64,000 nucleotides of DNA from Comamonas badia DSM 17552 (GTDB lineage: Bacteria > Pseudomonadota > Gammaproteobacteria > Burkholderiales > Burkholderiaceae_C), in NCBI RefSeq assembly GCF_000484635.1, contig NZ_AXVM01000003.1, positions 372,001-436,000 on the forward strand. Direction: 5' to 3'. Positions 1 to 64,000 of the stretch are shown one piece after another (within the stretch, counting starts at the first letter, position 1; the number at the start of each line of letters is the position of its first letter). Below the pieces are notes generated by a model. The model did no database searches. It was not told where the DNA came from and saw only the letters and a list, made by a program, of their open reading frames with translations. A program made the position numbers and the translations under genes.

Positions 1-230
1 ACCGCCAGCACGTCGCCCGCGCCGCTGTACCAGCTGCGCCCCTGGCGCCCGCGCCCGGCGGTCTGCTCCTCGGCGATCAGCAGCGTGGGCGGCAGAGCGC
101 CTCTGCGCGCACGGCGCATCAGCTCGGTGTTGCTCGAATCGATGGTGGGCAGCACCTCGATCAGCAACCCCGGCAGCAGCGGCGCGAGCTGCTCGCGCAG
201 CGCGGCAAGGGGCCAGTCAGACAGACTCAT
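1..230 (-). CDS. birA: biotin--[acetyl-CoA-carboxylase] ligase, 5' part only (runs off the left edge)
   Basis: Only the first 76 or so codons are in the window. BirA forms biotinyl-AMP and attaches biotin to the carrier lysine of acetyl-CoA carboxylase. Seen: IDSSNTELMRRA, matching the family's DS-TN element, then AEEQTAGRGRQGRSW, the conserved GRGRxG biotinyl-AMP binding loop. The protein starts close to these motifs, so it appears to lack the N-terminal winged helix of the bifunctional E. coli repressor/ligase; I infer it is a ligase only. The ATG overlaps the TGA of the upstream SET-domain gene by 4 bases (ATGA), so the two are probably translationally coupled. Burkholderiales usually place birA near coaX, which cannot be checked here. 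Confidence 0.85.
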   Translation of the reverse strand, partial: MSLSDWPLAALREQLAPLLPGLLIEVLPTIDSSNTELMRRARRGALPPTLLIAEEQTAGRGRQGRSWYSGAGDVLA

Positions 231-757
231 GCACGAGAACCCTTGCGTGCCGGCCGCGTGCCTGGCTCCAGCGGCCGCCAGCCGCGCTTGGGCGCCAGCA
301 TGGTGCCGCGGCAGTGGCTGCTGCCGCAGCGGCAGGCGTATTCCGCCTTGAGCTTTTGGGTATAGCGCTCTTCGATGATCAGGCCGTAGTCGTAATTGAG
401 CTCTTCGCCTGCGGCGATGCCCCGCAGCGCGGTGATGAAGATGCGCCCGTCCACCTCGTCGGCCCAGCAGTTGGGCTCGCAGCTGTGGTTGATCCAGCGC
501 GCGGCGTTGCCGCCGATGTTGGCATCGATCACGTGGTCTTCATCCACATGAAAGTAGAAAGTGTGGTTGGGGTCGCTGGGGTCGTGCGGGTGGCGCCGCT
601 GCGCCTCGTCCCAGGAGATCACCTCGCCCAGGTATTCGATGACCACCTCGCCCTCGGCGATGGCCTGCAGCGCGAACACGCCCTTGCCGTGCACGCCCGA
701 GCGGCGCACCTGAATGCGCCGACCACGGGGCGCCTGAATACTGCGGGGAGAGGCCAT
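227..757 (-). CDS. SET-domain protein-lysine methyltransferase
   Basis: About 176 residues. A SET domain transfers methyl groups from S-adenosylmethionine to lysine. Seen: HGKGVFA near the start, the core signature RWINHSCEPNC (NHSCxPN pseudoknot), GEELNYDYG with the catalytic-type tyrosine, and a C-terminal CRCGSSHCRG that fits the post-SET CxC zinc site. The start chosen is the ATG at 757, because the SET-homologous sequence follows closely; the reading frame is open 27 codons further upstream, but that part overlaps the divergent promoter region. It is coupled to birA by an ATGA overlap and divergent from topB. The target is unknown: ribosomal or nucleoid proteins are possibilities for bacterial SET proteins, but nothing here decides it. 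Confidence 0.85.
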   Translation of the reverse strand: MASPRSIQAPRGRRIQVRRSGVHGKGVFALQAIAEGEVVIEYLGEVISWDEAQRRHPHDPSDPNHTFYFHVDEDHVIDANIGGNAARWINHSCEPNCWADEVDGRIFITALRGIAAGEELNYDYGLIIEERYTQKLKAEYACRCGSSHCRGTMLAPKRGWRPLEPGTRPARKGSRA

Positions 758-846
758 GCGGAAAATCTCTGCTACCTTGTATGCATACGTACCTGCGCGC
801 GCGTGCGCGTGGGGCCGCCCATTGTAGAAGTGCTTCACTATTCGTC
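758..846. promoter_or_regulatory. divergent promoter region, SET gene / topB
   Basis: This 89-base gap separates two divergent genes, so it must hold both promoters. It contains a 10-base palindrome GTATGCATAC at 779-788 and an alternating purine-pyrimidine run rich in GC/GT at about 796-811. No convincing -35/-10 pair stands out. Confidence 0.4.
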
Positions 847-3762
<2,916 letters not shown>

Positions 3763-3826
3763 GCGCGTGGCCCCCGTCGCCCGAGGCCCTTCAGGCCTTG
3801 AGTGCCGCGAGACGGTCTGAGCGTGT

Positions 3827-4411
3827 TCAGCCGCGCGCCATCGGCGCCACGCCAATCCACGCCGCATGCAGCCAGAACGCAAACGCGGCCCAGGCTGCCG
3901 CGCCGACCACGAGCGTCAGCAGCGTGGGCGCCGCCTTGCCCGGCGCGACCACCGTGCCCTGCGCCCGGTCGCGCTGGCGCGCGGCGCGGAAATCCAGCAC
4001 CGCCCACAGCAGCACGGCGCCAAACAGCAGCAGGTCCGCCAGCTTGCCGGTGGCCAGCAGATGGCCGAAGGCCCAGAGCTTGACGCCCAGGATCATCGGG
4101 TGGTGCAGCCGTGCCCGGATGGCATTGCGCGGCACATAGGCCGCCGCCACCAGGATGAAGGCCAGCAGCGTGAACAGCGAGTTCAGGTGCTTGAGCGCCA
4201 TCGGCGGGCTCCAGAGCAGCACCGGCTGCTGGCGCGCCTGCGCATAGCCCCAGACGATCAGCGCCAGGCCCGCCAGCGAGACGATGGAATACAGGCCCTT
4301 CCAGGCCATGGGGCCAAGCCGCGCCACGGTGCGCGTGCGCCAGCCTTCGGCCACGATGCGCACCGAGTGCATGCCGAGAAACAAGATCAGGCCGAGAAGA
4401 AGAGTGCTCAT
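3827..4411 (-). CDS. NnrU family integral membrane protein
   Basis: About 194 residues with roughly five hydrophobic helices (starting MSTLLLGLILFLGMHSVRI). The pattern H-S-V-R near the first helix, R-x-x-HHPM-x-x-G in the middle and K-x-W-A-x-GHLL is that of NnrU, a family first named from a denitrification locus of Rhodobacter and related to isoprenylcysteine methyltransferase-like membrane proteins. No denitrification genes are near, so the role here is open. ATG 4411 begins directly at the first membrane helix; the frame stays open another 41 codons upstream, without homology. It converges on topB and diverges from the VOC gene. Confidence 0.75.
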   Translation of the reverse strand: MSTLLLGLILFLGMHSVRIVAEGWRTRTVARLGPMAWKGLYSIVSLAGLALIVWGYAQARQQPVLLWSPPMALKHLNSLFTLLAFILVAAAYVPRNAIRARLHHPMILGVKLWAFGHLLATGKLADLLLFGAVLLWAVLDFRAARQRDRAQGTVVAPGKAAPTLLTLVVGAAAWAAFAFWLHAAWIGVAPMARG

Positions 4412-4517
4412 GGTGCGTGATGTGTGCGGGAACCTCCGGCAATTATCCGTGGGCGGCACGCTGAAGGCGCGGCCGCTACCATTGCCGGGTTTGAACCCTC
4501 TGGACGGAGAAAACCCC

Positions 4518-4907
4518 ATGTTCAGCCACATCATGCTCGGCGCCGCCGATCTGGAGCAATCCAGGCGTTTTTACGATGCCCTGCTGGGCACGCTCGGCAT
4601 CGCCGCAGGCGTGGCCAACAAAAACCGCTATTTCTACCGCACCCCTGCCGGAGCCTTTGCCATCTCCACCCCCATCAATGGCGAGCCCGCCTGCTTTGGC
4701 AATGGCGCGACCACCGGTTTTGCCGCCGCTTCGCCCGAGCAGGTGGACGCGGCGCACGCGGCAGGCGCGGCCGCGGGCGGCGTGAGCTGCGAAGACCCGC
4801 CCGGCTGGCGCGAGCTCGGCGGCGGCGCGCGCATCTACCTGGCCTATCTGCGCGATCCGACGGGCAACAAGCTGTGCCTGGCACACCGCCCGGCCAAAGC
4901 GGCCTGA
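4518..4907 (+). CDS. VOC (glyoxalase/bleomycin-resistance) superfamily protein
   Basis: A 129-residue single-domain protein. It starts MFSHIMLGAADLEQSRRFYD, the usual first VOC beta-alpha unit, and ends with YLRDPTGNKLCL, the usual last metal-ligand strand (DPxGN). Family members are metal-dependent lyases, isomerases or dioxygenases, or binding proteins for drugs; the substrate cannot be told from this. GGAG lies about 10 bases before the ATG. A decayed copy of its 3' end follows at 4940-5040, and a glutathione transferase gene follows that, so a glutathione-linked detoxification role is plausible but inferred. Confidence 0.85.
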   Translation: MFSHIMLGAADLEQSRRFYDALLGTLGIAAGVANKNRYFYRTPAGAFAISTPINGEPACFGNGATTGFAAASPEQVDAAHAAGAAAGGVSCEDPPGWRELGGGARIYLAYLRDPTGNKLCLAHRPAKAA

Positions 4908-4939
4908 TCGCCGGGCTCCGCTCGCGTTCCTGGCGGCCG

Positions 4940-5040
4940 GCTTGGTACCGGCGCGGACGGGCCGCTGTACCTGGCCTGCCTGCGCGAGACCCCAGCGGCA
5001 ACAAACCGTGCGTGCCGCACCAGCCGCCCGCAGCGGGCGC
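4940..5040 (+). pseudogene. remnant of a second VOC-type gene (3' end, frameshifted)
   Basis: Between the VOC gene and the GST gene, translation gives GTGADGPLYLACLRE in one frame. It continues in the next frame as ARDPSGNKPCVPHQPP. Together these parallel GGGARIYLAYLRDPTGNKLC of the intact VOC protein, with a frame change at about 5008. I read this as the leftover C-terminus of a related VOC gene, through tandem duplication or loss of a neighbour. There is no start codon and no full domain. Confidence 0.55.
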
Positions 5041-5073
5041 AGAATCCACCCTCGAGAAAGGACAAACCACCCC

Positions 5074-5772
5074 ATGACCTGGACGCATCCCATCACCGCG
5101 AAATGGCCGGCGCGGCACCCCGAGCGGCTGCAGCTGTATTCGCTGCCCACGCCCAACGGCGTGAAGGCTTCGATCGCGCTGGAAGAACTTGCGCTGCCCT
5201 ACGAGCCGCATCTGGTGAGTTTTGACACCAACGACCAGCTCTCGCCCGAGTTCCTGTCGCTCAACCCGAACAACAAGATTCCGGCCATCCTCGACCCGAA
5301 CGGCCCCGGCGGCAAGCCGCTGGCGCTGTGGGAATCGGGCGCCATTCTGGTCTATCTGGCGGAGAAAACCGGCCGGCTGCTCAGCAGCGATCCGGCGCAG
5401 CGCTACCAGACCCTGCAATGGCTGATGTGGCAGATGGGCGGCGTCGGGCCGATGTTCGGCCAGCTCGGGTTCTTCCACAAATTCGCCGGCAAGGATTTCG
5501 AGGACAAGCGCCCGCGCGACCGCTATGCGGCCGAGTCCAAACGCCTGCTGACCGTGCTGGACAAGCACCTTGCCGGGCGCGACTGGATCATGGGCAGCGA
5601 TTACAGCATTGCCGACATCGCCGTTTTCCCCTGGGTGCGCAACCTCATCGGTTTCTACGAGGCCGCCGATCTCGTGGGCTGGGGCGTCTACCCCGAGGTG
5701 GCGCGGGTGCTGGAAGCATTTGCCGCGCGGCCCGCGGTGCAGCGCGGGCTGGCCATTCCGCCGCGCGCTTGA
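5074..5772 (+). CDS. glutathione S-transferase family protein (YghU/Ure2p-like)
   Basis: A 232-residue two-domain protein. The N-terminal thioredoxin-like part has LYSLPTPNGVKASIALEEL and IPAILDP, with ESGAILVYLAE for gamma-glutamyl binding. The C-terminal helical part has DYSIADIAVFPWVRN, the GST N-capping motif. The TPNGxK pattern is typical of the Nu-class/YghU disulfide-bond reductases, which bind two glutathiones. The ATG at 5074 has GAGAAAGGAC just upstream. It follows VOC genes and is followed after 3 bases by the lipoprotein gene at 5776, suggesting one transcript. Confidence 0.9.
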   Translation: MTWTHPITAKWPARHPERLQLYSLPTPNGVKASIALEELALPYEPHLVSFDTNDQLSPEFLSLNPNNKIPAILDPNGPGGKPLALWESGAILVYLAEKTGRLLSSDPAQRYQTLQWLMWQMGGVGPMFGQLGFFHKFAGKDFEDKRPRDRYAAESKRLLTVLDKHLAGRDWIMGSDYSIADIAVFPWVRNLIGFYEAADLVGWGVYPEVARVLEAFAARPAVQRGLAIPPRA

Positions 5773-5775
5773 ACC

Positions 5776-6339
5776 ATGCGCTCGCGCCGTGGCTGGCTCA
5801 CGGGCGGCTTGGCGTTGTGGCTGGGCGTTGCAGCCTGCACCGTGGGGCAGAGCGGCCCGCGCAGCCTGACCTTGAGCCTGGAACGACTGCAGGCCGCGGT
5901 CGCCAGGCGGTTTCCGCGCCGCTACAGCGTGCAGCGCCTGCTGGATGTGTCCGTGCAGGCACCGCTGCTGAGCCTGCTGCCGGCCATGGACCACATCGGT
6001 GCGCAGTTCAGCCTGAACGCCAGCGGGCCACTGCTGCAGCGTGACTACACCGGCCAGGCGGATGTGGACTTTGCGCTGCGCTACGACCCCGGTGACCGCA
6101 GCCTGCGCGCCACGGAACTGAACGTCAACGCGCTGCGGCTCGATGGCATGACCGAAAGCGGCGCCGCGCTGCTGCAGAATTATCTGGCCGACGCGGTGCG
6201 CAAGGCCGTGCTCGAGGTGGTGGTCTATCGCCTGAGCGAAGACGATCTGAGGCTGGCCGATACGCTGGGCCTGCAGCCCGGTGCCATCACCGTCACCAGT
6301 GATGGCTTGCGGGTGGAACTGGTTGCAAAAAACCCCTGA
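5776..6339 (+). CDS. DUF1439 lipoprotein (YceB-like)
   Basis: About 187 residues. A basic N-terminus and hydrophobic stretch end in the lipobox LGVAAC (Cys21), so it is probably a lipid-anchored periplasmic protein. The rest (ARRFPRRYSVQRLLDVSV, then alternating beta-type segments) matches the DUF1439/YceB layout, thought to bind lipids in a tubular lipid-binding-like fold. It begins 3 bases after the GST stop. Function in this organism is unknown. Confidence 0.75.
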   Translation: MRSRRGWLTGGLALWLGVAACTVGQSGPRSLTLSLERLQAAVARRFPRRYSVQRLLDVSVQAPLLSLLPAMDHIGAQFSLNASGPLLQRDYTGQADVDFALRYDPGDRSLRATELNVNALRLDGMTESGAALLQNYLADAVRKAVLEVVVYRLSEDDLRLADTLGLQPGAITVTSDGLRVELVAKNP

Positions 6340-6398
6340 GCAACGTTACGGCGTTTGCTTGGTTACCATCAACGCCCGCCATTTTTCGGGCCGCTTCC

Positions 6399-7628
6399 AT
6401 GAACCCCCCCGTGGCCACCAGTGCCGCAACCGCGCTTGCTCCCGACCCCACACGCTACCGCGTGCTCGGCGCCATCAGCTTCACGCACATGCTCAACGAC
6501 ATGATCCAGTCGTTGATCCTGGCGATCTACCCGATCCTGAAGGGCGATTTCAACCTGAGCTTTCTGCAGATCGGCCTGATCACGCTGACCTACCAGCTCA
6601 CCGCCTCGCTGCTGCAGCCGCTGATCGGCCTGTACACCGACAGGCACCCCAAGCCACATTCGCTGGCGTTTGGCATGGGCTCCACGCTGTGCGGCCTGCT
6701 GCTGCTCTCGGTGGCGCCGAACTTTGCCGTGATCCTGGTGGCGGCGGCGCTGGTGGGTACGGGCTCTTCGGTGTTCCACCCCGAATCGTCGCGCATCGCG
6801 CGCCTGGCTTCGGGCGGGCAGCATGGGCTGGCGCAGTCGATCTTCCAGGTGGGCGGCAATACCGGTTCGGCGCTCGGGCCGCTGCTGGCCGCCATCATCG
6901 TGCTGCCGCACGGCCAGGGCGCCATCGCCTGGTTTGCCGTGGCGGCGCTGGTGGCGATTGCGGTGCTCTGGCAGATCGGCAACTGGTACCGGCGCCAGTT
7001 CCTGGGCAGCGGCGCGCGCGCCAAAAAGGCGGTCGGCAGCGCAATGAGCCCTGTGCCGCCGAACGTGGTGCGCCGCGCCATCGGCGTGCTGCTGCTGCTC
7101 ATTTTTTCGAAGTATTTCTACCTTACCAGCCTGACGAGTTACTACACCTTCTACCTGATCGAGCGCTTTGGCGTCTCGGTGCAGTCGGCGCAAATCCACC
7201 TCTTCGTCTTCCTCTTCGCCGTGGCGGCGGGCACGCTGGCCGGCGGGCCGATTGGCGACCGCATCGGGCGCAAGCCGGTGATCTGGGTCTCGATCCTGGG
7301 CGTGGCGCCTTTCACGCTGCTGCTGCCGCATGTGGGGCTGGTGTGGACGGGCATCCTGACCTTCATCATCGGCGTGGTCATCGCCTCGGCGTTCTCGGCC
7401 ATCCTGGTCTATGCGCAGGAATTGATGCCCGGCAAGATCGGCGCCGTCTCCGGCCTGTTCTTCGGCTTTGCCTTCGGCATGGGCGGCGTGGGCGCGGCGG
7501 TGCTGGGCGTGCTGGCGGACAGCCGCGGCATCGAATTCGTCTACCAGATTTGCGCCTTCCTGCCGCTGCTGGGGCTGCTCACCATCTTCTTGCCGACCAT
7601 CGAGCAGCCGCGCCGCAAGGTGAACTGA
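6399..7628 (+). CDS. MFS transporter, fosmidomycin-resistance (Fsr) family
   Basis: A 409-residue inner-membrane protein with about 12 helices. Seen: HMLNDMIQSLILAIYPILK at helix 1; GLYTDRHPKP between helices 2 and 3 (MFS motif A region); and GTGSSVFHPESSRIARLASG and FQVGGNTGSALGPLL, which are characteristic of Fsr-type exporters. GDRIGRKP marks the second-half loop. Fsr expels fosmidomycin by proton antiport in E. coli; other members carry different compounds, so the substrate here is uncertain. Confidence 0.85.
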   Translation: MNPPVATSAATALAPDPTRYRVLGAISFTHMLNDMIQSLILAIYPILKGDFNLSFLQIGLITLTYQLTASLLQPLIGLYTDRHPKPHSLAFGMGSTLCGLLLLSVAPNFAVILVAAALVGTGSSVFHPESSRIARLASGGQHGLAQSIFQVGGNTGSALGPLLAAIIVLPHGQGAIAWFAVAALVAIAVLWQIGNWYRRQFLGSGARAKKAVGSAMSPVPPNVVRRAIGVLLLLIFSKYFYLTSLTSYYTFYLIERFGVSVQSAQIHLFVFLFAVAAGTLAGGPIGDRIGRKPVIWVSILGVAPFTLLLPHVGLVWTGILTFIIGVVIASAFSAILVYAQELMPGKIGAVSGLFFGFAFGMGGVGAAVLGVLADSRGIEFVYQICAFLPLLGLLTIFLPTIEQPRRKVN

Positions 7629-7746
7629 ATAAATACCCCTGTCCGAGCAAGCACGAGACGCATCGCGCCGCATCCGGGCTGCCGCCCGGGTGAGCCTGCG
7701 CGCGGGCTGAGACAATCGGCTTCATTCGCTTTTCACCGCACCGCAC

Positions 7747-8220
7747 ATGACCATCACCAAAGACACCGCCGTCACCCTGCGCTACTCCCTGGCGGACGCC
7801 GTCACCGGCAAGCCGCTGGATTCCGGGCTCACCGCCTACCTGCACGGCGGCTATGAAAGCATTTTTCCCAAGGTGGAGCAGGCGCTGGAGGGCCAGGCAG
7901 TGGGGCATGCCACGGCGGTCGAGCTGGCGATCGAGGAGGCCTTCGGACCGCGTGACGAGAGCCTGGTGACGACCATTCCCAAAACCGATTTCCCGCCCGG
8001 CGTGAAGGTGGGTGGGCGGCTGCAGCGCCTGGGTGAGGATGGCCAGCCGCGCGTCTACAACGTGGTGAAGATCAAAGGCCCCGAGGTGCACCTGGATGGC
8101 AACCACCCGCTTGCCGGCAAGGCGCTGCGCTTTGCCTGCAAGGTGACCGAGGTGCGGCCCGCCACCGCCGAGGAAATTGCCCACCGCCATGTGCATGGCG
8201 GCCATGGGCATCACCACTGA
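7747..8220 (+). CDS. slyD: FKBP-type peptidyl-prolyl isomerase / metallochaperone SlyD
   Basis: 157 residues. The FKBP part is split by an insert-in-flap domain (residues about 70-130), as in SlyD: GGYESIFPKVEQALEGQAVG, then EAFGPRD and DFPPGVKVGG. A short His-rich tail, HRHVHGGHGHHH, ends the protein and is the usual nickel-binding tail of SlyD. It acts in the cytoplasm on proline isomerisation and metal delivery. It converges on the DUF4148 gene across a hairpin at 8287-8312. Confidence 0.93.
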   Translation: MTITKDTAVTLRYSLADAVTGKPLDSGLTAYLHGGYESIFPKVEQALEGQAVGHATAVELAIEEAFGPRDESLVTTIPKTDFPPGVKVGGRLQRLGEDGQPRVYNVVKIKGPEVHLDGNHPLAGKALRFACKVTEVRPATAEEIAHRHVHGGHGHHH

Positions 8221-8286
8221 TTTGCTTCAGCGCTGCCTTGATGCCGCGGTCCGCGCCTGCAGCAAAGCGGTAGGCCCAAAACAAAA

Positions 8287-8312
8287 GGGCACGCGGCGAA
8301 AGCCCCGTGCCC
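8287..8312. terminator. bidirectional terminator between slyD and the DUF4148 gene
   Basis: GGGCACG (8287-8293) pairs with CGTGCCC (8306-8312) around a 12-base GC-rich loop region. AAAACAAAA precedes it, which gives a U-tract for minus-strand transcripts. The genes on both sides point towards it. Confidence 0.65.
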
Positions 8313-8351
8313 TGGATGGCGGCAGGCTGGCGCGTGCCAGCCCCTGCGTGA

Positions 8352-8657
8352 TTACGACAGATTGCCGACGGCTGGGTGGAAGCCCTGTGCGAAGGCCTCG
8401 CGCGTGGCTTCGCGCACTTGGGCGCGGGTCAGATCGCTCTTGACCGCGGGTTGCGCCACCGGCATGTTGCCGGCCTCGGGCGCCTGGGCGATGGCCTGGG
8501 CCTGCACATCGGCACGCTGGGCCTGGTTCACGACCACGTCTTGCGGCTGGAACAGCGGGAAGGCGCCAGCGGCGGGCTGCGCATCGGCGGCAAAGGCGGT
8601 ACCCGAGACGAGCACGGCGGCGGCAACGGCGGCGAAAGCGAAATTCTTGCGGATCAT
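8352..8657 (-). CDS. DUF4148 domain-containing secreted protein
   Basis: 101 residues. A signal peptide (MIRKNFAFAAVAAAVLVSG, then TAFA cut before ADAQ) is followed by a low-complexity Gln/Ala stretch and LTRAQVREATREAFAQG, the typical DUF4148 repeat. Such small exported proteins are numerous in Burkholderiales and their function is unknown. The start is supported by AAGGAGAAA directly upstream of ATG 8657, although the frame is open for 69 more codons. Confidence 0.85.
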   Translation of the reverse strand: MIRKNFAFAAVAAAVLVSGTAFAADAQPAAGAFPLFQPQDVVVNQAQRADVQAQAIAQAPEAGNMPVAQPAVKSDLTRAQVREATREAFAQGFHPAVGNLS

Positions 8658-8930
8658 GATTTTCTCCTTACGGTGTGGTAAACCAAAAAACAAACAAAAC
8701 CTATGAGGTAAACAGGTGGCCTGAGCCACTTTCCTTACCGGAGGTGCATCGGTTGATGTCCTTCGATGACTTGTATTGTGAGGGTTTACCCTAGGATAAA
8801 AAAGACCAAATATCGAATTAGATTGTTTCGCAAATGGAAACAATAAAACCGGGTGTCGGTGCATCGCACGCTGCCGCGCCGGGCGCCATGCGGCCTGTCT
8901 TTACCCTTTGGCAGCCGTTATCATGAGCCG
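8658..8930. promoter_or_regulatory. divergent AT-richer promoter region with a perfect inverted repeat
   Basis: This 273-base region serves the DUF4148 gene (minus) and the holin-like gene (plus). It is visibly AT-rich between 8750 and 8850 and contains an 8-base inverted repeat ATTGTTTC (8822-8829) / GAAACAAT (8837-8844) with a 7-base spacer, a possible repressor site. AGGGTTTACCCT lies near 8778. I cannot assign a regulator. Confidence 0.4.
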
Positions 8931-9335
8931 ATGCTTTCCAATATCGGCCCTTTCCTCACCCAGTGGGCCATCACCGCACTCGCGCTCTGGGTGGCCAGCC
9001 ACATCTTCAAGGGCGTGAAGTTCGACAGCACCGGCGCGCTCATCGTGTCGGCGCTGCTGCTGGGCTTTGCCAATGCCATCGTGCGGCCGCTGCTGATCGT
9101 GTTGACCTTGCCGCTGACGCTGCTCACGTTCGGCCTGTTCCTGCTGGTCGTCAATGCGCTGGTGATTCTGCTGGTGTCGGCGCTGGTCAAGGGCTTTCGG
9201 CTCTCGGGCTTCTGGACGGCGCTGTTCGCCAGCCTGTTTGTCTCGCTCCTCAGCGTGCTGATCGGCGCCATCGTCACCGGTGGCGATCCGGCGATGGAGA
9301 TACAGATGCCGCAGGGCAGCGGGACCTGGCTCTGA
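8931..9335 (+). CDS. phage holin family (four-helix) membrane protein
   Basis: 134 residues with four hydrophobic segments, each about 20 residues, starting at MLSNIGPFLTQWAITALALW. The glycine-rich turn KGVKFDSTGALIVSALLLGF, NAIVRPLLIVLTLPLTLLTFG and the loop FRLSGFWTALFASL are characteristic of the widespread four-helix family named after mycobacteriophage holins (Phage_holin_4_2). No phage genes surround it, so it is best seen as a chromosomal membrane protein of unknown role. ATG 8931 begins at the first helix. Confidence 0.8.
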   Translation: MLSNIGPFLTQWAITALALWVASHIFKGVKFDSTGALIVSALLLGFANAIVRPLLIVLTLPLTLLTFGLFLLVVNALVILLVSALVKGFRLSGFWTALFASLFVSLLSVLIGAIVTGGDPAMEIQMPQGSGTWL

Positions 9336-9476
9336 GCGGGTTTGCGCCATGGGTGCCGATGGCCGCGTAAAAACATGGCTGCCGACGCTTGTTGCATAAG
9401 GTATTCAATCGAATTGGATGGACATTGCAGCGTTCGCCTACCATCAACGCTCAGTGAAACCAACAGAGGAAGCGCC

Positions 9477-9935
9477 ATGAAACACCTGCTCATTTCCACC
9501 GTGCTGGCGAGCCTGTGCGGCTTGGGCCCGGGTGCGCACGCTGCCGGTCTGGGCGATGCCCTGCGCGGCCAAGTGGGCGGCGGTTCGGATGCATCGGCGC
9601 TGGGTGGTTTGCTGGGCGGCGGCGCGGATGCCTCGGCGCTTTCGGCGGCGGGCCTGGTGGGCTCGTCCAGCGCGGGCAACGCGGCGGGTGTCATTACCTA
9701 CTGCATGAAGAACAATTACCTGAACGCCGACAAGGCGGCGCAGGTCAAGGATCAGCTCCTGGGCAAGATCGGCCTGGAGCCCAGGGAAGAGCCCAGGGAC
9801 GAGGGCTACCTCAGTGGCCTGTCCGGCATGGTCACGGGTTCGGGCGGCAAGACCTTCGACATGAGCAAGGTCAAGGGCAAGCTCAAGGAAAAGGCCTGCG
9901 ACTTCGCGCTCGACAACGCCCAATCCTTGCTGTGA
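9477..9935 (+). CDS. DUF2501 family secreted protein (YjjA-like)
   Basis: About 152 residues. Signal peptide MKHLLISTVLASLCGLGPG followed by an A-H-A cleavage site, a Gly/Ala/Ser-rich segment, then NAAGVITYCMKNNYLN, KDQLLGKIG and a C-terminal KLKEKACDFALDNAQSLL. The two cysteines (in TYC and KAC) could form a disulfide. This matches the DUF2501 layout; the function is unknown. AGAGGAAGCGCC precedes ATG 9477. Confidence 0.8.
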   Translation: MKHLLISTVLASLCGLGPGAHAAGLGDALRGQVGGGSDASALGGLLGGGADASALSAAGLVGSSSAGNAAGVITYCMKNNYLNADKAAQVKDQLLGKIGLEPREEPRDEGYLSGLSGMVTGSGGKTFDMSKVKGKLKEKACDFALDNAQSLL

Positions 9936-9968
9936 CCGGCCGCGCCGCGGGGCCGGGCGCGGCGCGGC

Positions 9969-12050
9969 TCATTTCGGCTGGTGGGCTGCGAAGTCCACGT
10001 ACCAGGCGAGCGAGCCCGGGTTGGCCATGGCCTCGCGGTTGACCACCTTCTCGATCGCCTGGCCCAGCAGCAGCTTCTTGATCGGCAGCTCCTGCTTCTT
10101 GCCCGAGAGCGTGCGCGGAATTTCGGGTACCTGAAAGATCTCGTTGGGCACGAAGCGCGGGCTCAGGGCCTTGCGGATGGCATCGCTGATGCGGGCCTTG
10201 AGGGCATCGTCCAGCGCATGTCCCGGGCGCAGCACGATGAACAGCGGCATATAGCTCTCGCGCCCCAGGTATTCCAGATCGACCACCATGCTGTCGAGCA
10301 CCTCGGGCAGCGACTCGACCGCGCTGTAGATTTCGCTGGTGCCCATGCGCAGGCCGTGGCGATTGATGGTCGCGTCCGAGCGGCCGTAGATCACGCACCA
10401 TTCGCCCGCGCCGTGCTCGTCGCCGATGCGCAGCCAGTCGCCGTGGCGCCAGACGCCGCCGGCCTCCGCGGGCAAATCGCCGCCGCCCGGCCTGCGCCCG
10501 TGGCCCGGCGGGTACATCTCGAAGTAGCTCGCCAGGTAGCGGACGTCGCCGGGGTCGTTCCAGAAGCGCAGCGGCATCGATGGAATCGGCTGCGTGCAGA
10601 CGAGCTCCCCTACCTTGCCGATGACCGATCGCCCTTCTTCGTCCCACGCTTGCACGGCCGCGCCCAGCATGCGGCACTGCATCACGCCGGGGCGCTGCGG
10701 CAGCTCGGGTGTGCCGGCGATGAAGCCGCCGGCAAAATCGGTGCCGCCCGAGACGTTGAACCACCAGAGGTCTTTTTGCGCCGGTGTGGCTGCGATGCGC
10801 ATGAACTGGTCCGTGCCCCATTGCTGCACCTCGGGCGAGAGCGGCGAGCCGGTGGTGCCGAGCGCGCGGATGCGCGAGAGATCGCCGCACCGGGACAAGT
10901 CCACGCCCGCCTTGGCGCAGCCGGCGTAGAACGCCGCGCCCGAGCCGAGGAAGCTCACGCCGTGGCGCGCCGCAAAGCGCCAGAGCGTGGTCCAGTCCGG
11001 CGCATCCCTGGGCCCGGCTGGGCTGCCGTCAAAGATCACGCAGGTGGTGCCCGTGAGCAGCCCGCCCATCTGCAGGTTCCACATGATCCAGCCGGTGGAG
11101 CTGTACCAGCAGAAGCGTTCGCCCAGATTGTTGGGGGCGTAGCTGCAGCCCACGTCGCTGTGCAGGCCGGTGGTGACCGATTCGACCAGGATGCCGCCGT
11201 GCGAATGCACGATCGGCTTGGGCAGGCCGGTGGTGCCGCTGGAATAGACGATCCACAGCGGGTGGTCGAACGCCAGCCACTGCGGCTCGAAGGCGGCAGT
11301 ATCTGCATCGTTTCGGCTTGCAACGTTTGCCCAGTCTGCGCTGTCAGCTATGGTTTGTGTGTCGTGCAGATAGCGTACGGACACTACATGCTGCACGCTG
11401 GGCAGTTCGCCGCGCAGCTGCGCCACCACCTCGCCGCGGTCGATGGCGCGTCCGGCCCAGGTGATGCCGTCGATCGCGATCAGCACCTTGGGCGCTATCT
11501 GTTTGAAGCGATCGAGCACCGCGTTGGTGCCCATGTCGGGGGCGCAGACGCTCCACACCGCGCCCACGCTGGCGCAGGCGAGGAAGGCGACGGCGGTCTC
11601 CGGGATATTGGGCAGATAGGCTGCCACGCGGTCGCCGGGCCGCACGCCCACCTGCTGCAGGTGCAGCGCCAGCGCCGCCACCTGGCGCCTGAGCTCGGGC
11701 CAGGAGAGTTCGCGCACGCGGCCGCGCTCGTCCTCGGCGATCAGCGCCGGCTGCCCCGCGGCGTGCGCTGGCTCCACGTGGCGCAGCACCTGCCGGGCGT
11801 AGTTCACCTGCGCGCCGGGAAACCACTCGGCACCGGGCATCACGTTCCTGCCCAGCGCCGCGCGGTGCGGCGTGGGCGACTGCAGCTCGGCGTAGTCCCA
11901 GATGCTCTGCCAGAAGGCTTCGAGGTCCGTCACCGACCACTGCCAGAGCGCGTGGTAGTCGGCGAAGGAGAGGCCGCGTTTTTCGCGCAGCCAATCCTGG
12001 TAGAGGCGGATCAGGGGAGTGAAAGGCGGGCGGGCGGTGGCAGGGGTCAT
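9969..12050 (-). CDS. aacS: acetoacetyl-CoA synthetase (acetoacetate--CoA ligase)
   Basis: 693 residues, an ATP-dependent ligase that activates acetoacetate to acetoacetyl-CoA through an acyl-adenylate. The N-terminal extension LSFADYHALWQWSVTDLEAF and MPGAEWFPGAQVNYA is typical of this family. Also seen: YSSGTTGLPKPIVHSHGG (AMP-binding P-loop), FSWYSSTGWIMWN-type segment, YGRSDATINRHGLRMG and the C-terminal PRTLSGKKQELPIKKLL lysine motif. It would let the cell use acetoacetate or ketone units released from PHB. Residues about 230-250 (SADWANVASRNDADTAA) come from a locally less GC-rich stretch that includes an AGCTAT motif. Confidence 0.93.
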   Translation of the reverse strand: MTPATARPPFTPLIRLYQDWLREKRGLSFADYHALWQWSVTDLEAFWQSIWDYAELQSPTPHRAALGRNVMPGAEWFPGAQVNYARQVLRHVEPAHAAGQPALIAEDERGRVRELSWPELRRQVAALALHLQQVGVRPGDRVAAYLPNIPETAVAFLACASVGAVWSVCAPDMGTNAVLDRFKQIAPKVLIAIDGITWAGRAIDRGEVVAQLRGELPSVQHVVSVRYLHDTQTIADSADWANVASRNDADTAAFEPQWLAFDHPLWIVYSSGTTGLPKPIVHSHGGILVESVTTGLHSDVGCSYAPNNLGERFCWYSSTGWIMWNLQMGGLLTGTTCVIFDGSPAGPRDAPDWTTLWRFAARHGVSFLGSGAAFYAGCAKAGVDLSRCGDLSRIRALGTTGSPLSPEVQQWGTDQFMRIAATPAQKDLWWFNVSGGTDFAGGFIAGTPELPQRPGVMQCRMLGAAVQAWDEEGRSVIGKVGELVCTQPIPSMPLRFWNDPGDVRYLASYFEMYPPGHGRRPGGGDLPAEAGGVWRHGDWLRIGDEHGAGEWCVIYGRSDATINRHGLRMGTSEIYSAVESLPEVLDSMVVDLEYLGRESYMPLFIVLRPGHALDDALKARISDAIRKALSPRFVPNEIFQVPEIPRTLSGKKQELPIKKLLLGQAIEKVVNREAMANPGSLAWYVDFAAHQPK

Positions 12051-12145
12051 GGTTTCATTATCAGCAGCAGCCCCGCGCTTGCCAATCGGATGCGACGCGC
12101 AGGCGACGTGATGCCGCCTGGCAGGACCGGATTTTCATAATTGAA

Positions 12146-12162
12146 ATGAGAATCATTCTCAT
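12146..12162. promoter_or_regulatory. Fur box upstream of the heme-locus leader gene
   Basis: ATGAGAATCATTCTCAT is a 17-base palindrome around a central C, very close to the Fur consensus core. ATATATAGTA follows and could include a -10 element. The next gene starts 40 bases downstream, so iron-Fur repression of it is expected. Confidence 0.85.
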
Positions 12163-12201
12163 ATATAGTAAGGCTTTGCGATATCACTCAGGGTCAACAC
12201 C

Positions 12202-12627
12202 ATGCAAACGATGTCCAGGCACGACGAGGAGACGAGATTCAACGACTGCGCGCAGCTGCTGGTCAATGCCTGGCGCCAGACCATGGTGCATGGCATTGAC
12301 TGCCCGTTGATCGCGCAGCAGTTCCGCTGCAGCTGCGGTGCCGAGGGGCGCGAGGTCTTCACCGCGTTCTGTACCTTTCTGTGCGCGCTGGCGGTGGCGC
12401 AGCGCCGTTGCCTCACGGTCAATCCGCCGGGCCGGCACGCACTCACCACCGACGAGGTGCGCATGCTGGCGCTGGTGGCTGCGGCGCAGAACGACTGCCC
12501 CGCCACGCTGGAGGCGCACCTGAGCTGGCTGGCGTGGCGGCCGCTGCGTCAGACGCTGGAAGCCAGCGTGCGTGAGCTCGCCGCGCTGCTGGGCGCCAGC
12601 GGCCAGCGCCTGCCGATGCCCGTCTGA
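12202..12627 (+). CDS. Fur-controlled cysteine-rich protein of unknown function
   Basis: 141 residues with no recognised domain. Eight cysteines lie at 16, 34, 43, 45, 57, 61, 70 and 99, including CPLIAQQFRCSCG, so metal or heme/Fe-S binding, or disulfides, are possible. No signal peptide or membrane helix is obvious; the middle (AFCTFLCALAVA) is mildly hydrophobic. It is preceded by a strong Fur box and followed by a Fur-controlled TonB receptor and hmu genes, so a role in heme or iron metabolism is inferred from position only. A second ATG lies at codon 4. The ribosome-binding site is weak. Confidence 0.75.
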   Translation: MQTMSRHDEETRFNDCAQLLVNAWRQTMVHGIDCPLIAQQFRCSCGAEGREVFTAFCTFLCALAVAQRRCLTVNPPGRHALTTDEVRMLALVAAAQNDCPATLEAHLSWLAWRPLRQTLEASVRELAALLGASGQRLPMPV

Positions 12628-12780
12628 GCACGCCGACTTTCAATCGCCTCGGCCATGAAGCGCCGGCAGGCGCAATCGCCGGGCAAGGCGTTGCGGACGG
12701 TGGGTGACCGTTTTTGCCGTCGGTGGCTGGCGCCGGTGACTGGAATCGAAAACCTTGCTGGCATCAGGTGATTAATATAT

Positions 12781-12814
12781 AATAATGACAATCATTCGCA
12801 TTAGCATTCGCATT
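12781..12814. promoter_or_regulatory. Fur operator array upstream of the TonB receptor
   Basis: ATAATGACAATCATTCGCAT (from 12782) matches the Fur consensus. It runs into a direct repeat: CATTCGCATT occurs at 12793-12802 and again at 12805-12814. Overlapping NAT-type hexamers of this kind are typical of sites bound by several Fur dimers. TATATAATAAT just upstream may supply the -10 region. Confidence 0.8.
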
Positions 12815-12819
12815 TAATA

Positions 12820-14907
12820 ATGTGTTCATACGCATACGGTATCGCAGCGGAAGGCAAGGAGGCGCGCCGCAGCCTCGGGGCTGCCGGCGCCTCCTCGGGC
12901 GGCACGCACGGAGCCCGGTTGCGGCTGGCGGTCATGCTCGGGTGGGCCTGCGCCACCACGCTGGCGCACGCACAGGGGCCGAGGCCGGCCGATGCCGCGC
13001 CAGCCCTCTCGCCGGTAGTAGTCACCGGCACGCGCACCGAAAAGACGCTGGACGAGACGCCGATTCGCACCGAGGTGGTCGATGGCGCAGAGATCGAGCG
13101 CACGCATGCGCGCACGCTCAAGCAGGCGCTGGAGGACGTGCCCGGCCTGCAGCTCACCGAGGTGCACGGCAAGTCGGGCTACGAAGTCTCGCTGCAGGGC
13201 CTGACCAGCGACCAGGTGCTGGTGCTGATCGACGGCCTGCCGATCACTGCCAGCACCGGCTCCACCGTGGACCTGAGCCAGTACCTGCTGACTGAAGTCG
13301 ATCACATCGAGGTGGTCAAGGGCGCCACCTCGGCGCAGTACGGCAGCTCGGCCATGGGCGGGGTCATCAACGTCATTACGCGGCCGATCCAGCCCGGTTT
13401 CTCGGGCGAGGCGGTGTTGGATGTGGGTTCGCATGGTGCGCAGAACCCTTCGGGCCGCTCCTTCGACACCGCCAGCCGCCACGCGCGCGTGCGGCTTGAC
13501 GGCGGCAGCGAGAAATGGCGCTACCGCCTGACTGGCGACGTGCTGCACGGCGACGGCTTCGCGGTTGATCCCTTGGCCTGGGCGCGCCAGGGCGATGCCG
13601 CGCGGCGCGGCCAGCTCGGCGGGCGGCTGGAATGGCTGCCCAGCGCCAGCACCCGGCTGTGGCTGGACGCCAGCCGCTACCGCGAGGACGACACCCAGCG
13701 CTTCAACTACTTCGCGCCGCCCAACGACGTGCCGCAGAGCAAGGATGAGGCCATTACCCGCGACCGCCTCACCTGGGGCGGGCTGTGGCGCGGCGAACAG
13801 GGCCTGCGCGCTGAGGTCAAGGGCGTGTCCGAGCGCTACGCCAGCGATTCCGAGACCTATTCCAACGCCTTCCTGCAGCAGTCGCGGCAGGCCAGCCAGC
13901 GCACCGACCACGTGACCGCACAGGTGGACCTGCCGGCCTGGCACCGCCAGCTTTGGCAGTTCGGCGCCGACCTGCACCGCGAGAGCCTGAGCCAGAGCGC
14001 GGACGGCACGGCCGAGTTGATCGGCGGGCAGGCGCGGCGCAGCAGCCACGAGCTGTTCGCGCAGAACGACATCCTGTTCAACGACACCTGGGAGCTGCTG
14101 CTGGGCCTGCGCGGGCAGCGCGATTCGGACTTCGGCGTGCACTTCGCGCCCAAGGCCAGCCTGCGCGCCCGGCTGCTGGACGGCCCGGACTGGAGCAGCT
14201 CGCTGCGCGCCAGCTTCGGCCGCGGCTACCGCGTGCCCAACCTGAAGGAGCGCTACTTCCTGTTCGACCACAGTTCGCTCGGCTACATGGTGATCGGCAA
14301 CCCCAATCTGAAGCCCGAGTCGTCCAACAGCTTCCAGCTCGGCGCGCAGGTGGCGCTGAAGAACCACTTCAGCCTGGACGTGAACCTGTTCGACAACCGC
14401 GTGAGCGACCTGATCCAGGTGGACGAGGCCAACGCTGCGTCGGTGGGCGGCATCACCCACTTCACCTACCAGAACATCGCCCGTGCGCGCACCCGCGGGC
14501 TGGAGGCGCTGGCCACCTGGCGAGCGCGCCCGGGGCTGGACCTGCGCGCCAGCTACACGTACACGCAGACGCGTAACCTCGATACCGGCATCGAGCTCAC
14601 GCGCCGCCCGCGCCAGAGCCTGCGGCTGGGGGCGGACTGGCAGGCCGGCGCCGCCAGTACGCTGTCGCTGCGCGCGCGCTACCAGGGTAGCGAGCTGGTG
14701 GACACCACGACCGGCGGGCGCTCCCCGGCCTGGAGCACGCTGGATGTGGTGTTCAACCACAAGCTGGGCCGCGCGACCACCGCCTTCGCGGGCGTGAACA
14801 ACCTGTTCAACCGCCAGCGCGCCTTCGGCGATCCCAATGACTTCGGCCCGCTGGCGGGCCGGTTCATCTACGTAGGCATCCGCCATGCATTTGGCACCAC
14901 GCCCTGA
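12820..14907 (+). CDS. TonB-dependent outer-membrane receptor, probable heme receptor
   Basis: About 695 residues. Plug domain: LSPVVVTGTRTEKTLDETPI (TonB-box region), then LKQALEDVPGLQL and VEVVKGATSAQYGSSAMGG-type sequence. The barrel follows and ends with the usual aromatic C-terminal region (FIYVGIRHAFG). GRGYRVPNLKERYF and GNPNLKPESS correspond to the FRAP...NPNL segment of heme receptors, which fits the neighbouring HmuY, HmuS and HmuTUV genes. It would bring heme into the periplasm using TonB energy. The start is uncertain: ATG 12820 has no clear ribosome-binding site and gives an unusually long leader of about 51 residues; the signal core is LRLAVMLGWACATTLAHAQ. Confidence 0.88.
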   Translation: MCSYAYGIAAEGKEARRSLGAAGASSGGTHGARLRLAVMLGWACATTLAHAQGPRPADAAPALSPVVVTGTRTEKTLDETPIRTEVVDGAEIERTHARTLKQALEDVPGLQLTEVHGKSGYEVSLQGLTSDQVLVLIDGLPITASTGSTVDLSQYLLTEVDHIEVVKGATSAQYGSSAMGGVINVITRPIQPGFSGEAVLDVGSHGAQNPSGRSFDTASRHARVRLDGGSEKWRYRLTGDVLHGDGFAVDPLAWARQGDAARRGQLGGRLEWLPSASTRLWLDASRYREDDTQRFNYFAPPNDVPQSKDEAITRDRLTWGGLWRGEQGLRAEVKGVSERYASDSETYSNAFLQQSRQASQRTDHVTAQVDLPAWHRQLWQFGADLHRESLSQSADGTAELIGGQARRSSHELFAQNDILFNDTWELLLGLRGQRDSDFGVHFAPKASLRARLLDGPDWSSSLRASFGRGYRVPNLKERYFLFDHSSLGYMVIGNPNLKPESSNSFQLGAQVALKNHFSLDVNLFDNRVSDLIQVDEANAASVGGITHFTYQNIARARTRGLEALATWRARPGLDLRASYTYTQTRNLDTGIELTRRPRQSLRLGADWQAGAASTLSLRARYQGSELVDTTTGGRSPAWSTLDVVFNHKLGRATTAFAGVNNLFNRQRAFGDPNDFGPLAGRFIYVGIRHAFGTTP

Positions 14908-14934
14908 CTTTCACTTCCCATGGAGACCCCAAGC

Positions 14935-16200
14935 ATGACAAGCAAACCCCTGGCACTCACCGCCGCCGCGCTGGCGGCGGCGCTCCTGACCGCCTGCGGC
15001 GGCGGTGGCAGCGACGACACGCCCACACCCGACCCGACACCCGCCAGCGCCTTCACCAAGAGCGCAACCTGGAATTTCGCGCTGCCAGACAACGGCAACT
15101 CGGTGTGCTACGACTTCGACACCGCCACCGAAGTGGCCGGCTGCAGCGGCGCCGCCTGGGACCTGAAGGTCACCAGCGGCGGGCGCTCGGCCACGCTGTG
15201 GACCAACAGCGGCACCAGCGGCAGCGGCAAGGGCGGCGCCTTCGGCGGGCCGTTCGACCACACCTGGACGGATCTTTCGGCCTGGAAGGACGCGACCATC
15301 GACCCGGTGGACGGCGCGCTGCCCGACGCGGTGTACTTCAAGGACACCAGCAAGGGCGCCTTCACCGGCAGCAACGCCATTGCCGCCGCGGCATTCGAAT
15401 ATGACCTCAAGGCCGACCACCAGCTCTACCCCAATTACCGCGTGTTCCTGGTCACCAGCGACAGCGCTTCCGCCGACGCGGTGGGCACGCCGGGTGCGCC
15501 GGTGTACGCGTTGCAGATCACCGGCTACTACGGCGGGCCGACGGGCGTGGCCTCGGGCTACGTGTCACTGCGCTGGGTCGATAGAGCCGCACCGGGTGCG
15601 GTGCACGAGGCCACGGTGGACGCGCGCAGCGACACCGACTGGGTCTATTTCAACCTGGAAACCGGCACCGTCAGCAGCGCCAACGGCACCTGGCACATCG
15701 CCTTCAACCGCTACAACGTCAAGCTCAACGGCGGCGACTCGGGCACGGGCACGGTGGCCGGCTTCGTCGGCGCCACCCCGGCGGGCTTCTACGACGCCGA
15801 TGGCAAGCCCGTGGTCGATCGCTTCGCCGCCGCCAAACCGGACGATACCGATCTGCGCGCGGCCCTGACCGCCGCCGACATGGCCGTGCCGGCGGCGGCC
15901 AACAAATGGGTGGTGGATGTCAACCATTCGGCGCTGAACCCTGACTACAAGGGCAGCTACCCCAACCCGCTGGACTTTGGCTGGTACAGCTACTACCCGA
16001 CCGAGGCGGCCGGCGTCGCCGTCGGCCTGCACCAGCACATGCTCAAGGCTAACCCCGAGGCCGCGGCCCTGGTGCGCTCGGGCGAAGGCAACAGCTACGC
16101 GCGCCTGCACGTGACCGAAATCAAATACGCCGAGGCCGATCCGCCCTACGCCGGCACCCAGACCTGGAGCATCGCCTTCGATGTCCAGCCCGCGAAATAA
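14935..16200 (+). CDS. HmuY-like heme-binding lipoprotein
   Basis: About 421 residues. The signal ends in the lipobox LLTACG, followed by a Gly/Ser/Pro-rich tether, so it is lipid-anchored. The body has features of HmuY, the hemophore-like protein of Porphyromonas: WNFALPDNGNSVCYDF, ATVDARSDTDWVYFNLETG and WHIAFNRYNVKLNGG with SGTG. Candidate axial His/Met residues exist (for example near LHQHMLKA), but I cannot assign them. It sits 27 bases after the TonB receptor gene and before hmuS, in the same transcript. ATG 14935 has GGAG ten bases upstream, so it is preferred over ATG 14920. Confidence 0.8.
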   Translation: MTSKPLALTAAALAAALLTACGGGGSDDTPTPDPTPASAFTKSATWNFALPDNGNSVCYDFDTATEVAGCSGAAWDLKVTSGGRSATLWTNSGTSGSGKGGAFGGPFDHTWTDLSAWKDATIDPVDGALPDAVYFKDTSKGAFTGSNAIAAAAFEYDLKADHQLYPNYRVFLVTSDSASADAVGTPGAPVYALQITGYYGGPTGVASGYVSLRWVDRAAPGAVHEATVDARSDTDWVYFNLETGTVSSANGTWHIAFNRYNVKLNGGDSGTGTVAGFVGATPAGFYDADGKPVVDRFAAAKPDDTDLRAALTAADMAVPAAANKWVVDVNHSALNPDYKGSYPNPLDFGWYSYYPTEAAGVAVGLHQHMLKANPEAAALVRSGEGNSYARLHVTEIKYAEADPPYAGTQTWSIAFDVQPAK

Positions 16201-16220
16201 GCCCACAGAAAGGAAACAGA

Positions 16221-17294
16221 ATGTCCCAATATTCCACTTCCGCCGCGCTCAAGGAGGCCTGGAGCCAGCTGCGCGCGGCCGAGCCCGAGCTGTACGCCCG
16301 CACCATCGCCCAGCGCCTGGGCGTCAGTGAGGGCGAGCTGGTCGCCTGCCGCACGGGCGACGGCGTTACCCGTCTGCAGGCCGAGGACTGGGGCGACATC
16401 TTCCGCGCGCTGCGTGGCGTGGGCCGCGTGATGGTGCTCACGCGCAACGACAGTTGCGTGCACGAGAAAAAAGGCTGGTTCGAAGGCGTGCACCTGGAAA
16501 AGGCCATGGGCGCCGTGGTGGGCGGCGCCATCGACCTGCGTGTGTTTCTGACGCACTTCAAGCACGGCTTCGCGGTGACCGAGGGTGGGCACGGACAGCA
16601 GCGCGAGAGCCTGCAGTTCTTCGACGGCGACGGCACGGCCGTGCACAAGGTGTACCGTCTGGAGCAGACCGACGGCCCCGCGTGGCAGCAGCTCGCCGCG
16701 CGCTACACGGCGGCCGACCAGGCGCCGGGCATGACCGTGCAGCCGGTGGTCGATCCGCTGCCGCGCGAGCAGGCCGACGACGAAGTGGACGCGCAGGCGC
16801 TGCGCGAGGGCTGGCGCGCCATGGGCTATGGGCCGCACGAGTTCTACGGCCTGCTCAAGCGCCTGCGCACTACGCGCCTGCAGGCCCTACGCGTGGTGGG
16901 TGGCGAGTTCGCGCGCCAGGCCGGCAACGACGCCGCCGAGCGCGTGCTGCACGAGGCTGCGCGCAGCGGCCTGCCGCTGATGGTCTTCGTCGGCTCGCCC
17001 GGGCTGGTGCAGATCCATTCCGGCCCGGTGCGCACCGTCAAGCCCATGGGCCCGTGGATCAACGTGCTGGACGAGGACTTCAACCTGCACCTGCGCCTGG
17101 ACCAGGTGGCCGAGAGCTGGGTCGTCAAGAAGCCCACCGCCGACGGCCCCGTGACCTCGCTGGAGCTGTACGACGCGCAGGGCGGACAGATCGCGCAATT
17201 CTTCGGCCAGCGCCTGCCCGGGCGCCCCGAGATTGAGGCCTGGACCCGGCTGGCAGACAGCCTGGCAAAGGCGGAACCTGCGCTGGCGGCCTGA
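16221..17294 (+). CDS. hmuS: hemin-degrading factor / heme-trafficking protein HmuS (ChuS family)
   Basis: 357 residues in two structural repeats, as in ChuS/HmuS/PhuS. Seen: RAAEPELYARTIAQRLGVSEGELV at the start, VLTRNDSCVHEKKG in the first half and MVFVGSPGLVQIHSGPVRTV in the second half, followed by GPWINVLDEDFNLHLRLD. Members bind cytoplasmic heme and either hand it on or cleave it to release iron. AAGGAAACAG lies right before the ATG. It follows the HmuY gene by 20 bases. A pair of hairpins separates it from hmuT. Confidence 0.92.
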   Translation: MSQYSTSAALKEAWSQLRAAEPELYARTIAQRLGVSEGELVACRTGDGVTRLQAEDWGDIFRALRGVGRVMVLTRNDSCVHEKKGWFEGVHLEKAMGAVVGGAIDLRVFLTHFKHGFAVTEGGHGQQRESLQFFDGDGTAVHKVYRLEQTDGPAWQQLAARYTAADQAPGMTVQPVVDPLPREQADDEVDAQALREGWRAMGYGPHEFYGLLKRLRTTRLQALRVVGGEFARQAGNDAAERVLHEAARSGLPLMVFVGSPGLVQIHSGPVRTVKPMGPWINVLDEDFNLHLRLDQVAESWVVKKPTADGPVTSLELYDAQGGQIAQFFGQRLPGRPEIEAWTRLADSLAKAEPALAA

Positions 17295-17327
17295 AGATGG
17301 CACCGAAACACGGGGGCCCCACAAGCT

Positions 17328-17426
17328 CCTTCCCCCGCTGGGGGAAGGCTGGGATGGGGGCAGACCCGCAGCAAGCCTGGGCGTCGGCGTGTGCCCCCAC
17401 CCCCACCCTCCTCCGGCGGGAGAGGG
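17328..17426. repeat. REP-like hairpin pair inside the hmu operon
   Basis: Two GC-rich hairpins lie in the 152-base gap between hmuS and hmuT. The first is a perfect 9-base stem, CCTTCCCCC / GGGGGAAGG (17328-17336 and 17340-17348), with a GCT loop. The second is an imperfect stem at 17406-17426 (CCCTCCTCC / GGGAGAGGG with one mismatch). G/C-runs of this type occur as dispersed extragenic elements in many Proteobacteria and often give false proteins containing PSPAGGG. They may stabilise the upstream mRNA or attenuate hmuTUV. Confidence 0.65.
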
Positions 17427-17446
17427 AGTCAAAAGCCATCCCGTCG

Positions 17447-18301
17447 ATGCATAGGCGCCATCTGCTGACCCTGCCGCTGCTGGCGCTGGCGGGGCAAGCG
17501 CGTGCGGCAACACCCCGTCGCGTCGTCAGCCTGGGCGGCGTGGTCACCGAGATCGTGCATGCGCTGGGCGCGGACGAGCGGCTGGTGGGCGTGGATCAAT
17601 CGAGCCTATACCCGCCCGAGGCGCGCGCGCTGCCGCAGGTGGGCTACTTTCGCAGTTTTGCTGTGGAAGGCGTGCTGAGCCTGCGTCCTGACCTGGTGCT
17701 GGCGTCCGAGCAGTCCGGCCCGCCCCATGCGCTGGAACAGTTGCGCGCGGCCGGCGTGCCGGTGGTGCTGGTGGCCTCGTCGCCCAAGGTGGGCGCGCTG
17801 GAGAGCGCCATTGACGCCGTGGCCGCCGCGCTGGCGCTGGACGCCGACGGCCTGGCGCGGGCGCGCCGCCTGCATGAAGCGCTGGAGGAGGCGGTGCGGC
17901 CGGTGTCGCACGGCGGCAAACCCCCGCGCGTGCTGATCCTCAGCAGTCACACCGGGCGCCTGCAAGCCGCCGGGCAGGGCAGCGCGCCCGATGCGCTGCT
18001 GACGCTGGCCGGCGGCGCCAACGCCTTCGGGCAGCCGGGCTACAAGGCCGTCTCCGCCGAGACGGTGGCCGCCGCGCGGCCCGAGGCCATCCTGACTTCG
18101 ACGCTGTCGATCAAGGCCGCCGGCGGCCTGGCCGGGTTTGCCGCCCAGCCAGGTATCGCCATGACGCCTGCCGGACGGGAAAAACGCATCATCGTGCTCG
18201 ACGACCTGCTGCTGCTGCTGGGCTTCGGCCCGCGCCTGCCGCAGGCGCTGGCGCAGGTGCGCGCCGGGCTGTTCGACGCACCCGCGCGCCATGCCTCCTG
18301 A
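17447..18301 (+). CDS. hmuT: heme ABC transporter, periplasmic binding protein
   Basis: About 284 residues. Short signal peptide (MHRRHLLTLPLLALAGQARA), then RRVVSLGGVVTEIVHALGAD and LVGVDQSSLYPPEA, the class III binding-protein start used for heme and siderophores. QVGYFRSFAVEGVLSLRPDLV contains the conserved Tyr that ligates heme in HmuT/ShuT. ATG 17447 is chosen because the signal peptide begins there; the upstream open frame is only the hairpin repeat. The stop overlaps hmuU by 11 bases. Confidence 0.93.
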   Translation: MHRRHLLTLPLLALAGQARAATPRRVVSLGGVVTEIVHALGADERLVGVDQSSLYPPEARALPQVGYFRSFAVEGVLSLRPDLVLASEQSGPPHALEQLRAAGVPVVLVASSPKVGALESAIDAVAAALALDADGLARARRLHEALEEAVRPVSHGGKPPRVLILSSHTGRLQAAGQGSAPDALLTLAGGANAFGQPGYKAVSAETVAAARPEAILTSTLSIKAAGGLAGFAAQPGIAMTPAGREKRIIVLDDLLLLLGFGPRLPQALAQVRAGLFDAPARHAS

Positions 18302-19334
18302 GGCTTCGGCCATCCCCGTGGGCAGCACACCGACGCACACGCCGCGCCTGGGCCGCACCGGCGCGGCGCTGCTGGCGCTGGGCGCGGCCCTGTTCGTGTT
18401 GGCCCTGGCGGCGGCCTCCAGCGGCGCGATGGATATTCCGCTGCGCCGTGTGCCGGCCCTGCTGCTGGGCGCACGCGCGGGCGACGACGCGCTGTGGCGC
18501 AACGTGCTGCTGGAAGTGCGCCTGCCGCGCGTGGCGCTGGCGATCCTGGTGGGCGCGGGGCTGGCGATTTCGGGCGCGGCGATGCAGGCGCTGTTTCGCA
18601 ACCCGCTGGCCGAGCCGGGGCTGATCGGCGTGTCGGCTGGCGGCGCGCTAGGCGCGGTCGGGGCCATCGTGCTGGGCGCGGCCAGCCTGCCCGTGGTCGG
18701 CTCGGCCGCGTTCTGCGGCAGCCTGGCGGCCACGCTGCTGGCCTACCGCCTGGGCGGGCGCGGCACGGGGGTGGCCGGCGTACTGCTGGCCGGCGTGGCG
18801 ATCAACGCGCTGTGCGCGGCGGTGATCGGCCTGTTCACCTGGCAGGCCAACGATGTGCAGTTGCGCAGCCTCACCTTCTGGAGCCTGGGCAGCCTGGCGG
18901 CGGCCAACTGGACGCTGGTGGCGGCGCTGACGCCGTGGGTGGCGCTGCTGTCGCTGCTGCTGCTGCGCGACTGGCGCGCGATGAACGCGCTGCTGCTGGG
19001 CGAGCGCGAGGCGCAGCACCTGGGCTTCGCGCTGGTGCCGCTGCGCCGCCGGCTGGTGGTCGAGGTGGCGTTGCTGGTCGGGCCGCTGGTGGCGGTCACG
19101 GGCACCATCGGCTTTGTCGGGTTGGTGGTTCCGCACCTGGTGCGGCTGACGCTGGGAGCCGATCACCGCGCGCTGCTGCCCGCATCGCTGCTGGTGGGCG
19201 CGATTGCGCTGACGCTGGCCGACTGGCTGGCGCGCGTGGTAGCCATTCCGTCCGAGCTGCCGATCGGCATCGTCACCAGCCTGGTGGGCGGGCCCTTCCT
19301 GCTGTGGCTGCTGGCCCGCCAGAAAGACAGCTGA
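18291..19334 (+). CDS. hmuU: heme ABC transporter permease (FecCD family)
   Basis: 347 residues with about ten membrane helices. Characteristic FecCD segments are seen: LPRVALAILVGAGLAISGAA, MQALFRNPLAEPGLIGVSAG and GTIGFVGLVVPHLVRLTLG. It forms the inner-membrane channel for heme delivered by HmuT. The gene starts inside the end of hmuT and ends in a TGATG overlap with hmuV, so the three are translationally coupled. Confidence 0.93.
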   Translation: MPPEASAIPVGSTPTHTPRLGRTGAALLALGAALFVLALAAASSGAMDIPLRRVPALLLGARAGDDALWRNVLLEVRLPRVALAILVGAGLAISGAAMQALFRNPLAEPGLIGVSAGGALGAVGAIVLGAASLPVVGSAAFCGSLAATLLAYRLGGRGTGVAGVLLAGVAINALCAAVIGLFTWQANDVQLRSLTFWSLGSLAAANWTLVAALTPWVALLSLLLLRDWRAMNALLLGEREAQHLGFALVPLRRRLVVEVALLVGPLVAVTGTIGFVGLVVPHLVRLTLGADHRALLPASLLVGAIALTLADWLARVVAIPSELPIGIVTSLVGGPFLLWLLARQKDS

Positions 19335-20134
19335 TGCTGCAGGCCATTGATCTCGATTGCGCGCGCGGCCCGCGCAAGGTGCTGCGCGGCGTGGCGCTGG
19401 ACCTGCGCCCCGGCGAGGTGCTGGGCGTGCTGGGCGCCAACGGCGCGGGCAAGAGTACCCTGCTGGCGACGCTGGCCGGTGAGCTGCCGCCCGCAGGCGG
19501 CGCCGCGCTGCTGGACGGCGAGCCGCTCGCGCGCTGGAGCGCTCCGGCACTGGCGCGCCGCCGCGCGGTGCTGCCGCAGTCGCCCGCGCTGGCCTTCGAC
19601 CTGGCGGTCGATGCGGTGGTGCGCATGGGCGCCTACCCTTTTCCCGAACTGGCGCCCACCGCGCTCGCGGCGCTGGCCGGGCAGGCGCTGGCCCTGACCG
19701 GCGCGCGCCACCTGGCCGGGCGCCTCCACGGCGCCCTGTCGGGCGGCGAGCAGCAGCGCGTGCAGTTCGCCCGCGTGGTGGTGCAGCTGCTGGCCTGCCG
19801 CGCCGAGGGTGAATACCGCGCGCTGCTGCTGGACGAGCCCACCGCCAGCCTGGACCCGCGCCACCAGATCGCGCTGCTCGGCGCGGTGCGGGGCCTCACG
19901 CGCGTGCATGGCGTGACCGCGCTGGTGGTGTTGCACGACGTGAACCTGGCCGCCGCCTGGTGCGACCGCATCCTGCTGCTGGGCGAGGGCCGTGCGCTGG
20001 GCCTGGATACCCCGCGCCAGGTGCTGACCGAGGCGAACCTGCACGCGGCCTATGACCTGCCTACGCGCGTGCTGGACCACCCCGAGCAACCGGGCCAGCC
20101 CTGGGTGCTGTTTCGCGCGCCAGGGCCGGATTGA
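19334..20134 (+). CDS. hmuV: heme ABC transporter ATP-binding protein
   Basis: 266 residues. Walker A GANGAGKSTLLATLAGE, Q-loop LPQSPALAF, signature LSGGEQQRVQFARVV, Walker B LLLDEPTASLDP and H-loop VVLHDVNLAAAWCD are all intact. It powers heme import with HmuU and HmuT. The ATG at 19334 shares bases with the hmuU stop (TGATG). This is the last gene of the heme locus; an AGCGCT/AGCTATC repeat follows. Confidence 0.94.
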   Translation: MLQAIDLDCARGPRKVLRGVALDLRPGEVLGVLGANGAGKSTLLATLAGELPPAGGAALLDGEPLARWSAPALARRRAVLPQSPALAFDLAVDAVVRMGAYPFPELAPTALAALAGQALALTGARHLAGRLHGALSGGEQQRVQFARVVVQLLACRAEGEYRALLLDEPTASLDPRHQIALLGAVRGLTRVHGVTALVVLHDVNLAAAWCDRILLLGEGRALGLDTPRQVLTEANLHAAYDLPTRVLDHPEQPGQPWVLFRAPGPD

Positions 20135-20153
20135 CCCGTCAATTTCATGGTTG

Positions 20154-20198
20154 TTTTGGCCTCTATCCTTTGTACCACAAGCGCTGAAAGCTATCAAA
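20154..20198. repeat. AGCGCT/AGCTATC short interspersed motif (copy after hmuV)
   Basis: TTTTGGCCTC at 20154 is followed by AGCGCTGAAAGCTATCAAA at 20180-20198, in the gap between hmuV and the convergent lipoprotein gene. The same core (AGCGCT a few bases from AGCTAT) recurs at 11338, 26743, 30858 and 40186 in this window. It is unlike its GC-rich surroundings and resembles a short repeat I recall from Comamonadaceae intergenic regions. Confidence 0.55.
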
Positions 20199-20232
20199 CA
20201 TGGGGTATCTGGGCTTGCTGTGTCTCAGGCGA

Positions 20233-20871
20233 TCAGCCCGCCTTGCGGATCACCCCGCAGGCAATCGGCAGCGTCACCTGCGCCGGAATCGGCCCGAGCG
20301 ATTGCACGCTGGCGGGCAATTTGGTGCTGCCCGGCACGCCATGGATGAACACCACACGCTTGTCGAGATCGAGCTTCTGACCTGGAAACTGTTTGGAGAA
20401 CGCCGCCTGCAACTCGGCCATCGGCACCGTCACGTGGTAGTGGTAGGCGCCACTGGCATCCGCCTTGGGGTAGGTGCCCTTGGGGATGTCCATCGTCGCC
20501 GGATGCGCGATGAAGGGAACCATGGTGGTGCCCGCAAACGGAGCGGTTTCCAGCAGGTCCAGGATCTTGTCGGTGTCGGGGTCGTCCGACATTTTGGGAC
20601 AGGTTGCCGCGCGCCCGTCGGCAAAGCCGTGAAAGTGCTGCCAGTGCTCGATGTTGGGCGGCGCGCCCTTGACCTGAACGTCGATGGTGAGCGCGCCGCC
20701 CTGCTCGGTGAAGGTGGCCTGGCCGGTCGTTGCGCTTCCCGTCACGCCGGTATTGAGCGGCTGCAGCTGCGCAACGTAATGGGGGCCGCCGAACGGGTTG
20801 CTGGCGCACCCGGAGAGCAGTGCCAGCACGGCGGCGGCGGATAAGGTTTTGAGGGCTTGCGTGTGTGTCAT
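20233..20871 (-). CDS. putative lipoprotein with CHRD / SOD-like beta fold
   Basis: 212 residues. The lipobox LLSGC places the lipid anchor at Cys22. The body has HWQHFHGFADGRAATCP and, later, AYHYHVTVPMAEL and KRVVFIHGVPG. Clustered histidines in beta segments resemble CHRD and Cu/Zn-superoxide-dismutase-like domains, but the standard SodC metal set cannot be confirmed, so enzymatic activity is not claimed. Start ATG 20871 has GGACGGGAA immediately upstream. Confidence 0.6.
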   Translation of the reverse strand: MTHTQALKTLSAAAVLALLSGCASNPFGGPHYVAQLQPLNTGVTGSATTGQATFTEQGGALTIDVQVKGAPPNIEHWQHFHGFADGRAATCPKMSDDPDTDKILDLLETAPFAGTTMVPFIAHPATMDIPKGTYPKADASGAYHYHVTVPMAELQAAFSKQFPGQKLDLDKRVVFIHGVPGSTKLPASVQSLGPIPAQVTLPIACGVIRKAG

Positions 20872-21007
20872 TTCCCGTCCTTGCGAATCATCAGAGATGG
20901 GCAGACTGTAGGCAGCACAGGCGAAACGCCACGGCACGGGCCTTCAAGCCCCTACCGCTCTCCTATGATCGGCGAGCCCCTTCCCGCATCGCTTGCGGCA
21001 GGCGTAT

Positions 21008-21490
21008 ATGCAAAGCACCATGAACATGCCGACGGCTCCCCTGCTGCTCCTGCAGCCGCACGCCACCGTTCTGATCCAGGATCAACAGGTGCTGGCAGAA
21101 CTGACGGTCGGCCTGCAGGACATCGCGGAGCCGCTGTTTCTGCATGAGCCGCCGCTGGCGGTGGAGCTGGAGCGCGCCATCGACGTGGTGGAAGACGCCT
21201 TGTCTGCCTCGGGCCTGCGCCATGCGGCGCGCGGCCTGCTGCTGGTGCAGGACCCGGCGCTTTGCGCCTTGTTGAGGCTGAACGAAGCGCACGAGCCTCT
21301 GCCCCGCGATGCCGTCGAAGCCCTGTTTGAAAGGCTGGCGCTCGCCAGCAGTGGCCGCCGCGACGCCATGGCCGATCTGAGGTTGGGCCGCCACGGGGCC
21401 GCCGCCCTTTTGCTGCTGCGCGAGTGCATGCACCATCTGGGCTTTACCCAGGTCGCGGCGCCGGTGCGTCCACAATCGGCAGGTGCGTAG
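21008..21490 (+). CDS. conserved-looking protein of unknown function
   Basis: About 160 residues with no family I recognise. It is Leu/Ala-rich and mostly helical in appearance, with no signal peptide or clear membrane helix, and ends GFTQVAAPVRPQSAGA. There are several possible starts: ATG 21008, 21020 or 21026, or TTG 20993. It lies 16 bases upstream of the FAD monooxygenase gene on the same strand, so the two may be cotranscribed. Codon use looks like its neighbours, which supports a real gene. Confidence 0.5.
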   Translation: MQSTMNMPTAPLLLLQPHATVLIQDQQVLAELTVGLQDIAEPLFLHEPPLAVELERAIDVVEDALSASGLRHAARGLLLVQDPALCALLRLNEAHEPLPRDAVEALFERLALASSGRRDAMADLRLGRHGAAALLLLRECMHHLGFTQVAAPVRPQSAGA

Positions 21491-21506
21491 AGCAGACTAC
21501 ACCCCC

Positions 21507-22772
21507 ATGCAAGACAGCGACATCCTCATCGTCGGCGGCGGCCCCGTCGGCCTGACGCTTTCCATCGCCCTGGCCCAGGCGGGTTTTCAGGCGACGGTGC
21601 TGGAGCTGCAGGAGGCGGACGTGCTGGCTGATCCGCCCTCGGATGGCCGCGAAATCGCGCTCACCCACCCCAGCCGCGCGCTGCTCATGCGGCTCGGCAC
21701 CTGGCAGGAACTGGCGGCGCACGAAATCGGCCTGCTGCGCGAGGCGCGGGTGCACAACGGCGCGGTCGGCGAACACCGCCCGATGCAGCTGCACGCGTCA
21801 GGCAGCGGCATGGAGAACCTCGGCTGGATCGTGCCGAACCACGCACTCAGGCGCACGGCCCATGCGGTGGCAGCCAGAACGCCAGGCGTCACCTTGCTGC
21901 CCGGTGCGCGCGTGGAAGGCGTGCGCATCACCGCTGACAGCGCGGTGGTGGATTTCACGCAGGGCGGCAGCCGGCGGCAGCTCGGCGCGCCGCTCATCGT
22001 CGCGGCGGACAGCCGCTTTTCCGGCATCCGCCGCCAGCTGGGCATAGGCGCCTCGATGCACGACTTCGGCCGCAGCGTGATCGTCTGCCGCATGCGCGTG
22101 GAGAAAGACCACGGCGAGGTGACGCACGAATGCTTTGACCACCACAGCACGCTGGCCATCCTGCCGCTGCCCCCAAGCCCCGAAGGTGGCAGCCCCTTGG
22201 TATCCGCCGTGGTGACGGTGGACGGCGCGCAGGCGCAGGCGCTGCTGGCGCTGCCGCCCGAGGATTACGCCGCGCGCATCGCCGCGCAGTTCGAGCATCG
22301 CCTGGGCGCCATGGCCATGGTGGGCGAGCGCCACAGCTACCCGCTGGTCGCCGTCTGGGCGCAGCAGTTTGCCGGGCCGCGCTGCGCGCTGGCGGGCGAT
22401 GCGGCCGTGGGCACGCACCCGGTGACGGCGCATGGCTTCAACATCGGCCTCTCGGGCGTGCAATCGCTCACCGAAACTTTGGTGCTTGCCCGCCGGCGCG
22501 GCCACGACATCGGCGATGCACGCCAGCTTGCGCGCTATGAGCGTCTGCACCGGCTGCACGCCTGGCCCATCTTTGCCGGCACCAATGCCATCGTGCAGCT
22601 CTACACCGATGAACGTGCCCTGCCGCGCGCGCTGCGCCGGGCGGTGCTGGTTGCGTCGGAGAATTTCCCACCACTCAAAGCCGCGATCGTGAGCCAGTTG
22701 ACGGGGCGGCGGCCAGCGTGGCCAAAGACACCTCGGAAGCTTGAGGAAAACGCAGCCAATGAAATGCCATAA
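21507..22772 (+). CDS. UbiH/Coq6-family FAD-dependent monooxygenase
   Basis: 421 residues. Seen: the Rossmann motif DILIVGGGPVGLTLSIALAQAG, GxREIALTHPSRALL, the mid-chain FAD-contact motif VAADSRFSGIRRQLG and the second FAD motif ALAGDAAVGTHPVTAHGFN. This is the UbiH/UbiF/VisC/Coq6 pattern of enzymes that hydroxylate the ubiquinone ring, using NAD(P)H and O2. Which ring position cannot be told from sequence, and a UbiM-type protein or a non-quinone hydroxylase is possible. ATG 21507 starts directly before the Rossmann fold. Confidence 0.85.
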   Translation: MQDSDILIVGGGPVGLTLSIALAQAGFQATVLELQEADVLADPPSDGREIALTHPSRALLMRLGTWQELAAHEIGLLREARVHNGAVGEHRPMQLHASGSGMENLGWIVPNHALRRTAHAVAARTPGVTLLPGARVEGVRITADSAVVDFTQGGSRRQLGAPLIVAADSRFSGIRRQLGIGASMHDFGRSVIVCRMRVEKDHGEVTHECFDHHSTLAILPLPPSPEGGSPLVSAVVTVDGAQAQALLALPPEDYAARIAAQFEHRLGAMAMVGERHSYPLVAVWAQQFAGPRCALAGDAAVGTHPVTAHGFNIGLSGVQSLTETLVLARRRGHDIGDARQLARYERLHRLHAWPIFAGTNAIVQLYTDERALPRALRRAVLVASENFPPLKAAIVSQLTGRRPAWPKTPRKLEENAANEMP

Positions 22773-22981
22773 GGCATTCTTGGCCATTTCCCCAATTTTT
22801 CCGGCGATCCGTACGCAAGCCGGCGAACTTCCTCGTCTGCATACATGTGCCTCATGCAGGCCATTTCATTTCCGTGGCGTGCGTGAAGTATTCTCCAGTC
22901 CTGCTCGCGCCTCTTCGCTGGCGGCGACGCGATGCATGCGTTGATTGAAGTTTATATATGAACCATCATTGATATGAAATC
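22773..22981. promoter_or_regulatory. intergenic region upstream of the M19 dipeptidase operon
   Basis: A 209-base gap that becomes AT-rich at its end (TTGAAGTTTATATATGAA near 22945-22962), which could serve as promoter for the dipeptidase and ABC transporter genes. I see no clear operator or hairpin. Confidence 0.3.
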
Positions 22982-23998
22982 ATGAGTTCCACTTCCGCCC
23001 TGGCACCAACCGCTGCGCAACTGATCAGGCAGTCCCTCGTATGGGAAAGCGCCGTGGGCTGGACGCCCGAGTGCCTGGCCGAGGGGCCAAGCATGCTGCA
23101 GCGCTTTCACGCCAGCGGCTTCTCGTTTGTCTCGCTGACCATAGGTGCCGACTGGGACCGGCCCGAGCCTGCGCTCAGGCACTTCGCCAGGCAGCGCCGC
23201 TGGCTGGAATTGCAGCCGGACCTGCGCGTCGTCGAGAGCGTTCAGGATGTTCGCCGTGCCAAGGTGGATGGCAAACTCGGTGTGGGCTTTCACCTGCAGG
23301 GTGCCGGCCCGCTGGGCCATGAACCCGCGCTGCTGGCCTTCTGGTACCGCCTGGGGGTGCGCTGGATCATTCCCGCCTACAACACCCGCAATCCCTTGGG
23401 TGATGGCTGCCATGAACCGGGTGATGCCGGTCTGTCGATGTTGGGGCGCGCCTTCGTCACCGAGGCCAACCGCGTCGGCATGATGCTCGACATCAGCCAC
23501 GCAGGCATCCGGACCTCGCTGGACATCATCGACCATTCCAGCAAGCCGGTGATCTGTTCGCACTCCAACGCGCGTGCCATCAAGCAGCACGAGCGCAACA
23601 TCACCGACGAGCAGATCCGCGCGTTGGCGTCCCGCGACGGCGTGATCGGCGTGAATTCCATCGGCGCCTTCGTCGCGGAGGACAACAGCTCGGGCGTCGC
23701 CGGGCTGGTGCGCCACATCGACCACATCGCGCAGCTCGTGGGGCCGCAGCATGTGGGCCTGGGCCTGGACGTGGTGTTCTACCAGGACTTCATGACGCAG
23801 CTTTATGACGCCAGCCCCTTGATGGCGCAGCGCGGCTATCCGCGCCCGCCCTGGGCCGACGTCAAGCCCGAGGCGCTGCCGGAACTGGTCGAGGCGCTGA
23901 TGCGCCGGGGCTATGACAAGGACGCCATCATCGGCGTGCTTGGCGAAAATTTCCTCAGGGTGGCGGCCGCGAACTGGCGGCCCGGCGCTGCCCACTGA
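22982..23998 (+). CDS. M19 (membrane dipeptidase) family protein with altered metal site
   Basis: 338 residues. The renal-dipeptidase fold is recognisable from LDISHAGIRTSLDII (His173), ICSHSNARAI (His194) and QHVGLGLDVVF (Asp263). In classical M19 enzymes the first zinc is held by an HxD near the N-terminus and by a bridging Glu. Here the N-terminal motif reads VWESAVGWTPE, and the bridging-Glu position reads GFHLQGAG (Gln106). The protein may be mononuclear, use other ligands or have lost peptidase activity. It lies 24 bases before an ABC transporter operon and probably acts on, or senses, the transported compound. Confidence 0.8.
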   Translation: MSSTSALAPTAAQLIRQSLVWESAVGWTPECLAEGPSMLQRFHASGFSFVSLTIGADWDRPEPALRHFARQRRWLELQPDLRVVESVQDVRRAKVDGKLGVGFHLQGAGPLGHEPALLAFWYRLGVRWIIPAYNTRNPLGDGCHEPGDAGLSMLGRAFVTEANRVGMMLDISHAGIRTSLDIIDHSSKPVICSHSNARAIKQHERNITDEQIRALASRDGVIGVNSIGAFVAEDNSSGVAGLVRHIDHIAQLVGPQHVGLGLDVVFYQDFMTQLYDASPLMAQRGYPRPPWADVKPEALPELVEALMRRGYDKDAIIGVLGENFLRVAAANWRPGAAH

Positions 23999-24022
23999 TG
24001 GCTCATCTGCTGGAGACTATCC

Positions 24023-24997
24023 ATGAAACTCAGGCATTGGCTTGGCATCCTGACACTGGCGCTGACCGGCAGCGCGTTGGCGCAATCCACCGCGCCCAGG
24101 CTGATCGAAATCGTCAGCTTCGGCGAGCACCCGGCGCTCAGCCAGGTGGCCGACGGCTTCAAGGCGCACCTCATCCAGCTCAGTGAAAAGCAAGGGCGCA
24201 AGGTCGAGTTCGACTACCTGCACGCCAATTTCGACCGCAGCCTGGTGCCGCAGGTGCTGCAGCGCGCCGAGGCCAGGAAGCCCGCGCTGATCTTCGCGAT
24301 CACCACGCCCATCATCCAGGCGGCGGTGCGCGGCGTGAAGGACAAGTCCATCCCCATCGTCTTCGGCTCGGTCGTGGACCCGGTGGTTGCCGGTGTCGTG
24401 CCCGACTGGCAGCATGGCTCAGCCTGGGCCAGCGGCGCCACGCTGCTGCAGGATTTCGAATCCTCGCTGGAGTTCGTCAAGCAGGTCGTGCCCAGCGTCA
24501 AGCGCGTGGGCACCCTCTACAACCCAGGTGAAGACAACGACAAGACCAACATCGACCTGTACAAGAAGGCTGCCCGGAAGCTGGGGCTGGAAGCGGTGGC
24601 GGTGCCGGTGGACAACGCCAATGACATTGCGCAGCGCGCCCAGAGTTTCGCGGGCAAGGTGGATGCGATCTACCAGATCCAGTCCAACATCGTACAGACC
24701 TCGATTCCGGTGCTGGCGCAGGTGGCGCAGCGGTTGCGCGTGCCATTGTTCAACTCGGTCTATTCAGACAAGCTCAAGAACCAGCTCGCCGGCTTTCACG
24801 CCGTCTCCTACACCAAGAACGGAGAACACGCGGCGGACATCGCCAATCGCATCCTGAATGGCGAGAAACCTGCCGATATTCCACCTTATGTGCCCAAGCC
24901 TGAGGATTTCGATGCCTACATCAGCCCCAAGGGACTGGCCGCGGTAGGGCTGAGCGTGCCGGCCAGTCTGGCCGACAGCCCCTGGGTCATCAAGTGA
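24023..24997 (+). CDS. ABC transporter substrate-binding protein (TrpX/PF04392 type)
   Basis: 324 residues. Signal peptide MKLRHWLGILTLALTGSALA, then RLIEIVSFGEHPALSQVADG and PIVFGSVVDPVVAGVV, the usual PF04392 layout. This family includes TrpX and other peripheral binding proteins for aromatic or small amino-acid-like ligands. CTGGAG lies 10 bases before the ATG. The stop overlaps the GTG start of the ATPase gene. The ligand is unknown; the adjacent dipeptidase-family gene suggests a peptide or amino-acid derivative. Confidence 0.85.
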   Translation: MKLRHWLGILTLALTGSALAQSTAPRLIEIVSFGEHPALSQVADGFKAHLIQLSEKQGRKVEFDYLHANFDRSLVPQVLQRAEARKPALIFAITTPIIQAAVRGVKDKSIPIVFGSVVDPVVAGVVPDWQHGSAWASGATLLQDFESSLEFVKQVVPSVKRVGTLYNPGEDNDKTNIDLYKKAARKLGLEAVAVPVDNANDIAQRAQSFAGKVDAIYQIQSNIVQTSIPVLAQVAQRLRVPLFNSVYSDKLKNQLAGFHAVSYTKNGEHAADIANRILNGEKPADIPPYVPKPEDFDAYISPKGLAAVGLSVPASLADSPWVIK

Positions 24998-25791
24998 GCG
25001 CGAGCGTGCCGGTGTTGCAGTGCCGGGGCCTGCGCAAGACCTTCAACCAGGACCTGCCCGAGTCGCGTCCGGCGCTTGATGGCGTTGACCTGAGCGTGGG
25101 GCAGGGCGATTTCGTCGTGCTGATCGGCGGCAATGGCGCCGGCAAATCCACGCTGCTCAACACCATCGCGGGGGCGGTGATCCCCGATGAGGGCAGCTTG
25201 ACGATGGAGGGTCGGGACATCACCCGGCTGGCGCCGCACAAGCGCGCGGCCATGGTCACGCGGGTGTTTCAGGATCCGATGGTGGGCACCGCGGCGGCGA
25301 TGACGATCGAAGAAAACCTGGCCATCGCCGAGCGGCGTGGACGCAGCCACAGGGCGCGTGCATTGCTCACCGAGCGCCGCCGCGCAGGGCACCGCGACTG
25401 GCTGGCGGCACTGGGCCTGGGGCTGGAAAATCGCCTCACCACCCAGGTTGCATTGCTCTCGGGTGGCCAGCGCCAGGCCTTGTCACTGCTGATGGCCGTG
25501 GTATCGCAGCCGCTGGTGCTGCTGCTCGATGAGCATACGGCGGCACTCGATCCGCGCACGGCCGACCGGGTGATGCAGGCCACCCTGCAAGCGGTGTCCG
25601 AGCGTCGACTCACCACGCTGATGGTCACGCACAACATGGACCAGGCGATTGCCACCGGCAACCGCTTGATCATGATGGACGCAGGTCGCATTCGCTACGA
25701 CGTGAGCGACGAGGAAAAGCGCGCGCTGACGACCGAGGCGCTGATTGAACGTTTTCAGATCAGCAGCGACCGTATGCTGCTCAAGCACTGA
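24994..25791 (+). CDS. ABC transporter ATP-binding protein (TrpZ-like)
   Basis: 265 residues starting at GTG, overlapping the preceding stop by 4 bases (GTGA). Walker A GGNGAGKSTLLNTIAG, Q-loop RVFQDPMVGT, signature LLSGGQRQALSLLMA, Walker B LLLDEHTAALDP and H-loop MVTHNMDQA are present. Note that the usual DEPT reads DEHT, a substitution seen in this subfamily. It energises the permease encoded next. Confidence 0.88.
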   Translation: MSASVPVLQCRGLRKTFNQDLPESRPALDGVDLSVGQGDFVVLIGGNGAGKSTLLNTIAGAVIPDEGSLTMEGRDITRLAPHKRAAMVTRVFQDPMVGTAAAMTIEENLAIAERRGRSHRARALLTERRRAGHRDWLAALGLGLENRLTTQVALLSGGQRQALSLLMAVVSQPLVLLLDEHTAALDPRTADRVMQATLQAVSERRLTTLMVTHNMDQAIATGNRLIMMDAGRIRYDVSDEEKRALTTEALIERFQISSDRMLLKH

Positions 25792-25797
25792 ACCGAG

Positions 25798-26700
25798 ATG
25801 GACATCCTGCTGAGCTTCATCAACCTGGTGCCGGTCACCTTCGCGCAGAGCCTTGTGTATGCGCTGTTGGTGCTGGGCATCATGGTGCCGTTCCGGCTGG
25901 TGGGTTTCCCCGATCTGACCTGCGAGGGCTCATTTCCGTTGGGCGGGTGCGTGGCGGCGGCGACGCTGCTGCTGGGCTGGCATCCCGTGCTGGCGACGCT
26001 TGCCGGCGTGCTTGCAGGCATGCTCGCCGGCGTGATCACGGCGCTGGTGAATCTGCGCTTCGGGCTGAGCCCGCTGCTCGCGGGCATCGTCGTTTTCACT
26101 GGTCTGTACAGTGTCAACCTGCGCATCCTGGGGCAGTCCAACGTCGCGCTGTTCGATACGTCAAGCCTGTTCCAGCTGATTCACCCCGATCTCACGCAAT
26201 CCGTGGGCCTGCAGGTGGCCTTCTTCGCGGTGCTGGCCGTGCTGCTGCTCGCCATCCTGCGCTGGTATCTGGGAACGGAATCCGGCGCCGCGCTGCGTGT
26301 GATCGGCGTGAACGCCGACCTGGCGCCGTCGCTCGGCATCAGCGTCTGGGCCTACACCATCGCGGGACTGGCGCTGGCCAACGGCCTGACCGGCTTCGCC
26401 GGCGCGCTCGTCGTGCAGCTGCAAGGCTATGCCGATATCGGCATGGGTTTGGGTGTGCTGATCAACGGCCTGGCTTCGCTCGTGATCGGCGAGGCCATCG
26501 TCGGACGCCAGACGGTCACGCGGCAGCTGCTCGCGCCCGTGGTGGGCAGTGTCATCTACTACCAGTTGATCTCGCTGGGCTTGTCCACGGGCCTCAAACC
26601 TGGCGATCTTAAGCTCGCCACCGCGGTGTTCGTCCTGATTACGCTGGGTCTGCCGGCTTTTCGCGCGCGCGGTGCAGCGCGTGAGAGTCTGCGCGTGTAG
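25798..26700 (+). CDS. ABC transporter permease (TrpY-like, BPD_transp_2 family)
   Basis: 300 residues with about eight hydrophobic helices. Its sequence, for example FRLVGFPDLTCEGSFPLGG and GYADIGMGLGVLINGLASLV, is typical of the LivHM-related permeases paired with PF04392 binding proteins. It follows the ATPase gene by 6 bases and closes the four-gene unit (dipeptidase-like, binding protein, ATPase, permease). Confidence 0.87.
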   Translation: MDILLSFINLVPVTFAQSLVYALLVLGIMVPFRLVGFPDLTCEGSFPLGGCVAAATLLLGWHPVLATLAGVLAGMLAGVITALVNLRFGLSPLLAGIVVFTGLYSVNLRILGQSNVALFDTSSLFQLIHPDLTQSVGLQVAFFAVLAVLLLAILRWYLGTESGAALRVIGVNADLAPSLGISVWAYTIAGLALANGLTGFAGALVVQLQGYADIGMGLGVLINGLASLVIGEAIVGRQTVTRQLLAPVVGSVIYYQLISLGLSTGLKPGDLKLATAVFVLITLGLPAFRARGAARESLRV

Positions 26701-26742
26701 GCCAGGCTTGCAAAAGATTTTCAGGCTCCATGCTGGCCCGAT

Positions 26743-26754
26743 AAGCGCTTTCAG

Positions 26755-26765
<11 letters not shown>
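26743..26765. repeat. AGCGCT/AGCTA interspersed motif at the uvrA 3' end
   Basis: AAGCGCTTTCAGCTA (26743-26757) followed by GGGTTTTT continues across the uvrA stop codon (TAG on the minus strand at 26757-26755). The last residues of UvrA (QKP) are thus encoded by, or next to, the repeat. The convergent permease gene ends at 26700. Confidence 0.5.
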
Positions 26766-29691
<2,926 letters not shown>

Positions 29692-29723
29692 GGGCAACCG
29701 AACATTATCGGACTACCGGCCGT

Positions 29724-30848
29724 TTACCACCAGCGCTTGTGCTTGAAGTAGCCCAGCATGCCGACGACGACCGCGCCCATCAGCCCCAGCGCGTAGAAAT
29801 AGCCATAGCGCCAATGCAGCTCGGGCAGGTTCCAGGGGCTGGCGGTGTCGAAATTCATGCCGTAGAGCCCGGCGATGAAGCCCAGCGGCATGAAGATGGT
29901 GGCGATGATGGTGAGCACCTTCATGATGTCGTTCATGCGCTGGTTCACCGCCGAGAGGTAGGTGTCGAGCAGGCTGGAGGCCATCTCGCGGTAGGTCTCG
30001 ACAAAATCGACCACGATCACCGCGTGGTCGTGGCAGTCGCGCAGGTACAGGCGCGTGGTGTCCGAGAGCAGCCGCTCTTCGTCGCGCATGAGTGCCGCAA
30101 TCACCTCGCGCTGCGGCCACCAGGCGCGGCGCATCAGCACCAGCTCGCGCTTGGCGTAGTGGATCTGGTTGCGCGCATTGCGATCGGGCTCGTCCAGAAT
30201 CTGATCTTCCAGCACTTCCAGCCGGTCGCCCAGCTCTTCGAGCAGCACAAAGGCGGTATCGACCACGAGGTCCAGCAGCGCATACAGCAGGTAATCGGCG
30301 CCATGCGCGCAGATCCGCGTGGCGGAGCGGATGCGTTCACGCACGGGTTCAAAAATATCCTGCGGCCCCTGGTTCACGCTGATCACGTAGTTGCGGCCCA
30401 GGAAAAACGTCACCGGATCGGCGCAGAACCCATCGCCGCTGCCGCGGTGCACATGGCTGAGCACCACGAACTGCTGCGCTTCGAACGATTCAAGCTTGGC
30501 GCGCGCCTCGCGGTGCAGCACGTCCTCCAGCGCCAGCGGGTGCAGCCCGAAGGTCTGGCCCAGGGCCTTGAGCTGCTCGCTCGTGGGCTGGCCCTGCAGG
30601 TGCAGCCAGGTGACTTCCGTGGCCTGCGGTGCCGGTGTCTGGAAGCCGGCCAGCGCGATCAGGCGCTGCTCGGCCAGCACCCCCTGCGCGCCGTAGCGCA
30701 GCAGGCCGATGCTGGCAGGCGCAGTGTCCGGAGTGGCGGCGGCGGGGCTGCCCTCCAGCGACCCGGGGACGGCGCCCGGACGCCAGTTGCGAAAATGCTG
30801 CCGCTGCCGACGCAGCCCGGAAAGCCGCGCGCCGTTTTTGGGTTTCAT
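29724..30848 (-). CDS. corA: CorA family Mg2+/Co2+ (possibly Zn2+) transport protein
   Basis: 374 residues. A large cytoplasmic N-terminal domain (EDVLHREARAKLESF, then a long helix) is followed by two C-terminal membrane helices with the selectivity motif GFIAGLYGMNF (GMN). The pentameric channel resides in the inner membrane. ATG 30848 starts MKPKNGARL; the frame upstream overlaps the dedA gene and has no family match. An AGCTATC/AGCGCT motif fills the dedA-corA junction. Confidence 0.92.
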   Translation of the reverse strand: MKPKNGARLSGLRRQRQHFRNWRPGAVPGSLEGSPAAATPDTAPASIGLLRYGAQGVLAEQRLIALAGFQTPAPQATEVTWLHLQGQPTSEQLKALGQTFGLHPLALEDVLHREARAKLESFEAQQFVVLSHVHRGSGDGFCADPVTFFLGRNYVISVNQGPQDIFEPVRERIRSATRICAHGADYLLYALLDLVVDTAFVLLEELGDRLEVLEDQILDEPDRNARNQIHYAKRELVLMRRAWWPQREVIAALMRDEERLLSDTTRLYLRDCHDHAVIVVDFVETYREMASSLLDTYLSAVNQRMNDIMKVLTIIATIFMPLGFIAGLYGMNFDTASPWNLPELHWRYGYFYALGLMGAVVVGMLGYFKHKRWW

Positions 30849-30857
30849 GGTACCGAA

Positions 30858-30872
30858 AGCTATCACAGCGCT
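30858..30872. repeat. AGCGCT/AGCTATC motif at the dedA-corA junction
   Basis: AGCTATCACAGCGCT (30858-30872) is the same core in inverted order relative to the copy at 20180. It occupies most of the 23-base gap between the dedA stop and the corA start on the minus strand. Confidence 0.45.
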
Positions 30873-31447
30873 CAGGACCCGGTGCGGCGCCGGCGTGCCC
30901 GGACCAGCAGCGCCGCCAGGCCCATCGCCAGCACCAGAGCGAGCGCCAGCCACAGCCGCTGGTGCGCATGCAGCGCGCGCCCCAACACCTGCTGTGCACC
31001 CAGGCCGAAGAGATAGCCCATTGTGGTGAACAGCAGCGCCCAGACCAGCGCCGAGAGCATGTTGAGCACGATGAAGCGCGCCAGGCCGATCTCGGCCAGC
31101 CCCGCCGCCACCCCGCCCACCAGCCGCATGCCGTAGACAAAGCGGTTGGAGAGCACGAACAGATTGGGGTGCGCGCGCAGTAGCCGGTCGGTCCGGTCAA
31201 AACCCGGCTGCGCGCGCAGCCTCTGCACCCAGCGGTGCTGCGCGAAGCGCCGCCCCAGCAGGAAGAAGCCGGTATCCCCCAGCGTGGCACCGCAGAATGC
31301 GGCCAGCACCGTCTGCCACGGCGCAAACACCTGCTGGTGCGCGAAAAACCCGCCCAGCAGAGCCGCCGTCTCGCCCTCGGCCAGACAGCCGAGGAAGACG
31401 GCGATCAGGCCGTAGTGGGCGATCCAGTGTTCAATGAGGTGGTCCAT
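30872..31447 (-). CDS. DedA family membrane protein
   Basis: 191 residues with four to five hydrophobic segments. FLGCLAEGETAALLGGFFA, GATLGDTGFFLLGRRF and RFVYGMRLVGGVAAGLAEI are the conserved DedA elements; DedA proteins act as undecaprenyl-phosphate or phospholipid flippases and affect envelope integrity. A short gap leads to corA, so the two may be cotranscribed. Confidence 0.88.
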   Translation of the reverse strand: MDHLIEHWIAHYGLIAVFLGCLAEGETAALLGGFFAHQQVFAPWQTVLAAFCGATLGDTGFFLLGRRFAQHRWVQRLRAQPGFDRTDRLLRAHPNLFVLSNRFVYGMRLVGGVAAGLAEIGLARFIVLNMLSALVWALLFTTMGYLFGLGAQQVLGRALHAHQRLWLALALVLAMGLAALLVRARRRRTGS

Positions 31448-31544
31448 GGCGTCACGGCGTTCCAGCGGGTCGGCCGCTGGGCCGCAATTGTCCGTGAGTC
31501 AAGCTTGGGGTAAGATCAGAAACTGGATCTATAGACAGTTATCC
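31448..31544 (+). promoter_or_regulatory. promoter region of the restriction-modification pair
   Basis: A 97-base gap between dedA (minus) and the restriction gene (plus). It is less GC-rich near the start codon and contains AGATC (31513-31517) and GATCT (31526-31530) in inverted arrangement, with a GGATCT hexamer at 31525-31530. No C-protein (controller) gene is nearby. Confidence 0.35.
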
Positions 31545-32138
31545 ATGGGCGTCGATTTGCTGCCGGACTTCATCCGCTCGCGCTATGAGGTGCATGAGTA
31601 CCAGCACGCCTGCGCCATCCTGCGGCAGGATTTTCCCGCCGAGTGGCGCGATTTGTGCGATCTGCTCGTGCAGTTCCGATTGAAGAAGAGTTGGCTGACG
31701 GTCGGTGGTGGGCGCAAGAGCAAGGTCGCGGAGCATATCGATGGCTTTCTGTACCAGCGTGGCTGGGAAGAAAAACTGTTTCTTACCCGCATCCAGGTGG
31801 ATGCCGCCACGCGCGACGCACCCACGCACAAGGTGGATTGCTTCAGGAATCGCGTCGCGGTGGAAATCGAATGGAACAACAAGGATCCGTTTTTCGACCG
31901 GGACCTGAACAATTTTCGGCTGTTGTTTGAACTGCGCGCCATCAGCGTCGGCGTCATCATCACGCGCACGGATGCCTTGCAGGCCATTTTTGATGGCTTG
32001 GGGCGCGGCAGCAGCTATGGAGCCTCCACGACGCACATGGCCAAGCTTCTGCCGCGCATCGCAGGGGGCGGCGGGGGCGGCTGCCCGGTTCTGGCCTTTG
32101 GCATCGGCGCCCAGCTTTACGAAGAGGATCAACCATGA
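31545..32138 (+). CDS. BglII-family type II restriction endonuclease
   Basis: 197 residues. The catalytic core is visible as KVDCFRNRVAVEIEWNNKDP: Asp98, Glu107 and Glu109 match the spacing of BglII's Asp84, Glu93 and Gln95, and the EIEWNNKDPFFDRDLNNF block is the family signature. It should cut DNA at a palindromic site, perhaps GATC-centred as for BglII and BstYI, but the exact site cannot be read from sequence. ATG 31545 is chosen because homology begins there. It overlaps the methyltransferase start by 4 bases (ATGA), so endonuclease comes first and is coupled to its protecting enzyme. Confidence 0.88.
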   Translation: MGVDLLPDFIRSRYEVHEYQHACAILRQDFPAEWRDLCDLLVQFRLKKSWLTVGGGRKSKVAEHIDGFLYQRGWEEKLFLTRIQVDAATRDAPTHKVDCFRNRVAVEIEWNNKDPFFDRDLNNFRLLFELRAISVGVIITRTDALQAIFDGLGRGSSYGASTTHMAKLLPRIAGGGGGGCPVLAFGIGAQLYEEDQP

Positions 32139-32809
32139 GTCATTGCGCCTCGCAGGATTTTTTAACGCGCTTGAGTGGTCGCAAGTTCGCCACCTTGCTG
32201 GCAGATCCCCCCTGGCAGTTCCAGAACCGCACCGGCAAGGTGGCACCGGAGCACCGGCGCCTGTCCCGTTACGCCACGATGACGCTGGAAGACATCCAGG
32301 CGCTCCCCGTGCGTGACGCAATGCAGGACACGGCACATCTGTATCTCTGGGTGCCCAACGCACTGCTGCCCGAAGGGCTTGCGGTGATGCAGGCCTGGGG
32401 CTTCCAGTACAAATCCAATCTCGTCTGGCACAAGATCCGCAAGGATGGTGGCCCCGACGGGCGGGGTGTGGGTTTTTACTTTCGCAATACCACCGAGCTG
32501 GTCCTGTTTGGCACGCGCGGCAAGAACGCCCGTACCCTGGCGCCGGGCCGCAGGCAGGTGAACATCCTCAAGACGCAAAAACGCGAGCATTCGCGCAAGC
32601 CCGATGAGTTCTACGACATCGTCGAAGCATGCAGCCCGGGCCCGTTCCTGGAAATGTTCGCGCGCGGCTCGCGCCCTGGATGGGTGACGTGGGGAGACCA
32701 GGCCGACGCGTATGTACCGGACTGGTCCACCTATAAGAACCATTCTGCCGCGCACCGCGGCGAGGCCATCCACCCGGATCAGTCTGCTCTGGAATTTGCC
32801 AGCGCCTGA
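32135..32809 (+). CDS. MT-A70 family adenine-N6 DNA methyltransferase
   Basis: 224 residues. DPPW at residues 24-27 is the catalytic motif for adenine N6 methylation, with LYLWVPNALLPEGLAVMQAW and a late VNILKTQKREHSRKPDEFYD that is typical of MT-A70 modification enzymes. It presumably protects the host from the BglII-type nuclease encoded just upstream. The pair sits as a short cassette between dedA and an MFS gene and looks slightly less GC-rich than its surroundings, suggesting acquisition. Confidence 0.88.
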   Translation: MSHCASQDFLTRLSGRKFATLLADPPWQFQNRTGKVAPEHRRLSRYATMTLEDIQALPVRDAMQDTAHLYLWVPNALLPEGLAVMQAWGFQYKSNLVWHKIRKDGGPDGRGVGFYFRNTTELVLFGTRGKNARTLAPGRRQVNILKTQKREHSRKPDEFYDIVEACSPGPFLEMFARGSRPGWVTWGDQADAYVPDWSTYKNHSAAHRGEAIHPDQSALEFASA

Positions 32810-32953
32810 GTCCGAGCCGGTGAGGCGCGCCAGCGGGGCGCTGCGGCCGATGCACCGAGTCGGTTGGCGTTTTCCAGCTTTCCTGCGGACGGCATCTGAT
32901 GACCGACAATACACGGCCTCGGCCGACGTCTGGCGGCGCGGGCGTTTGAGCCG

Positions 32954-34180
32954 ATGTCTACTTCCACGATCACCCCCCCCGACCCCGCCGCCCACCGCAT
33001 GACCGCCACCGAGCGGCGCTCCAGCGTCAGCCTGGCGCTGATCTTTGCGCTGCGCATGCTGGGGCTGTTCCTGGTGCTGCCCGTCTTCATGCTGGAGGCG
33101 CGCAAATACCCCGGTGGGAATGATGTGGCGATGGTCGGCCTGGCAATGGGTGCCTACGGCATGACGCAGGCTTTTCTGCAACTGCCGCTGGGCATGGCGT
33201 CCGACCGCTTCGGGCGCAAGCGCATCATCGTCGCCGGGCTGGTGGTGTTTGCCATCGGCAGCCTGGTGGCGGCGCTGGCCCACACGCTGATGGGGCTGCT
33301 GCTGGGGCGGGCGATCCAGGGCGCGGGCGCGGTGTCGGCGGCGGTCACGGCGCTGCTCGCCGACCAGACGCGCGAGGTGGTGCGCACCAAGGCCATGGCG
33401 CTGGTGGGCATCAGCATAGGCATGATGTTTGCCATTGCGCTGGTGGCGGCGCCGGTGCTGACGGCGTGGATGGGGCTCTCGGGCCTGTTCGGCCTGACCT
33501 TCGCGCTCACGCTCGCGGGCATCGCCATGGTGCTGTGGGTGGTGCCGCCCGAGCCGCGCCAGCATGTGAACGCGCCGCGTGGCAAATATTCCGACGTACT
33601 GCGCCACGGTGACCTGATGCGGGTGAACTTCGGCGTCTGCGCGCTGCACACGGTGCAGATGTCGATGTGGGTTTCTGTGCCGGCGATGCTGGTGCAGGCG
33701 GGGCTGCCGAAAGCGCAGCACTGGCAGGTTTATCTGTCGGCCATCGTCCTGTCGCTGGTTGCGATGGGCGGCCTTTTTTCGATGGAGCGCCGGGGCAAGC
33801 TGCGCGGCGCGCTGCTGCTCTCGATTGGCCTGATCGTCGTCGCGCAGATCGGCTTCGGCCTGCTGGCGGCTGGCGGCAGCGCGTTGTCGCTGTGGGTGCT
33901 GGGCGCGATGCTGTTCGTGTTCTTCTGCGGCTTCAACGTGCTGGAGGCCACCCAGCCCAGCCTGGTCTCGCGCATGTCACCGGACAATCTGCGCGGCGCG
34001 GCGCTGGGCACCTACAACACGCTGCAATCCATCGGCCTGTTCCTGGGCGGCGCGGTGGGCGGCGCGCTGGTGAAATGGGGCGGCGATCAGGGCCTGTTCA
34101 TCGCCACGTCGCTGGTCAGCCTGGCCTGGCTGATCTGGACCTGGCCGCTCAAGCCGGTGGCGCGCACCAGCGGACATTGA
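32954..34180 (+). CDS. MFS transporter (DHA1 drug-efflux type)
   Basis: 408 residues, about 12 helices. [17 protein letters not shown] at helix 1, [17 protein letters not shown] (MFS motif A) and [20 protein letters not shown] (motif for the antiporter class) are clear. Substrate unknown. In several Burkholderiales genomes an MFS gene of this kind lies between uvrA and ssb (from memory), and that order appears here with corA, dedA and the restriction genes in between. Confidence 0.87.
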
Positions 34181-34313
34181 ATTTTTTTGGGGTGTTCACC
34201 CCGCCCGCCAATCCGGCTATGCTGCGCACTTGCGGTCTGGCAGGGGCCGCTACCTACGCAATCTGGCCCGGGCCCCTCTGCGCCATCACCCGGGCTACTT
34301 TCAAGGAAATTCC

Positions 34314-34853
34314 ATGGCTTCGGTCAACAAGGTGATTCTCGTCGGCAATCTGGGGCGCGACCCCGAGATGCGCTCCTTCCCCAGCGGCGACCAGGTGGCC
34401 AACGTCACGCTGGCCACCACCAACAAATGGCGCGACAAGCAGACCGGCGAGCAGCGCGACCACACCGAATGGCACCGCCTGGTGTTCAACGGCAAGCTCG
34501 CCGAGATTGCCGGGCAGTACCTGCGCAAGGGCAGCCAGATCTACGTGGAAGGCAGCATCCGCACGCGCAAGTGGCAGGCGCAGGACGGGCAGGAGCGCTA
34601 CAGCACAGAGATTCGCGTGGACGTGATGCAGATGCTGGGCAGCCGCCAGGGCCAGGGCGGTGGCGCAGGCGGCTATCCTGATGATGATGGCTTTGGCGAA
34701 GGCAGCAGCTTTGATGCGCCCCGTCGCTCGCCGGCACCGCCCGTCCGTTCCGCGGCGCCGATGCAGGCCCCGGCGCGTGCGCCTGTTCCCGCACCGCAGC
34801 CGCCCGGTGCGGCCGCCGGTTTCGGCGATATGGAAGACGATATTCCGTTCTGA
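34314..34853 (+). CDS. ssb: single-stranded DNA-binding protein
   Basis: 179 residues. The OB fold is seen as [52 protein letters not shown] and [16 protein letters not shown] Gly/Pro/Ala-rich linker leads to the acidic tip DMEDDIPF, which docks repair and replication partners. It coats single-stranded DNA during replication, recombination and repair; uvrA is nearby. AAGGAAATTCC precedes ATG 34314. Confidence 0.97.
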
Positions 34854-34869
34854 CCGTGGCGGGCGGCGG

Positions 34870-35208
34870 CTATTCGCCCGTTCGGATGGTTTCGCCGCCC
34901 TTGTGGTTCTTGCCGCGGCCAATGTCGGCTTCCAGCGCCCGCTGCAGCTTCTCGGCGGCGCTGGTGAAGGCATCAGCCACTTTATCGGCCGTGGCCGTGA
35001 CCGTGACGGGCGGCAGTCCTGCGGGCCGGGCTTCCATGCGGCAGCGCTTGTCACCCGGCTTGCTTGCATTCTCGTCGCTCAGAAACACCTCGATGCGCGT
35101 GACCTGCTCGCGAAAACGGGCGAGGCGCTGCAGCGTTTCCTGTTCGACCCAGTGGGCGAGCGATTCTCCGCCCTGGATCTGCCGGTCGGCGTGGACATGC
35201 ACTTGCAT
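34870..35208 (-). CDS. HPF/RaiA-like ribosome-associated protein
   Basis: 112 residues. The alternating beta-alpha-beta pattern (MQVHVHADRQIQGGESLAHW, RIEVFLSDENASKPGDKRC, then VTVTATADKVADAFTSAAEK and LQRALEADIG) is that of HPF/YfiA-type hibernation proteins, which bind the 30S decoding region. It resembles short family members and lacks a C-terminal dimerisation domain. AAGGAGTCC lies directly upstream of ATG 35208. It converges with ssb. Confidence 0.8.
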   Translation of the reverse strand: MQVHVHADRQIQGGESLAHWVEQETLQRLARFREQVTRIEVFLSDENASKPGDKRCRMEARPAGLPPVTVTATADKVADAFTSAAEKLQRALEADIGRGKNHKGGETIRTGE

Positions 35209-35347
35209 CTTGGACTCCTTTCAGATGGCCCCCCGCGGGGTGTTCAGGCGCTAGCTTACCCCGGCGGCATGGCGGTAAAAACAACAGTGCGTCGCAAAAG
35301 CGCAATGCCCGGAGCGGCCGGGCGCTGACAGTGCTACAACCCTGACC

Positions 35348-36217
35348 ATGACCGAGCCGCTGCGCCTCAAGATTGGGCTATCCGCCTGCTTTTCCCACGC
35401 TGACCCCCAGCGCCACCTGTTCACTGGCAAGACGCTGCAATACATCGAGCAATCGATTGCGCACTGGATCATGTCGGCGGGCGCGCTGGTGGTCGTCGTC
35501 CCTTGTCCGACGGGCGAGACGGCGCGCGGCGACGTGACGCTCAAGCACTATGCGCAGTGGCTGGATGGCGTGGTGCTGCACGGCGGGGCCGATGTCTGGC
35601 CGGGCCACTACGGGGAGATAGCGCTCAGGCCCGAGTGGGAGGGCGACCGCGTGCGCGATCTCTATGATCTGGCCGTGATCGAGGCCTTCGAGCAGGCGGG
35701 CAAGCCGATCTTCGGCGTCTGCCGCGGCCTGCAGATCATCAACGTGGCGTTCGGCGGCTCGCTCTACCAGGACATCGAAACCCAGGTGCCCGGCGCCCAG
35801 CGCCATCGCGATGCCGAGAGCTACGACCGCAACGTGCATGGCATCGAGATCGTGCCGCGTACCCGGCTGGCGCGCCTGTACCCCGGGCGCACGCTGGCGA
35901 CGGTGAACAGCATCCATCACCAGGGCATCAAGGAGCTGGCGCCGGGCTTCACGGTCGAGGCCTGGAGCACGCCCGACCATGTGCCTGAGGCGATCCGGCG
36001 CACCGCGCGCCACGGCAAGGGGTATATCGCGGCCACCCAGTGGCATCCGGAATTCCGCGCGCGGGCCGACGTGACGCTGGACGACACGCCGATCCTGTGC
36101 GACTTTCTCGATGCCTGCAGGCGTGCGCGCCAGCGCTCCCAGCCGGGTTTCAGCCCGCTGCACATCCGTGACCGCGCCTCGCGCCTGCTGCGCCAGGCGC
36201 TGCTCACCCGGTTCTGA
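35348..36217 (+). CDS. class I glutamine amidotransferase-like hydrolase (PuuD/C26 family)
   Basis: 289 residues. The nucleophile elbow FGVCRGLQIINVAFGG (catalytic Cys), NSIHHQGI and the C-terminal WHPEF (catalytic His and Glu) mark the peptidase C26 family, which includes gamma-glutamyl-GABA hydrolase PuuD. No putrescine genes are near, so another gamma-glutamyl substrate is possible. The C-terminal 30 residues are basic and extend past the usual end. Confidence 0.87.
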   Translation: MTEPLRLKIGLSACFSHADPQRHLFTGKTLQYIEQSIAHWIMSAGALVVVVPCPTGETARGDVTLKHYAQWLDGVVLHGGADVWPGHYGEIALRPEWEGDRVRDLYDLAVIEAFEQAGKPIFGVCRGLQIINVAFGGSLYQDIETQVPGAQRHRDAESYDRNVHGIEIVPRTRLARLYPGRTLATVNSIHHQGIKELAPGFTVEAWSTPDHVPEAIRRTARHGKGYIAATQWHPEFRARADVTLDDTPILCDFLDACRRARQRSQPGFSPLHIRDRASRLLRQALLTRF

Positions 36218-36243
36218 TCCGCAAGCCTTCGGCGCGCATGAAA

Positions 36244-36262
36244 AAGCCGCCCGCGGCGGCTT
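36244..36262 (-). terminator. rho-independent terminator downstream of the lipoprotein pair
   Basis: AAGCCGCC (36244-36251) and GGCGGCTT (36255-36262) form a stem with a CGC loop. AAAAA at 36241-36245 gives a U-tract for minus-strand transcripts. It can also end the convergent C26 gene. Confidence 0.75.
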
Positions 36263-36283
36263 CTGCGAGGGCGGGCAGCGCTT

Positions 36284-36838
36284 TCAGCGCGCCTGCACCA
36301 GCAGCTGCTTGACGTCGCGATCCACCGGCAGGGCGTAGTCGTAGCCGCGGATGATGCGGCTGTCTTCCATGCGCACGAGCTTGAGGCTCACGTAGGTGAA
36401 ATTGGCGGCGGCCGAATAGGTGCCCACCACCACCATGGAGGCGTTGTGCTGGCGTGCGATGTCCTTGATCTCGCGCGAAAGCAGCAGTTCGCCCGCATCC
36501 TGCTTCACGAATACTTCGCCGCGCAGTTTGATTTCCTTGACGTCAAAACCGCTCATGGCCATGGCGGTGGCATATTGCTCGGACAGCGTGCGCCCCAGCG
36601 GCGCGGCGCGGCTCAGGTCGTTGATGTTGACCACGGTGGCCACCAGCACGGGCCCGGGCCCTGTGGCGGCGATGTCCAGCCCGGACAGCAGGCGCTGTAC
36701 CGCATCGCGGCTGCTTTGCAGCATGGGCGCCTGGGCGGCCTGCTGGTAGGTGGGTTCGGGGCGGATCTGCGCCGACTGCTGGGCGCAGCCTGCGGCGAAG
36801 ACGGAGGCAACCAGGCCCAGGGCGAGTGCGTGTTTCAT
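36284..36838 (-). CDS. FlgO-domain lipoprotein
   Basis: 184 residues. Signal and lipobox end at AAGCAQQ. The remainder (GPVLVATVVNINDLSRAAPLG, SEQYATAMAMSGFDVKEIKL, LLLSREIKDIARQHNASMVV and VGTYSAAANFTYVSLKLVRM) is the FlgO domain, first described in Vibrio outer-membrane flagellar proteins but also common outside flagellar loci. There are no flagellar genes here. It overlaps the upstream lipoprotein gene by 4 bases (ATGA). Confidence 0.8.
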   Translation of the reverse strand: MKHALALGLVASVFAAGCAQQSAQIRPEPTYQQAAQAPMLQSSRDAVQRLLSGLDIAATGPGPVLVATVVNINDLSRAAPLGRTLSEQYATAMAMSGFDVKEIKLRGEVFVKQDAGELLLSREIKDIARQHNASMVVVGTYSAAANFTYVSLKLVRMEDSRIIRGYDYALPVDRDVKQLLVQAR

Positions 36839-37521
36839 TGCGATACCACCTTCATGTTGACGGTGCGGTAGTAGGAGGGGCGCATGAACAGCGGCGTATC
36901 GACGTTTTCCAGGTAGTACACGTCGGTCTTGCGTGCCACGTACTGCCCATCGCGCGTGACGGTGGTGGTGAGAATCAGCTCGGTATTCGTCGGGCCGCCG
37001 GAATTGATGCTGTTGGCAAAATCCAATCCCACGGCGAGGCCCAGGCCCGCGGCAATCTTGGTGTCGACATGTTCCAGCCGCAGGCCATAGGCCGCGGCAA
37101 GACCGCCCGCGAGCATGGTGAACATGCCGGGAATGAAGTGCGGCCGGTCGCTGTTGTGGCGCACCACCTGGGTGCTGTAGGTCACGGCGAGCGCGGAGGC
37201 GGGGTCGGTGCGCACGACGGCGCCGTCATGCACCAGTTGGGTGATGAGGAAATCGCGGAATCCGAGGTCGAAGGAGCTCGGATTGACCGGTGCGACCACA
37301 TGCAGCGGAACGTTGCCGGCCACGCCTGCCGAACCCAGCATGGCGCGCGTCTGGGCGGCCACGTCACGTGCGACCAGCTCCCAGTGCCCGGCCGAGCGCA
37401 CCTTGTACTGGCTGGTGTATTCGAAATTCTGGGCGACCGGAATGGGCGCCTGGGCACAGCCGATCAGCGCGAGGACGGCGCCGGCGGCGGCAGTCCACGT
37501 GAGAGCCTTGGTCAAGGACAT
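36835..37521 (-). CDS. lipoprotein of unknown function, coupled to the FlgO-domain gene
   Basis: 228 residues. Lipobox LALIGC. The mature part contains VPLHVVAPVNPSSFDLGFRD, an Ala/Gly-rich segment that may be a membrane or amphipathic stretch (GMFTMLAGGLAAAYGL, then GLGLAVGLDFA), and a C-terminal beta-type region. I do not recognise a named family. GGAGGGATC lies right before the ATG. Coupling with the FlgO-domain gene suggests the two act together in the outer membrane. Confidence 0.75.
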   Translation of the reverse strand: MSLTKALTWTAAAGAVLALIGCAQAPIPVAQNFEYTSQYKVRSAGHWELVARDVAAQTRAMLGSAGVAGNVPLHVVAPVNPSSFDLGFRDFLITQLVHDGAVVRTDPASALAVTYSTQVVRHNSDRPHFIPGMFTMLAGGLAAAYGLRLEHVDTKIAAGLGLAVGLDFANSINSGGPTNTELILTTTVTRDGQYVARKTDVYYLENVDTPLFMRPSYYRTVNMKVVSQ

Positions 37522-37680
37522 GATCCCTCCTCAATTGGTGACGCCACGGGGCGCATGGATGCGCGCCCCATTGGCCCGAAGGTGATTTTTAGCACCGAAC
37601 GCGCGAAAGGCAAACACCGCCCGCGCATTTGTTGCAGGCAAACGCGCAATTGTGTTGTTTTGTTCGCACGTGCCAAGAAG

Positions 37681-38880
<1,200 letters not shown>

Positions 38881-38925
38881 GGCGCGATAGAGGGATGAGA
38901 AAAAAAGGGGGGCAGGCGATGCGCC

Positions 38926-39261
38926 TCACCACCCCAAATATAAGTACAATGGCATGTAAACCGCCATGCCCACGACGATGGTGCCCAGGATGCCCCGGCG
39001 CCAGAAGTACCACAGGCCCCCGGCCAGCACGGCGGGCAGGCGTGCATCGGCCAGGGTCTCGATCAGCTGCCCATGCTGGATCAGCACCTCGGGCGCGACG
39101 ACGGCGGCGATGGCCGCCAGTGGTGCGTATTTGAGCCCGCGGCGCAGCCATTGCGGCAGCGGCAATTCCCGCTCCGGAATCAGGAAGAACGCGCGCGTGA
39201 GCACGGTCACCAGGGCCAGCCCGGCAATGATGATCAGCATCAGCCACCACGGCTGGCTCAT
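38926..39261 (-). CDS. azlD: AzlD-like branched-chain amino acid exporter small subunit
   Basis: 111 residues with about four hydrophobic helices, starting [20 protein letters not shown], with LTRAFFLIPERELPLPQWLR as the conserved AzlD loop. It forms an exporter with AzlC. Its ATG overlaps the azlC stop by 4 bases (ATGA), so the two subunits are translationally coupled. Confidence 0.88.
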   Translation of the reverse strand: MSQPWWLMLIIIAGLALVTVLTRAFFLIPERELPLPQWLRRGLKYAPLAAIAAVVAPEVLIQHGQLIETLADARLPAVLAGGLWYFWRRGILGTIVVGMAVYMPLYLYLGW

Positions 39262-40016
39262 GGCGGGCCTCCCGGGCTCCGGGTGGCGCGCGCCCGCTTG
39301 CGCGCCTGCTCCAGCGATTCCGCCGCCAGACCCACGGCCACCGCAACGACGACGGCCAGCAGGATGTTGAGCTTGAGCGGCAGCGCGTAGGCGGCGATTG
39401 CCGCGGTGCAGGCGGTGATGGTGGCCAGCCAGCTGGGCGTATCCGTCAGCATGGCCATGAGAATCCCCAGCAGCGCCAGAACGCCCGCGAAGCCCAGGCC
39501 CCATTCCAATGGAATCTCGTTGGCCGCCACGATGCCGATGATCGATGCCACCTGCCACGCAAGCCACAGTACCGTCGCCGCGCCCCAGAAATACGGCACC
39601 TGTTGCGCCTGTGGCTCGGGCTTGGGGAAGCGCTGCAGAAAGCCGACGAAGATCACGTCGCCGCTCAAGTAGCCGATGGTGACGCGGTGCCAGCGCGGCA
39701 GGTGCGCGAAATATGTGCGCCACAGGTCGCTGAAGATCACGAAGCGCAGGTTCACGCAGGTGGCGGTGAGCCAGATGACCCAGAGCGGCGCATTCGCCGC
39801 CATCAGCGGCAGTACCGCCAGCTGCGCGCTGCCGGCAAACACCGTGAGGCTCAGCACGATGGCCATGCCCACGCCCATGCCGGCCTTGACCATGGCGACG
39901 CCGGTGACCAGCCCCCAGGCGGCGATGCCCAGCGCCAGCCCGGTCATGTCAGTCATGCCGAGCCGGAAATGCGGGCTGCGCACCACCTGCCTCAAGGCGG
40001 TCATGGCGCTGGTCAT
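39258..40016 (-). CDS. azlC: AzlC-like branched-chain amino acid exporter large subunit
   Basis: 252 residues. [39 protein letters not shown] and [15 protein letters not shown] are characteristic AzlC segments; about six to seven helices. The ATG at 40016 overlaps the fmt stop by 4 bases, giving a coupled chain fmt-azlC-azlD. A second ATG lies at codon 5. Confidence 0.88.
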
Positions 40017-40987
40017 CCGGGCTCGGCGCCGAGCGGGTCGCCGACGGCCATCGCGTGTCCGCGCAGAAATTCGCCCACCGCCAGACGCTTGCCCCCGGCG
40101 CGCTGCAAGGCTGTCAGGCGCAGCACCGAACCGTTGCCGCAGGCAACGCCTATTCCGTTTGAATCCATATATAAAATATGGCCAAAGCGCTTGTCTGTAT
40201 TACGGTAGAAGCTATCAATTTCACAATCCCGGAGCTTGAGGGTCACACCGCCATGCACGGTCTGGGTTCCGGGAAACGGGTCGAACGCCCGCACGCGCCG
40301 CTCCAGCACCTCGGCGGGCAGCGACCAATCCAGCGCGCTCTCGGCCTTGCTGATCTTGTGCGCGTAGCTGATGCCCTCGGGCGGCTGCGGGGTGGGCTGC
40401 AGTTCGCCTTGCTGCAGTTCCTTGAGCGCGCGCACGATCAATACGCCGCCCAGGGCCGCGAGTCGGTCGTGCAGCGTGCCGGTGGTCTCGCGCGGCGCAA
40501 TCGCCAGTGCCTCGCGCAGCAGCATCGCACCCGTATCCAGCCCTTCATCCATCTGCATGATGGTCACGCCGGTCTCGGCATCGCCGGCCTCGATCGCCCG
40601 GTGGATGGGCGCGGCACCGCGCCAGCGCGGCAGCAGGCTGGCGTGGATATTGAGGCACCCATGGCGCGGCATCTGCAGTACCCAGGCCGGCAGGATCAGG
40701 CCGTAGGCGGCGACGATCAGGGCGTCGATCCGTGCCGCGGCCAAGGCGGTGCGCGCCGCCTGGGCGTCGTCAGGAAATCTGCCGTCCAGCCGCAGGCTGC
40801 GTGGCTGAACGACGGCAATGCCGTGGCGTGAGGCGCATTGCCTGACGGGGGAGGCCTGCAGCTGCAGGCCTCGCCCCGCCGGGCGATCGGGCTGGGTGAG
40901 CACCAAGGCCACCTCGAATCCTGCATCCAGCAATGCCTGCAGCGCCACGTGGGCGAAATCCGGGGTTCCGGCAAAGGCGATGCGCAT
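40013..40987 (-). CDS. fmt: methionyl-tRNA formyltransferase
   Basis: 324 residues; formylates initiator Met-tRNA with 10-formyl-THF. Seen: [53 protein letters not shown] with the catalytic Asn and His, and GLDTGAMLL with the Asp. The C-terminal tRNA-binding domain ends [13 protein letters not shown]. Residues about 250-276 ([20 protein letters not shown] region) come from an AT-richer stretch at 40163-40235 with an AGCGCT/AGCTATC repeat core, unlike the conserved sequence on either side, but the frame is preserved. ATG 40987 is preferred over TTG two codons upstream because AGGA lies at the right distance. Confidence 0.94.
40186..40221. repeat. AGCGCT...AGCTATC motif inside the fmt coding region
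   Basis: AGCGCT (40186-40191) and AGCTATCAATTT (40210-40221) lie in a short AT-rich stretch (about 40163-40235) within otherwise GC-rich fmt. The core matches the intergenic copies at 20180, 26743 and 30858. Because it keeps the reading frame, it appears to have been absorbed as extra or replaced codons. Confidence 0.5.
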
Positions 40988-41005
40988 CGTCAATCCTGCG
41001 GCCGG

Positions 41006-41497
41006 TCAGCGCCCCGGATCCGGTTCGCCGAGGATCTCGTCGGTGAACATCACGCGCCGCACCACGCCAGCAGGGTCGATGTGCACATGGGCAAGGCGGG
41101 GCGTGAGGTTTTCCATCAAGCGATAGGTCCAGATGTCGCCGTCGAAGCGCGCGACGCGCTCCACCAGCGCCGGCGGGCCGAAAAATGCCTGGACCGATGC
41201 GCGCGTGTCCACGCCCGGCAGCAGCTGCTGAAAGCTCGCCTCGCTCAGTACCTGCGTGACGGAAACCAGCCGGTGGCGGCCATCGAAATCGACGTGGTAG
41301 ACCTGCTGCCCGGCCGGCTGGCGGCTGTACAGCAGCCGCACGCCGCCTTCGGCAAGGGCTTCGGTCTGGGTAGGCCGCCCCATCGACTGTTCGACGGTCT
41401 GCAGCGGCGTGCCCGGCTCAAGCCATTGGGGAACGGCGCAGCCCGCCAGCAGCACCCCGGCAAGGCATGCCATGGCGAGGTGCCGGACCGCACTCAT
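41006..41497 (-). CDS. BamE/SmpA-like lipoprotein, unassigned
   Basis: 163 residues. The lipobox LLAGC follows a short signal. [20 protein letters not shown] and [20 protein letters not shown] each look like the short helix-turn unit found at the start of SmpA/OmlA/BamE domains, so it may contain two such modules. It is not BamE itself as far as I can judge. Its ATG overlaps the def stop by 4 bases and fmt follows closely, so it belongs to the def-fmt operon. Confidence 0.75.
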
Positions 41498-42018
41498 GCA
41501 TCCACCGCCTGCTGCCGGTGTTCTTTTTGCTGCTTGATGAGCTTGGTCTTGATGCGCCCGCGCTTGAGCGCCGAAAGGTATTCGACGAAGACCTTGCCCA
41601 TCAGGTGATCCATCTCGTGCTGGATGCAGACGGCCAGCAGTCCGTCGGCCTCGATCTCGCGCAGGCCGCCGTCCTGGCCAAGCGCCCGCACCCGCACGGC
41701 AGCGGCGCGCTCGACCTGGTCGTAGATGCCGGGCACCGAGAGGCAGCCTTCGTCGCCCACATGCTTCTCATCGCTGAGCCAGAGAGTCTCGGGGTTGATC
41801 AGCACCAGCGGCTGATCGCGTGTTTCGGAAACGTCGATCACGATGACGCGTTCGTGCACGTCCACCTGCGTGGCGGCCAGGCCTATGCCGTCGGCGTCGT
41901 ACATGGTGGCGATCATGTCGGCCACCAGCGTCTGGATGCGGGCATCGACCGTCTGCACCGGGCTGGCGACCTTGTGCAGGCGTGGATCGGGATAGCGGAG
42001 GATGGGAAGAATGGCCAT
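41494..42018 (-). CDS. def: peptide deformylase
   Basis: 174 residues. Removes the N-formyl group from nascent proteins, the partner reaction to Fmt encoded downstream. All three motifs are intact: [17 protein letters not shown] (metal Cys) and QHEMDHL (metal His pair and catalytic Glu). It heads the minus-strand def-lipoprotein-fmt-azlCD chain and is divergent from the LysM gene. Confidence 0.96.
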
Positions 42019-42185
42019 GGTGCAGCGCTCAATATGTCGTTATTCTCGCAACTTTCAAGCGCGAGAGTGTCTGGCAGGGGCAATAATCGTTGCCGAATCA
42101 AGAGCTTGGGTCGAGAATCTCTCTTGATTTGTGCTCAGGGCGAGCGCCCGCACACGCGGCGCAGCAGGCAAGAGGGAATTCTGAC

Positions 42186-43409
42186 ATGCAAGAAAACGGC
42201 AACCAGACAGAGGCAGGCAAGCAGGGCCGCGCGGCAGCGCTGGCAACCACCATGGCGCTCTCCCTGGCCTGCGTGCTGCCTTCGGGGGCTGCGTGGGCGC
42301 AGAAGTTTCCGATCACCGCGCAGCAGCGCGCCACGGCGCAACAGGCAGCGACGCGCGGCGTGCCGCTGTCCGAGCTGTCGGCCGACGCTCCCGATACCTA
42401 CGTGGTGAAATCCGGCGATACGCTCTGGGCCATTGCAGGCATCTACCTCAAGCGCCCCTGGCGCTGGCCCGAGCTGTGGGGCATGAATATGCAGGCGATT
42501 GCCAACCCGCACCTGATCTACCCGGGCCAGACGCTGTACCTGGACAAATCGGGCGGCTACGCCCGGCTGCGGACCGGCGGCGCCAGCGAGACCATTCGCG
42601 TCTCGCCGCGCACCCGCTACGAAAGCCTGGCCGACAGCGCCTTGCCGACGCTCAGGCCGGGGCTGATAGAGCCCTTCCTGGTGGAGCCGGAGGTGGTGCA
42701 GGAGCTGGCCTTCGAGCAGGCACCGCGCATCGTCGCCACGCGCGGCGAGCATTCCATCATCGCGGGCGGCGACCGTGCGTATGCGCGCGGGCCGGACGGC
42801 AGCCCGCTGGCGCTGGCCGCTGACACCCCGCGCCAATGGCGCGTGTACCGCAACGCCGTGCCCATGAAAGACCCCAGTACCGGGGAAATCCTGGGCTACG
42901 AGGCCCAGTATGTCGCCCAGGCATCGCTGGTGCGCGGCGAATCCGAGCAGGAAACCCCTGTGGCCGACGGCAAGGTGCAGGTGGATATCGTGCCGGCCAC
43001 CGTCGATCTTTCCCGCGTCAAGGAAGAAGTGCGTCCGGGAGACCGGCTGCTGCCGGCGGCCAAGCGCGGCTTCGTGAACTACGTACCGCATGCCCCCGGC
43101 ATTCCTGTCGGCGCCCAGGTCGTGTCCCTCTACGGCAGCGCGGCCGTCAGCTATGCCGGGCAGAATCAGGTGGTTTCCATCAATCGCGGAACGCAGGACG
43201 GCATCGAAGTCGGACAGGTGCTGACGGTGCTCAGCGGCGGCCAGCATGTGAAGGACAAGACCGACGGGCGCAAGACCGTCATCAAGCTGCCCAGCGAAGT
43301 CAACGGCACCGCCATGGTGTTTCGCACCTTTGAGCGCGTTTCCTACGTGCTGCTGCTGCGGGTGACCGATGCCGTGCAGGTAGGCGACCACCTGGTCAAT
43401 CCCGAATAA
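42186..43409 (+). CDS. LysM domain periplasmic/secreted protein
   Basis: About 407 residues. A signal peptide (hydrophobic ALATTMALSLACVLPSG before WAQ) is followed by a LysM module, TYVVKSGDTLWAIAGIYL, and HLIYPGQTLYLD, which binds peptidoglycan. The C-terminal two thirds carry no named domain that I recognise. ATG 42186 has GAGGGAATTC upstream; an open frame extends further 5' without signal features. Location next to def/fmt and dprA is a conserved arrangement in Burkholderiales. Confidence 0.88.
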   Translation: MQENGNQTEAGKQGRAAALATTMALSLACVLPSGAAWAQKFPITAQQRATAQQAATRGVPLSELSADAPDTYVVKSGDTLWAIAGIYLKRPWRWPELWGMNMQAIANPHLIYPGQTLYLDKSGGYARLRTGGASETIRVSPRTRYESLADSALPTLRPGLIEPFLVEPEVVQELAFEQAPRIVATRGEHSIIAGGDRAYARGPDGSPLALAADTPRQWRVYRNAVPMKDPSTGEILGYEAQYVAQASLVRGESEQETPVADGKVQVDIVPATVDLSRVKEEVRPGDRLLPAAKRGFVNYVPHAPGIPVGAQVVSLYGSAAVSYAGQNQVVSINRGTQDGIEVGQVLTVLSGGQHVKDKTDGRKTVIKLPSEVNGTAMVFRTFERVSYVLLLRVTDAVQVGDHLVNPE

Positions 43410-43429
43410 CCCCGCCGGGCATCGCCGCA

Positions 43430-44572
43430 ATGCAGCGCGAAGAGCTGGCGGCCTGGCTGCGCCTGACGACGGCACGCGGCCTGGGCCCGCGGACGGTGCG
43501 CCGCCTGCTCGCTCGCTTTGGTCTGCCGCAGGCGGTATTGACCCATGCCGTGCATGATTGGGCCGATTGCATCGGCGAGGCCCAGGCGCAGGCGTTGCAG
43601 GCGCACACAGGCGACGCCCTGCAGCCGCTGGTGGAGCGTGCCTGGCAGTGGCTGCAGGGGCGCGGCGCGGCGTCACGCGCCATCCTCACCCTGGCCGATC
43701 CCGCCTATCCCCGGCTGTTGCTGGAAACCGAGGATCCACCCGTGCTGCTGTACCTGGAGGGCGCGGCGCCGCTGTTCAATGTCCGCCGTTTTTTCCCCGA
43801 ACACAGCATGGCGATCGTCGGCAGCCGCAACCCCACCGCGCAGGGCGCATTGAATGCGCGCCAGTTTGGCCAGGCACTGCGCGAAGCCGGTCTGAGCATC
43901 GTCTCCGGACTGGCCCGGGGAGTGGATGCGGCGGCGCATGAAGGTGCGCTGGCCGCCCGTGCCGATGCCGCCACGCCGGCCACGATCGCGGTTGTGGGCA
44001 CCGGGCTGGACCAGGTGTACCCGCGTGCCCATGAGGCGCTGGCCGCGCGCATCCGGGAGAGCGGCTTGCTGGTCAGCGAATACCCGTTGGGCACGCCGCC
44101 GCTGGCGGCGAATTTTCCACGCCGCAACCGCATCATTTCCGGGCTGTCGCAGGGCACGCTGGTGGTGGAGGCGGCATTGGCCTCGGGCTCGCTCATCACC
44201 GCCCGCCTCGCCAGCGAACAGGGGCGGGACGTGTTTGCAATACCCGGTTCCATCCACGCGCCGCAGTCACGCGGCTGCCACGCGCTGATCCGCCAGGGCG
44301 CCAAGCTGGTGGAGACAGCGCAGGACATCCTGGAAGAGCTGCAGCTTGCCGGAGCGCCGCAGCCCGCCGTGCCATCCGAGCCCGCGTCTGCCCCCGCCAC
44401 GCACGACCCGGTATTGCAGGCGCTGGGCTTTGATCCGGCAAGCCTGGATGCGCTGCTCGATCGCACGGGATTCGACACGGCCACGCTGCAGCTGCGGCTG
44501 CTGGAGCTGGAACTGGACGGCAGTGTCGCACGCCTGCCCGGAGGGTTGTTCCAGCGCGTGGCGGGCGCGTGA
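43430..44572 (+). CDS. dprA: DNA-processing protein DprA
   Basis: 380 residues. Loads RecA on incoming single-stranded DNA during natural transformation. Seen: LRLTTARGLGPRTVRRLL (SAM/HhH-like start), SMAIVGSRNPTAQG, LSIVSGLARGVDAAAHEGAL, TIAVVGTGLDQVYPRAHEAL and FPRRNRIISGLSQGTLVVEA (Rossmann core with ssDNA-binding residues). The C-terminal winged helix DRTGFDTATLQLRLLELEL is present. It is 20 bases after the LysM gene, same strand. Confidence 0.95.
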   Translation: MQREELAAWLRLTTARGLGPRTVRRLLARFGLPQAVLTHAVHDWADCIGEAQAQALQAHTGDALQPLVERAWQWLQGRGAASRAILTLADPAYPRLLLETEDPPVLLYLEGAAPLFNVRRFFPEHSMAIVGSRNPTAQGALNARQFGQALREAGLSIVSGLARGVDAAAHEGALAARADAATPATIAVVGTGLDQVYPRAHEALAARIRESGLLVSEYPLGTPPLAANFPRRNRIISGLSQGTLVVEAALASGSLITARLASEQGRDVFAIPGSIHAPQSRGCHALIRQGAKLVETAQDILEELQLAGAPQPAVPSEPASAPATHDPVLQALGFDPASLDALLDRTGFDTATLQLRLLELELDGSVARLPGGLFQRVAGA

Positions 44573-44585
44573 TCTGCAGCCGTGG

Positions 44586-44615
44586 TTTGAGCCAATGGCT
44601 GCTTCGCGCTACACT
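44586..44615 (+). promoter_or_regulatory. possible sigma-70 promoter for the small membrane protein gene
   Basis: TTTGAG (44586-44591) and TACACT (44610-44615) are separated by 18 bases and lie about 50 bases before the start codon of the 48-residue gene. This is sequence resemblance only. Confidence 0.35.
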
Positions 44616-44662
44616 CGCAGGTCAGTCACATACCGCTTACCGGCTTTAGAGGAGCAGCCACC

Positions 44663-44809
44663 ATGTCCGATCATCCCGTTGCCACTGGCGAGCAGGCGCA
44701 CGATGTCGATCCGATCGAAGCCGTCACATCGGTGATTCCGCTGGTCATCCCGGCCTTTGGCGCCATGGTGATTTTCATCCTGGCGATGATTGCGGTGAGC
44801 GTCGGCTAG
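44663..44809 (+). CDS. 48-residue single-span membrane protein of unknown function
   Basis: The product begins MSDHPVATGEQAHDVDPIEA and continues with one strongly hydrophobic helix (VIPLVIPAFGAMVIFILAMI) and a very short tail. The acidic N-terminus of about 22 residues probably stays in the cytoplasm or periplasm. GAGGAGCAGCC is a strong ribosome-binding site just upstream, a possible promoter precedes it and a textbook terminator follows, so it looks like an independent small gene. No family is recognised. Confidence 0.7.
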   Translation: MSDHPVATGEQAHDVDPIEAVTSVIPLVIPAFGAMVIFILAMIAVSVG

Positions 44810-44830
44810 GCATTTGCACCGCCGCCCAGA

Positions 44831-44854
44831 AGCCCCGCTTTGCGGGGCTTTTTT
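44831..44854 (+). terminator. rho-independent terminator after the small membrane protein gene
   Basis: AGCCCCGC (44831-44838), loop TTT, GCGGGGCT (44842-44849), then a run of T to 44854. It isolates the small gene from pckG. Confidence 0.93.
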
Positions 44855-45095
44855 GTGGGTCAAGAAGGAGAAGAATGCATATTTTCATGCATTGATTGCA
44901 TAGATTTGCCGGTGCTGGTGCGGACAAAGTCTGATCGGCTTCCTAAAATCGACCTCCCGCAGGCGGTTGTTGGCAGTCCGCCTGTCTGGCGAGAGTCTTT
45001 TTTTCAAAGGTCGCGCCTTGCCGTCCGGCGTTCACACGCACGCGGCAGGGCGCTGCTTTTGAAAAAACGTTTTTCAAACTCAGGAAGTCCATCCC
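44855..45095 (+). promoter_or_regulatory. pckG upstream region with TGCAT repeats and an inverted repeat
   Basis: This 241-base leader holds three TGCAT pentamers at 44876, 44888 and 44897, and a near-perfect inverted repeat TTTTGAAAAAACGTTTTTCA at 45057-45076, extended to 45078, just before the ribosome-binding site (CAGGAAGTCC). The second could form an RNA hairpin or bind a regulator of gluconeogenesis. No regulator can be named. Confidence 0.4.
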
Positions 45096-46961
45096 ATGAA
45101 TGCTCCCACCCTTCGGGGCCTGCCGATTCAGGTACCTGCCTATGTCAAGAATGCCAAGCTGATTGCCTGGGTCGCCGATATGGTGGCGCTGTGCAAACCG
45201 GCAAAAGTGCACTGGTGCGACGGCAGCCAGCAGGAATACGACACCCTGTGCCAGCAGCTTGTCGACGTCGGTACCTTCAAACGCCTGAACCCGGCCAGGC
45301 GCGCCAATTCCTACCTTGCCTGGTCGGACCCGAGCGACGTGGCCCGTGTGGAGGGCCGCACCTACATCTGCTCCGAGAAAAAGGAAGACGCCGGCCCCAC
45401 CAACAACTGGATGGCCCCGGCCGAGATGCGCGCCACGCTGCAGCCGCTGTTCGATGGCTGCATGGCCGGACGCACGATGTATGTCGTGCCGTTCTCCATG
45501 GGCCCGCTGGGCAGCCCCATCGCGCAGATCGGCGTGGAGCTCTCCGACAGCGCCTATGTGGCGGTGAACATGAAGCTGATGACGCGCATGGGTCGCGCCG
45601 TGCACGACGTGATCGGCACCGACGGCAGCTTCGTGCCCTGCATGCACACCGTGGGCGTGCCCCTTGCCGCCGGCGAGAAGGACCAGACCAGCTGGCCGTG
45701 CAACGAGACCAAATACATCGTGCACTACCCCGAGACACGTGAAATCTGGAGCTATGGCTCGGGCTATGGCGGCAACGCGCTGCTGGGCAAGAAGTGCCTG
45801 GCGCTGCGCATCGCCTCCACCATGGGCCGTGATGAAGGCTGGCTCGCCGAGCACATGCTGATCCTGGGTGTGCAGAACCCCCAGGGCAAGAAGTACCACG
45901 TCGCGGCCGCGTTCCCCAGTGCCTGCGGCAAAACCAACTTTTCCATGCTGGTGCCCCCCACCGGGTTTGATGGCTGGAAGGTCACAACCATAGGCGACGA
46001 CATCGCCTGGATCAAGCCGCAGGCGGACGGCAGCCTGCGCGCCATCAACCCCGAGGCGGGCTACTTCGGCGTGGCGCCCGGCACCAACATGCAGACCAAT
46101 CCGAACTGCATGCTGAGCCTCAAGAGCGATGTGATCTTCACCAATGTGGCGCTGACCGACGATGGCGACGTCTGGTGGGAAGGCATGGAGAAGGACACCG
46201 GCGACCTGCCAGAGCACCTGCTGGACTGGAAGGGCCAGGACTGGACGCCTGCCATTGCCAGGGAAACCGGCGCCAAGGCCGCGCATCCGAACGCGCGATT
46301 CACGACGGCAGCCACCAACAACCCGGCGCTGGACGCCGCCTGGGATGACCCGGCGGGTGTGGTGATCGACGCGATGATCTTTGGCGGCCGGCGCTCCACC
46401 ACCGTGCCGCTGGTGACCGAGGCGCGCGATTGGCAGGAAGGCGTCTACATGGCGGCGACCATGGGCTCGGAAACCACCGCGGCCGCCGTCGGCCAGCAGG
46501 GCGTGGTGCGGCGCGACCCGTTCGCCATGCTGCCGTTCGCCGGCTACAACATGAGCGATTATTTTCAGCACTGGCTCGACATGGGCGAGAGGCTGCAGGC
46601 CGCCGGCGCCACCCTGCCCCGCATCTACTGCGTGAACTGGTTCCGCAAGGGGGCGGATGGCAAGTTCGTCTGGCCCGGCTATGGCGAAAACATGCGCGTG
46701 CTCAAGTGGATGCTCGATCGTATCGAAGGCAAGGCCCAGGGGCGGCAAACCGCCTTCGGCGTCGCGCCGCAGTATGGCGAAATCAATTGGCAGGGCCTGG
46801 ATTTCTCGCAGGCGCAGTTCGACACGGTCACGGATATCGATGGTGCGGCGTGGAGCGAAGAGCTCAAGCTGCACGATGCGCACTTCGACAAACTCGCCCA
46901 CCACCTGCCGCCGCAGCTGCTGGCCACGCGCTCGGCGCTGCAGCAGCGCCTGGGCGTCTGA
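45096..46961 (+). CDS. pckG: phosphoenolpyruvate carboxykinase (GTP)
   Basis: 621 residues. Converts oxaloacetate + GTP to PEP + CO2, the entry step of gluconeogenesis from acetate, acetoacetate and fatty acids, all of which this window equips the cell to use. Seen: [17 protein letters not shown] (GTP P-loop with the reactive Cys), [10 protein letters not shown] (metal site), [13 protein letters not shown] and the N-terminal [13 protein letters not shown] with [19 protein letters not shown]. Length and motifs are complete. Confidence 0.97.
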
Positions 46962-46981
46962 CCCGTCAACGAAAGCACACC

Positions 46982-47404
46982 ATGCGCATTTTGCTGGCTG
47001 TCGATGGCAGCGCCTATACGCAGAAGATGCTGGACTACCTGGCCGCTCACGATGAAATGCTGGGGCCGGAGCATCAGTACAGCGCCATCACGGTGCAACC
47101 GCCCCTGCCGCCGCGCGCCCGTGCCGCGCTGAGCAAGGAGGTGGTGGACGGCTACTACGCCGACGAGGCCGAGCGCGTCATGAAACCGGTGCAGGAATTC
47201 CTGCAGCGCAAGGGCGTGCAGGCCCAGTTGCTGTCCAAGGTCGGGCCCATTGGCGATACGATTGCCGCGACGGCCGAGTCGGATGGCTACGACCTGATCG
47301 TCATGGGCACGCAGGGCCAGGGTGCGCTGGGCAAGCTCCTCCTGGGCTCCGTCAGCACGCAGGTGCTGGCGCGCTGCACGGTGCCGGTGCTGCTGGTGCG
47401 GTGA
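46982..47404 (+). CDS. universal stress protein (UspA family)
   Basis: 140 residues. Starts MRILLAVDGSAYTQKMLDYL and ends with GTQGQGALGKLLLGSVSTQV and CTVPVLLVR, which is the ATP-binding Usp pattern (G-2x-G-9x-GS). It is 20 bases after pckG and probably cotranscribed, linking it to growth-state regulation. Confidence 0.9.
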   Translation: MRILLAVDGSAYTQKMLDYLAAHDEMLGPEHQYSAITVQPPLPPRARAALSKEVVDGYYADEAERVMKPVQEFLQRKGVQAQLLSKVGPIGDTIAATAESDGYDLIVMGTQGQGALGKLLLGSVSTQVLARCTVPVLLVR

Positions 47405-47438
47405 GTCGGCAGAATCCACGGAACAAGAGAGGGGAACG

Positions 47439-47996
47439 ATGGCTGCATACGCTGGGACTCGGATGGCGCTGGGCGCGGTGCTGCTTGGCTCTGCCGCCCT
47501 GCTGGGCGGATGCGCGGCGATGAGCGAGCAGGAATGCCGTACCGCCAACTGGGGCGAACAGGGCATGCGCGACGCCCTTGACGGTTACCCGCGCTCGCGT
47601 TTGCAAGACATCCGCGAAGCCTGTGCCGAGGCGGGCGTGCGCCCCAATGAAGCGTTGTACTTCAATGGCTGGGAGGCCGGCATCGTGCGTTTCTGCACGC
47701 CGCAGAATGGTGCCAGCTGGGGCCGCGACGGCAAGTCCTACAGCAATTCCTGTCCGCCACAGATGGAGGCGGGCTTTCTTGATCGCTACCGGGTGGGACA
47801 CCGCGCTTATGACGCCGAGCAGAATCTCAGGCGCCTGCAAAGTGAGCAATCCTCGCGCCAGCGCGATCTGGACAAGGCCAGGGACGATGATCAGCGCCGG
47901 CGCATCCGCTCCGATCTGCGCGACCTGGATCGGCGCATCGCCAACGCACGCGACGATCTGGACCGCGCCGAATGGCAGTTGCGCATGGGGCGCTGA
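47439..47996 (+). CDS. DUF2799 lipoprotein
   Basis: 185 residues. Lipobox ALLGGC, then MSEQECRTANWGEQGMRDAL and RPNEALYFNGWEAGIVRFCT, the conserved DUF2799 core with paired cysteines. The C-terminal 60 residues (from AEQNLRRLQSEQSSRQRDLD) form a charged coiled coil. GAGAGGGGAAC directly precedes ATG 47439. Confidence 0.83.
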   Translation: MAAYAGTRMALGAVLLGSAALLGGCAAMSEQECRTANWGEQGMRDALDGYPRSRLQDIREACAEAGVRPNEALYFNGWEAGIVRFCTPQNGASWGRDGKSYSNSCPPQMEAGFLDRYRVGHRAYDAEQNLRRLQSEQSSRQRDLDKARDDDQRRRIRSDLRDLDRRIANARDDLDRAEWQLRMGR

Positions 47997-48005
47997 TTAC
48001 CGGGA

Positions 48006-48566
48006 ATGAACAAGGCCTTCACCAAGGAAAGCGACGGCGACGAGGACGACGATGCCCCCGCCGCGTCGCCCATTCCGGTGGGCAGCAAGAACTACATCAC
48101 CACCGGAGGCTATGCGCGGCTGCGCGCCGAACTGCTGCAGTTGATCGACGAGGAGCGCCCCAGGGTGGTCGAAGTGGTGCACTGGGCGGCGCTCAATGGC
48201 GACCGCTCGGAAAACGGCGATTACCTCTACGGCAAGAAGCGCCTGCGCGAGATCGACAGGCGCATCCGCTTCCTGACCAAGCGCCTGGAGATCGCCGAGG
48301 TGGTCGATCCCGGCGTGCACGCGGGCAGCGATCAGGTGTTCTTTGGCGCCACCGTCACCTACGTCGATGATCTGGGCGATGAGCGCACCATCACCATCCT
48401 GGGCATAGACGAGGTGGACACCAGCCAGCAGCAGGTGAGCTGGATTTCGCCCGTGGCGCGCGCGCTGCTCAAGGCGCGTGAGGGCGACGAGGTGAGCCTG
48501 CAGACCCCGGCGGGCCCGCGCCAGCTGGAGGTGCTGGCGGTGCGTTACCCGCTGCCTTCTGCATGA
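48006..48566 (+). CDS. greB: transcription elongation factor GreB
   Basis: 186 residues. Rescues backtracked RNA polymerase by stimulating transcript cleavage. Seen: YITTGGYARLRAELLQL, ALNGDRSENGDYLYGKKRLR (tip acidic residues) and RRIRFLTKRLEIAEVVDP of the coiled coil, followed by the FKBP-like domain with VARALLKAREGDEVSLQTPAGPR in part. The basic patch and longer acidic N-terminus favour GreB over GreA. It starts 9 bases after the DUF2799 stop. Confidence 0.93.
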   Translation: MNKAFTKESDGDEDDDAPAASPIPVGSKNYITTGGYARLRAELLQLIDEERPRVVEVVHWAALNGDRSENGDYLYGKKRLREIDRRIRFLTKRLEIAEVVDPGVHAGSDQVFFGATVTYVDDLGDERTITILGIDEVDTSQQQVSWISPVARALLKAREGDEVSLQTPAGPRQLEVLAVRYPLPSA

Positions 48567-48727
48567 CGGAGTGACGCCTCGCTGGTGCCGATCATGCGGT
48601 GCGCCCCGTGGCCAACCCTGCATCGTCCACTCTGAATCAAGCCGACAACTGTCCGCGGGCGGGGTCAAGTCCAACTTCTTCTTGATTGACGCCGGACATT
48701 GCCTGCCCGTGGGGCGGTCCGCGCAAT

Positions 48728-50347
48728 TTATGCGATACGCTCGCGCAAAACGGTCTTGAGAATTTTTCCGGTGGACGTCTTGGGTAACGGGCCGAACACG
48801 ACCTGCTTCGGGATCTTGAACGAAGCTATGCCGGCGCGACAGAAATCAATGATCTCCTGCTCGGTGGGCGCCTTCTCGCCATTCTTCAGCGCGACGAAGG
48901 CGCATGGCACCTCGCCCCAGTGGGAGTCGGGGCGCGCGACGACCGCTGCTTCCAGCACCGCCGGATGAGCGTACAGCACATCCTCGACTTCCTTGCTGGA
49001 AATGTTCTCGCCGCCCGAAATAATGATGTCCTTGGCCCGATCCTTGATCTCGACGTAGCCGTCCGAGTGCATTACCGCCAAGTCGCCGGTGCGGAACCAG
49101 TCGCCGCAGAAGGCCTGCTCGGTAGCCTCGGGGTTCTTTAGGTAGCCTTTCATCAGCGTGTTGCCGCGGTGCACCAATTCGCCCAGCGTCCGGCCGTCGG
49201 CCGGCACGACGGCATCGGTTTCGCGATCCAGCACCTGCACATCGTCCATCGCATAAAGGCCCACGCCCTGGCGTGCCATCTTTGCCGCCAGTGCATTGCC
49301 GTCGAGGCTCGCCCAATCGTCTTGCCACACGCACACGGTCGATGGCCCGTAACTTTCCGTGAGGCCGTACAGATGGGTGATGCGAAACCCCACCGTCTGC
49401 GCCTTGGCGATCACGGCGTTCGGTGGCGCCGCGCCGCCGAGCGCGAATTGCACCGGATTGGCGAGTGCCACGCCCTGTTGTGCGAAATCGTTCAGGAGCT
49501 GGTTCAGCACCACCGGAGCGCCGCACATATGGGTGATGTGGTGCTCGCGCAGGTGGCGCAGTACTTCGTCCGAGCGCACTTTGCGCAGGCATACGTGCGT
49601 GCCGCCGACGGCTGTGATGGCCCATGTGTAGCACCAGCCGTTGCAGTGGAACATCGGCAGCGTCCACAGGTAGACGGTGTCCGGCGTCATGTTGAACGCC
49701 ATCGCGTTGCCCAGCGCCGAGAGGTAGGCGCCGCGGTGGTGGTAGACCACGCCCTTGGGGTCGCTGGTGGTGCCCGAGGTATAGCACAGCGAGATCGCCT
49801 CCCATTCGTCCTCGGGCTTGCGCCAGTCGAACCCGGCGTCGCCGTCCGCCAGCAGGGTCTCGTAGTCGTGCGTGGCGACGCCGGGCGTGGCGGGCGCTTC
49901 GCGCGCCACCGCGACCAACACCGGCGGCCGTGCCATGCCCTGCACTACCTCGCGCACCAACGCTTCGAACTCGGTGTCGTAGAGCAGCGCCTTCGATTCG
50001 CCGTGCTCCAGGATGAAGCGCAGCGTCGCGGCGTCGAGCCGGATGTTGAGCGCGTTCAGCACCGCACCCGCCATCGGGATCGAGTAGTGGCTCTCCAGCA
50101 TCTCGTGGCTGTTGAAGAGCAGCGTGGAGACGGTGTCCCCATGCCGGATGCCAAGGCCCTGCAGGGCGCTTGCCATGCGCCGGCAGCGCGCATAGAGCGC
50201 GGCATAGCTCAGCGTTCCATCGTCGTCGATCACCGCGGTCTTGTGCGGGAAGATCCAGGCCGAGCGCTTGAGGAACATGGTGGGCGTCAGCGCCGAATAA
50301 TTGGCCGGGCGCTTGCCCAGGCCACGCTCGTATGGACTGTCGTTCAT
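48728..50347 (-). CDS. acyl-CoA synthetase (AMP-forming), LvaE/DmdB-like
   Basis: 539 residues. Seen: CYTSGTTSDPKGVVYHHRGA (P-loop), LYGLTESYGPS, WFRTGDLAVMHSDGYVEIKDRAKDIIISGGENIS and the C-terminal LPKTSTGKILKTVLRE lysine. It activates a medium- or short-chain acid to its CoA ester. It is the last gene of a four-gene operon; only one base separates it from the phosphotransferase stop. In the Pseudomonas lva operon the corresponding gene is LvaE, so the substrate may be a 4-keto or 4-hydroxy acid, but other carboxylic acids are possible. Confidence 0.9.
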   Translation of the reverse strand: MNDSPYERGLGKRPANYSALTPTMFLKRSAWIFPHKTAVIDDDGTLSYAALYARCRRMASALQGLGIRHGDTVSTLLFNSHEMLESHYSIPMAGAVLNALNIRLDAATLRFILEHGESKALLYDTEFEALVREVVQGMARPPVLVAVAREAPATPGVATHDYETLLADGDAGFDWRKPEDEWEAISLCYTSGTTSDPKGVVYHHRGAYLSALGNAMAFNMTPDTVYLWTLPMFHCNGWCYTWAITAVGGTHVCLRKVRSDEVLRHLREHHITHMCGAPVVLNQLLNDFAQQGVALANPVQFALGGAAPPNAVIAKAQTVGFRITHLYGLTESYGPSTVCVWQDDWASLDGNALAAKMARQGVGLYAMDDVQVLDRETDAVVPADGRTLGELVHRGNTLMKGYLKNPEATEQAFCGDWFRTGDLAVMHSDGYVEIKDRAKDIIISGGENISSKEVEDVLYAHPAVLEAAVVARPDSHWGEVPCAFVALKNGEKAPTEQEIIDFCRAGIASFKIPKQVVFGPLPKTSTGKILKTVLRERIA

Positions 50348-50348
50348 T

Positions 50349-51413
50349 TCAGGTCTCCTTCTTGTCGATGGCGTGCCGCCGCCCCGCCATATACCGCTGT
50401 GCCGCCTGCCAGCCCAGCTCGGCCAGCGGCCCGGCCTTGGCGCCGGTTTCCACTGCGTCGTCGGCGGCAGCGTTGCCGTCCTGCGCCCGCTGGGCGATGC
50501 CGTGCAGTATGGCCGCCATGCGAAACAGGTTGTAAGCCAGGTAGTAGTCCCAGGCGCCCGCGGCGTCGCGTCCGGTGGCGGCGCTGTACCAGGCCACGTA
50601 TTCCTCTTCGGAAGGAATGCTCAGTGCGGGCAGATCCAGCCCCCCTATGCCGCGCCACAGGCTGGGCGGGATGCGCCAGGCCATGCACTGGTAGGCCAGG
50701 TCGGCCAGCGGATGGCCCAGGGTGGACAGTTCCCAGTCCAGCACGCCGATGACGCGCGGCTCGGTGGGGTGGAAGACCAGGTTGTCCAGCCGGTAGTCGC
50801 CGTGCACCAGCGTGGTCTCGTCGTCCGCGGGCAGGTGCTCGGGCAGCCAGTCCATCAGGCGGTGCATCGCGTCGTTCATCGGCAAGGAGGATTGTCGGCA
50901 CTGGCGCGACCAGCGCGCGGTCTGGCGGGCCACGTAGTTCCCCACCTTGCCATAGTCGCTCAGGCCCACGGCGCGGTAGTCCACGGCATGAAGCGCGGCG
51001 ATGACGCGGTTCATCTCGCGGTAGATGGCGTGGCGCTCGGCGGGCTGCATGCCGGGCAGCGACTGGTCCATGAGCACGCGGCCCTCAAGGAACTCCATCA
51101 CGTAGAACGGCGTGCCCAGCAGCTCGCTGTTTTCGCAATAGTGCAGCATGCGCGGCACGGGCACGCCGGTATCCGCCAGCGCATTCATCACGCGGTATTC
51201 GCGGTCGATGGCGTGGGCCGAGGCGATGAGCATGCCCGGCGGCTTCTTGCGCAGCACGTAGTCGCGGCCTTCGCCCGCGGTGACGCGGTAGGTGGGATTG
51301 GACTGGCCGCCCGCGAGCACGCGCACCTCCAGCGGAGCGCTGCCCGCCAGGCCCTGGGCACGCAGGTAGTCGGCCAGCGCCTCGACCAGCAGGGGATTCG
51401 CGGGACCGCTCAT
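50349..51413 (-). CDS. aminoglycoside-phosphotransferase-like acyl-CoA kinase (LvaA / ACAD11-N type)
   Basis: 354 residues. LAGGQSNPTYRV and YVLRKKPPG (ATP-binding lysine), TTLVHGDYRLDNLVFHP (catalytic Asp) and GVLDWELSTLGHPLADLAYQ (metal Asp) are the kinase motifs. Homologues form the N-terminal half of ACAD10/11 and LvaA, which phosphorylates 4-hydroxyacyl-CoA. The start overlaps the SDR stop by 4 bases (ATGA). Confidence 0.88.
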   Translation of the reverse strand: MSGPANPLLVEALADYLRAQGLAGSAPLEVRVLAGGQSNPTYRVTAGEGRDYVLRKKPPGMLIASAHAIDREYRVMNALADTGVPVPRMLHYCENSELLGTPFYVMEFLEGRVLMDQSLPGMQPAERHAIYREMNRVIAALHAVDYRAVGLSDYGKVGNYVARQTARWSRQCRQSSLPMNDAMHRLMDWLPEHLPADDETTLVHGDYRLDNLVFHPTEPRVIGVLDWELSTLGHPLADLAYQCMAWRIPPSLWRGIGGLDLPALSIPSEEEYVAWYSAATGRDAAGAWDYYLAYNLFRMAAILHGIAQRAQDGNAAADDAVETGAKAGPLAELGWQAAQRYMAGRRHAIDKKET

Positions 51414-52183
51414 AGCGAACTCACCAGGTGCGCGCCGTCGACGGCCAGCGTGGCGCCCGACATGGCCGCGCCCGCGTCCGAGGCCAGCAGCAGCAGCGGG
51501 CCGTCCAGGTCGGTCACCTCGCCGAAGCGGCGGCTGGGAATGCGCGCGCGCAGCTTGTCGCCCTGCGCGCTCGTGAGGAAGTCGCGGTTCAGGTCGGTGA
51601 CCACGTAGCCTGGCAGCAGCGCGTTCACGCGGATGCCGTGGCGCGCAAGCTCCAGCGCCAGGGCCTTGGTGGCCTGCACCACGCCGGCCTTGGAGATGGC
51701 GTACGGCGCCACGCCGCCCGTCACGCGCTCGCCCAGGATGGAGGCCACGTTGACGATCGCGCCGCTCTTGCCCGCCGCCACCATGCGGCGCGCGGCCTCG
51801 GTGGCGACGAGCCAGTTGCCCTTGAGGTTGGTGCCGAGCACGTGGTCGAAGTCTTCCTCGGTCTGCTCCAGCACGGGGCGCGTGACGGTCACACCCGCGT
51901 TGTTGACCACCACGTCGGGCACGCCCCAGGCGCACAGCGCGTCGAAGCAGGCGCGCACGCTGGCGTTGTCGGTCACGTCGAGCGCGAAGGCGCGCGCCTC
52001 GCCATCCCGGGCGGCGATGGCATCCACCACGCCCTGCAGCTTGTCCACGCGGCGCGCGGCCACTGCCACGCGCGCGCCGGCGGCGGCCAGCACTTCAGCG
52101 AAGTGCGTACCCAGCCCGCTGGAGGCGCCGGTCACCAGCGCCAGCTTGCCCCGCAGGTTGAATCGATCCATCACGGCGCTCAT
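51410..52183 (-). CDS. short-chain dehydrogenase/reductase
   Basis: 257 residues. TGASSGLGTHF (cofactor loop), NNAG, and YAISKAG (catalytic Tyr and Lys) are intact. The Arg pair after the second strand (AARRVDKL) favours NADP(H). In the operon it may interconvert 4-keto- and 4-hydroxyacyl-CoA, as LvaD does, or act as a 3-hydroxyacyl-CoA dehydrogenase. It overlaps the dehydrogenase gene upstream and the kinase gene downstream, each by 4 bases. Confidence 0.9.
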   Translation of the reverse strand: MSAVMDRFNLRGKLALVTGASSGLGTHFAEVLAAAGARVAVAARRVDKLQGVVDAIAARDGEARAFALDVTDNASVRACFDALCAWGVPDVVVNNAGVTVTRPVLEQTEEDFDHVLGTNLKGNWLVATEAARRMVAAGKSGAIVNVASILGERVTGGVAPYAISKAGVVQATKALALELARHGIRVNALLPGYVVTDLNRDFLTSAQGDKLRARIPSRRFGEVTDLDGPLLLLASDAGAAMSGATLAVDGAHLVSSL

Positions 52184-53382
52184 GCCACACCCCCTTCGCG
52201 CAGCAGCTCGGCCTCGGCCCTCTCGGCCATATGGGCGAGCTTGCGCGCCATGCTCCAGCGGTGCACCTCGCTCGGTCCGTCGTAGATGCGGAAGGCGCGC
52301 ATGTCGGTGAAGATGCGCATCACGGGCGTCTCGCCCGTCACGCCCTGGCCGCCGAGCATCTGCACGCTGCGGTCCACCACGCGCCACTCGGCCTCGGAGC
52401 ACACGACCTTGGCACGGCTCGATTCGAAGTTGCACTTCTCGCCCTGGTCCAACAGCCAGGCCGTGTGCCAGATGTGCAGGCGCGCGGTGTGCAGGTCCAT
52501 GTCGTTGTCGGCCACCATGAAGCCCACGCCCTCGTGCTCCACCAGCGGCTTGCCGAAGGCATGGCGCTTGCGCACGTAGTTCAAGGCTGTGTCGTGCGCG
52601 CGGCGCGCCTGGCCCAGCCAGCGCATGCAGTGCGTAAGCCGTGCGGGCGCCAGGCGCACCTGCGCGTAGCGAAAGCCCTTGCCGATCTCGCCCAGCACGT
52701 CGCTTGCTGGCACGCGCAGATTGTCGAAGCGCAGCACGCCGTGGCCGCCGGTGAAGCAGGCATCCATCGCATCCATGTTTCGCTCCAGGGTGATGCCCGG
52801 GCGATTCATGTCCGAGAGGAACATGGTGGCCGAGCCGTCCTCCATGCGCGCCATGATGATGGCGTAGTCGGCCCCATCGGCGCCGGTGATGAACCACTTG
52901 CGGCCGTTGATGAGGTAGTCGTCGCCGTCGCGCACCGCCGTGGTCTGCAGCATGGAAGGATCGGCCCCCGCGCCGGGCGAGGGCTCGGTCATCGCGAAGC
53001 ACGAGCGCGTCTCGCCCGCCACCTGAGGGCGCAGCCAGCGCTCCTTCTGCGCAGGCATGGCCACCTCTTCCATCAGGTGGATGTTGCCCTCGTCGGGCGC
53101 GTGGATGTTGAGCGCCGTGGGCCCCAGGCGCGAATAGCCCGCCTCCTCGAACACCACGGCCTTCTCGATGTGCGTGAGGCCCAGCCCGCCCATGGCGCGC
53201 GAGGCGTGGGGCGTGAGCAGGCCTGCCGCTTTGGCGCGCGCCACCAGCTCGTGGCGCAGCGCCTCGGCGGGGCCATGGTGCGATTGGCGCGGATCGGCTT
53301 CGAGCGGAATCACCTGCTGGACGATGAACTGTCGAACTCTGTCGCGCAATGCGCGCAGTTCCGAAGAGAGAGAAAAATCCAT
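52180..53382 (-). CDS. acyl-CoA dehydrogenase (LvaC / ACAD11-C type)
   Basis: 400 residues. CFAMTEPSPGAGADPSMLQ (flavin-binding), FITGADGADYAIIMARM, QARRAHDTALNYVRKRHAFG and the C-terminal RIYDGPSEVHRWSMARKL match the ACAD10/11 branch, which handles 4-hydroxyacyl-CoA after phosphorylation. It starts the four-gene unit; AGAGAGAAAAATCC lies before the ATG. Confidence 0.92.
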   Translation of the reverse strand: MDFSLSSELRALRDRVRQFIVQQVIPLEADPRQSHHGPAEALRHELVARAKAAGLLTPHASRAMGGLGLTHIEKAVVFEEAGYSRLGPTALNIHAPDEGNIHLMEEVAMPAQKERWLRPQVAGETRSCFAMTEPSPGAGADPSMLQTTAVRDGDDYLINGRKWFITGADGADYAIIMARMEDGSATMFLSDMNRPGITLERNMDAMDACFTGGHGVLRFDNLRVPASDVLGEIGKGFRYAQVRLAPARLTHCMRWLGQARRAHDTALNYVRKRHAFGKPLVEHEGVGFMVADNDMDLHTARLHIWHTAWLLDQGEKCNFESSRAKVVCSEAEWRVVDRSVQMLGGQGVTGETPVMRIFTDMRAFRIYDGPSEVHRWSMARKLAHMAERAEAELLREGGVA

Positions 53383-53552
53383 GGAAAACGACCGTCAAGG
53401 AGTCAGGAAATGCCTGCAAGGCCCATTGCGTGCGAGCCTTGAACGTTGAATACCGATAAATCTGCTGTCCAAGAGCGCCGCCGTGGTGAATTTTTGATCG
53501 ACATTGGGAACCCCAGTAAATGCTGCATGGAATCAATTCAACAATCACGGAT
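53383..53552. other. boundary gap between the acyl-CoA operon and the Liv/diiron operon
   Basis: 170 bases. The promoter of the acyl-CoA dehydrogenase operon should lie at the left and the end of the next minus-strand operon at the right. Base composition changes visibly here: the sequence to the right is less GC-rich. No direct repeat, tRNA or insertion sequence was seen at the join. Confidence 0.4.
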
Positions 53553-54545
53553 TCAGGAAGTTGTAATCGTGTTTGTGAGGTGGCCTGTCAGGGACACGAT
53601 CGATTGCTTGATTTCATTGGCAGCAACAGGCAAATCATTCGCTTGATTCAGAAAACCATGGGGCATGGCGCTGGCAATGGAAAGCTTGGAAGGCACACCA
53701 CTCTCCAAAAGCGCACGATGCAAGTCGATTGAATCGTCATACAGCGGGTCGAGCTCAGCTGCGAGTACATAGGTGTACGGTAACCCGTGGAGCCTTCCCA
53801 TCAGTGGGAATGCGCGCCAATCACCCAGCGGAGCTTTCTGTAAATAGGCATCAAAATATCGCTCTTGAGCCTGTTTGCTCAGGCCGAAACGGCCATCTCC
53901 ATAGGCATCGAAGGACCCCCCGTTTCGGCATGGCGCGTAAGAGCCATAGTACAAAAGCAGTGCCAAAACATCCGATATCCTGTCCTCATCCCGTCGGCGC
54001 ATGGCTTCCACCAACGCCAAATTGGCCCCGGCGGAATCGCCCGCAAGAATCACCTGGGCATTCGCTTGAATGTCTGTTCGCGTTCGTTGTTGGAGAATGA
54101 AATCGACGGCGGCGCCGACATCTTCGAAGGCCGCGGGAAATGGGTGCTCCGGTGCCAGCGAATACTCGACGCCACAAACCGGTACTTGCGCGGCGCGTGC
54201 CAGATGACGCAAGACCGTGTCGTGCGTTACATTCGAGCCAACGCACCAGCCTCCGCCGTGCAGGTAGGCTATCGGCGTGCGCTGAACGCTTTCTTGACTG
54301 GCGTAATACCAGCGCAATCGGACAAGGCGCTCGTGAACCGTGATGTGTTCATCCTCAATCCGATACATGGGGATGCAGTTTGCATGAGTGCGTTTTCTTT
54401 CTTCTTCCAGCAACCTGCGTGCTCGCGGAAAGGGAACTGTATAGCGATCGGTTTGCGCAACATCTGCCCTCTGACGCTTGAGCAACTGCGCCAAATCCGG
54501 ATCCAATCGTTGTGCGTATGGTCGACCAGTCCAAGTGTTGAGCAC
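53553..54545 (-). CDS. alpha/beta hydrolase, hormone-sensitive-lipase type
   Basis: About 330 residues. HGGGWCVGS (oxyanion hole), GDSAGANLA (nucleophile Ser), AELDPLYDD (Asp) and MPHGF (His) form the HSL-family set. Members are esterases or amidases on small hydrophobic esters. The start is taken as GTG 54545, two bases past the RidA stop with a purine-rich AAAGAAG before it; an ATG further upstream would overlap the RidA gene for 50 codons. It is the last gene of the long minus-strand operon. Confidence 0.82.
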   Translation of the reverse strand: MLNTWTGRPYAQRLDPDLAQLLKRQRADVAQTDRYTVPFPRARRLLEEERKRTHANCIPMYRIEDEHITVHERLVRLRWYYASQESVQRTPIAYLHGGGWCVGSNVTHDTVLRHLARAAQVPVCGVEYSLAPEHPFPAAFEDVGAAVDFILQQRTRTDIQANAQVILAGDSAGANLALVEAMRRRDEDRISDVLALLLYYGSYAPCRNGGSFDAYGDGRFGLSKQAQERYFDAYLQKAPLGDWRAFPLMGRLHGLPYTYVLAAELDPLYDDSIDLHRALLESGVPSKLSIASAMPHGFLNQANDLPVAANEIKQSIVSLTGHLTNTITTS

Positions 54546-54546
54546 T

Positions 54547-54936
54547 TCAATCTTCTTTGAAGGCGGTGGCTTCGATTTCAAACAGCCATTCCGGCCGTGC
54601 CAGTTCCTTGACGACCACCAGCGTGGCAGCAGGTCGGTGCTCGTCAAGGTATTCCTTGCGAACCGCATTGACGGCTGGCAGATTCTTGGCGTCAAGCAGG
54701 TAAGTGGTGATTTTCACCAGGTGCTGCACTCCCATGTCCGCATCTGCAAGGATGGCCAGGAGATTCTTCCAAGCCGCGTCGGCTTGGTTCTGGACGCCTG
54801 CGGCTAAGCTCCCATGCGCATCCACGCCAATCTGTCCGGCAACATGGAGCCATTGGCCAGGTCTGCTCACGTGGACCGAATGGGAATAGGCACCCACGGG
54901 GGGAGCAATGGCTGAAGGGTTGCGAAACGTAGTCAA
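54547..54936 (-). CDS. RidA/YjgF/RutC family protein
   Basis: 129 residues. RidA proteins hydrolyse reactive enamines and imines to ketones plus ammonia; some members (RutC, AMP-type) are dedicated pathway steps. Seen: PPVGAYSHSVHV, LHVAGQIGVDAHG, KITTYLLDAKNLPAVN and a C-terminal ARPEWLFEIEATAF, where the usual Arg of the active site lies. Inside a catabolic operon with two hydrolases it suggests a nitrogen-containing intermediate. Confidence 0.9.
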   Translation of the reverse strand: MTTFRNPSAIAPPVGAYSHSVHVSRPGQWLHVAGQIGVDAHGSLAAGVQNQADAAWKNLLAILADADMGVQHLVKITTYLLDAKNLPAVNAVRKEYLDEHRPAATLVVVKELARPEWLFEIEATAFKED

Positions 54937-54984
54937 AACAATCTCCCTGGAAGTGACGGATGGGTTTGCGCAAGACAGGAGGCA

Positions 54985-55836
54985 TTACGTCAATAACTGT
55001 TCTTGCACGTGCTGGAAAAGTGTGAAATCAGGATTGGCTAGTTCTTCGAGAATGTCGAAGTGCGTGCGTGCAGAAACGATATGCAGCGCCGCGGATGCAC
55101 CGGTACCTTGTGCCGCAGCCACGAAATCGCGACTTTGCTGAATGAAACCTTCGGTTTCACGTTCACCGACGGCCACGAAAAACTGCTTGGAATAAAAGCG
55201 CGGTAGCCTGCTTGGACTCATGCGCAGTGCTTCATCCAGCGTCATGCGCACATCGTGGTTCACCGTGGTCAGCAACAGCGGAGAAAGAGAAAAGACGCCG
55301 CTGATGGGGAGCACTGAGACCAAGGGATATCCGCCAAGGGTCTCCGGCGGAATACCACTCAGCATCGCTGCGAGTTGCCCCCCCGCTGAATGTCCCGAGA
55401 TGCAGACGCGCCGCGGGTCGAAGTGAAGCGTTTTGGCCTGTGTGTTCAGCAGGCGCATGGCGTTGGAAACCTGCTCCAGGATATCCGTGACGCGGACGGC
55501 TGGCGCAAGTTGATAGCCCACCATCGCCACCGCGATGCCGCGTTTCACATATTCCTCTGCAATGCAGCTGAAAAGGCGGTGATCCAGCGCGCGCCAGAAT
55601 CCGCCATGGATGAAAACCAGGAGCGGCGTTGGTTCTTGTGCTGCATCTGCGCCAGCCCTCTCCTTCTGCGCAGGAAACCAGTCAATCACGCAACGTTCGG
55701 AAGCGCCGTAAGGGATGCTCTTCCAGTCCGCGAGCTGTGAACGGAAACGCTCGCTACGTGTACGGTAATCGGCATAGATGGACTCTCGTTCCGGATGTCG
55801 GGGACGCAGGCTGTAGTTGTATTCCTGCTTTTGCAT
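54985..55836 (-). CDS. alpha/beta hydrolase, kynurenine-formamidase-like
   Basis: About 283 residues. VFIHGGFWRALDHRL (oxyanion HGGxW) and ISGHSAGGQLAAML (nucleophile Ser) are clear, with the His in SARTHFDILEEL; this is the formamidase branch of the fold, which acts on small amides or esters. ATG 55836 is chosen. A TTG at 55869 gives 11 more residues and overlaps the livF stop; it is possible because the added residues MEVDAHSIVEL read into the usual N-terminal helix. Confidence 0.8.
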   Translation of the reverse strand: MQKQEYNYSLRPRHPERESIYADYRTRSERFRSQLADWKSIPYGASERCVIDWFPAQKERAGADAAQEPTPLLVFIHGGFWRALDHRLFSCIAEEYVKRGIAVAMVGYQLAPAVRVTDILEQVSNAMRLLNTQAKTLHFDPRRVCISGHSAGGQLAAMLSGIPPETLGGYPLVSVLPISGVFSLSPLLLTTVNHDVRMTLDEALRMSPSRLPRFYSKQFFVAVGERETEGFIQQSRDFVAAAQGTGASAALHIVSARTHFDILEELANPDFTLFQHVQEQLLT

Positions 55837-55858
55837 CAGCTCAACGATGCTGTGTGCG

Positions 55859-56572
55859 TCAACCTCCAAGGTAGGCTTCCTTTACCCGCGCATCGGCGGC
55901 AAGTTCTTCTGCTCTCCCTGCGAGCACCAGACGGCCACTTTCTATGACATAGCCGTAGTCCGCATGCCGCAAGGTGATCTCGCTGTTCTGTTCGCAGATG
56001 AAGACGGTCAAGTTCTGTGCGGCGAGTGTCGCCAGTGCTTCGAAAATCTGTTTGACGATCAGCGGCGCAAGCCCCATGGAGGGCTCATCCAGTAGCAGCA
56101 CCTTGGGCGCAGACATCAATGCGCGGCCAATGGCCAGCATCTGCTGTTCCCCGCCCGAAAGCGTGCCCGCAACTTGCTCCATGCGCTCCTTGAGTTTGGG
56201 AAACAACTCCAGCACGAATTCCAGTTGCGTCTGATAGCGAGAGGTGTCTCGCTTGATCAAATATTGGAATGCGCCCATTTCCAGGTTCTCTGCAATGGTC
56301 AGCGGCGCGAACACCTTGCGCCCCTCCGGAACGAGCGCTAGTCCCTGCCGCACGACGCGTTCTGCGCCCACGCCGGAGATGTCCTGTTCCATGAAGCGCA
56401 CGGTACCCTGGGTGGGTTTCATGAGTCCGCTGATGGTCTTCATCACGGTGGATTTGCCTGCTCCATTGGCGCCAATGAGCGCCGTGATCGACCCCTTTGC
56501 AATGCCGAGATTCAATCCATGCAGCACATCGCCGTGCCCGTAGGAGGCATGCAAGTCACGGACTTCAAGCAT
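55859..56572 (-). CDS. livF: branched-chain-type ABC transporter ATP-binding protein LivF
   Basis: 237 residues. GANGAGKSTVMKTISGL, LVPEGRKVFAPLTIAENLEM, TLSGGEQQMLAIGRALM and LLLDEPSMGLAPLIVKQIFE are the LivF motifs. It is one of two ATPases for the import system encoded here. The gene overlaps livG by 8 bases. Confidence 0.93.
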   Translation of the reverse strand: MLEVRDLHASYGHGDVLHGLNLGIAKGSITALIGANGAGKSTVMKTISGLMKPTQGTVRFMEQDISGVGAERVVRQGLALVPEGRKVFAPLTIAENLEMGAFQYLIKRDTSRYQTQLEFVLELFPKLKERMEQVAGTLSGGEQQMLAIGRALMSAPKVLLLDEPSMGLAPLIVKQIFEALATLAAQNLTVFICEQNSEITLRHADYGYVIESGRLVLAGRAEELAADARVKEAYLGG

Positions 56573-57335
56573 GGACGGCCTCCTCGCCTAGGTAGGCACT
56601 GATGACTTCCGGATTGGCAGCGATCTCCTTCGGCGTGCCTGCAGCTAGATAACGACCGCTGCGCATGACCAGAATCTGGTGGCACAGCCCCATCACCATG
56701 CGCATGTTGTGTTCGACAAGGACCACGGTGACGCCGGTGTCGTTCACTTCGCGGATCATGCCAACGACTGGTCCCTGTTCGGAGGCTGGTACTCCTGCGA
56801 TGGGCTCATCCAGCATCAGAACATGGGGCTCTGCCGCGAGTGCGCGGGCAATCTCCAGCAGCTTGGATTCGCCGAAGCTCAAATCTCCGGCGAGACGCGC
56901 CGCGCGGTCGCCGAGTCCCATCAGCTTCAGCTTCTCGTAAGCTACTTCCTCCATCCTTCTCTCTTCTCGGTGGACCCCGGGCAACCCCAGCAACGCAGCC
57001 AAAAAGCCGGTGCGCGCGCGCGGGTGGTAGCCGATCATCACGTTTTCGATGAGGCTGAGATCCGGAAATATCTGCAGATTCTGGAATGTCCGCGCAATGC
57101 CCAACGCAGCGCGCTGATAGGGCTGCAGCGCCTGGATTTCACGCTCCCGCAATCGTATGGTGCCCGCGCTCAATTTCTGGATGCCTGCGATGGCATTGAA
57201 CAAGGTGGTTTTTCCCGCGCCGTTCGGCCCGATGATGCCCTGTATCTGACCGGCCCGCACCGACAGACTCAAGCCATCGACCGCATGCAGGCCGCCGAAG
57301 CTCACGCGCACGTTTTCAACGTCCAACAGTGCCAT
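56565..57335 (-). CDS. livG: branched-chain-type ABC transporter ATP-binding protein LivG
   Basis: 256 residues. GPNGAGKTTLFNAIAGI, RTFQNLQIFPDLSLIENVMI, LSFGESKLLEIARALA and LMLDEPIAGVPASEQGPV. The signature reads LSFGE instead of LSGGQ/LSYGQ, a variant common in this branch. ATG 57335 lies 20 bases inside the end of livM. Confidence 0.93.
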   Translation of the reverse strand: MALLDVENVRVSFGGLHAVDGLSLSVRAGQIQGIIGPNGAGKTTLFNAIAGIQKLSAGTIRLREREIQALQPYQRAALGIARTFQNLQIFPDLSLIENVMIGYHPRARTGFLAALLGLPGVHREERRMEEVAYEKLKLMGLGDRAARLAGDLSFGESKLLEIARALAAEPHVLMLDEPIAGVPASEQGPVVGMIREVNDTGVTVVLVEHNMRMVMGLCHQILVMRSGRYLAAGTPKEIAANPEVISAYLGEEAVHA

Positions 57336-58383
57336 TGGGCGACTCCGTCTTGAGATTGCGCAAAGGCCTGTTTGAATCCACCTCCTTGGTCCGATTCTTT
57401 CGCTGACGTGCGCTTCCAAATCGCTGACCGAGCGAAGCGATCCCTCCGGGGAGGTAGAGAAGCACCACGATCATGCAGAGGCCGAAAATCAGCAACTCGG
57501 AATCTTGAAAACGCCGCAGCAATTCGGGCACGCCGGTCAGGACTGCGGCGCCGAACACGGGGCCCCAGAGGGATCCCACGCCGCCCAGCGCCACCATGAC
57601 GACCAAGAGCACCGACGCGAAGAAGCCGAATGTCTCAGGCGAAGCGAACAGGTTGAAGTGTGCATACATGGCCCCAGCAAGGCCGGCCATGCCGGCAGAC
57701 AGGCTGAATGAGATCACCTTCGCCCTGAAAGTGTTCACACCCAGCGTGTTGGCCCCGATCTCACTTCCCTCTATCGCTCGCAGCGAGCGCCCTGGCGCGC
57801 TGTAGAACAGGTTGATCAGGCACCACATGACCAAGGCCCCCGCCAGCCATGCGAACCAAAAGAATCGTCCTGGCGTATCCAGGGCATAGCCGAACAATTC
57901 ATAGGGTTCGATGCCGGCGAGCCCGTTGGGACCACCGGTCAGAGGCACCAGTTCAACGAACAGCACGGACAGAATGCCACCGAAGCCCAGGGTCCCCATC
58001 GAAAGATAGGGGCCGCGCAAACGCAGTGTCGCCCATCCGACGATGGCAGCCACAGCGCCGACGGCGGCAAGCGCAGCGATCGTCCCCAGCCAGGGCGAGA
58101 TGCCCCAGCGCGTATTCAGCACACCGCTGACATAAGCTCCCAGACCATAAAACGCCGCGTGCGCCAGCGAGACCTGGCCTGTCCAGCCCATGATGACGTT
58201 GAGGCTTGCGATCAGAATCAGATTGATGAAGAAATAGACGCCCATGCTCAGCATGTAGTCATTGGGGGCCACCAGCGGCCAGACCAATGCCAGTATCCAA
58301 AGGGCCAGCAATATCCAGCGATGGCGTGCTACACGGTCGCTGACAATAGAAGTGGAGCTTGACTGCCAAAATTGTGTTCTCAT
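57316..58383 (-). CDS. livM: branched-chain-type ABC transporter permease LivM
   Basis: 355 residues with about nine helices. SLNVIMGWTGQVSLAHAAFY, TLRLRGPYLSMGTLGFGGIL and ALGGVGSLWGPVFGAAVL are the LivM elements. The C-terminus carries a basic, hydrophilic extension of about 30 residues after the last helix (from RQRKNRTKEVDSN) that overlaps the livG start. Confidence 0.92.
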   Translation of the reverse strand: MRTQFWQSSSTSIVSDRVARHRWILLALWILALVWPLVAPNDYMLSMGVYFFINLILIASLNVIMGWTGQVSLAHAAFYGLGAYVSGVLNTRWGISPWLGTIAALAAVGAVAAIVGWATLRLRGPYLSMGTLGFGGILSVLFVELVPLTGGPNGLAGIEPYELFGYALDTPGRFFWFAWLAGALVMWCLINLFYSAPGRSLRAIEGSEIGANTLGVNTFRAKVISFSLSAGMAGLAGAMYAHFNLFASPETFGFFASVLLVVMVALGGVGSLWGPVFGAAVLTGVPELLRRFQDSELLIFGLCMIVVLLYLPGGIASLGQRFGSARQRKNRTKEVDSNRPLRNLKTESPNGTVGR

Positions 58384-58386
58384 GCT

Positions 58387-59259
58387 TCACACTTTCTCAA
58401 CCTGTCCGCGGCCCAGCAGGCCGTTGGGCCACTTCACGAGAACAAGCAGCAAAACGACGAATGCCACAGCGTCTTTGAAATGCGACGAAAGCATGCCTCC
58501 AGCAAAACTCTCCGCCAATCCAAGGAAAATACCCCCAACCATCGCGCCTGGCAAACTGCCCAAACCCCCGAGCATCGCGGCACAAAATGCCTTGAATCCG
58601 AGAATTGTCCCGTGGTCGAATGAGGTTAGCGTCAGCGGTGTCACGATGACGCCCGCAATTGCACCAACCGCAGCGGCCAAGATGAATGACAAACTCATCG
58701 TGAGCCTTGGGCTGATGCCTACCAGTGCTGCTGCTTCGGGTTGTGCGGCAGCAGCACGCATCGCCTTGCCAAGCACGGTCTGGTTGAAGAAGTAGCCCGC
58801 ACCGGCCATGACGAGGGCGGCAACACCAATGATCCAGAGGGATTGGGTCTCCAGCACCGCACCGGCAACGGAAATGGGCCCGCTTTCAGAGAACGAAGGC
58901 AAGCCCGCGGGACTCTTCCCAAGGGTCAGCATAACGAAGCTTTTGGTGCAGATTGCAATCGCGATCGTGAGGATCGTGATGGACATGGGCGTCGGCTTCT
59001 GGAGCTTGCGTACGATCAGGCGCTCGGAAAGCGCACCGACGATCATGGCCACGATGACTGCCACCACGAACGCGATCGGCAGGGGTATCTTGGCTGTATA
59101 CAGGGTGGCTGCGACCATCCCGCCCAGCATCACCCACTCACCTTGTGCAAAATTCAGGGCGCCGGTGCTTTTGAAGATGATGTTGAAGCCAAGCGCCACC
59201 ATGGCGTAGATACTCCCTGTACTCAGACCTGCGAACAGCAGTTGAACGGTGTCACTCAT
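58387..59259 (-). CDS. livH: branched-chain-type ABC transporter permease LivH
   Basis: 290 residues, about eight helices. LFAGLSTGSIYAMVALGFNI, STGALNFAQGEWVMLGGMVA and GFKAFCAAMLGGLGSLPGAM are typical LivH sequences. It pairs with LivM. It lies 28 bases after the second diiron gene and 3 bases before livM, so transport and oxidation genes share one message. Confidence 0.92.
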   Translation of the reverse strand: MSDTVQLLFAGLSTGSIYAMVALGFNIIFKSTGALNFAQGEWVMLGGMVAATLYTAKIPLPIAFVVAVIVAMIVGALSERLIVRKLQKPTPMSITILTIAIAICTKSFVMLTLGKSPAGLPSFSESGPISVAGAVLETQSLWIIGVAALVMAGAGYFFNQTVLGKAMRAAAAQPEAAALVGISPRLTMSLSFILAAAVGAIAGVIVTPLTLTSFDHGTILGFKAFCAAMLGGLGSLPGAMVGGIFLGLAESFAGGMLSSHFKDAVAFVVLLLVLVKWPNGLLGRGQVEKV

Positions 59260-59287
59260 GAGCGAAATGCCTTTTTCCGGGAAAGTG

Positions 59288-60217
59288 TCACAACTCGCCC
59301 AGCACAGGGTGCCGAGGCCGTGTCATGACAAAGCCAAGTTGCTCCAACCGATGAAAGGCGTTCTGCAGGTACTCTTTGAAGGTGCGCAGCTCAGTCTCCG
59401 GTGTGGCTGCACCAAGACCTGCCTCGGCCACCAGCATGGCGGCAGCTTCTTCGGCCTGGGCCCCGATCGTGCTGGACAGACTAGGGATGTGATAGCCGGA
59501 AAATGCAACTTCTTCGACCCACTTAGTGATGTGTCTTGCGATCACCTGTTTGGTCTCGGCATCCATCCGGCCAGCACGTTCTTCGAGATACAACCAGCCG
59601 AACGATGCGTGGCGCTCCTTGGCCTGAACCACGTGCTTCAGGATGCCGGCCGCGACGGGCTCACGCGCGTTGCTGGCATACAGGCGATACAGTTCAAGTT
59701 CCAGGCCGTCGGCCAGCGCGCATTGAGTGGCGACATAGGCATCCAGTGACTGGGTTGCGTTCAGGGCATCCCGGTAAAAGGTGCGGTTGATCACAGCCTC
59801 CCAGGCGGGGTTGGCGGGCCTACTCTGGTAGCCGCCCAGCAACTTCGCGTAGCGATGAAAGCATTCGATGTGCCATGCTTCTTCGGTGTTTCTGACGGTC
59901 AGGAAATACTTGGGATCCGACTCGCGATCCAGTTCCAGGCAGAAACGGATCAGCAGTGCGGGTGTTTCCGCCAACCCCGTATATTCAAGCCAGGCTCTGC
60001 GGCTCCAAACCTGCCGGGCAGCCTCCAGTTGCGTTGGTGAATAAGTGGATGGATCCAGTTTGTCCCAGTCAATGTCCTTGTTGGGGCTCCAGCGCTGCCG
60101 CTTCCCGGTTTCGTACAAGTCCCGAATGGATTGGATGGATCGGTGAAGGTCCAGTGGAAAGCGACGTTCGACCATGAGCGGGGTCGGCGTGGCGCCGCGG
60201 TGCTGTGTTTGCATCAT
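59288..60217 (-). CDS. ferritin-like diiron-type protein, paralogue 2 (altered helix-4 ligand)
   Basis: 309 residues, paralogous to the product of the next gene upstream (shared DIDW-x-LD, WSRRAW-EY and FGW). Helix 1 Glu78 in AWLEYTGLAETP and the helix 2 pair Glu113-x-x-His116 in TEEAWHIECF are kept. Helix 4 reads QAKERHASFGW, so the position of the expected ExxH glutamate is Lys200, with Glu201 shifted by one; helix 3 reads CALADGLELELYRLY instead of AAEEIAFDVFRH. I infer a degenerate or structural partner subunit. ATGATG start with AGGAGATC upstream. Confidence 0.75.
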   Translation of the reverse strand: MMQTQHRGATPTPLMVERRFPLDLHRSIQSIRDLYETGKRQRWSPNKDIDWDKLDPSTYSPTQLEAARQVWSRRAWLEYTGLAETPALLIRFCLELDRESDPKYFLTVRNTEEAWHIECFHRYAKLLGGYQSRPANPAWEAVINRTFYRDALNATQSLDAYVATQCALADGLELELYRLYASNAREPVAAGILKHVVQAKERHASFGWLYLEERAGRMDAETKQVIARHITKWVEEVAFSGYHIPSLSSTIGAQAEEAAAMLVAEAGLGAATPETELRTFKEYLQNAFHRLEQLGFVMTRPRHPVLGEL

Positions 60218-60247
60218 TGATAGATCTCCTGGTGCTGACTGGCTTGA

Positions 60248-61180
60248 TCAGAATTCCCCATCGATCTTTGGGTGACGGAACATGGGCAATTGGATGCCCC
60301 AGGATTCCTCCATCTGACGTCGGATCCGCTGAACGGATGCAACGAACACCGGCTTTTCCAGCTCCTCGACCGTCGCACCCAAACCGGCTTCCCAGGTGAG
60401 ACGGTCTGTTTCCACCTCACCGGCCTTGGCCGCGCCTTCCGTGGCGAGCCAGGCGCTGTGGTAGCCATTGAGTTCGACTTTTTCGATCATGAGCACGATG
60501 GCGTCTTCAACGGCGCGCAGTTGTGCTTTCGAGAGATGCGGAATACGGGTGTCCATGAACGCCCAGCCAAAGGCGCAGTGGCGCACCTCGTCGCGCATGA
60601 TGCTCTTGAGCACCTGGCGCGCCACAGGGTTGGGCGTGATGTCGATGAGATGGCGAAATACGTCGAAGGCGATCTCCTCGGCTGCGCATACCAAGGCGGC
60701 GATCACCCCCTCCAGCGGAACGCTCGGGTCAAGCGCCATCTTGCGGACACCGTGCGTGGCAACGGCACCCTGGAACTCCGACAGGTCGGGTTGCTGGATA
60801 TAGCCGCCAAGCGCCTCCGCCATGCGAAAGCACACTTCGGCATGTCGTGACTCCTCCTGCGTACGGATGGTGAAGTACAGTCGCATGTCGGGCGGGCAGT
60901 TCTCCTGGCAAAAGCGAATTTGCAACGCAGGCGATTCCGAAATCGCCCCGTATTCGCCCCAGGCGCGCCGACTCCAGTACATGCGGGCAGCGTAGAGTTG
61001 CTCCGCCGTGTATGGCGAAATGTCGAGTTGCTCCCAATCGATGTCGGTGGCGGGATTCCATTGGTTGTCGGTAGCCGTATGGAACAGGTTTCTTACCCGC
61101 GGCACGGCGAAATCCAACTCCAATGGGAAGCGACTTTCGGGAGCGTCGAGAATGGTGGATGTAGCGATAGTCGCACTCAT
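60248..61180 (-). CDS. ferritin-like diiron oxygenase-type protein, paralogue 1
   Basis: 310 residues, largely helical. The four-helix diiron set is recognisable: Glu76 (RRAWGEYGAISES), Glu110-x-x-His113 (QEESRHAEVCF), Glu168/169 (CAAEEIAFDVF) and Glu198-x-x-His201 (RDEVRHCAFGW). This fits the ferritin-like superfamily of O2-activating hydroxylases and N-oxygenases (AurF- or R2-like), but I cannot name the specific family. AAGGAGACAAAC precedes the ATG. It follows the periplasmic binding-protein gene and precedes a diverged copy, so the pair may form a two-component oxygenase acting on the imported compound. Confidence 0.77.
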   Translation of the reverse strand: MSATIATSTILDAPESRFPLELDFAVPRVRNLFHTATDNQWNPATDIDWEQLDISPYTAEQLYAARMYWSRRAWGEYGAISESPALQIRFCQENCPPDMRLYFTIRTQEESRHAEVCFRMAEALGGYIQQPDLSEFQGAVATHGVRKMALDPSVPLEGVIAALVCAAEEIAFDVFRHLIDITPNPVARQVLKSIMRDEVRHCAFGWAFMDTRIPHLSKAQLRAVEDAIVLMIEKVELNGYHSAWLATEGAAKAGEVETDRLTWEAGLGATVEELEKPVFVASVQRIRRQMEESWGIQLPMFRHPKIDGEF

Positions 61181-61227
61181 GTTTGTCTCCTTGAGGTTAT
61201 GTCTGATCGTCGAGTGGTTTCGCTGAC

Positions 61228-62394
61228 TTACTTGTAATCTGCGAGTCTGAAGCGGCCGTCCTCGTACTTCACCATCACCAAATCGGATTTCGAAAGTCCG
61301 GAATGCCTGGTGGCTGAAAAATTGAATGTGCCACCAACACCGGTGTAGTTCTGAACACCTTCCATCGCGTCACGGACCGCACTCTTGTCGGCCCCCCCCT
61401 TTTCCAACACCATCTTCGCAAGGTAGATCGCGTCATAGGTCTGGGCGACAAACTGGTTGGGGCGCCGTTTAAAGCGCGTCTCGAACGCTTTGTTGAGTTC
61501 GAGGATGCGTTCCTTCACGGGATCATTGGCAGGCAAATCCTCCCCCACGGGGAACTTCACGCTGACCAACAGAACTCCTTTTGCGGCTTCGCCGGCCAAG
61601 TCCATGTAGCGCTTGTCCACGAAACCATAACTGTGTATGAACGGTATATCACCCATGCCCAGTGTCTTGGCCTGCTTCATCGCTACGACGCCTGCGGGTG
61701 TCACGGTCCAACAAACGATGGCCTGCACACCAGCCGCCTTTAGCTTGTTGATCTGCGGGGCCATGTCCGTATCGCTGGGATTGAACGATTCATAGACGAC
61801 ATCCAAGCCTCGCCGCGGCGCTACATTTTTCCATTGCTCGATGGCGCTTTGTCCAAAGCCCGAAGAATCCGCGAGCATGCCCACCTTCTTGATGTTGTTC
61901 TTGTCAAAGTAGTCGGCGATGCGCTCCACGACTTGATCGTCATCCACCGTGGACTTGAAGGTCCAGTGACGTTCGGCCACCGGCATCACGATCTGCATGC
62001 TGCCTTCGGTGGAGATGAACGGCACATTGGCTTTCTCGGTCTGCTGGAGCATGGCGATTGCCATGCCACTCATGTTGCCGCCGCCGACAATCATTTCCAC
62101 TTTGTCCTGGGTGAGCAAGCGGCGGGTCGCACTCAGGCCTTTCTGCGTCTGACTTTCTGCGTCATACAGAACCCATTCGATTTTTTTGCCGTTGACCCCC
62201 CCTTTGGCGTTGATCTCTTCGAGTGCAAGCTCCATACCGGCCTTCATGTCGTCACCAAGAAAGGCGGCTGGACCAGTAACAGAGAGTACAGAACCTATCT
62301 TGTAGCTGGTCTGGGCTTGCGCGGAAGCTGTCAGCCCCATCATCAGAAGACCAAGCAGCTTGAATGTCATACGTTTCGAAATGCGTGTATTCAT
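61228..62394 (-). CDS. branched-chain-type ABC transporter substrate-binding protein
   Basis: 388 residues, class I periplasmic binding fold. Signal peptide (TFKLLGLLMMGLTASAQA), then YKIGSVLSVTGPAAFLGDDM and GVNGKKIEWVLYDAESQTQK. VGGGNMSGMAIAMLQQTEKA and FISTEGS give the ligand-binding loops. This subgroup often binds aromatic or other carboxylates rather than leucine. ATG 62394 is chosen; ATG 62370 is a possible alternative closer to the signal core. Confidence 0.9.
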   Translation of the reverse strand: MNTRISKRMTFKLLGLLMMGLTASAQAQTSYKIGSVLSVTGPAAFLGDDMKAGMELALEEINAKGGVNGKKIEWVLYDAESQTQKGLSATRRLLTQDKVEMIVGGGNMSGMAIAMLQQTEKANVPFISTEGSMQIVMPVAERHWTFKSTVDDDQVVERIADYFDKNNIKKVGMLADSSGFGQSAIEQWKNVAPRRGLDVVYESFNPSDTDMAPQINKLKAAGVQAIVCWTVTPAGVVAMKQAKTLGMGDIPFIHSYGFVDKRYMDLAGEAAKGVLLVSVKFPVGEDLPANDPVKERILELNKAFETRFKRRPNQFVAQTYDAIYLAKMVLEKGGADKSAVRDAMEGVQNYTGVGGTFNFSATRHSGLSKSDLVMVKYEDGRFRLADYK

Positions 62395-62464
62395 GGTGAA
62401 CAGTGGTTGGTGGTTGGGGAAGAGGAACTGAGGGAGGTAAGTAAATACGTTGCCAAATGGCAGC

Positions 62465-63340
62465 TCAATCATTGATTTCGGGTGGTGATCGTCCGTCGGC
62501 GTCACTCTTGGATTGCGTGGCAAAGTGATCACTGGCGAGGGCGACGGTGAACGTATGACGCACGGAACTTCCAGGGGAATAGGAGCGCCCGCACATTACC
62601 GGCATGCCATCCTTGGAGAAATACACCAGCTTGCGGATCAACACTGCCGAGTCCGGAGGCACGTTGAGCAACTTGCCGAGTTCGCTTCCAGCCGTCACAG
62701 CCTCGATGCTGTTTTGCGCATGTGACAAGGTCACTCTGCGAGAAAGAAGATCGAGCAGTGAAAACTGCACTGCTTCCTGCTCGGTAATCGACCCCGCCAG
62801 ATCCGGATGGATATAGCGATAGTCGTAGGACACCATAGCCTCGCTGCTGCTGCGCTGGCGTTCAATGTGAAGCACATCCTGTCCGACGTTGACGCCGAGA
62901 TGAAACGCAATGCTTGCGGGGCACGGCTGTATGGCGAAATGACACAGATGAAAGACCAAAGGGCGACCGCCCTTTTCCCACTGATGCTGGAAGTCCATCT
63001 GGGGGCCGAAAATTTCGTCGAATTTGTCGGCATTAACGAAAGTGCCCTGTCCTTGCACCCGACGCAACAGTCCCTGCCCCACGAGCTCCTGGATCGCCTG
63101 CCGTACTGTGAAGCGGCTGACGCAAAACATGGCGCCGATTTCCTGATCCGAGTAGAAGCGGTCACCCTGAAAGGCTTCACTCTGGATGAGTGTTTGCAGC
63201 CGGTGTTTCAGCTGGGCGTAGAGCGGTAGCGCGGAACCACGGTCCAGAGCCAGCGAGTCACCCGTGGAACGCGCCTTTGCAGGCTGATCGGCGTAAGACC
63301 GTTCAATGCTTGACATGGTGCGTGAAAAACTTTTGTTCAT
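62465..63340 (-). CDS. GntR-family (HutC subfamily) transcriptional regulator
   Basis: 291 residues. Winged helix: LYAQLKHRLQTLIQSEAFQG, then SDQEIGAMFCVSRFTVRQAI and GLLRRVQGQGTFV. A UTRA effector domain follows, with VLHIERQRSSSEAMVSYDYR and LIRKLVYFSKDGMPVMCGRS. HutC-type proteins repress catabolic operons until a small ligand binds. It is the first gene of the operon and would also control its own promoter. Confidence 0.92.
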   Translation of the reverse strand: MNKSFSRTMSSIERSYADQPAKARSTGDSLALDRGSALPLYAQLKHRLQTLIQSEAFQGDRFYSDQEIGAMFCVSRFTVRQAIQELVGQGLLRRVQGQGTFVNADKFDEIFGPQMDFQHQWEKGGRPLVFHLCHFAIQPCPASIAFHLGVNVGQDVLHIERQRSSSEAMVSYDYRYIHPDLAGSITEQEAVQFSLLDLLSRRVTLSHAQNSIEAVTAGSELGKLLNVPPDSAVLIRKLVYFSKDGMPVMCGRSYSPGSSVRHTFTVALASDHFATQSKSDADGRSPPEIND

Positions 63341-63343
63341 ACT

Positions 63344-63373
63344 GTTGTACAGATATTATGATATGCAGACAAC
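63344..63373. promoter_or_regulatory. candidate operator palindrome in the gntR divergent promoter
   Basis: GTTGT (63344-63348) and ACAAC (63369-63373) flank an inner near-palindrome, ATAT-TATG-ATAT (63353-63364), giving a 30-base imperfect inverted repeat centred between the two divergent genes. Its AT-rich core may double as a -10 region. The size and position fit a dimeric HutC-type repressor site. Confidence 0.5.
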
Positions 63374-63412
63374 TTGTGTCAACAGACTTTTCCTGTCAGA
63401 GGCGCTGCTTTC

Positions 63413-64000
63413 ATGTCCATTGCACTTATCGATTTCCCTGATGCGTCTACACCATCGGCGAGTGCGCTGAGCTTTGCGATGCCCGGCCCACTGGACAATT
63501 TCGATCTAGTGATCTGGCGCCCCGCTGCGCTTGCGGAGATCTATATGACGGAGGGCTCTTCCAGGGGCGGGCCGGTGGTTCTCCGGGTGCGTGATTCGCA
63601 GCGGATGTACAGCGATATCCGCTTCTGGCGGGCCGAGTTCGAGGAGTTCTTGGGCCGCGGCGGCACGCTGGTCGTGCTGGCACCCGGCTTCACAACCCTG
63701 GGACTGCACACGGTTCAGGACATTGTTCCGTGCGACGTGATCGAGGCACTCCCTCGTCATCGGGACTTGCACCACACCGCTTGCGAAGCATCCGATGTGC
63801 AGTGCGATGTCGGGGAGCCATTTCACGGGTTCTTCAGCGCGGTTGGCAGGCATTTCGTTGCGAAAGCCACCTTCATGCCACGCACTGGCCAGCCCATTGC
63901 ACATCTGGCCGAGACCAACAAGATTTGCGCCACCTACGAATATCGCCATCCCGGGCGTGTTCTGGTGATGCCGGAGTTGCGCGGGACAACAACGCCGCCG
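63413..64000 (+). CDS. protein of unknown function, 5' part (runs off the right edge)
   Basis: 196 codons, open to the end of the window, starting MSIALIDFPDASTPSASALS. It contains DNFDLVIWRPAALAEIY, GPVVLRVRDSQRMYSDI, then FEEFLGRGGTLVVLAPGF, an alternating strand-helix pattern with a Gly-rich turn that looks like a Rossmann-type or amidotransferase-like sandwich. No signal peptide. Not recognised. It is divergent from the gntR gene and 73 bases away, with the candidate operator between them, so it may belong to the same regulon or to a separate unit. Confidence 0.7.
   Translation, partial: MSIALIDFPDASTPSASALSFAMPGPLDNFDLVIWRPAALAEIYMTEGSSRGGPVVLRVRDSQRMYSDIRFWRAEFEEFLGRGGTLVVLAPGFTTLGLHTVQDIVPCDVIEALPRHRDLHHTACEASDVQCDVGEPFHGFFSAVGRHFVAKATFMPRTGQPIAHLAETNKICATYEYRHPGRVLVMPELRGTTTPP

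Follow-up and report, generated by a model that had tools for sequence, protein, structure and literature searches.

A low-GC operon in Comamonas badia that places a candidate diiron oxygenase and its degenerate paralogue within a Liv-type importer

Organization of the operon and its flanks

The stretch of Comamonas badia DSM 17552 DNA analyzed here (64,000 nucleotides, referred to as the window) carries at positions 53553 to 63340 a cluster of eleven minus-strand open reading frames, in the order GntR-SBP-DiA-DiB-LivH-LivM-LivG-LivF-HydA-RidA-HydB. All eleven genes named in an initial annotation of this DNA are present and, as it had described, they overlap or lie fewer than 50 bases apart (gaps of ≤48 bp by the listed coordinates). 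The features of the locus are as follows.

48728..53382, minus: ACAD, SDR, APH-type kinase, and acyl-CoA ligase, native neighbors and possible lower pathway
53553..54545, minus: HydB, HSL/acetyl-esterase-type hydrolase, accessory (LipP1 model, 186 bits; cut-off, 350)
54547..54936, minus: Rid-family protein without the catalytic Arg (Ribonuc_L-PSP, 6e-26)
54985..55869, minus: HydA, alpha/beta hydrolase of the esterase/kynurenine-formamidase type (BD-FAE/Abhydrolase_3)
55859..56572, minus: LivF-type ATPase (ABC_tran, 2.6e-32)
56565..57419, minus: LivG-type ATPase (ABC_tran, 3.8e-29; BCA_ABC_TP_C, 1.3e-9); the listed start overlaps livM
57316..58383, minus: LivM-type permease (BPD_transp_2, 2.5e-37)
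58387..59259, minus: LivH-type permease (BPD_transp_2, 4.3e-39)
59288..60217, minus: DiB, DiA paralogue and predicted noncatalytic partner (33 to 34% identical to DiA)
60248..61180, minus: DiA, predicted catalytic ferritin-like diiron oxygenase (full ligand pattern; weak Pfam AurF match, 1.7e-7)
61228..62532, minus: SBP, Liv/HAAT-type periplasmic binding protein (Peripla_BP_6, 7.8e-63)
62465..63340, minus: GntR/UTRA (HutC-like) regulator (UTRA, 1.8e-24; GntR, 2.5e-11), found in 21 of the 23 loci compared below
63355..63382, minus: sigma-70-like promoter, TTGACA-16-CATAAT (11/12 matches), directly upstream of GntR
63413..64000, plus: first part of c8, a divergent gene of 407 amino acids without a Pfam family, which runs past the window end to L057:2637

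Pfam matches bore out the presence of a regulator together with a whole branched-chain-type importer (GntR plus UTRA, Peripla_BP_6, two BPD_transp_2, and two ABC_tran), and the latter has the composition of a Liv/HAAT ABC system, with a binding protein, two permeases, and two ATPases. The best solved relatives of the SBP are 3sg0 (6e-32) and 4dqd (7e-30), which we take to be aromatic acid binders; next comes 4gnr (3.4e-27), named for branched-chain amino acid transport. Because the SBP, LivH, and LivM are no nearer to a Paracoccus operon discussed below than to other Liv systems, the substrate is not readable from the transporter. The regulator scores 98 bits against the HutC model, under its cut-off of 220, and a simple palindrome scan found no operator upstream of GntR common to all loci. 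The promoter listed is the best of four promoter-like sites in the region, a total at chance level (3.7 in shuffles). The HydB start listed at first is a TTG within RidA; a GTG at 54545 to 54543, just beyond the RidA stop, fits better. HydB matches NCBIfam HSL/acetyl-esterase models, all under their cut-offs.

The operon in this genome is a low-GC, probably horizontally acquired island: its GC content is 54 to 61%, versus 65 to 73% in neighboring DNA, and in a sibling genome (G401) ACAD-SDR-kinase is present with a DNA identity of 91% that reaches to window position 53383, where it stops and other genes follow. In this genome we therefore rejected the acyl-CoA genes as operon members, because the sibling has ACAD-SDR-kinase without the operon at that place. 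The ACAD, kinase, and ligase were named via Pfam and the SDR via a match to an annotated SDR.

Conservation across loci

We compared 23 loci fetched by similarity to DiA, with starts chosen by script from tblastn hits; some LivM, LivG, and SBP starts in the fetched loci are overlong. The order GntR-SBP-DiA-DiB-LivHMGF is kept in 20 of them, across beta- and alphaproteobacteria, and is more than chance. This gene-order search, which the initial annotation had proposed, also upheld its placement of diiron-type genes inside the transporter operon, between the binding protein and livH. One of the remaining three contigs ends inside DiB. The other two loci (L048 and L049) hold DiA, DiB, and HydA side by side with no transporter genes between, and because of this adjacency DiA-DiB-HydA looks like the enzymatic core.

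The 3′ genes are less constant. RidA was found in 15/23 loci; among the eight in which it was not found, L036, L049, and L051 end too early to judge and five do not. HydB adjoins the operon only in L035 and L037 (2/23). The proposed cluster of uptake and enzyme genes is conserved, but RidA and HydB do not belong to it in every locus. Both Paraburkholderia loci (L032 and L052) lack HydA and have an amidase-signature gene after RidA, assigned by a PF01425 scan for L032 and by similarity for L052, a hint that amides may be cleaved. All four Achromobacter loci have SDR and ACAD after RidA, with a ligase also added, which suggests that the acyl-CoA genes may be linked with the operon; the window ACAD is 43% identical to that of Achromobacter.

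Relatives of c8 adjoin GntR in 12 of the 23 loci, namely all 12 betaproteobacterial ones (tblastn; alignment of 11 of 13 sequences, omitting L032 and the window's own and cutting some rows back to the part that matched). The c8 protein has no Pfam match at E ≤ 0.1, and a structure model of its Achromobacter relative (pLDDT 86, pTM 0.54) is without a PDB match at E ≤ 0.001. The gene was only partly visible in the initial annotation, since it runs off the window end.

In a family sample, 157/399 genomes match DiA at E ≤ 0.001; beyond its own genome all but four matches are weaker than 1e-15 and they are mostly partial. In a phylum sample of 398 genomes, a DiA relative at E ≤ 1e-20 occurs in its own genome only, and no relative was found in viral contigs. 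Among the 398 other family genomes, 4 have diiron relatives at E < 1e-15 and 3 have close Rid relatives at E ≤ 1e-25. Two genomes (G147 and G261) are on both lists (P = 2.3e-4, with thresholds picked after the lists were seen); the two genes adjoin each other in L072 and lie on the same strand 7 kb from one another in L070. A third genome, G105, has a Rid relative and no diiron match, which counts against a strict Rid-diiron link. Around the distant diiron relatives (L069 to L072) and in G105, a nonoverlapping subset of open reading frames was surveyed: L070 has TRAP genes and a Rid gene, L071 a hydrolase gene together with one that is Bug-like by its sequence, and L072 Rid and hydrolase genes; in L069, no Rid, hydrolase, TRAP, or Bug-like match was found in that subset, which likewise speaks against a strict link.

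The ferritin-like pair, the hydrolase, and the Rid protein

DiA keeps the ligands E76, E110xxH113, E168, and E198xxH201 in all 23 aligned proteins (of 25 DiA-type proteins; near-copies L040 and L044 were omitted). This E, ExxH, E, ExxH pattern (2-His/4-carboxylate) occurs in none of the 21 DiB proteins aligned (of 24; L040, L044, and the cut L036 were omitted). All 21 DiB sequences have Lys in place of the Glu of the last ExxH, the position of E168 holds Asp (19) or Ala (2), and the first His is absent in 8/21. Since that Glu is lost throughout, DiB is unlikely to be a diiron enzyme in its own right, and of the tandem diiron proteins described initially probably only DiA stands; we rejected a reading with two diiron enzymes. 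E110 and H201 persist in 21/21 and 20/21 DiB sequences, and a single metal could still bind there. No Pfam family was assigned to DiB. A structure model of DiA (pLDDT 87.6), based on an alignment of 21 DiA and 18 DiB sequences, has R2lox and RNR R2 as its nearest, if remote, PDB folds (TM about 0.6, identity about 15%).

The AurF family of Pfam matches 23/23 DiA proteins, a larger number than any other family reaches, with the window DiA narrowly above the cut-off of PF11583 (31.2 versus 29.6 bits). AurF, CmlI, and DnfA are described as having in common a 3-His/4-carboxylate ligand set, one His of which precedes the last Glu by four residues (PMC12101540, PMC9478400), a set characterized as largely peculiar to N-oxygenases (PMC12101540). 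At the third-His position DiA has Ile (20) or Val (3) and never His, and the HxxDExxH set is found in 0/23, so we rejected classification of DiA as an AurF-type N-oxygenase by membership. From these ligand patterns, DiA is predicted to be a 2-His/4-carboxylate oxygenase and not of the AurF type.

The HGGxW oxyanion motif marks the kynurenine-formamidase type of hydrolase. HydA has HGGxWR, GHSAG (S161), and H270 invariant in 18/18 aligned sequences (of 21; L040, L044, and L045 were omitted) and so carries this motif with the triad Ser and His. Its PDB matches are 9n8r (6.5e-30), 2pbl (3.9e-29), and the kynurenine formamidase 4e11 (2.8e-17), esterases and lipases outscoring the formamidase.

In archetypal RidA, Arg105 is catalytic, and about 10% of RidA proteins are reported to carry Ser (PMC4433059). 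The Rid proteins of these loci have Ala (7) or Ser (9) in that column and Arg in 0/16. With the catalytic Arg missing in 16/16, imine hydrolysis is not assumable, and the earlier suggestion that this protein hydrolyzes enamines or imines as a standard RidA deaminase is unsupported.

Proposed function and alternative readings

Directed searches of the literature for this gene set found no description, in keeping so far with the initial statement that no named pathway was known to contain it; the parts are of familiar kinds and their combination appears undescribed. The nearest known kind is that of Liv/Rid/hydrolase/CoA-ligase operons with salicylyl-CoA 5-hydroxylase, in place of which the diiron pair stands here. 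In Paracoccus denitrificans and P. versutus the order is salicylyl-CoA 5-hydroxylase-SDR-MarR-enoyl-CoA hydratase-ACAD-thioesterase-RidA-ligase-SBP-LivHMGF-alpha/beta hydrolase (with one additional gene in P. versutus). These plasmid-borne operons share with ours an alpha/beta hydrolase gene placed immediately after SBP-LivHMGF, as well as RidA, ligase, ACAD, and SDR. They differ in having MarR where ours has GntR, and a hydroxylase which we take to be a flavin enzyme serving 2-aminobenzoyl-CoA where ours has the diiron pair.

We consider it somewhat probable that the island is a horizontally acquired catabolic operon which couples import to oxygenation by DiA-DiB, hydrolysis by HydA or the amidase, and handling by the Rid protein. 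The GntR/UTRA protein would sense the substrate or an intermediate, and the importer would take up a small organic acid, perhaps (hetero)aromatic with an amide or ring nitrogen; N-heterocycle or anilide chemistry may be involved. A DiA-DiB heteromer would oxygenate this acid with O2 at the single diiron site of DiA, with electrons from a reductase encoded elsewhere. DiB, probably a metal-poor partner of DiA as PaaC is of PaaA, would hold the complex together. HydA (in Paraburkholderia, the amidase-signature enzyme) would hydrolyze the resulting or a preexisting amide or ester, the Arg-less Rid protein would handle a reactive nitrogen-bearing intermediate, and ordinary CoA enzymes would burn the acid product. 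Counting against this reading, no reductase gene is present in the operon (NAD_binding_1 occurs at 15 places elsewhere in the genome), the SBP also matches 4gnr, and HydA is nearer esterases than formamidase. In a more specific version, which we hold tentatively, DiA-DiB would be a ferritin-like oxygenase family of two subunits, so far undescribed, whose active/inactive pairing originated within the AurF/R2-like branch independently of PaaA-PaaC; with HydA it would open an aromatic or heterocyclic ring bearing an amide in an unmapped pathway.

Other systems resemble this proposal in part. Phenylacetyl-CoA epoxidase (PaaABCE) likewise has two same-fold ferritin-like subunits, one diiron (PaaA) and one structural (PaaC) (PMC4498308), but the DiA-DiB pair sits within an importer operon without adjoining PaaB or PaaE genes (none among the eleven), and the PaaA_PaaC family matched neither the 23 DiA (E ≤ 0.01) nor the 21 DiB proteins (E ≤ 0.1). 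An oxygenase, a hydrolase, and a Rid protein act together in the Rut pyrimidine pathway (RutB/RutC). The same holds for the pathway of the 2-aminomuconate deaminase AmnE, a Rid protein (PMC6742747); both differ from the present operon in their oxygenase and hydrolase families, and here the Rid Arg is not conserved. We set aside the auxin iad operon, which is described with a Rieske-type oxygenase; the main text of that paper mentions neither "RidA" nor "hydrolase" (PMC10374108). The Lva pathway, in which an SDR and LvaE also have roles, resembles the locus in gene set only, as genes of the kinase, ACAD, SDR, and ligase types adjoin the operon both here, where they are native neighbors, and in Achromobacter. 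Its LvaA/LvaC module is described as a 4-hydroxyacyl-CoA kinase with an ACAD10/11-type dehydrogenase (PMC11342911); the best PDB matches of the window ACAD are 4hr3 and then ACAD11 (3.3e-55), with other ACADs near at 7e-52.

It is conceivable, though we think it rather unlikely, that we are dealing with a version of the 2-aminobenzoyl-CoA/salicylyl-CoA 5-hydroxylase kind of aromatic-acid operon in which the diiron pair replaces the flavin hydroxylase and acts on a CoA thioester. In agreement with this, the gene of the second ATPase is immediately followed by that of the hydrolase in both, HydA is 33 to 34% identical to the Paracoccus hydrolases, and SDR, ACAD, and ligase are added in Achromobacter, but RidA and SBP are only 28 to 30% and 22 to 23% identical to those of Paracoccus, a ligase relative at E ≤ 1e-20 was found in only 5/23 loci, and the Paa-type family is unmatched by DiA and DiB. 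Less likely still is action of DiA as an AurF/CmlI-type N-oxygenase on an amine of the imported compound, with the other genes handling the oxidized nitrogen: the Ile/Val replacement and the degenerate second paralogue set DiA apart, against the uniform AurF match and the existence of such enzymes outside antibiotic pathways, e.g., DnfA (PMC9478400).

We regard it as improbable that DiA and DiB, instead of being catabolic oxygenases, form an oxidase of the R2lox-like kind or serve to handle or sense metal. The closest folds of DiA would suit it, but the pair is regularly accompanied by importer and hydrolase, and all its distant relatives except that in L069 lie near TRAP, Rid, hydrolase, or Bug-like genes. 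Accidental adjacency of separately regulated transporter and enzyme genes, for which the two loci without transporter genes speak, is highly improbable given an order kept in 20/23 loci, where most genes overlap or lie only a short way apart.

On the catabolic reading, one would expect a new diiron oxygenase whose partner is degenerate, as well as a substrate whose use is gained through gene transfer, and the DiA-DiB-HydA unit of L048 and L049 is small enough for expression and assay. In several loci, Rid proteins that lack the Arg accompany diiron enzymes, and this bears on the role of such Rid proteins, which also occur in operons of Paracoccus, Bosea, and Lichenicola with no diiron gene in view.

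Gene content and conservation of the operon

The gene cluster at 53553-63340 is a real, conserved uptake-and-oxidation operon and is probably mobile. All eleven open reading frames (ORFs) that the initial annotation had read as a minus-strand cluster of uptake and enzyme genes were found there. They include a Liv-type binding protein (SBP), a predicted catalytic ferritin-like diiron protein (DiA), its paralogue (DiB), an alpha/beta hydrolase (HydA), a Rid-family protein (Rid), and a second hydrolase (HydB).

53553-63340, minus strand: operon of eleven ORFs, GntR/UTRA, SBP, DiA, DiB, LivH, LivM, LivG, LivF, HydA, Rid, HydB
63413 to 64000, continuing past the window end, divergent: gene of no Pfam family (full extent L057:1414-2637)

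A scan with a two-sequence DiA alignment covered 84,980 species, each represented by a single genome, and returned 22 loci; a 23rd came from a Paraburkholderia PREW-6R plasmid. Because it relied on two peptide patterns drawn from a pair of DiA sequences, the scan favors close relatives. The order GntR-SBP-DiA-DiB-LivHMGF is present in 20 of the 23 loci, with the ferritin-like genes between binding protein and livH. One contig (L036) is cut within DiB, and two loci (L048 and L049) have DiA-DiB-HydA without GntR, SBP, or Liv genes. At L048:2791-4670 there is a second DiA copy, so that two DiA genes stand in tandem, followed by DiB and HydA.

HydA is found in 20/23 loci and Rid in 15/23, although in three of the eight loci without Rid (L036, L049, and L051) the sequence stops too early to judge; HydB adjoins the operon in two of the 23. 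Two loci that extend past LivF lack HydA, both from Paraburkholderia, and in both an amidase-signature gene follows Rid (assigned by Pfam in L032 and by clustering with L032 in L052). Membership in the operon is well supported for the importer, for the hydrolase, and for DiA as a single-site diiron protein.

Immediately upstream of GntR is the best promoter-like site; the frequency of such sites in the region is not above that in shuffles. A relative of the divergent gene stands beside GntR in 12/12 betaproteobacterial and 0/11 alphaproteobacterial loci, with classes assigned from record titles; two of those 11 also lack GntR. At E<=0.001, the model of a relative of this gene matched no PDB fold.

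The operon is rare and patchily distributed: in an even phylum sample of 398 genomes, its own genome alone matched DiA at E<=1e-20. In Comamonas badia it is an island, with 54-61% G+C in its genes versus 65-73% in the neighboring acyl-CoA dehydrogenase (ACAD), short-chain dehydrogenase (SDR), APH-type kinase, and acyl-CoA ligase genes. Same-genus genome G401 carries ACAD-SDR-kinase at 91% DNA identity; the match stops at 53383, a single base before the ACAD start codon, with different genes beyond. The family sample includes five further genomes of the genus: four lack a DiA match at E<=0.001, and the fifth (G391) has a weak partial one (1.5e-8). Elsewhere in the window, 16001-20000 has 73% G+C and other blocks before 52 kb have 65-68%. 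A different Liv-type transporter operon precedes the ACAD relative (83% identical) in a sibling species (L067:2938-10958).

DiA and its paralogue

Both ferritin-like proteins had been proposed as diiron proteins, a reading that stands for DiA and probably does not hold for DiB. In a joint alignment, DiA keeps all six diiron positions in 23/23 sequences, while Lys replaces Glu of the last ExxH of DiB in 21/21. DiB has Asp (19) or Ala (2) at the E168 position and lacks the first His in 8/21; E110 is kept in 21/21 and H201 in 20/21. Six distant relatives all have E110, H113, E168, E198, and H201, with E or D at position 76. AurF, CmlI, and DnfA have a third His ligand (PMC9478400, PMC12101540); this column is Ile or Val in DiA, and the ligand set therefore groups DiA with hydroxylases. 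The DiA model (pLDDT 87.6) has R2lox and RNR R2 as its best, remote fold matches. DiA and DiB likely form a complex, for which PaaA-PaaC is a precedent of a structural partner with the same fold (PMC4498308); neither protein matches the PaaA-PaaC Pfam family.

On a Variovorax plasmid (L034:7983-10035), a distant DiA relative (23% identical) stands next to a Liv transporter and to genes of the 2Fe-2S/FAD reductase, PaaN-like, and thiolase types, possibly a related pathway with its own reductase.

Hydrolase and Rid protein

HydA has invariant HGGxWR, GHSAG, and a late His (18/18); its relatives are lipases and esterases, with kynurenine formamidase less close. Amide cleavage by the pathway is plausible. 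RidA needs an Arg for its function (PMC4433059), and Rid has Ala or Ser at that position in 16/16 sequences, so that imine hydrolysis, the activity known for RidA proteins, should not be taken for granted.

Likewise Arg-less Rid genes, 56-57% identical to that of the window, lie near distant diiron relatives in L070 (beside TRAP transporter, aldehyde dehydrogenase, and iron-type alcohol dehydrogenase genes) and L072 (beside a HydA-like hydrolase). Genes for a HydA-like hydrolase and for a binding protein called Bug-like on the basis of its sequence lie close to another such relative (L071); near that in L069 we saw neither Rid nor a HydA-like hydrolase. Among 399 family genomes, three besides the window's own have close Rid relatives: those of L070 and L072, and G105, with no diiron match in its genome. 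Rid and diiron genes co-occur in the family sample (p=2.3e-4, with thresholds set after the fact). Arg-less Rid proteins also occur in operons without a diiron gene in view, so this Rid type by itself is no marker of the pathway.

Possible lower pathway and closest known operons

In Achromobacter, SDR and ACAD follow Rid in 4/4 loci with gaps of <=34 bp; each of these loci also has ligase relatives no more than 2 kb upstream of GntR. An APH-type kinase, 61% identical to the window's, comes after SDR/ACAD in L041, and in L046 a ligase relative also directly follows Rid. The pairing of kinase and ACAD genes is reminiscent of the LvaA/LvaC 4-hydroxyacyl-CoA route (PMC11342911), although the best PDB hits of the ACAD, 4hr3 and then ACAD11 (3.3e-55), are closely followed by other ACADs (7e-52).

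No description of this gene set was found in open-licence papers, in agreement with the original remark that no named pathway has it. Closest are operons on two Paracoccus plasmids, in which SBP-LivHMGF is directly followed by an alpha/beta hydrolase, as in the window, and which also have Rid, ligase, ACAD, SDR, and salicylyl-CoA 5-hydroxylase. The resemblance is one of gene content and order, with identities of 22-23% for SBP, 28-30% for Rid, and 33-34% for HydA. Just upstream of GntR in one locus (L054:1605-4706) are genes for an Amidohydro_2 protein, an iron-type alcohol dehydrogenase, and an intradiol dioxygenase, a set that we take to resemble a hydroxyquinol/maleylacetate cluster.
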